A stretch of 27,086 nucleotides of DNA from a virus: positions 1 through 27,086 of the IMG/VR virus record IMGVR_UViG_3300044568_002998; one strand, 5' to 3'. Below, piece by piece: positions 1 to 27,086 of the stretch. Under the pieces are notes generated by a model that saw only the letters and a program-made list of their open reading frames with translations, was not told the origin of the DNA and made no database searches. The position numbers and the translations under genes were made by a program. The stretch's first letter is position 1. The number at the start of each line of letters is the position of its first letter.

Positions 1-555
1 CTGTATACTATAGCTTGTAGCGTCTATTTGTTTATTTAATTCTGTTATTTGTTTAGAAATGGCTTCACAATCAGCGGTTTTTTTAGTTATTTCTATTTGT
101 ATATCTCTAACTTTTTTTTCAGCATCTATTTGTTCTTTTGTTTTATCACTATTGTTCATTATAGTTGTAAGTGATTCACAACTAACTTTAAATAAATAAT
201 CGAAATCGATGATTAAACTACATGTTTCGTCAACACTATCAGTATAAAATATTGTACCATCATTACCGTCTGGGTTAAGTGTAACTTTAATATTGTCTAA
301 TCCACACGTATCCGAATTTGCGGTCCATCTACATTTTTGGGTGTTTAAATCAAAATAATAATTACTATTAGGTTTTAATCTTTCACAACAATCATTCCTT
401 AGAAAGATTGGTCCAGAAGGCATATAGACAGATACAGTACCATCTTTATTTTCTACAACAGAACCATTACCATTTTGTATATCAGTTAATGATAAACAAT
501 TATTATAATTACTATTAGCGTAAGTTTGGTCTGATTCAGCAAAGAAATAGCTCAT
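1..555 (-). CDS. Cys-rich tail-module protein, N-terminal part (3' end outside window)
   Basis: The frame is open from an ATG at 555 to the window edge, giving 185 codons with no stop. I do not recognise the family. The protein begins MSYFFAESDQTYANSNYNNC and contains eight cysteines, including an adjacent pair (about residues 65-66) followed by a further Cys about 20 residues later. This pattern recalls the C-terminal part of the 877-aa protein encoded just upstream. From about residue 140 the sequence becomes Lys/Glu/Gln-rich with a heptad-like look (KTKEQIDAEKKVRDIQIEI and onward), which suggests a coiled coil that continues past the edge. It is the last gene of the tail module visible here, and a TATAAATA box lies 13 bases before the start. 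A structural, possibly fibrous, tail role is inferred from context only. Confidence 0.75.
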   Translation of the reverse strand, partial: MSYFFAESDQTYANSNYNNCLSLTDIQNGNGSVVENKDGTVSVYMPSGPIFLRNDCCERLKPNSNYYFDLNTQKCRWTANSDTCGLDNIKVTLNPDGNDGTIFYTDSVDETCSLIIDFDYLFKVSCESLTTIMNNSDKTKEQIDAEKKVRDIQIEITKKTADCEAISKQITELNKQIDATSYSIQ

Positions 556-568
556 TATTTTATATTTT

Positions 569-576
569 TATTTATA
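569..576 (-). promoter_or_regulatory. Candidate T4-type late promoter box (TATAAATA)
   Basis: TATAAATA reads on the minus strand in the 43-base gap before the Cys-rich gene starting at 555. It is the T4 late promoter core. It sits only 13 bases from the ATG, so the leader would be very short. The site is palindromic (TATTTATAAATA), so orientation is not proven, and the motif also occurs by chance in this AT-rich DNA. Confidence 0.4.
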
Positions 577-598
577 AATACTTTATTACTTGTTTTAT

Positions 599-3232
599 TT
601 AATTAACCCTAGAAATATCAAAATTGTAACATGGTAAGTCACCATTTTTTCTAGCTTTGAAACCATTTATCAATTTGCTAGAAGGTTTATTTAAATCTAG
701 TAACCCTTTATCTGTTAATTTACAACCAACACCCACTTCATTTGTATAAGGGTCAGTCACATTAGGTACTTTTATCGTGTAAACTATAGGACAATGACAA
801 CCATCTGGTGTCACTATGCTGTGCGTACCATCTGGTCTAACAAAATCCAAATAACCATCTTTTGGTGTTCTAATACTTTCCCATTCACATGAAATAGTAC
901 AACCACAATTACCATTGGAAGTACAACAAACATAACCACTATTCACTGTTACACCACCAACTACTTCCATTTGTGGAAATGGTATACCATTAAATTTAGT
1001 GCAACACTCTTTACTAGCATATATGCTAGTCCTTAATATTGGATTACCGTTATTATTAAAAATACTTCCATCCTTATTATACTGATAAAACGAGAAATTG
1101 TAAAGTCCATCATCATTATTTATTGTTGGTGATGTAGCTAGATTTGAATCACACGTTGGTGGTGGTGGGTCTTTTTTTGTAAGACAAAGACTTATAACAT
1201 TGTCAATACCTTCACATGGACACCCACATCCATTGTTAATTGTACCACCACTATATGGGTCTGAAATAACTGTTGGTCTAAAAATAACACACTCAGAAAT
1301 ATCTTCACCTAATAGCCCAGATGCCTCAACTGTATTTACATTAGTATTTATAGCTGTTTCATCATAAGTACCATTTTGGTTATTTGTAAATAAGTTTGTA
1401 CTACCAGTTGTTATAGTAGCTGAAGTAATAGTTACAGCGGTAAAGTTAGGTATTAGGTTATTAAATTGGTTAATATATTTATAACCACCATCATATGGTC
1501 CTAAGTGTGGATTATTACCAGTTAGGATATCAACATCTGATAATCCACCACCAGTTTGTCTATACCATAAACCATAGTTTTGAAAATACATATCTGGTGT
1601 GTCGGCAAATAGCTTTGGATAACCATTGGAATCAATTGGGTATGTACTTAAATCAGTACTTAACCCATTTAATTGTAATACTTCTTTAAATAAGTCCAAA
1701 TTAATTGGTCCTTTTGCTTTGTAAATGTGTTCGTTAAATTTAACCAATCCTTTAGGTGCCCCTATGAATCTTAATAAAAATTCTATCGATTTTCTAGCAC
1801 CTTTTGATTTCCAAATCCATGGTGAGTTAAGTATAAGTCTTCGCCATAATTCAATGTCGGCTTCGGCTGCTGTTAAGCCAACGCTTTGACCACTAAATGT
1901 GGAGTCACCTCTTTTTAAGTAATTAGATAGTAAGTTATTCTCAGTAACTGAAGAAATCAATTCCCAACCCAATACTTTGGCTAAATCTTTTAAATAAACA
2001 TCTGGTGTGTTATCTTGTTTATCATACGATACTGTATGTGCAAATTCAATACCAGTTATTAATTTATTTATTTCATCAAATTCTCTACCATATATTCTAA
2101 GTGTTTTATTGACTTTTTGACCAGATGTATCTTGGTGTAGTTCACTTAAATGTACTGGTGTTGTGTCAAAGTTAGATATTGATTCAGTAACTAAGAATCT
2201 ATTAATTAAATCACTAGATTTTAAATCATTTTTATTCGCTATATCAACCAATTTTGTAACAAAACGAATATAATCTGACGATTGAAAGTCAATGTTGTAA
2301 CCGTCTGATACTGGCCATGTAATTGATTCTTTAATATAAAATACTGAACCGTTATCTGTTGTTATTGGATACCTAAAAGATGATGTGTATTTTGGTGCTT
2401 CAAATCTATTTAATAAATAAGATTGAAAATCTGGTAAAGAATTGAAGAAGTGTTCTGCTTGTTCTTTATTTGGTTTTATATGGTAACTAATAACACCATT
2501 ACTTGAACCACCACTAAAAACATCCCCATTTACTTTAAAATATAAAATATCATTTAATAAATTTGTTGAACCAGTAAAATCTATTATTTTTGATTCAACA
2601 TTATTTAAGTATATAACATATGATGGGTATTCAATTGAAAGATTTCTAAGAGTATTTGCTTCATTAAATGTATTTAAAATAGTTCCGTTTTTTAGATAAT
2701 TTATTTCAAAATTGTTTTCTATAAAATTTGTTTTAACTTCGAACGTGGATGTATTTGTTAATAAATCATATGAATAATTTTCATATGTATAACCACTAAT
2801 AGCGTTACCATTAACATCAGATGCGTTAGTTTTTGTATATAGTGATGCTGGCCAATTTGTTATTATTTCTTCTAGAGAAACCCTAACATACTCAGTAAGA
2901 GAGCCAAATAGAGCATAATAATTAAGATTTGTTTTGTCTAAGTTAAGTTTAACATTTATGTTATTATTTAATATGGTTTGTACTTGTTTAGATGTAACCT
3001 TTAAATCGCTTAATGTTACAAAATTTGATAATTTTCTTGTGGTGAATATTTTATCATTTTTAGGTTCCATATTGGTTGTTATGGAAAAATTACCCATAGT
3101 AAACAATGTGGTACCAGTAGTATTACCTAATTGTCCACTAAGTAAATCTGGATTAAATGCTCTATATTCAATACCATTACCAAAAAATTCCTTTTTAGCA
3201 TAACCGACTACCTTAATTCTATAATTACTCAT
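599..3232 (-). CDS. Large tail protein with gpI-like (wedge) motif and Cys-rich C-terminus
   Basis: 877 aa. The start ATG at 3232 follows the upstream stop by 10 bases. Around residues 455-510 there is a segment of the form W-R-R-L-I-x2-S-x3-W-K-S-K-G-A-R-K-S-I-E-F-L-L-R-x2-G-x-P. This resembles the core of the phage tail protein I family (P2 gpI), whose members correspond to the T4 gp7 wedge arm. Together with the gp25-like (W) and gp6-like (J) genes in the same module, this suggests the third wedge component. The first roughly 640 residues contain no cysteine, whereas the last roughly 230 hold 17, including CGCPC, two CC pairs and CGC. That part could bind metal or form disulfides in the virion. 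The wedge assignment rests on one motif plus context. The N-terminal half and the Cys-rich domain are unassigned. Confidence 0.6.
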   Translation of the reverse strand: MSNYRIKVVGYAKKEFFGNGIEYRAFNPDLLSGQLGNTTGTTLFTMGNFSITTNMEPKNDKIFTTRKLSNFVTLSDLKVTSKQVQTILNNNINVKLNLDKTNLNYYALFGSLTEYVRVSLEEIITNWPASLYTKTNASDVNGNAISGYTYENYSYDLLTNTSTFEVKTNFIENNFEINYLKNGTILNTFNEANTLRNLSIEYPSYVIYLNNVESKIIDFTGSTNLLNDILYFKVNGDVFSGGSSNGVISYHIKPNKEQAEHFFNSLPDFQSYLLNRFEAPKYTSSFRYPITTDNGSVFYIKESITWPVSDGYNIDFQSSDYIRFVTKLVDIANKNDLKSSDLINRFLVTESISNFDTTPVHLSELHQDTSGQKVNKTLRIYGREFDEINKLITGIEFAHTVSYDKQDNTPDVYLKDLAKVLGWELISSVTENNLLSNYLKRGDSTFSGQSVGLTAAEADIELWRRLILNSPWIWKSKGARKSIEFLLRFIGAPKGLVKFNEHIYKAKGPINLDLFKEVLQLNGLSTDLSTYPIDSNGYPKLFADTPDMYFQNYGLWYRQTGGGLSDVDILTGNNPHLGPYDGGYKYINQFNNLIPNFTAVTITSATITTGSTNLFTNNQNGTYDETAINTNVNTVEASGLLGEDISECVIFRPTVISDPYSGGTINNGCGCPCEGIDNVISLCLTKKDPPPPTCDSNLATSPTINNDDGLYNFSFYQYNKDGSIFNNNGNPILRTSIYASKECCTKFNGIPFPQMEVVGGVTVNSGYVCCTSNGNCGCTISCEWESIRTPKDGYLDFVRPDGTHSIVTPDGCHCPIVYTIKVPNVTDPYTNEVGVGCKLTDKGLLDLNKPSSKLINGFKARKNGDLPCYNFDISRVN

Positions 3233-3242
3233 TTTGTCTTAA

Positions 3243-4172
3243 TTATAATGTTGTTACTGATGTAAATGTTTTTGTAAAATCAATACTAGCTCTTTCTTCT
3301 CTAACCTCAAACAATGGTTTACCAGTGAATTGGTCTTTGATTTCATAAAGATTGTATTGTTTATAAATATCATTGTTGAAGTTATAGATAGTGTAAATAC
3401 CATCTTCAAGACTTTTACTTTGATTACCGAATATTGCATACGCCAATGTTTCAATATCGTGTTCTACCATTTCAATCTCAAGCATAATCGGATTAAAAAA
3501 TGTGTTTGTGATAATCACTTGTTGGTTTGGTTGACCAATAAATGGTAATGTATTTGGTTTAACATTTGACGTTGAACTTGGGGATACGGTACAGTAAGTT
3601 AATGTTGAATTATCGTTAAAGCGATAACGTATTGCTTTTTGATTACTGTTTGTTAAGTTTTGATTAACTGGTTCAGCTCTATTGTTAGATGTGATAATTC
3701 TAAAGAAGTTATTTACTTTAGCGTCTTCAGCAGCTGTATTAGTATCAATATATTCAAGTCTATAACCAACCAACCCATTATTCTCAAATTTATTAACAAA
3801 TTGAGTTGGTATTGTTGATATATCAAATAAAACACCTTTGATGTCTGGATATGCGGATAATGCTCCGCAATCAACTATTTTAGTTCTAATCTCTACTGGT
3901 TTGATGTATATCGTATAAAAACCTTTAGCACCAAAAGTATCTACTGGTAATTTAAGTGTGTACATCCCACCAAACGCCTCAAAAACCTCTACATTTGATT
4001 GTGATTTATTAGGGTTATCAATTTTAATCAAGACTTCATTTGAGTCTAATTTTAATAAGTTAGTGTTACCAATCTTATCTCTAGATGGTGTGTAGTGGTA
4101 AAACACTTCCACATCATCTGGTGATATATCTGCTGGTCTTACAACACCATAAGTGCCCGTTGAAAAATACAT
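3243..4172 (-). CDS. Unrecognised tail-module protein, 309 aa
   Basis: 309 aa, starting MYFSTGTYGVVRPADISPDD. I do not recognise the family. It is Asn/Thr-rich and predicted to be mostly beta strand, with no signal peptide or membrane segment. The N-terminal 100 residues have a short-strand sandwich-like look (VEVFYHY, EVLIKID, GGMYTLKLP, GFYTIYIKP). It lies between the 292-aa and 877-aa genes in the tail module. A 109-base gap precedes it, containing two TATAAATA boxes, so it may begin a late transcription sub-unit with the 877-aa gene, 10 bases downstream. Baseplate or tail structural role is inferred from position. Confidence 0.7.
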   Translation of the reverse strand: MYFSTGTYGVVRPADISPDDVEVFYHYTPSRDKIGNTNLLKLDSNEVLIKIDNPNKSQSNVEVFEAFGGMYTLKLPVDTFGAKGFYTIYIKPVEIRTKIVDCGALSAYPDIKGVLFDISTIPTQFVNKFENNGLVGYRLEYIDTNTAAEDAKVNNFFRIITSNNRAEPVNQNLTNSNQKAIRYRFNDNSTLTYCTVSPSSTSNVKPNTLPFIGQPNQQVIITNTFFNPIMLEIEMVEHDIETLAYAIFGNQSKSLEDGIYTIYNFNNDIYKQYNLYEIKDQFTGKPLFEVREERASIDFTKTFTSVTTL

Positions 4173-4207
4173 AGTTATATTTGTTTATTTTTATTATATT
4201 TGTAATC

Positions 4208-4215
4208 TATTTATA
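4208..4215 (-). promoter_or_regulatory. Candidate T4-type late promoter box, proximal
   Basis: TATAAATA on the minus strand in the 4173-4281 gap, 35 bases before the ATG of the 309-aa gene. It fits the T4 late promoter core and lies between tail genes that would be expressed late. No Bacteroidetes-type TAnnTTTG element was seen in this gap. Confidence 0.45.
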
Positions 4216-4243
4216 CTTACCCTTAATTAAAACATAAATGATA

Positions 4244-4251
4244 TATTTATA
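4244..4251 (-). promoter_or_regulatory. Candidate T4-type late promoter box, distal
   Basis: A second TATAAATA on the minus strand, 36 bases upstream of the first in the same gap. It is embedded in an alternating A/T tract (TATATTTATAAATATA), so it reads on both strands and is weaker evidence than the proximal box. Confidence 0.3.
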
Positions 4252-4281
4252 AATATAAGAATATTTTTATCAAAGTATATT

Positions 4282-5160
4282 TCATTCTCTTTTTAGTTTA
4301 TAAAACCCATTTCCATATCTAGATAATTCACCTAAATCTTTTATTTCAGATAATCTTAAATGCATATCTAGAACACTGGTTTTACCCCTATCTACATAAA
4401 CATCACTTTGAACTTCTGGTGGAGTTGTTATACCAAATAAATATTCTTCTCTAGTAATTGCTGATAAAGAAATATTAGTTTCATTCCAACCTTCACTCAT
4501 ATAACTAAAGCTATTTAAATTTATTTGTGATTGTATATTATCGATTACAACATTTCTAGATGTTCCAGTATACTCTAAAAATTTGATACCATATACTTGT
4601 TTATCAGTACCTATATTACTATCAGCTATAGTGTCAAAAACATAGATTCTAGGTTCATCCATTGAATGTACTCTACTCACACCAGTTAATGATATATTTT
4701 TATAGTTTCTGTATGTCTCAGTATACATATCAAAACCAACTTTGTATTCATTAAGTATATCATATGATTTAAGCTCATCAATTCTACTTTCAGTTAACCC
4801 AGTTACTGTTGTGTTTCCATAAACATAATAGTTAGATATTACTTTATCTGGCATTCTTAATGTAAATTTATTTGTACCAGTTATACCAGTCATTTTTGGT
4901 GATGTGGCCCCAGCCATAAATGGAAATGTAATACCACTTGCTGATAGTTTATCGTTTAACAATGTATAGTCTGGTTGTGACTCAACCTTACCATCTTTAG
5001 GGATATAATCAATATCAGTGAACAACCCCATATCATCAATATTTTGAGTTAAATTAATCTTAAGGTAAAATGTGGTGGCAGTCATTACACCCCATGTAGG
5101 ACTATTAAGTGTTCTATCAACACTATTCTCTAAAAAAATTTTACGCTTAATTATTTCCAT
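4282..5160 (-). CDS. Unrecognised tail-module protein, 292 aa
   Basis: 292 aa, starting MEIIKRKIFLENSVDRTLNS. The start overlaps the stop of the upstream 285-aa gene by one base (TAATG), which points to translational coupling and co-assembly. I do not recognise the family. The last 35 residues contain a distinctive stretch, VDRGKTSVLDMHLRLSEIKD followed by LGELSRYGNGFY, that looks like a compact conserved C-terminal element with a helix and a Gly/aromatic end. The rest is Thr/Asn-rich and probably beta strand. There is no signal peptide or membrane segment. A baseplate or tail structural role is inferred from position. Confidence 0.7.
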   Translation of the reverse strand: MEIIKRKIFLENSVDRTLNSPTWGVMTATTFYLKINLTQNIDDMGLFTDIDYIPKDGKVESQPDYTLLNDKLSASGITFPFMAGATSPKMTGITGTNKFTLRMPDKVISNYYVYGNTTVTGLTESRIDELKSYDILNEYKVGFDMYTETYRNYKNISLTGVSRVHSMDEPRIYVFDTIADSNIGTDKQVYGIKFLEYTGTSRNVVIDNIQSQINLNSFSYMSEGWNETNISLSAITREEYLFGITTPPEVQSDVYVDRGKTSVLDMHLRLSEIKDLGELSRYGNGFYKLKRE

Positions 5161-6017
5161 TATGTTGCTAATATTTGATACAGTTTAACTGTTATGTTAT
5201 CCGTGTTTACAACTTCAGTTACATTATTTGGTGTAGGTGGAGTGGTATTAGGGGTATTATATGTTGTATCTATTTGATAGAAAAACCCTTTATCTGTTTT
5301 AGTTAATATATATCTAGTATATAGTTTTTTAATTAATTTTTCAATTGGTAGAGCTTTATCGTTAACCATAAGATTAGTTACTTTACCAGTTTTAGCGTTT
5401 TTAAATGTTGCTTTCATATATAGAGATTTTGGTGCTCCATTCATGATTAGCTCATCCTTAAAATCGTAGAGATAGTATCCATTTGATTTACCTCTTAGAT
5501 TAATTATTGGGTTTTCACATATGAATGTTAATTTTATTTCAGATGCTGGTTTTGTTTGACCTAACGCTAAGTTTGATGTTGTCGGTTGTGATTGATTTAA
5601 ATCACTTTTAGATAAACTAGGGTTTAATGTGATAAAACTTAATAGGTTTTGTGTTAATGGGCTATCACTATCATAAAAAGATAAATTAAGGAATGTTTGT
5701 TTAAATCTTTCAGTTTCAAATTTAATATCATCATCAGTAAACCCTATTGAACCGTATGTTGTTTTACCACTTAAATCTAATTCATACGTTATTTTATTAA
5801 CAACTTTCTTATTTGAATTAATTGGTTTAAATCTAGTTTTTTCGTAATCAACAATTGGGTTGATAGTTTTTTCTACTTCAATATCAACAAATACTCTCTC
5901 AATTATTTCAGATTGGTCAACGATTTGATACTCCAAATTTATTGGAATATTAATCGTAGTTGCTGTGGTAGCACTAGATAAAGTTGATAGGTTTATTTGG
6001 TATTGATTTACAAACAT
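5160..6017 (-). CDS. Unrecognised tail-module protein, 285 aa
   Basis: 285 aa, starting MFVNQYQINLSTLSSATTAT. The family is not recognised. A central stretch near residues 105-130 (ERFKQTFLNLSFYDSDSPLT) stands out as a likely conserved core. It is followed by a Ser/Gln/Asn-rich segment and a region rich in beta-strand-like sequence (FICENPIINLRGKSNGYYLY). The C-terminal 40 residues are Thr/Asn/Pro-rich. It overlaps the next gene by one base, so the two are probably translated together. A 40-base spacer holding seven TAA units on the coding strand precedes it. Structural role is inferred from position. Confidence 0.7.
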   Translation of the reverse strand: MFVNQYQINLSTLSSATTATTINIPINLEYQIVDQSEIIERVFVDIEVEKTINPIVDYEKTRFKPINSNKKVVNKITYELDLSGKTTYGSIGFTDDDIKFETERFKQTFLNLSFYDSDSPLTQNLLSFITLNPSLSKSDLNQSQPTTSNLALGQTKPASEIKLTFICENPIINLRGKSNGYYLYDFKDELIMNGAPKSLYMKATFKNAKTGKVTNLMVNDKALPIEKLIKKLYTRYILTKTDKGFFYQIDTTYNTPNTTPPTPNNVTEVVNTDNITVKLYQILAT

Positions 6018-6031
6018 TCTTTTATTTTAAT

Positions 6032-6052
6032 TTATTATTATTATTATTATTA
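6032..6052. repeat. (TTA)7 microsatellite in a tail-operon spacer
   Basis: Seven perfect TTA units (TAA on the coding strand) occupy half of the 40-base spacer between the 595-aa and 285-aa genes. The tract follows the upstream stop closely and ends about 15 bases before the next ATG. Confidence 0.85.
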
Positions 6053-6057
6053 GTTTT

Positions 6058-7845
6058 TTAACAAACTTCATCCTCACTATTGATTGTGTATTTATCCGTA
6101 ATTCTTTCACCATATGGGTCTGCTGGGAATTCGTTGTAATACAACCCCCAATCATTAAATGCATCTTGCCTTCTAACATAAAAACAATCATTTAAATGCA
6201 TGTAATGTGAACCATTTAAAAATGGATAATCTAAAGCTTTTTCGTCAGATTGGTTGTATCCAATACTTAACAAGTCTCGCCATAAATATCTACCATCATC
6301 TAATTTAACAGCATATGATGGTATACCTACAGTGCTTGAATCACCTAATTCTACATATGGAGAAAAATCTCTAATTCTTATTAATTGGTGAGCCTTATAG
6401 AAATACCCTTCTTGTCTAGGACCTAAATTAATTGTTTCTGTTGTTGGATTGAACCCAACAGTTTTATAATATGAGAAATTAGTTTCTGTTTCTCGATTTT
6501 TTGTATTAAATCTATGGGAAACATCAGCCAATATTATTTCTTGAACTTCAATTTTATTATATTCAACCAAATCACCATAAAACTCGTTGTTGATATCCAT
6601 ATCAACTTTGTATTCCAAAGGATTATGTGTTGGGAATGGTAAACTATTTTGATTATTACCACCGTTGTGTATTAAATTAATAGCTGGTATATCTCTTAAG
6701 TATGATTTTATTTTACTATCTTTTAAATCTTGTATATATGGTGTTTCAATACCAGATGATACCCTAGTGAACAACCCATTGCTACTGGTTTTAACCCTAG
6801 TTAGGTATAACTCACTTAAGGGTCTATCTAAATTATCAACCAATCCAGTTATATCAATATCTTCATTGAAAACGAATTGAACTATGTCGTCATTAAATAC
6901 GTTTTCACTAAACGCTAATTTATATACATCACAATCATCTTTTTCAATTATTGGTTTGTTTATAGTTTTTATTTTTTTAAAAATTCTGAAATAATAATCA
7001 GATTCAAACCCATTTACAACTCTTTTCATTCTAGAGTTTGTTGATACAGAACCACTTATTGGTAATTCAATTACAAAATAATAATCCTTTAAATCACCAT
7101 TATCCAAACCTAACCTAACAACTGTGTGTGTTCCATCATAATCATTGGTTCCAGTTATTTTTACTGTATCACCAATATTTAAATTATGTAAACACCCTAC
7201 ACCAAAAGCCGTCATTTCTTTTGTTGAAACCAAGCTTGGGGTAGCGTTTAATAACAACAACCCACCATTAACCATTGAATGGTTTGAATCTTTTTTATAT
7301 GGGTAAGTAATTGTTAAATCCCAATTTTTGACTGGTCCATCACCTAATTTACCACCATATGGTTTTATATCTTGTAAAAATGAAAAACGCTCCCTAGTTG
7401 GTTCCATATCGTAAAAATTACACGAACCACCTTTGCTTTTATCTGGTTCACGATACCCAAACCAACCGTCAATCTCCAATAAATTATTTTTATAAGATTC
7501 GTTGTAGCTTATGTCATTTAAATCAGTTACATTATTATTTTTAGGGAATGATTTATCTAAGAATAAAATATCATTAAGACCTTTCCATGTGTTAATACCA
7601 GTTGGAGAATCTAAATTAAATAAAGGGTTTGAACTATTAGAGTTTATTGTTCCTAGGATTCTATAAATTTTACTATTTTGTCTTTCTAAATCAAATCTTT
7701 CACCAACATCAACAATTTTTTCAATTTCACCTGGTGGTAACAATTTTTCTTTACCGTCCAAATTAATTTTGATAAAAGTATCTGTATTACTAGACTTTTT
7801 TGAAGTCTCAACAGTTAATCTTTGTTGTATTCTATTTATACTCAT
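6058..7845 (-). CDS. Unrecognised tail/baseplate structural protein, 595 aa
   Basis: 595 aa, starting MSINRIQQRLTVETSKKSSN. It begins 5 bases after the stop of the 1413-aa gene, so the two are cotranscribed. I do not recognise the whole protein. Around residues 222-265 is a small beta unit of the type G-D-T-V-K-I-T-G-x2-D-Y-D-G-T-H-T-V followed by Y-Y-F-V-I-E, a pattern seen in short beta-rich domains of many phage tail proteins. The C-terminal third is rich in Tyr, Trp and Arg/Asp (for example residues 515-570), which suggests a surface-exposed or receptor/peripheral module. The leader has GGG close to the ATG (AAGGGTAATG), the nearest thing to a Shine-Dalgarno sequence in the window, but this may be chance. 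No enzymatic motif was found. Confidence 0.7.
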   Translation of the reverse strand: MSINRIQQRLTVETSKKSSNTDTFIKINLDGKEKLLPPGEIEKIVDVGERFDLERQNSKIYRILGTINSNSSNPLFNLDSPTGINTWKGLNDILFLDKSFPKNNNVTDLNDISYNESYKNNLLEIDGWFGYREPDKSKGGSCNFYDMEPTRERFSFLQDIKPYGGKLGDGPVKNWDLTITYPYKKDSNHSMVNGGLLLLNATPSLVSTKEMTAFGVGCLHNLNIGDTVKITGTNDYDGTHTVVRLGLDNGDLKDYYFVIELPISGSVSTNSRMKRVVNGFESDYYFRIFKKIKTINKPIIEKDDCDVYKLAFSENVFNDDIVQFVFNEDIDITGLVDNLDRPLSELYLTRVKTSSNGLFTRVSSGIETPYIQDLKDSKIKSYLRDIPAINLIHNGGNNQNSLPFPTHNPLEYKVDMDINNEFYGDLVEYNKIEVQEIILADVSHRFNTKNRETETNFSYYKTVGFNPTTETINLGPRQEGYFYKAHQLIRIRDFSPYVELGDSSTVGIPSYAVKLDDGRYLWRDLLSIGYNQSDEKALDYPFLNGSHYMHLNDCFYVRRQDAFNDWGLYYNEFPADPYGERITDKYTINSEDEVC

Positions 7846-7850
7846 TACCC

Positions 7851-10800
7851 TTATTTCGTTTTTATTGTTATATTACAACCAACACCATCAGTTAATGTTG
7901 TTGTCATTGTTGATGAATTGTTAATTTTTGAATCACCTATATTTTTTAGGTCATTATTGCTTGATGAAATGATACCTTTACCACCAGCACCATATAGAGT
8001 GTGGTTATAGACACCAAACGCTATTAATTGTGTGTTTATACTACCATATAATGGTATTGTTGGTAATTGTATTACAGATTTATTTATAGTTATTGTATTT
8101 GAATAACAATCAGTTGTACCATATCTAACTCTAATACTAACTTTGTCACCAATATCACCTTTAGGTATTTTAATATTAATAGGTGTAGAATTATCAATAT
8201 ATGGGACAATTTTTGGTATCCAGTCACCATTTATATCTAAATACTCTACATTAGCTGTATTTGTTGAGTTAAATTCATAATCCAAAGTAAAAGTGATATC
8301 GTATTCAACATTTGAACATTGTTTATTCAATTGTTGTACAGTACCAGATGTCAATGTCATCTTAGGATTTATATTAATTATTTCTGTTGTTAAAACACAA
8401 CTTTGCGGTGTTGGTGAGCTATCGGTTATAGTAATCGTATATGTACCTATAGATAATTCAGATAAATTAGCACTAGTTGATAAGAATCCATTTGGTCCAA
8501 TTACTTTATATGAGTATGGTGTTTTACCATCTTTTGGTGTTATAATTATTTTACCGTTATTACCATCACTACATATTACATCAGTTTTATCTATACTACC
8601 ACTAACTATTGGTACTGCTTTGATTATTAATTTATCAATAACAATGATGTCACCAGAACTATCAGTAATAATTAAAGTGTAACCGATTGGGTCTAAGTGT
8701 GGTAATTTGGTTATAACATCAGAGGTTGCTGGTGTTATTGGTCCTTTAACTATATTACCCTTGTCATCTTTTAATGTATATGTATATGGTCCAACACCAT
8801 TTATGATGGATGTGATTGTTATTTCACCATCATTACTAATTGTTGTTTTTGCGTTTTTACTAACATAAGCTTCTGCTCTTAATGGTTGTGGGCCATATAC
8901 TGTAACGTTTTTAGTTACTAAATTACCTAACGAATCTATACCAGATATCGTATAAACACCAACACCTAGATTAGATATTGTTATATTAGTGTCAGAGTTT
9001 GTGACACCATCTGATGATGTATTAGGTCCAGTTACGTTATAGGTTATTGGTGATGTGCCACCTTTAAAACTAAAAGTAATTGAACCAGTTGTAGCATTCT
9101 TATCTGTATTTGTTGTGTCATATTTAATAATTAAAGTGTCTCTTATTGGTTTATAACACTCAGTAAAATACCTACTATTCATTTTATGCAATGCAGTTTT
9201 ACCATTCATTAACCCAAAGTAAAAATAATAAGAATTTTTAGGTTGTGAGTAACCATCTGTGGTTTTTGGGTAGTATCCTTTAAACTCTAAATAATCTGAA
9301 CCATTATCCTTAGCATCGATTAAATTATATATATCAGTATTATTGATGTTAAATTCAGACGTTACATATTTTGATGGATATTTAAATGAAGTTATTGATT
9401 GTTTATTCATCAAATAGAAATAATCTCTAAATAATTTTCCAGTATCATCATCGATATCATTAGACCCAATAATACCATCTGGTGGTATTATTAATCCGTA
9501 CGGGTCGTATGCAATATCATCAATTTCAACGCCAAATTCACATATGTGTCTAACGTTGTTACAGCCTTTGTATGGTACATGTATACCAAGACAGTCAACA
9601 TTAAAGAATAAAAAAGGTGCAGTATTTGATGCAGTAATAGTTGAAGTAATAGTTGAAGTAATATTAGATAATTCTAACATACCAGATTCTATAACCTCTT
9701 CTTTTCCATTTATTATGTCTTTTTCAGCAATAGCTGGGACTGACTTATATGTTGTTGGTGTTAATAAATGGTTTAATTTTGGTATACCTTGCCAATCACA
9801 CTCAAATATTGAACCTAGACAAACTATATCAGTAGCAAATAATTTATGAGGCGAAGGTAATTTTGAAATATTTGGGACATTAGGGGCAAAATAATGTGTT
9901 GTTGCAGCATAATATAATGTTTCATTAACTTTTTTAATTAACCCTTCATATATCTCGTCATCAACACCATTATTTTGTGATTCATAATTACCAAGGCCTT
10001 GGTAACATGAATCAACCAAATGTTGAGTCCTACAACTATTATCTGGTGTTCCATTTTGATTACTATCAACTCCAGTATAATCTTCTACAGAATCGATACT
10101 AAACATATCACAATCATATTCACAGAATGTTTCACGACCACTATTATTTTTACTCTTAGGTCTTTTCCTTTTGTATTTTAATAAATAAGCATATAAAGAA
10201 CCATTAACCCATTCATTATAAAAATCAAACCCAAACATACCCATGGATTTTGCCATTTGGAATGATAAACAATCTGATAAACCTTCAGTGTAAAGGATAG
10301 GATACGATTCTTTTAACTTAACGTATCCACCACCCCAACCGTATGGTAATGTTGTATCAACTTCATCGTATGTGTCACCTAAATTATACCCGAATAATTC
10401 ATGTATACAATTAGGTGCGAAAACATATTCTGTACCATCTTCACCACCGCACGTGCTTTTAATATTAATACAACCTATATAGTCTGCTTTTTCTAGTTTA
10501 TACTCATCAGGTTTCATTTCATTTTTGTCTGGTAAGAAAATATTTACAGCACTTATTATAGCACCTATAAATTTATTTAGTGTTTCAGTTATACTTCTTA
10601 CTACCCAAATAACAGAGTTTATTGAAGGTATAAGTGTACCGTTAAGTGTTGATAATAATGAAATAATAATAGTTATAATAACACACATAACAGAAAAAAT
10701 TGGGTTTATTTGTGTGTTTATCCTATTATACGGGAATGCTGTTTTCTCACCAGTACATGATTCGTTATCAACGTCTTTAATACCAGTATGGTGATTACCA

Positions 10801-12092
10801 TTCATATGGGTTGTTCTCTGGAATCTTGGTATGAAGCTTTTTACTGTGTATATTTTATTCCAATACATATCATAAAAACTACTATCTTTGGTTGCTGGAC
10901 TATCAGATGTGGCAATACCAAAATAATAATCAACCTCACTTTTTTGTGTTGGGTTATTAGGTACTAAATATTTACCTCTTAACCGTTTTCTATTTTCACC
11001 ACCAGTTTCATCCATATCTATTCTAAATCTAACACTAGTTTTAGTTGGTATACCTACTTTAGGGTCTTGTGAGTAAATTAAATTACCTTCTTCATCTGTA
11101 ACTACATAATCTAAATTCATTGGTACTTGATAAGCCCATGTACCATCTTCATCAATTACACGACCACCCTCTACATCAAATCTTTCAATGTCACCATTAT
11201 CGGTTTTTCTAATCATTTCGATTGTCCCTTCACCAGTTACTTGTTGACATAGTTCACCCATGTCAGCTCTTGGTCTACAATGTCTATTAACACTATTTTT
11301 TTCGTTGTCACCAAATATACTACCCATGAATATTGCTGAAGGTGTTATATCGTAATTTAATGGTACATCTAACCTAGTTATACCTATTTCACAACTATCA
11401 GTATCACCCCAAAATGGTTGAACATTTACGCCAATATTGGCTGTTTTAATTTGTAATAATTTATCTAAATTGGTACCACCTTTAAATTTTGTTGATGATT
11501 CAAACATCTTTTCTGGTGTACCTTGTTGAATCAAATCATAAGGTCTTTGTGATATAATACCAATATCGGATATATCAGCATCCACATGTACAGTGTACGT
11601 ACCCAATGGAACACCAAATAACATAAAATCACCAGCGTGGTTTGTTGTTGTTGTATGCTTATAATATTTACAATAGATTTCCAATATGGTTGGGTTATCT
11701 AAAACTTCTCTTTTGTTTGGGAAAGTACCTATGGGTGTAAAACAATCATTATCTGGTACTGGATTTTTAGGTAATAAATTATATCTTTTACCATCGGTTG
11801 TTTTATCATTAACAGTTTCAAATGGGTATATATTCCTAATCTCAGCGTCTTTCTTATCATTCTCGTCTATTGGTAAAAATACACTTACTTTGGCGTTAGG
11901 AACACCAAACCCATTATTAACAGTCACCCTACCAACAATAGTACCATAATCAGAACAAAACTTAGTGTAAGCCTCATCTTGTGAAATCTTAAGGCTTAGG
12001 ATTTCAATAAAATCAAACTCTTGCTCTAGATTTACTTTGATATATTTATCATCACCATTTGGTGTTGTTTTAATTCTTATAGTGTTAGACAT
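7851..12092 (-). CDS. Giant multidomain tail protein with SprB-like repeats
   Basis: 1413 aa, the largest gene here. Residues 49-172 look like a carboxypeptidase-regulatory-type (transthyretin-like) beta domain. It has the pattern G-x-V-x5-G-x2-V-P-N-A-K-V-S-V, then a long insertion, then A-G-D-F-x-L-x-G-V-P-L-G-T-Y-T-V-x-V. Residues about 300-375 may hold a second similar unit. Residues about 460-520 are strongly hydrophobic and contain two or three potential membrane-spanning stretches, which is unusual in a tail protein. Residues about 995-1070, 1080-1160 and 1170-1240 are three repeats with the SprB-type pattern (G-x-I-x-(I/F), G-x2-P-(Y/I)-(T/S)-Y, G-x-Y-T-(I/L)-x-(I/G)-x-D-S). Known SprB repeats occur in the flavobacterial gliding adhesin and related surface proteins. 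A peripheral baseplate or host-contact role is inferred. Confidence 0.7.
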   Translation of the reverse strand: MSNTIRIKTTPNGDDKYIKVNLEQEFDFIEILSLKISQDEAYTKFCSDYGTIVGRVTVNNGFGVPNAKVSVFLPIDENDKKDAEIRNIYPFETVNDKTTDGKRYNLLPKNPVPDNDCFTPIGTFPNKREVLDNPTILEIYCKYYKHTTTTNHAGDFMLFGVPLGTYTVHVDADISDIGIISQRPYDLIQQGTPEKMFESSTKFKGGTNLDKLLQIKTANIGVNVQPFWGDTDSCEIGITRLDVPLNYDITPSAIFMGSIFGDNEKNSVNRHCRPRADMGELCQQVTGEGTIEMIRKTDNGDIERFDVEGGRVIDEDGTWAYQVPMNLDYVVTDEEGNLIYSQDPKVGIPTKTSVRFRIDMDETGGENRKRLRGKYLVPNNPTQKSEVDYYFGIATSDSPATKDSSFYDMYWNKIYTVKSFIPRFQRTTHMNGNHHTGIKDVDNESCTGEKTAFPYNRINTQINPIFSVMCVIITIIISLLSTLNGTLIPSINSVIWVVRSITETLNKFIGAIISAVNIFLPDKNEMKPDEYKLEKADYIGCINIKSTCGGEDGTEYVFAPNCIHELFGYNLGDTYDEVDTTLPYGWGGGYVKLKESYPILYTEGLSDCLSFQMAKSMGMFGFDFYNEWVNGSLYAYLLKYKRKRPKSKNNSGRETFCEYDCDMFSIDSVEDYTGVDSNQNGTPDNSCRTQHLVDSCYQGLGNYESQNNGVDDEIYEGLIKKVNETLYYAATTHYFAPNVPNISKLPSPHKLFATDIVCLGSIFECDWQGIPKLNHLLTPTTYKSVPAIAEKDIINGKEEVIESGMLELSNITSTITSTITASNTAPFLFFNVDCLGIHVPYKGCNNVRHICEFGVEIDDIAYDPYGLIIPPDGIIGSNDIDDDTGKLFRDYFYLMNKQSITSFKYPSKYVTSEFNINNTDIYNLIDAKDNGSDYLEFKGYYPKTTDGYSQPKNSYYFYFGLMNGKTALHKMNSRYFTECYKPIRDTLIIKYDTTNTDKNATTGSITFSFKGGTSPITYNVTGPNTSSDGVTNSDTNITISNLGVGVYTISGIDSLGNLVTKNVTVYGPQPLRAEAYVSKNAKTTISNDGEITITSIINGVGPYTYTLKDDKGNIVKGPITPATSDVITKLPHLDPIGYTLIITDSSGDIIVIDKLIIKAVPIVSGSIDKTDVICSDGNNGKIIITPKDGKTPYSYKVIGPNGFLSTSANLSELSIGTYTITITDSSPTPQSCVLTTEIININPKMTLTSGTVQQLNKQCSNVEYDITFTLDYEFNSTNTANVEYLDINGDWIPKIVPYIDNSTPINIKIPKGDIGDKVSIRVRYGTTDCYSNTITINKSVIQLPTIPLYGSINTQLIAFGVYNHTLYGAGGKGIISSSNNDLKNIGDSKINNSSTMTTTLTDGVGCNITIKTK

Positions 12093-12095
12093 AAA

Positions 12096-12446
12096 TTATT
12101 TACTATCTGTTTTTTGATATGTTATATTTTCGACATCCATCAACTCATACTCATCTTCGTCATCATAGTAATCATCATCATCATCATCATCATCATCATT
12201 ACTATTATTCACATTTTTGAATGCTTTAACCATAAATTTTAATATTCCAGTTATGTTGACATCTTTATTTAAAACAAAAGTCCTAAATAAAATCCAAATA
12301 CTAGCAATTACTATTATTGGTAAAGTTAATAATGATAATGAAAACATTATGATTCTAAGTGAATAATTAATAGTCCTTTTTGTTAAGTTAACATCTGAAG
12401 CAACACTATATTCATTACCATCTTTTTTGCAGTTACATCCACTCAT
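12096..12446 (-). CDS. Small membrane protein with poly-Asp tail, 116 aa
   Basis: 116 aa, starting MSGCNCKKDGNEYSVASDVN. It has a Cys-x-Cys near the N-terminus, one long hydrophobic segment (about residues 30-58) and basic residues just before it. The C-terminal half holds nine consecutive Asp (residues 84-92), then further Asp/Glu/Tyr. No known family is recognised. It lies 3 bases upstream of the 1413-aa gene and 4 bases downstream of the GIY-YIG gene, so it is cotranscribed with the tail module. One transmembrane span with an acidic tail could mean a membrane-associated assembly factor, or a virion component acting at the host membrane. Neither can be shown from sequence. Confidence 0.7.
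   Translation of the reverse strand: MSGCNCKKDGNEYSVASDVNLTKRTINYSLRIIMFSLSLLTLPIIVIASIWILFRTFVLNKDVNITGILKFMVKAFKNVNNSNDDDDDDDDDYYDDEDEYELMDVENITYQKTDSK
12171..12197. repeat. (ATC)9 microsatellite coding for poly-Asp
   Basis: Nine perfect ATC units, read as GAT codons on the minus strand, encode the nine-Asp run in the 116-aa membrane protein. All nine use the same codon, as expected from slippage. Confidence 0.9.
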
Positions 12447-12450
12447 AATA

Positions 12451-13038
12451 TTAATTTATTATCTCCCATTTATGGTTAAAAATTGTTCTCCTAACTGAAC
12501 CATTTAAACCGTTATTTATTTTTTTACCCCTTAAGCAATTAGATAGAACACCTCTTATTTTACTATTTAAACTATTAGTGAATTTATTATTAATTAAATA
12601 ATCAGCAGCTTCAACTAAATTATCAAAGAAAATTTCTTCACCAGAACTAAGATTTATTAATTTAAATGTATTAAAATTACCATTATTTTTTATTTTTGTT
12701 TTTGACATTTTTATTTTTGTACTTAAATTAAAATTATTCCGTCTAAGATTACCAACAGTAGCTAAATTATATCCTAATAAACTATTCATTGAACCAAAAT
12801 AATCAATATAAAAATTCTCTCTATCAGATAACATATTTTCACAACAAATCTCAACAATTTCAAAATTAAAATTATCTAACCCATCTCTATTCACTGCATT
12901 TTGTAAATGAATATTATGATGATTATTTGCTTTTAACATATATTTATGGTTTTTTAACCTTACATCAATTTCTATTGAACTTCCGATATAAACTTTACCA
13001 TCTAAAGTATTAATTATTTTGTAAATCCCACAACCCAT
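12451..13038 (-). CDS. Free-standing GIY-YIG homing endonuclease
   Basis: 195 aa. The GIY-YIG nuclease domain fills residues 1-85, with G4-I5-Y6, Y17-I18-G19, R27 (in DVRLKNH) and E74 (in DRENFYIDYFG). These match the catalytic residues of I-TevI-type and Seg enzymes. After a Lys/Asn-rich linker, residues about 126-150 (LSSGEEIFFDNLVEAADYL) look like a NUMOD-type DNA-binding helix, and a basic C-terminus follows. Such genes cleave an allele lacking them and spread by repair. It sits between gp6 and the 116-aa membrane protein on the same strand, with no disrupted reading frame, so it is an intergenic insertion. It looks more AT-rich and AAT/AAA-heavy than its neighbours. An inverted repeat lies just upstream. 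Confidence 0.9.
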   Translation of the reverse strand: MGCGIYKIINTLDGKVYIGSSIEIDVRLKNHKYMLKANNHHNIHLQNAVNRDGLDNFNFEIVEICCENMLSDRENFYIDYFGSMNSLLGYNLATVGNLRRNNFNLSTKIKMSKTKIKNNGNFNTFKLINLSSGEEIFFDNLVEAADYLINNKFTNSLNSKIRGVLSNCLRGKKINNGLNGSVRRTIFNHKWEIIN

Positions 13039-13061
13039 TTTTAAAAAATTTTTTATTTGTT

Positions 13062-13100
13062 ATTTCCTTAAATTTACTAATTTTAATTATAAAAGGAAAT
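13062..13100 (-). other. Inverted repeat between gp6 and the GIY-YIG gene
   Basis: ATTTCCTT (13062-13069) and AAGGAAAT (13093-13100) form a perfect 8-bp inverted repeat with a 23-base AT-rich spacer. It lies just past the gp6 stop codon and 24 bases before the endonuclease ATG. It could be a weak terminator or attenuator for gp6, or a structure limiting endonuclease expression. The T run is not directly adjacent to the stem, so a classical terminator is doubtful. Confidence 0.35.
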
Positions 13101-13104
13101 GCTA

Positions 13105-14922
13105 TTACTTAACTCTAATTTTGATATCTTTAGTTGGTTCTAATATCTCAAACATACTTGTCGGTTCACCGAACAGTGTGTAATCACCAGTTAAATCAAT
13201 TTGTCTTGTTTCAGCATCTAGATATGGTTGTGATATCTCATTTAAACTGTATATTCCACCAACCTTGTTATAAACTCTTAAATCAATAACATTGATTACG
13301 CCACCCACGTTATTAATCTCTTTTAACAAGTTTGAAACATAGATGTTATCACCCATTTGATATTTATTGATATCCATGTAATTTTGTACGTCTGTTATTA
13401 CTTGTGATATTACTTGTGATTGTGTAACTTGCTTGTCAATATATAAATCAATTTCAAAACCTAAATGAATAATTCTACCATCAGTAATAGTTACGTAATC
13501 ATTAAGCATTCTGTAATCAGCTAAATAAGTTGATATATTATCTTTTAATGCACTTGTTGATGAATTCGTTAAATTAGAATCCCCATCTAAACCTAAAACA
13601 TATACATTAATTTTGTTCATTTCTTCAAACACACCACATCTAAATGGTACACCAAATTTACCTGGCATTTGTGATATTCTAGATTGGTAATCTTTAATTG
13701 TTACAGCTCTATTTTGTGCGGAAAAATTATATCTAACCATATTTCTAACTTCATCAACACTAGGTACATCTCTACCGCCTAATGCTGGAAATGCGTTATT
13801 AACTGTTAATGAATTTTTAACTGCATTATTTATTTGTTGGTTACCCCCAATAACACTAACATCAGCTAACCCAACACTAGTTAATAAATTAACACCGACA
13901 TTTGTGTCTGAACCACCACCAACTCTATATTTAACAAACATAGTTGTATTTGCTGTAGGTGTTTCACCCAATGACATATTATTAATGAAATCACCAATTT
14001 GATTTGCTAATGCTGAATTAGAATCAAAATCACAAAGACTTGATGTGTCTTTAGTTCCAGAACCAAATATTAATTTAGTGAAACCTAAATCTGTGTATTC
14101 ACGAATAAATTTTTTGGTTACTGATATAAACTTACCTGGTCTTACACCAGCATTGTCAGTAGTTTTTGTATTATCTTCAATAAAAACTTTATCTTCAGCC
14201 AACGCATCCATCTCAAACCATCTGTTTGTAATATCTAAGAATTGTGTGTTAGTTGGTTGGGTAACAAAATCAGTACCTTTCAATGAAATCACTGAATCAA
14301 TAGAAATAACATTATCGTCTGGTAATGATAATTCAAAGAATGGTCTAACATCATTAGAATTTATTACCCTTTTAAATATCTTAGTAAACCCATTAATAAC
14401 CATTTCCCTTTTGGTTATAGTATAGTTAATGATAGTACCATTCGAATCTACATTAGGTATAATTAGTCTATTTGGTATACCACCAATAGTAAATGGATTT
14501 GAAAAATCAATATCGTTACTTGTCTCAAAAACTTTACCCCCACCAGTTACTTGTGCACCAGCTCTGATTATTGGTGCGTATGATGAATCAAATGTATCAC
14601 CAAATACTGGTACTTTAACACTAAAATCAACAATGGTTACTGATGGTCTTTTTCCAGGTATCTTTAACCCAAATGTCCTAGCTAAAGACATTACTGATTT
14701 TTTCTCTTGTGCGTAATCTATTTGTGTCTCTTGAAACATCCTATCGGTGTTTACTGATAACATATCGCCAACCGCTGCGTTTAACTCTAAAAGCATCATA
14801 CCTACAGATGCATCATTAAAATCATTGAAAATGTCTGGATAATACTTCCTAACCATATCTATTAATTCAGCTCTTATGTCCGCGAAATTCCTACTTGTAT
14901 ACCCAATTCCTTGATTTGCCAT
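13105..14922 (-). CDS. gp6: Baseplate wedge protein, gp6 / BaseplateJ-like
   Basis: 605 aa, close in size to T4 gp6. The N-terminus has the family's typical layout: a short lead with YTSRNFADIRAELIDMV, then D-A-S-V-G-M-M-L-L-E-L-N-A-A-V-G-D-M-L, then a segment with the DYAQEKKSVMSLARTFGL pattern (residues about 45-90). This is the helical entry of gp6/gpJ proteins. The middle is beta-rich. Residues about 395-415 carry NRAVTIKDYQSRISQMPG, also typical of the family. gp6 subunits form the continuous inner ring of the baseplate together with gp25 and the gp7/gpI arm. The gene is separated from gp25 by an oppositely oriented endonuclease gene and followed by a GIY-YIG endonuclease gene. A short A-rich leader (AAACAAAACAAATATG) without Shine-Dalgarno precedes the start. 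Confidence 0.88.
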   Translation of the reverse strand: MANQGIGYTSRNFADIRAELIDMVRKYYPDIFNDFNDASVGMMLLELNAAVGDMLSVNTDRMFQETQIDYAQEKKSVMSLARTFGLKIPGKRPSVTIVDFSVKVPVFGDTFDSSYAPIIRAGAQVTGGGKVFETSNDIDFSNPFTIGGIPNRLIIPNVDSNGTIINYTITKREMVINGFTKIFKRVINSNDVRPFFELSLPDDNVISIDSVISLKGTDFVTQPTNTQFLDITNRWFEMDALAEDKVFIEDNTKTTDNAGVRPGKFISVTKKFIREYTDLGFTKLIFGSGTKDTSSLCDFDSNSALANQIGDFINNMSLGETPTANTTMFVKYRVGGGSDTNVGVNLLTSVGLADVSVIGGNQQINNAVKNSLTVNNAFPALGGRDVPSVDEVRNMVRYNFSAQNRAVTIKDYQSRISQMPGKFGVPFRCGVFEEMNKINVYVLGLDGDSNLTNSSTSALKDNISTYLADYRMLNDYVTITDGRIIHLGFEIDLYIDKQVTQSQVISQVITDVQNYMDINKYQMGDNIYVSNLLKEINNVGGVINVIDLRVYNKVGGIYSLNEISQPYLDAETRQIDLTGDYTLFGEPTSMFEILEPTKDIKIRVK

Positions 14923-14971
14923 ATTTGTTTTGTTTAATATAAATATAATAAAAAAATAAAATTAATAAATG

Positions 14972-15001
14972 TTGTATTTGTTATTATTTTCATTATATTT
15001 G
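14972..15001 (+). promoter_or_regulatory. Host-type (Bacteroidetes) promoter for the plus-strand endonuclease
   Basis: TTG at 14972-14974, a 19-base spacer and TATATTTG at 14994-15001 match the Bacteroidetes primary sigma consensus TTG-N~19-TAnnTTTG. It points at the plus-strand endonuclease, whose start lies 25 bases downstream. It is the only such element seen in this divergent gap. Confidence 0.6.
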
Positions 15002-15026
15002 TATTTAAATAAAGAAACAATAAAAA

Positions 15027-16652
15027 TTGAAAAAAAAGACGAGGCAAGAATTTATAACTGAAGCTAAAGAAATGCATGGTGATAAATATGATTATACGTT
15101 AGTTGATTATATTAATAACATGGAAAAAGTTAAAATAATATGTAAAATACATGGTGTTTTTGAACAAGCACCAAGTAAGCATTTATTGGGTCAGTCTTGT
15201 CCAGAATGTTCTCGTAAAAATCTTAGTGACACACAAAGAAAAAGTTCCTTTAATTTTATATCTGAAGCTAAAGAAATACATGGTGATAAATATGACTATA
15301 CGCTAGTTGATTATGTTAACTATAAAAATAAAGTTAAAATCATTTGTCCGACACATGGTGTTTTTGAGCAATCACCAAGTAACCATTTAAGTGGTAAAGG
15401 GTGTTTATATTGTGGTGGTACTAGTGGTATGGATAAAACTTTATTTATTTTAAAAGCTAAAGAAATACATGGTGATAAATATGACTATACGCTAGTTGAT
15501 TATGTTAACTCACACACAAAAGTTAAAATAATTTGTGCGACACATGGTGTTTTTGAACAATCGCCAAATAATCATTTATCAAAAAAACAAGGTTGTTATA
15601 AATGTTTAGATAAAATACATGATACTGATTCGTTTATAAGAGTATCTTCTTTGGTACATAATAACAAATACGATTATTCTTTAGTTCAATATGATGGTAT
15701 AACTAAAAAGGTTAAAATTATTTGTGATATCCACGGAGAATTTAATCAACGATGTGATTCACATAAAAATGGTTTTGGGTGTCCTAGCTGTAGTAATAGC
15801 ATTTCTAATGATGAAAAAGATGTGGCTTATTTTATTGAATCATTAAATGTTAAAATAGAAGAAAATAATAGAACAATATTAAATAATAAGGAATTAGATA
15901 TATACATACCATTACATAACCTAGCTATTGAATATAATGGTTTGTATTGGCACTCTGAAGAATTTATCTCTTCAGATTATCATCTAAATAAAACAATTGA
16001 ATGTGAGAAACAAGGTATTCAATTAATCCATGTATTTGAAGATGAATGGTTGTATAAGCAAGATATTGTTAAATCTAGATTAATGAATATCTTAGGGTTA
16101 ACACCCAATAAAATATATGGTAGGAAGACACAGATACGAGAAGTATCATCAAAAGACGCTAAACTATTCTTAACTAATAATCACATACAAGGAAACGTTA
16201 ATTCAAGTATCAAACTAGGATTATATTATAATGATGAATTAGTTAGTCTTATGACATTTGGTAAGGGGAGAGTAATGATGGGTGGTGACTCAAATCAATA
16301 TGAATTACTTAGATTCTGTAATAAATTAAATACAACAGTTATTGGTGGTGCTGATAAACTATTAAAACATTTTATAACTAAACATAACCCAAAAGAAATC
16401 ATTAGTTACGCAGATAGAAGATGGAGTCAAGGTCAATTGTATGAAAAGTTGAGTTTTGATTTTGTTCATGATTCTAAACCCAACTATTTCTATATAATTA
16501 ATAAAAAAAGAGAATATAGGTTTAAATATAGAAAAGATGTTCTAATTAAAGAAGGATTTGACTCAACTAAAACAGAACATCAGATTATGTTAGATAGAGG
16601 TATATCTAGAATCTATGATTGTGGCAATAAGAAATATATATTTAAATGTTAA
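15027..16652 (+). CDS. Homing endonuclease, Vsr/EDxHD-like with four zinc-type repeats
   Basis: 541 aa, the only plus-strand gene. A TAA lies two codons upstream of the TTG at 15027, so the start must be this TTG or a later ATG at 15072. TTG is preferred because it keeps the first repeat complete. Residues 9-61, 77-129, 140-193 and 202-255 are four repeats built as A-K-E-(I/M)-H-G-D-K-Y-D-Y, then (K)VKIIC-x2-HG, then C-x2-C. They resemble DUF723-type units, and the Cys/His pattern suggests zinc-binding DNA recognition. Residues 288-345 carry E-L-D-I, E-Y-N-G-x2-W-H and H-L-N-K-T-I-E, then G-I-Q-L-I-H-V-F-E-D-E-W, which fits a Vsr-like PD-(D/E)xK nuclease as in EDxHD homing enzymes. The C-terminal 180 residues are probably an additional DNA-binding part. 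Its last 11 bases overlap the 3' end of gp25. Confidence 0.85.
   Translation: MKKKTRQEFITEAKEMHGDKYDYTLVDYINNMEKVKIICKIHGVFEQAPSKHLLGQSCPECSRKNLSDTQRKSSFNFISEAKEIHGDKYDYTLVDYVNYKNKVKIICPTHGVFEQSPSNHLSGKGCLYCGGTSGMDKTLFILKAKEIHGDKYDYTLVDYVNSHTKVKIICATHGVFEQSPNNHLSKKQGCYKCLDKIHDTDSFIRVSSLVHNNKYDYSLVQYDGITKKVKIICDIHGEFNQRCDSHKNGFGCPSCSNSISNDEKDVAYFIESLNVKIEENNRTILNNKELDIYIPLHNLAIEYNGLYWHSEEFISSDYHLNKTIECEKQGIQLIHVFEDEWLYKQDIVKSRLMNILGLTPNKIYGRKTQIREVSSKDAKLFLTNNHIQGNVNSSIKLGLYYNDELVSLMTFGKGRVMMGGDSNQYELLRFCNKLNTTVIGGADKLLKHFITKHNPKEIISYADRRWSQGQLYEKLSFDFVHDSKPNYFYIINKKREYRFKYRKDVLIKEGFDSTKTEHQIMLDRGISRIYDCGNKKYIFKC
15265..15321 (+). repeat. 57-bp perfect direct repeat, copy 1
   Basis: Identical base for base to 15454-15510, 189 bases downstream. 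It covers the AKEIHGDKYDYTLVDYVN part of repeat 2 in the endonuclease. The identity includes silent positions, which points to recent duplication or gene conversion. Confidence 0.95.
15454..15510 (+). repeat. 57-bp perfect direct repeat, copy 2
   Basis: Second copy of the 57-bp direct repeat, in repeat 3 of the endonuclease. The corresponding part of repeat 1 (from about 15060) differs at several bases, and repeat 4 has diverged much further. Confidence 0.95.
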
Positions 16653-17028
16653 TTGTCACAAAATCTTCCGTTTGGAAAACACCATCTATTATTGTGTAGT
16701 TTATATTTACCACAACAGCAAATTCACTAAATTCTGATTCACTTACTTTTATGTCAGTTATCGATAAATTAGGTAAATATTTTTTAACAACAGTCTTTAT
16801 TTCATCTTTAATCATGGATAATGTTAAATCATCATTTGGTTCAAATATGAACCTAAGTAATTCAGTACCAAAATCTGGTAAATAAAGTCTTTGACCCTTT
16901 CTAGTTAGTATTAAATGCATCAAATCAGCTTTTATTGCAGCATTTTCATCTGAATTGATATCTAAGAAGAACCCATCTACACTGTCCTTGAAGGGAAAAT
17001 TTATATTTATATAAGATTTACTACCCAT
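16642..17028 (-). CDS. gp25: Baseplate wedge protein, gp25 / gpW-like
   Basis: 128 aa, matching the size of T4 gp25 (about 132). Residues 28-68 carry the family signature: A-A-I-K-A-D-L-M-H-L-I-L-T-R-K-G-Q-R, then L-P-D-F-G-T-E-L-L, then F-I-F-E-P. In contractile tails this protein joins gp6 (J) and gp7 (I) in the wedge core and helps start sheath assembly. It is the first gene of the tail module and follows the nrdA terminator, so it needs its own promoter. The 3' end overlaps convergently by 11 bases with the plus-strand endonuclease. The leader has no Shine-Dalgarno. Confidence 0.9.
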   Translation of the reverse strand: MGSKSYININFPFKDSVDGFFLDINSDENAAIKADLMHLILTRKGQRLYLPDFGTELLRFIFEPNDDLTLSMIKDEIKTVVKKYLPNLSITDIKVSESEFSEFAVVVNINYTIIDGVFQTEDFVTINI

Positions 17029-17063
17029 AACTTTGTTTATTAAATAAATATTATACTATTTAA

Positions 17064-17071
17064 TTTTTATA
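17064..17071 (-). promoter_or_regulatory. Possible late promoter box for gp25 (TATAAAAA)
   Basis: TATAAAAA on the minus strand differs from the T4 late core at one base. It lies 35 bases before the gp25 ATG, the same spacing as the TATAAATA box before the 309-aa gene. The gene must have a promoter because a terminator closes the operon upstream. The call is weak because the gap is very AT-rich. Confidence 0.3.
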
Positions 17072-17083
17072 AGTAAATATAGT

Positions 17084-17113
17084 AAATAAAAAAAGGTCCT
17101 ATATAAGGACCTT
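17084..17113 (-). terminator. Intrinsic terminator after nrdA
   Basis: On the minus strand, AAGGTCC and GGACCTT (17093-17113) form a perfect 7-bp stem with a 7-base loop, followed at once by a run of T. It lies 6 bases past the nrdA stop and separates the replication/nucleotide operon from the tail module. Confidence 0.88.
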
Positions 17114-17119
17114 AATTTA

Positions 17120-19432
17120 TTAGCTTGAGCAACCAAAACATTCGAATTGGCTATCTACTGGTTTCTCTGGGGCTTTATTCTTATCCATATCTATGGCTAA
17201 GTGTTTAGCTTTGTTTTCAACTGATTGACTTCTTAAATAATACTGGCCAGTTTTCAACCCTAATTTCCAACCCAATGTATGTGCTGTTGTTAGTTTACCA
17301 ACAGTTGGTGTATCAAAGAAAATGTTAAGACTTTGAGATTGGTCAATAAAAGGACCTCTTTCAGCTGACATCTCAATCAATGATTTTTGTGATATTTCCC
17401 AAACTGTTTTATATACTTCTTTTATTTCTTGTGGAATAACTGGTATGTTTTGAACACTACCTTCGTTTTTGATTAATTCATTAAGAATTTCTCTGTTCCA
17501 TAGATTTAATACTTCTAAATCCTTAACTAAATGCTTGTTCACCATTGCAAACTCACCACCAGTTACTTTACGTACATATAGGTTAGATGTGAATGGTTCA
17601 AATGCTTCATTAGAGCCGATTACACGAGCTGAACTAGCTGTTGGTGGGCAAGTTGTTACAAGAGAGTTTCTAACACCGTATTTGATGATATCTTCTCGTA
17701 ATCCAACCCAATCAAACATACCACTTAACTCATCTTCTTTAAGACCCCACATTTCCCATTGGAATATGCCTTGTGAAATTGGTGAGCCTTCATAATGTGC
17801 ATACGTTAATCCACTTTCTTTAGCTAAGTCACATGACTGTCTCAAAGCATTAAAATATATAGTTTCGAATATATTTTTATTCAATAACCTAGAATTTGGT
17901 GATGTGAACGGTAATTTAAGCATAGCAAAAACATCAGCCAACCCTTGAATACCAATACCCAAAGCTCTTTGTTCTAGACCACCTTTTCTACCTTCAGCTG
18001 TTGAATATTCATTGATTTCAATAGCAATATTAAGTGATTTTGTAATAGAACGTGCAACACGACCTAATTCAACAAAATCATATGTACCATCCTTAACGAA
18101 TTTTTGAACTGGAATTGATGTAAGTGTGCAGATTGCTGTGGTATCTTTATCTGTTACTTGAACGATTTCTGAACACAAATTACTAGAATGAATAACACCA
18201 AAATTTTTGTGGTTAGATTTCTCATTAACATGGTCTTTGAAACACATATATGGCATACCAGTTTCAATTTGAGCTTCTAGTATTTTAAGCCACAAGTCAT
18301 GTGCTTTAATTTTCACACCTAAACCCATTTCAACAGCTTTGTTATACTCAACTTCATATTCATCACCATAAATCTCATACAACGGTTTTAAACCAGCTGT
18401 TTTGATGTCGTGAGGACAAAATAAATACCAATCACCATTTGTTTCTACTGCTCTCATGAAATTATTAGGAATCCATAATGCTGTGAATAAGTCACGAGCT
18501 CTTAATGTTTCATCACCAGTTTTCTTTCTGATATCTAAAACATCGAATATGTCTTTATGCCATGGTTCAATGTAAACGGCACAAGAACCTGGTCTTTTAC
18601 CTCTTTGATTCCAAAATCTCAATGCTTCATTAATAACCTTTAAATATTTAAGGATACCACCAGCTTTACCATCTGAATTACCAACATTTGTTTCTCTAGA
18701 ACGTATATTAGATACGGCTAGACCAATACCTTCAGCTTTAGATGATGATATTGATAACCTACCTAACATACTTAATAATCCTTCAGTTGAATCATCTGGA
18801 ACAATTGATAAGTTACAAGATGCAATCTGAGCAATCTTAGTACCAATATTTATTTTTATTGGTGTTGCTGGAGATTCTTTTTGTTGACTTAAATCGTTAT
18901 ATTTCTCAATGAAATCAACTGGGTTATTTGTAATCATAAGTGCAACTCTGATGTACATGTGTTGTGGTCTTTCAACAACAGCACCATTACCTAATTTTAA
19001 TAGATAAATATCTTTAAGTGAACACCACCCAAAATAATCAAATTGAAAATCTCTTTTGTAATCAATAACTGATTCAATCAATTCAATATTTTCTTTAACT
19101 TTTTCATAGTAAGCATCGTTCAATAATCCACCATTGTACATCTTCTTAGTTGCCTTCATGAAGTTATCTTCAGTTTCTTTATGTAACTTACTGATAGCAA
19201 TGTTAGCAGCCAGTTTAGAATAATCTGGATGATTCATAGCTAATGATTCAGAAACAACGGATATTAAATCATCTAACTGATTTGTAGTCATATTGTCAGC
19301 TAAACCTTGCGTAACTTTAATAAATACTTCATCAGCATTTACCTTAAGACCTTCAGATTGTTTTTTAATCCTAGTAAGTATTCTACTAGGATTAAAATCA
19401 ATTTTGTTTCCATTTCTTTTTATTACTTGCAT
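17120..19432 (-). CDS. nrdA: Class Ia ribonucleoside-diphosphate reductase, large subunit
   Basis: 770 aa. An ATP-cone allosteric domain fills residues 1-95 (VIKRNGNKIDF at the start). The catalytic residues are present: C206 (IASCNLSI), N418-L-C420-S-E422, the redox partner C435 (AICTLTSI), the radical-relay pair Y731-Y732 (TGQYYLR) and the C-terminal C765-x2-C768 that is reduced by thioredoxin or glutaredoxin. The enzyme turns ribonucleoside diphosphates into deoxy forms for phage DNA synthesis and needs NrdB for its radical. It is the last gene of the replication operon, 13 bases after nrdB, and is followed by a strong terminator. The sequence around the relay and active site is of the eukaryote/T4-like class Ia type. 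Frame and length appear intact. Confidence 0.97.
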   Translation of the reverse strand: MQVIKRNGNKIDFNPSRILTRIKKQSEGLKVNADEVFIKVTQGLADNMTTNQLDDLISVVSESLAMNHPDYSKLAANIAISKLHKETEDNFMKATKKMYNGGLLNDAYYEKVKENIELIESVIDYKRDFQFDYFGWCSLKDIYLLKLGNGAVVERPQHMYIRVALMITNNPVDFIEKYNDLSQQKESPATPIKINIGTKIAQIASCNLSIVPDDSTEGLLSMLGRLSISSSKAEGIGLAVSNIRSRETNVGNSDGKAGGILKYLKVINEALRFWNQRGKRPGSCAVYIEPWHKDIFDVLDIRKKTGDETLRARDLFTALWIPNNFMRAVETNGDWYLFCPHDIKTAGLKPLYEIYGDEYEVEYNKAVEMGLGVKIKAHDLWLKILEAQIETGMPYMCFKDHVNEKSNHKNFGVIHSSNLCSEIVQVTDKDTTAICTLTSIPVQKFVKDGTYDFVELGRVARSITKSLNIAIEINEYSTAEGRKGGLEQRALGIGIQGLADVFAMLKLPFTSPNSRLLNKNIFETIYFNALRQSCDLAKESGLTYAHYEGSPISQGIFQWEMWGLKEDELSGMFDWVGLREDIIKYGVRNSLVTTCPPTASSARVIGSNEAFEPFTSNLYVRKVTGGEFAMVNKHLVKDLEVLNLWNREILNELIKNEGSVQNIPVIPQEIKEVYKTVWEISQKSLIEMSAERGPFIDQSQSLNIFFDTPTVGKLTTAHTLGWKLGLKTGQYYLRSQSVENKAKHLAIDMDKNKAPEKPVDSQFECFGCSS

Positions 19433-19445
19433 AATTTATTTTTTT

Positions 19446-20399
19446 TTATATTTCCTCATCAAATGATATAGGACCACTTAAATCGGCTGATTTGTATTCT
19501 GTAGAACGACCTTCAAAGAAATTTTGTTTTGTTTTCAACGCAATTTGATTCATGAATTCAAACGGATTTTTTGAATTAAATTCTTTATCACAATTAAATT
19601 GAACCAATAACCCATCAACAACAAATTCTAAATACTGCTTCATCAAATCAGAATTCATACCAATAAGTGATACTGGTAATGACTCAGTAATAAATTCCTT
19701 CTCAATTTCCAATGCCGATAATAAAATCTCTCTAATTCTTGATTCGTTTGGTTTATTAACCAAATGATTATTAACCAAATGGATGGCGAAATCACAATGT
19801 AAAGCTTCATCTCTAGAAATAAAAGAATTTGTATCACAAAGACCTGGCATTAAACCCCTAGACTTTAAATAAAATATACTACAGAACGAACCAGAAAAGA
19901 ATATACCTTCAACAGCAGCGAATGCTACTAATCTTTCAGCGAATGATTCAGATTCAATCCATTTTAAAGCCCACTCAGCCTTTTTCTTTACTGGTGGCAT
20001 ATATTCGATAGCTTTGAATGCTTTATTGCGTTCTTCCACATCTTTAATGTATGTGTCGATAAGCAAAGAATACATATGACTATGAATATTTTCCATCATG
20101 ATTTGAAAACCATAGAAAAACTTAGCTTCAGTATATTGAACTTCTTTTAAGAAATTCTCTGCTAAGTTTTCATTTACAATACCGTCAGACGCGGCAAAGA
20201 AAGCCAAAACATTTGTTATAAAGAAACGTTCGTTATCTGTTAGTTTGTTATTCCAATGGTCAATATCTTTTGATAAATCCACTTCTTTCTGTGTCCACAT
20301 AGCGTCTTGTGCTATCTCATAATATTCAAATAAATCTTGATGAACAATTGGGAATAGTACAAATCTATCTTGGTTGTGTTTTAATATAGGTTCTTTCAT
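19446..20399 (-). CDS. nrdB: Class Ia ribonucleotide reductase, small (radical) subunit
   Basis: 317 aa. All di-iron ligands are visible: D72 ([11 protein letters not shown]), E103 and H106 (MENIHSHMY), E164 (AVEGIFFSG), E198 and H201 (RDEALHCDF). The radical tyrosine is Y110. The spacing D72-E103-H106-Y110 and E164-E198-H201 matches mouse R2 (139-170-173-177 and 233-267-270). It generates the tyrosyl radical for NrdA. The acidic C-terminus (GPISFDEEI) would dock on NrdA. The residue after ENIHS is His, where mouse R2 has Glu; it is not a metal ligand. The gene starts 1 base after the helicase stop and is probably translationally coupled. It is shorter at the N-terminus than cellular R2 proteins. 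Confidence 0.97.
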
Positions 20400-20400
20400 T

Positions 20401-21804
20401 TTAATTATTTTTTGTAGTTTGTCTTGCTTGTATTACTGCGTTAACTCTATTTTGTTCTTGGTCTGCAACACCTTTTTTATATTGTGTTCTATTTTGACCA
20501 TTTGGTTCAGCATCACCCATCTCAATTTGAATTCTAGCATTGTCAAATACGATGTTAGGGAAAATCATACCATCTTTACCAAAACGTGATTTAAGTATAG
20601 CCATTGTAGCCGTGCCTTCATCTTTTTGGTCTAACGTTTTAGCTATAGATACAATAAAGTGACCAATTTGACCCTTCTTGATTGACCCACCCATTTGGTT
20701 AGCCTCAACTACTTCAGCAGAGATTGAACTCCTATTACCTTGAACGGCTGTCCATCCAGCTAAATCCAATTCAGATAACATGGCTTCAAATTGTCTCATA
20801 ACTGCACCCTCACCAGCATTAACATCATCAAATTTCTTTGATGGAGTAACACAATCGATATAATCCAATGTAATTAAATCTGGTCTAAACCCACTAGCAA
20901 TTTGTTGTCTTATATATTGTCTAATCATTGGTATTGTTGTACCATCACTAGAAAACTTTTTAAGTTTAATTTCACCAGTCCCATTTTTAGAAGCTGCTGT
21001 CATATTTTTACCCATCTTAATAAGGTCATCCTTATGTAAGACAAGACTATTTAAATCGTGACCAGACCAACACGCTAAGTGTTTTCTTTGAATAACCCTA
21101 GGCATATCTTCGAAGAAGATTTGAAGGACCTTATGTCCCTCATTCATAGCGGTATTACATATTTTAGTCATCATGGTCGTTTTCCCCACCCCAAAAGGAG
21201 CCAGTATAACTGCCAATTCTCCTTTGGATAATCCACCATCCATTATTTCATCTAACCCTTTGATACCAGTTGGTATTGGTTTTCTGAAATCCTCATCTAA
21301 TACACTTTCAAGGTCGTGTAAGACATCCATTCCGTCATCTTTACTATCACCATGTTCCAATGCTTTTCTTAAGATTGACTCACATTTTTCATATTCATCA
21401 GTATCACCTTTATCAATAATAGCGGCAATTTGTTTTATTGATTTTTTAAGTTCTTGAGTTTTGCAAAACTTCATTGCAACTTCTTGAACTTTCAATGTAT
21501 CATTAAGACTTGTTTCTTTGATTCTTTTTAGTTGAGATAAAACATACTTCCTTGTTTGTGGATTTGTGATTTTATCTAACATTCTGAATTCAATACTACT
21601 AAAATCTGGGATAATATCGTATTCTTCTTTAGCATCTTTTATGGCAGCAGTTATCAACTTTAAATGTTCATCCATAAAATAATTAGCATCTAAAATATCA
21701 ATGATTGAATTAGCAAATCTCTTATCTGTTAAGATTTGTGCTAATAATTTATACTGATAATCAAACCCTAAGAATTCTAACGTATCTTTTTCTATCTTTG
21801 CCAT
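20401..21804 (-). CDS. gp41: Replicative DNA helicase, T4 gp41 / DnaB type
   Basis: 467 aa, near T4 gp41 length (475). An N-terminal helical domain (about 1-150) is followed by a RecA-like motor. It has a Walker A at 202-210 (APFGVGKTT), a catalytic Glu at about 232 (IFFEDMPR), a Walker B at 313-317 (LDYID) and an Arg-finger region at 404-411 (LKSRFGKD). These are hexameric helicases that unwind the fork on the lagging strand and recruit primase. The last 35 residues are Gln/Asn/Arg-rich and look disordered. It is in the middle of the operon, between the 174-aa unknown and nrdB. No helicase loader (T4 gp59) was recognised in the window. Confidence 0.93.
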
Positions 21805-21849
21805 GTATTATGTTATTTTTATTTTAAAACTTTTGTATTAATAAATATA

Positions 21850-22374
21850 CTAGACTGCTAAGTTTGTCTCTAAAATTGTATATTTTTTTTGTGCCAAAGA
21901 ATATCGAATCTCATTGATAATTGATGGGATGATTTCTTTGATGTCTACTGAGTATCTAACCTTTGGTGGAAATAAATTTCCAGAGAAAATACCTTTAGAA
22001 ACTACTTTTTTATCTACTTTGATTTCAAATTGAAAGTTATCAATTTTATCTGTTGATGTTTTAGTAGGCTCATCTTTTTGGTTGTGATATGGATTGTAAT
22101 TATCCCATAAATAAGTTTGAGACTTTTTCTTTAAGAAGTTAGGTATGATACCTAATCGACCGAAATCACCATTATTTACCCCTATGATATTATCCATAAG
22201 GTCTTTCAACTCTAATGACTTAATTGAATCTTCGTTGAAGTTTCTGATGTCAAAAAATCTTTGACAAATGATATGGTCATTTATAAATAATACAAATTCA
22301 AATCTTTGCTCTTCAAATTTTCTTGTGTTTTCACTATTTTTTACTTCTGTTCTTCTAATATCTGTTGTTCCCAT
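21850..22374 (-). CDS. Unrecognised protein in the replication operon, 174 aa
   Basis: 174 aa, starting MGTTDIRRTEVKNSENTRKF. I do not recognise it. It is soluble and mixed alpha/beta, with no zinc motif, nucleotide-binding motif or membrane segment. Residues 25-45 (RFEFVLFINDHIICQRFFDI) and 115-130 (FQFEIKVDKKVVSKGIF) look like two similar beta-hairpin units of form h-x-F-x-h-x-h-(N/D)-x3-(I/V), so the protein may contain a duplicated fold. The start is 1 base after the exonuclease stop, and the helicase follows after 45 bases. By position it could be a replication accessory factor such as a helicase loader or polymerase-associated protein, but nothing in the sequence shows this. Confidence 0.75.
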   Translation of the reverse strand: MGTTDIRRTEVKNSENTRKFEEQRFEFVLFINDHIICQRFFDIRNFNEDSIKSLELKDLMDNIIGVNNGDFGRLGIIPNFLKKKSQTYLWDNYNPYHNQKDEPTKTSTDKIDNFQFEIKVDKKVVSKGIFSGNLFPPKVRYSVDIKEIIPSIINEIRYSLAQKKYTILETNLAV

Positions 22375-22375
22375 G

Positions 22376-23437
22376 TTAATTGTTTTTAGGACTTGTTATT
22401 TCTCTTTTTAATAAACTTTTAAAAGGGATTAGAAAATCTTGATAACGGTATTCACCCATTTCTTTATCTAACCCATCTTTTACCATCATATCATAAACTT
22501 CTTTGAATTCGAATTCGTCTATGAAACCAACAATTAGTTCCTCTAATTGTTCTATACCATCTTGTGTCATCATTGGTTCTTTTAGGTTTACCAATTTATG
22601 ATTAATCTCATAAATGTTTTCACCTTGAACTCCGTCTGTAACTCGGTTTAAGATATTATGTAATATCTTTAATGGTTTCTTCTTGTTTTCTACTCTTTCT
22701 AATTGTTGCTTTTTAGCTTCATCTATAATTTCGTTTAAAGTTAATTTCCTTTCACTTAACATTGGGAAGAGGTTAATTAATGTCTTCTCTTTTAACCCCT
22801 TGATACCACTTATCGTATCACTATTATCACCAATCATTGTTTTAACCAATGCCCCATTTTGGTAGTTATAGCAAAAGTACGAAGAAAAGTTGGTATTGTC
22901 AACATAATTCTTAATTGATTTATCACAAAAGTAAATTTTTACATCTTTATCAATCAATTGAGCCATGTCTCTATCGTTTGTTACAATAGTAATCTTTTCA
23001 TTTGGTTGTTTCTTTAGACAATAGTACGCTATGAAGTCGTCTCCTTCAATAACTTCATGTTTAAGCTGTCTTATATGCATTTCATTGAGATAGTCCCATA
23101 CACGTCTTCTTTGGAGCAACTCATCTTCATCCGTAGGTTGAGTTCCAGTTTCGTAGTTTTTACCACGACCACTTTTGTATGGTTTATAGATATCATATCT
23201 TAACTTACCACTAAAGTTACCATCCCAAAATACATATACTCTATGGTATAAGTCTTCAGTTAACATCTTTCTTAGTATAGTAAGAAATTGGTAAACACCA
23301 CCTATGGGTTTGCCTTCTGAATTATACATGCTTTTGGCCCCGAAAAAACCCGTCTTAAATAGGGCATTTCCGTCGACCAAAAGTGTATTTATTAATTTAA
23401 TTTGTTTTTCACCACTACGTGGAGGTCTTTTGTTCAT
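22376..23437 (-). CDS. 5'-3' exonuclease, FEN / T4 RNase H family
   Basis: 353 aa. The acidic metal-binding residues of the family are visible in order: D22 (VDGNALF), D72 (VFWDGNFSGKLR), E131-x-D133-D134 (EGDDFIAY), D155-x-D157 (TNDRDMAQLI) and D204-x2-D207 (GDNSDTISGIKGL). The R-x-Y-x-P-Y-K stretch at 80-88 matches the arch/bridge basic segment. These enzymes remove RNA primers and 5' flaps during lagging-strand synthesis. The last motif continues into a helix-hairpin-helix-type DNA-binding segment (GIKGLKEKTL). It is longer than T4 RNase H (305 aa), mostly through a C-terminal helical extension. It lies 24 bases downstream of uvsX in the same operon. Confidence 0.93.
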   Translation of the reverse strand: MNKRPPRSGEKQIKLINTLLVDGNALFKTGFFGAKSMYNSEGKPIGGVYQFLTILRKMLTEDLYHRVYVFWDGNFSGKLRYDIYKPYKSGRGKNYETGTQPTDEDELLQRRRVWDYLNEMHIRQLKHEVIEGDDFIAYYCLKKQPNEKITIVTNDRDMAQLIDKDVKIYFCDKSIKNYVDNTNFSSYFCYNYQNGALVKTMIGDNSDTISGIKGLKEKTLINLFPMLSERKLTLNEIIDEAKKQQLERVENKKKPLKILHNILNRVTDGVQGENIYEINHKLVNLKEPMMTQDGIEQLEELIVGFIDEFEFKEVYDMMVKDGLDKEMGEYRYQDFLIPFKSLLKREITSPKNN

Positions 23438-23461
23438 TTTAGAACATTTAAAAGGTTAATA

Positions 23462-24565
23462 CTATTCTCTGATGTCGTCACCTTCCATGGTTCCTTCAGT
23501 TTCAGTGTATTCTAACTCAACATCATAACTAACATTTAATGCATCGTGTATGAATTTTCTATTTTTTGTTTTGTAAGCATCTAACTCATCTGGATTAACA
23601 TATCCATGTGGTGTTGAAGCAATCGTACCATTTCTTTCAATACCAGTTACGTGGTTTTTCTCACATCTGATTTTTGCTTCAGTTCCATATTGGAAATCTT
23701 GATTCAATGCTTTAGCTGTTAATTTTTTAGTACCATGTGTTAATATACCACCAATGTGAACAATGATTCTTGAATTAAAGAACATGAACTCACCACCTTT
23801 ATGTTTAACAACAGTTCCATTCATACTATCTAACCAAATCTTTTGAACACAAATCATAGTGTTTGTGTATTCACTTTCTTCAGAACGACTAGATGGAATT
23901 TTAAAGTTTACAATCGCTTGGAATGCACCCATTGCACCAGCGTTCCACATATTGTTAGATGTGTTAGAACAAGCAGATTTATAACAGTTAAGCGTACCAA
24001 TTGAATCCCATAGAAAACACATGTTTTTATTGATGATACCTTCTTCTTGGTTTTGAATCATTTCACTAATGAATAATGAAACATCCTCAATAACTGGTTC
24101 AAGTCTTGTAGGTTTAGTCATCATTTTACTTTCTTGGTGATTGTAGTTTTTATAACGATTATATAAATCACTACTTCTCATAAGGATGAATCCGTCTGGT
24201 TTTTCAGTTATCTCACCAGTTTTCTCATCAACAATCTCTTTGAATTTGACACCTACTTGTTTTGCGTGTTCTGTATTCCAGTTACCTTCAGTTTCAATAA
24301 CAATAGCTAAGTCACCAATTTTTTGACAACCAGCAATTGCTTCATAAAAAGCTGTTGATTTACCAGTATTTGAATAACCTCTAACTAGAGATACGTAACC
24401 ACGTGGAAAACCTGGTAATTTTAAAGCATCATGCCATGCTTTTGATAATGGAACCCAAGATAATTCTTTGTCTTTTGGTTCTGAGTTAATTTTTTCTGAT
24501 TCTAAAAACGCATCTAAATCAAATGGTTTTTTTTCAATCGCTTTTTTTTCTGGTTTCTTAGCCAT
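23462..24565 (-). CDS. uvsX: RecA-like recombinase, UvsX type
   Basis: 367 aa, close to T4 UvsX. Residues 1-35 are Lys-rich and probably flexible. The ATPase core has a Walker A at G63-Y-S-N-T-G-K-S-T71, a catalytic Glu near residue 93 (VIETEGNW) and a Walker B at about 184-188 (FLWDS). The region RSSDLYNRYKNYN and the C-terminal acidic tail also fit a phage recombinase. It forms filaments on ssDNA and performs strand exchange for recombination-dependent replication and repair, working with the gp32-like protein encoded just upstream. A terminator hairpin lies between ssb and this gene. No separate strong promoter was seen in the 35 bases before the ATG, so expression probably depends on read-through. 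Confidence 0.92.
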   Translation of the reverse strand: MAKKPEKKAIEKKPFDLDAFLESEKINSEPKDKELSWVPLSKAWHDALKLPGFPRGYVSLVRGYSNTGKSTAFYEAIAGCQKIGDLAIVIETEGNWNTEHAKQVGVKFKEIVDEKTGEITEKPDGFILMRSSDLYNRYKNYNHQESKMMTKPTRLEPVIEDVSLFISEMIQNQEEGIINKNMCFLWDSIGTLNCYKSACSNTSNNMWNAGAMGAFQAIVNFKIPSSRSEESEYTNTMICVQKIWLDSMNGTVVKHKGGEFMFFNSRIIVHIGGILTHGTKKLTAKALNQDFQYGTEAKIRCEKNHVTGIERNGTIASTPHGYVNPDELDAYKTKNRKFIHDALNVSYDVELEYTETEGTMEGDDIRE

Positions 24566-24600
24566 ATGTATTTATTATTAGAATTATAATTATATTAGAT

Positions 24601-24630
24601 AAAAAAAGGGATAATCACTTACCCCCTTTT
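24601..24630 (-). terminator. Intrinsic terminator/attenuator between ssb and uvsX
   Basis: On the minus strand AAAAGGG pairs with CCCTTTT, and an inner GTAA/TTAT stem (one bulged G, one G-T pair) closes on a GTGA tetraloop of the GNRA class. A run of T follows. It lies 16 bases after the ssb stop. It would cap a short ssb transcript and allow reduced read-through into uvsX. Confidence 0.75.
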
Positions 24631-24645
24631 AATTTGTTTACCATA

Positions 24646-25551
24646 TTAAAATGGTAGTTCGTCTTCTTCTTTTTCTACTTCAGCATTTGCAGTTTCAGCA
24701 ACTGGTGCTTTTGTAGTTGAAGCAGTAACGTTGGCTTTTACATTTTCAACACCGATTGTGATTTCTTCTTCGATTCCATCACCACCTTCAGTTTTTGATG
24801 CTTTATCAACAAAACGTTTCTCGTCTTTATCCCACATAGGTGTTCCACCTTTCACAACGATTTCCATGAATTCGTATGATTTAACTGCGTATACTTTCTC
24901 CCAAGTTCTATCATCTGCTAACCAAGTTGCTGCTAATTCAGCATCTTCTGATAATACAGATGGGTCTAAGTGTGAGATAGAAGAAACAGTTGGTTTCCCT
25001 AATTGGTTTCTGTTGATTGTGATAGATAGGTCACGACCGTTTTCTGGGTGAGTAACATCTTTTTTGATTGCTAACAATACACCTTGAATCTTATCTAAGA
25101 TACCTTCTTTTCTCCAATCATGTGCGAAACGCCAGAATTTAACACCTTCTTCTTCTTTGTCTCTGTCAATAACTTTAACAACGTAGAATAATTTAGCATT
25201 GTATTTCTTAGCCAATTCTTTATCAGAATCTTTTCCAGTCGCACGTAAAGCATCATTAGCTTCACAGAAAGGACATGCTTCACCTTTTTCATGTTTCAAA
25301 CATGGAAGTGTTTTCCACTCACCATCAATTTGAACTCGGTGACCGTACATTTCAACAAATGGACTTGAACCATCTGGTGTAGGTAATATACGGATGTTTT
25401 TTGTTGCTGACTTCACACCCTCTTTGATATGTGTTGTGAAGTAGTTTTTTAAGTCGTATGTATTAGACTCACTTTGTTTTGTGTACTTAGGCTTGTTGTT
25501 TGCCTCATACTGTGCTAACATTGCAGCTAGCGGATTGTTTTGTTCACTCAT
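24646..25551 (-). CDS. gp32: ssDNA-binding protein, T4 gp32-like
   Basis: 301 aa, the same length as T4 gp32. The zinc site is clear: H71, C84, C93 and C96 (YGHR ... LPC ... EACPFC). T4 gp32 uses H64, C77, C87 and C90, so spacing differs by one residue in one interval. The OB-fold core spans about residues 50-230. The tail from about 245 is acidic and Ala/Thr-rich and ends EKEEDELPF. It coats ssDNA at the fork and in recombination, and its acidic tail would bind partner proteins. The ATG has an A-rich leader (AACAGAACAAAGATG) without Shine-Dalgarno. Two host-type promoters lie upstream and a terminator lies after it, so it may be made in excess of the rest of the operon. Confidence 0.92.
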   Translation of the reverse strand: MSEQNNPLAAMLAQYEANNKPKYTKQSESNTYDLKNYFTTHIKEGVKSATKNIRILPTPDGSSPFVEMYGHRVQIDGEWKTLPCLKHEKGEACPFCEANDALRATGKDSDKELAKKYNAKLFYVVKVIDRDKEEEGVKFWRFAHDWRKEGILDKIQGVLLAIKKDVTHPENGRDLSITINRNQLGKPTVSSISHLDPSVLSEDAELAATWLADDRTWEKVYAVKSYEFMEIVVKGGTPMWDKDEKRFVDKASKTEGGDGIEEEITIGVENVKANVTASTTKAPVAETANAEVEKEEDELPF

Positions 25552-25625
25552 CTTTGTTCTGTTTTTATTTATTCTGTTATTATTTGTTCCTTAATTATTA
25601 ATTCATAATTACTTAATTCACATTA

Positions 25626-25655
25626 CAAATATACTAAACTTTTCTTAAAAGTCAA
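25626..25655 (-). promoter_or_regulatory. Host-type promoter P1 of the ssb operon
   Basis: On the minus strand TTG (25655-25653), a 19-base spacer and TATATTTG (25633-25626) match the Bacteroidetes promoter TTG-N~19-TAnnTTTG. The spacer length and core are the same as in the plus-strand endonuclease promoter. The leader to the ssb ATG would be about 70 bases. Confidence 0.65.
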
Positions 25656-25700
25656 GCAAAATGTTAAGTTATTTTTAAACAATTATTACCTTTCTTGATA

Positions 25701-25731
25701 CAAATGTACAACATATAAAACGATATTGCAA
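25701..25731 (-). promoter_or_regulatory. Host-type promoter P2 of the ssb operon
   Basis: On the minus strand TTG (25731-25729), a 20-base spacer and TACATTTG (25708-25701) form a second Bacteroidetes-type promoter, about 75 bases upstream of P1. It lies after the terminator of the 264-aa gene, so both would fire into ssb. The rest of the 255-base gap 25552-25806 is AT-rich, with no further gene seen. Confidence 0.55.
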
Positions 25732-25760
25732 GTAAAATATAAAAAATTTTTGATTAAAAT

Positions 25761-25787
25761 AAAAAAAGACCCCTAATTGGAGTCTTT
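25761..25787 (-). terminator. Intrinsic terminator after the 264-aa gene
   Basis: On the minus strand AAAGACTCC pairs with GGGGTCTTT (one T-G wobble) around a 5-base loop, followed at once by a T run. It lies 20 bases past the stop of the 264-aa gene and isolates the upstream transcript from the ssb promoters. Confidence 0.85.
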
Positions 25788-25806
25788 CTTATTGGTTTAT
25801 AGTTGA

Positions 25807-26601
25807 TTAGATATCTTCTTCTTCGTAATCTTCATCTTTAACTGTGAAACTTTGTTTAACATCACCTTCAGAATATGAATTCTCAACATCATCTTGTGTT
25901 AATGTATATTCTTCTTTTTCTTCATTACCCATAACATCATAAGCACCTTTTTTATCAGCCCAATAATCTGTTAGTTTTTGTGAGTAAGGATATGAGCTTA
26001 ATGAACGCATCTCCAATTTTTCAACTGGTGTTGGGTTTCTTTTGATTATTTCATCTTCCAATGCTTCAATTTTACCACTAACAGCATCCATACTAGATAT
26101 GCGTGCTTCTAAGTCAGCTAACTTTTGTAAAAGCATTTCTGAATTTTGGCTAGCTTTATCAGCAGCTTCTTTTGCTTCTTCAGAACCTTTCACTAATTCA
26201 GTTACATCAACTTCAACATCGTTGCTAGCTGGTTCAACTGGTGCTGGTGCAGCTTCTGGTGTACCACCTTGTTCACCACCAAAATCTAATGAATCACCAC
26301 CCATGTCACCTTCTGGTGTATCACCTTCTGGTGCTGGTGCGGATTCTGGTTCGTTACCTTCTGGAGCATTCCCATTATCCTCAGCTGGTGGTGTATCTAA
26401 ACCTAATTCTTTAGATATATCATCTGCTGATTGTTCTGGTGTTTCTTCATCTTCTTCGTCTAGTTGTCTATCACCTAGAATTAATTCATCGTATTCTGGT
26501 AGTTCTTGTTTTCCAGTATAGAAGTTATAGTTTTCTAATAGTTTGAATCTATTAAGTTCTTCTTTTAATAATTTTGGGTCAAATTTAGGTTTTCTACTCA
26601 T
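25807..26601 (-). CDS. Acidic, low-complexity protein with coiled coil, 264 aa
   Basis: 264 aa. I do not recognise the family. Residues 1-35 are basic with an amphipathic pattern (LLKEELNRFKLLENYNFYTG) and are probably the conserved, structured part. Residues about 50-130 are an acidic linker rich in Glu, Asp, Pro, Gly and Ala (for example APAPEGDTPEGDMGGD). Residues about 138-190 form a likely coiled coil (EEAKEAADKASQNSEMLL, then LADLEARISSMDAVSG). The C-terminus is again acidic and ends in EEEDI. An acidic coiled-coil protein of this type could be a head scaffold or core component, or an internal virion protein, but no scaffold motif can be named. It is downstream of a 66-aa gene (7-base gap) and is followed by a strong terminator. 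Its coding DNA is richer in C and G than the window average. Confidence 0.7.
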   Translation of the reverse strand: MSRKPKFDPKLLKEELNRFKLLENYNFYTGKQELPEYDELILGDRQLDEEDEETPEQSADDISKELGLDTPPAEDNGNAPEGNEPESAPAPEGDTPEGDMGGDSLDFGGEQGGTPEAAPAPVEPASNDVEVDVTELVKGSEEAKEAADKASQNSEMLLQKLADLEARISSMDAVSGKIEALEDEIIKRNPTPVEKLEMRSLSSYPYSQKLTDYWADKKGAYDVMGNEEKEEYTLTQDDVENSYSEGDVKQSFTVKDEDYEEEDI

Positions 26602-26608
26602 TTTAATA

Positions 26609-26809
26609 TTAGAATAATAATTGTCTACCGTCTTCGGTGATTATTTTTTTATTGATACGTTCAATAAGACTTTTGTCGCCTTTAATAACACAAACACCAG
26701 AACTACAATCCATATTTGAGTCTTGATTTTGTGTACCTAAAAAACCGTCAAGAGCTGAATCCAACCCTTCGTTTTTAATATCGTTTTGTTTATTATTGTT
26801 ATTAGTCAT
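26609..26809 (-). CDS. Small unknown protein, 66 aa
   Basis: 66 aa, starting MTNNNNKQNDIKNEGLDSAL. The N-terminal third is Asn-rich. The centre has a Cys pair (DCSSGVCVI), and the C-terminus is a short basic-acidic segment, RINKKIITEDGRQLLF, that looks like the conserved part. No known function is recognised. It is encoded directly before the 264-aa gene (7-base gap) and is cotranscribed with it. The length and open frame, in the same direction as and tightly packed with its neighbours, support it being real. Confidence 0.65.
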   Translation of the reverse strand: MTNNNNKQNDIKNEGLDSALDGFLGTQNQDSNMDCSSGVCVIKGDKSLIERINKKIITEDGRQLLF

Positions 26810-26861
26810 ACAAATTTAATTTATTTGATTGTTATCTTTGTATATAAATATCATAAAAACA

Positions 26862-27086
26862 TTAAAAAACCCTTTCTATATTTAAAAATACTAGCTCTTT
26901 ACCTTTTGTTAAAATTAATTTGTTTTGATATTCATCCCAATTTATGATAACACTACCATAATCAACATTACCAATGTTATCACCACTCATAGAGTCGATT
27001 AACATATTTAATGCATTTATTGTGTATAACGCATTACCTTTTTTATGTATAGGTATTGCACTAGGGAATAGGTCTTTTAAGTTTAG
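26862..27086 (-). CDS. C-terminal end of an unidentified protein (start outside window)
   Basis: The frame runs from the window edge to a TAA at 26862-26864 and gives 74 codons. The visible end reads LNLKDLFPSAIPIHKKGNAL, continues through INALNMLIDSMSGDNIGNVD and ends LVFLNIERVF. I do not recognise a family. It is on the same strand as the genes after it. The 52-base gap to the 66-aa gene shows no clear promoter on the minus strand. Confidence 0.6.
   Translation of the reverse strand, partial: LNLKDLFPSAIPIHKKGNALYTINALNMLIDSMSGDNIGNVDYGSVIINWDEYQNKLILTKGKELVFLNIERVF

Follow-up and report, generated by a model that had tools for sequence, protein, structure and literature searches.

A baseplate-cassette protein of T4-like, very probably Bacteroidota-infecting phages carries a SprB/Ig-like repeat array with a probable adhesive role

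The window, that is, the whole stretch of DNA analyzed here (27,086 nt), is a 27-kb IMG/VR fragment of a T4-like phage. On its minus strand, a gp25-type baseplate wedge gene (16642–17028; PHROG baseplate wedge, E=5.3e-21) and a gp6-type, Baseplate_J-like wedge gene (13105–14922; PHROG baseplate wedge, E=3.1e-20) precede the gene of a 1413-aa protein, P0001 (7851–12092), which was defined by its open reading frame, synteny and viral relatives. Between gp6 and P0001 lie a GIY-YIG endonuclease gene (12451–13038) and then, immediately upstream of P0001, the gene of a 116-aa protein with one predicted transmembrane (TM) segment and a run of nine Asp residues (12096–12446, minus strand; assigned by sequence and synteny). 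Downstream, the tail cassette continues on the same strand with proteins of 595, 285, 292, 309 and 877 aa (599–7845), which keep this order in the relatives. The arrangement gp25-gp6-(116)-P0001-595-285-292-309-877 was conserved at nearly all fetched viral loci, which agrees with the first-pass annotation of P0001 as a tail protein. A homologue of the 116-aa protein occupies the same upstream place in most P0001 relatives. Between gp25 and gp6, the opposite strand encodes a 541-aa protein (15027–16652, plus strand) that combines DUF723/treble-clef zinc-finger repeats with matches of the MTES_1575 nuclease type and of a Mom-family-like kind, and most relatives have nothing at this place. Together with the GIY-YIG gene, the 541-aa gene looks like a selfish insertion into the tail cassette. 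The window also encodes ribonucleotide reductase, replicative helicase, single-strand-binding and recombinase-type genes, as judged from reading the sequences and partly backed by searches.

All 19 window genes lack a Shine-Dalgarno-like leader; their leaders are A-rich, as is typical of Bacteroidota. The window NrdB is 64–68% identical to the chromosomal NrdB of four Bacteroidota genomes. In a DNA search with the first 20 kb of the window, 109 of 395 Bacteroidota genomes matched, mostly via nrdA/nrdB, some of these matches being low-complexity ones around 12.15–12.2 kb. The nrd genes alone matched 13 of 194 cyanobacterial genomes at the DNA level, most of them weakly. The nrdA/nrdB region (17120–20399) matches Bacteroidota DNA with up to 71% identity over ~480 bases, and higher over some shorter stretches, which suggests that the phage acquired these genes from Bacteroidota. 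The missing Shine-Dalgarno leaders and the Bacteroidota-like nrdA/nrdB, which bear on the host indirectly, thus agree with the host link put forward in the first-pass annotation, and the virus very probably infects Bacteroidota.

A tblastn search with P0001 found no relative in ~50,000 sequenced phage records, and 330 viral contigs encode one; 80 of these contigs were kept for analysis. The P0001 design is widespread in a large clade of T4-like and jumbo phages, with contigs reaching 380 kb. Two proteins at a similar position, of 1265 aa (immuto) and 1336 aa (Mel-JY01), were considered as relatives and rejected by hhalign. The Mel-JY01 protein is instead related to the 877-aa protein of the window, and the immuto match is marginal.

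P0001 splits at an invariant Cys at residue 979. The conserved core (residues 1–979, 9156–12092) ends at an invariant FFT-x-C motif and is 42–77% identical across 12 relatives, whereas the C-terminal part is 22–66% identical and of variable length. Searches of the core against PHROGs, Pfam and the PDB returned nothing beyond a weak CarboxypepD_reg match, so the core represents a baseplate-cassette family absent from PHROGs. This weak match concerns the carboxypeptidase-regulatory domain previously assigned to the N-terminus: it is partial (residues 145–173, 11574–11660) and stays below the Pfam threshold (PF13620, 22.1 bits, cut-off 32.3), but the same weak match recurs in 11 of 13 P0001 relatives, and a domain of this kind may be real. 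In gene position, directly after gp6, P0001 resembles T4 gp7, but no profile similarity to gp7, gp8 or gp10 was detectable (hhalign probability below 1% for each), and homology of the core to these proteins was rejected. The AlphaFold model of the core, built from an alignment of 13 sequences, was poor (pLDDT 36.7), and its best-scored part is a long helix from residue 464 to 519 (10536–10703). This helix is strongly hydrophobic and TM-like, with a TM-like 19-mer at residue 465, inside a protein of the baseplate cassette; a 19-residue Kyte-Doolittle maximum of at least 2.1 was present in 95 of 95 P0001 relatives.

The C-terminal region (residues 980–1413, 7854–9155) is an array of SprB/Ig-like domains, delimited by Pfam SprB matches, the AlphaFold model and fast evolution. 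Full-length P0001 matches the SprB family PF13573 with 37.7 bits (cut-off 28; E=1.6e-9), and the C-terminal 444 aa alone reach 47.5 bits (E=1.3e-12). Three tandem units had been read from the sequence, and the Pfam analysis recovered two of them with passing stretches, at residues 1086–1109 (8766–8837) within unit 2 (residues 1065–1157, 8622–8900) and at residues 1168–1200 (8493–8591; 32.8 bits, above the cut-off and the strongest stretch) within unit 3 (residues 1158–1244, 8361–8621). Unit 1 (residues 985–1064, 8901–9140) is sub-threshold and has no Pfam match of its own, but it aligns with the other units and was modelled as a beta-sandwich, so that tandem repetition comprises two passing stretches and a third aligned unit; some relatives of P0001 show three SprB stretches. 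Furthermore, the array reaches beyond residue 1240, near which the three units read from the sequence end: approximately two further beta domains (residues 1245–1413, 7854–8360) run on to the C-terminus, visible as AlphaFold strands in a variable region of the alignment that Pfam does not recognize.

The AlphaFold model of the array (mean pLDDT 85.7) is all-beta, with multiple domains arranged like beads on a string, and its low pTM is as expected of flexible beads. Its structural matches were chains of Ig and fn3 beads, and also fragments of GhpA, the grappling hook surface protein of Aureispira; a phmmer search of the array against the PDB gave chance-level matches only. The fold is therefore generic, while the sequence family, SprB, is specific. 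Within the viral structure library, the best and fourth-best matches were A0A6J5LD72 and A0A6J5LDA4, two proteins of uncultured Caudovirales phages that carry the name ‘SprB repeat’, indicating that SprB-bearing phage proteins have already been deposited. They are structurally similar to the array and known as database names; literature searches found no paper discussing them, and full-text searches found none linking phages with SprB repeats in the sense of such an array.

SprB was matched by 13 of 13 full-length P0001 relatives and by 58 of 62 C-terminal arrays (best E=1.9e-24), so the signal in P0001 is more than chance. Among the cellular genomes sampled, SprB is a Bacteroidota repeat: 43 of 198 Bacteroidota genomes score above the cut-off, compared with 0 of 194 cyanobacterial genomes and 0 of 14 well-known control genomes. 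These results bear on the reading that the array consists of ordinary Hoc-type phage Ig domains, for which SprB is just the nearest Pfam model, with no Bacteroidota link. T4 Hoc is Ig-like, accessory and variable, and the array shares these traits. Moreover, 3 of 13 P0001 relatives match Hoc-like PHROGs (best E=3.1e-10), which blurs the boundary with generic phage Ig domains, and an array profile weakly found phage decoration proteins in the PDB. However, P0001 itself has no PHROG match at E<=0.01, and hence no Hoc-like one, and none of the Ig control proteins, from T4 (Hoc), T5 (pb6) and cyanophage MED4-213, matches SprB in Pfam, where they hit I-set, PKD or Big_2 instead. Hoc also sits on the head, whereas the P0001 gene is in a baseplate cassette. 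With a significant SprB match and negative Ig controls from unrelated phages, in addition to the Bacteroidota distribution of the repeat, a Hoc-type array is already disfavoured and we regard it as improbable.

Two relatives lie in bins without SprB, namely L024 (QCKH01000004.1), on an 84-kb contig from the single-cell genome of a Prochlorococcus, and L025, which comes from a Bacteroidales MAG of the rumen. Both phage proteins also lack a SprB match, as would be expected if the array were adapted to the host, although these are two cases whose hosts are assigned by binning only. L024, on which psbA was not found, could be an unusual cyanophage or a sorting carry-over; the tail of its P0001 relative is non-SprB.

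We then considered how the array has evolved. Units at the same position in different phages score 107–128 against each other, compared with 51–72 for units within one protein, and units 1–3 align across relatives that are only ~36% identical as proteins. This positional orthology indicates that the three proximal units predate the diversification of the phage clade, so that the array is old and mostly vertically inherited within it. The proposal that the repeats were taken from the host therefore finds no support in the form of a recent capture. Such a capture, from a gliding adhesin of the current host that the repeats mimic or engage, could draw on the 140 of 180 phage units that match bacterial SprB proteins directly at E<=1e-3, and on the proposal that phage receptors of Flavobacterium columnare belong to the gliding machinery (PMC7345892). 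Yet the relations between units point to an old acquisition, making a recent capture very unlikely.

Divergence proceeds faster in the array than in the core, as in the comparison of the window with L003 (core 77%, array 65%). All 10 close pairs compared showed a higher dN/dS in the array, by a factor of 1.6–4.2 over the core, with dS broadly similar, but the array values of 0.14–0.57 are below 1, so that the faster evolution may reflect relaxed constraint and not adaptation. Divergence is gradual; swapping of whole arrays between close relatives was mostly not seen, the main candidate being L042/L045 (core 78%, array 38%), and a search of 15 viral records for a diversity-generating retroelement found no reverse transcriptase. 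At four loci the protein consists of the core only, stopping 1–4 residues past it with the downstream genes intact. On the tree, L070, L080 and L095 group together and the fourth locus, L064, represents a separate lineage, so two events have to be assumed. The faster evolution and the clean absence in two separate lineages indicate that the array is modular and dispensable in some settings.

These features bear on the main rival to an adhesive array, in which the array would be a passive spacer or a stabilising baseplate decoration without a ligand, changing fast under relaxed constraint. A dN/dS below 1, gradual divergence with no wholesale swaps and the complete absence of the array tolerated twice would all suit a spacer. 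In contrast, domain number and sequence vary strongly among the arrays, of which 58 of 62 nevertheless remain recognizable as SprB, and nearly all lineages retain an array of 330–640 aa. On balance we consider a passive spacer possible but doubtful.

We therefore favour, with a probability of roughly 0.6, the reading that P0001 is a baseplate/tail protein of T4-like, very probably Bacteroidota phages whose SprB/Ig-like array is adhesive. In this proposal, the 979-aa core would build P0001 into the tail as a structural element of the baseplate, placing it in the virion, and the chain of SprB/Ig-like beta-sandwich domains would project, exposed, from the C-terminus of the core. Its contacts with the host surface would be auxiliary and of low specificity, with envelope glycans, capsule or surface adhesins as candidate ligands, and would precede the action of dedicated receptor-binding fibres. 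The array is thus probably a host-phylum-flavoured accessory adhesive, an optional extension of the tail. Since related phages exist with and without it, they offer a natural experiment in which the role of the array could be tested cleanly.

The closest parallel to the P0001 array is found in the tails of crAss-like phages, which carry tandem repeats of BACON, an Ig-like domain that also occurs in Bacteroidota surface proteins (de Jonge et al. 2019, PMC6949934). The crAss-like BACON arrays are in a tail-associated protein encoded beside the tail genes, with one poorly conserved end, and were proposed to bind the host surface (PMC6949934). P0001 shares with them a tandem Ig-like domain that is common to Bacteroidota surface proteins and a tail-adjacent phage protein, but differs as follows: First, the domain family is another one, and no BACON family was reported in Pfam scans of P0001 and its relatives. 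Second, the cassette is that of a T4-like myovirus. Third, the array is attached to a core, large and conserved, of which versions without an array exist. The tail use of Bacteroidota surface domains thereby extends from BACON in crAss-like phages to another domain family in the clade of T4-like and jumbo phages.

Compared with the SprB gliding adhesins of Bacteroidota, P0001 has repeats of the same family, PF13573, over the curated cut-off, although its units score lower than the best bacterial ones (33–37 bits against ~50–61). P0001 is encoded in a phage baseplate operon and its N-terminus, MSNTIRIKTTPNGDDKYIKVNLEQEFDFIE, has no hydrophobic signal peptide as judged by direct reading of the sequence. 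The only trace of a T9SS sorting domain, Por_Secre_tail, was insignificant (12.5 bits, cut-off 27; E=0.18) and lies away from the C-terminus. Lacking an apparent signal peptide and a significant sorting domain, P0001 is not itself a gliding adhesin. Given the proposal on the F. columnare receptors, it is reasonable to suppose that the array may contact the gliding machinery. A more specific version is a long shot: the array would bind the SprB-bearing adhesins of a gliding host, or the layer of their ligands, through direct contact between repeats or via a shared glycan, and the moving adhesins would capture and carry the virion. If so, the repeats on the host surface and those on the phage tail would be two sides of one interaction.

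SprB repeats also occur in other proteins of the viral records. One phage contig (L108; G015:C1, around 64008) encodes, ~13 kb from its P0001 homologue, a second SprB-bearing protein of 1761 aa with YVTN-type beta-propeller-like repeats, as recognized by reading. In a 642-kb record deposited as phage (L114; LR756502.1, 515485–516432), a 1675-aa SprB-array protein has, again by reading, a signal-peptide-like N-terminus and an end resembling a T9SS type-B sorting domain, and it reads like a complete Bacteroidota-style adhesin.
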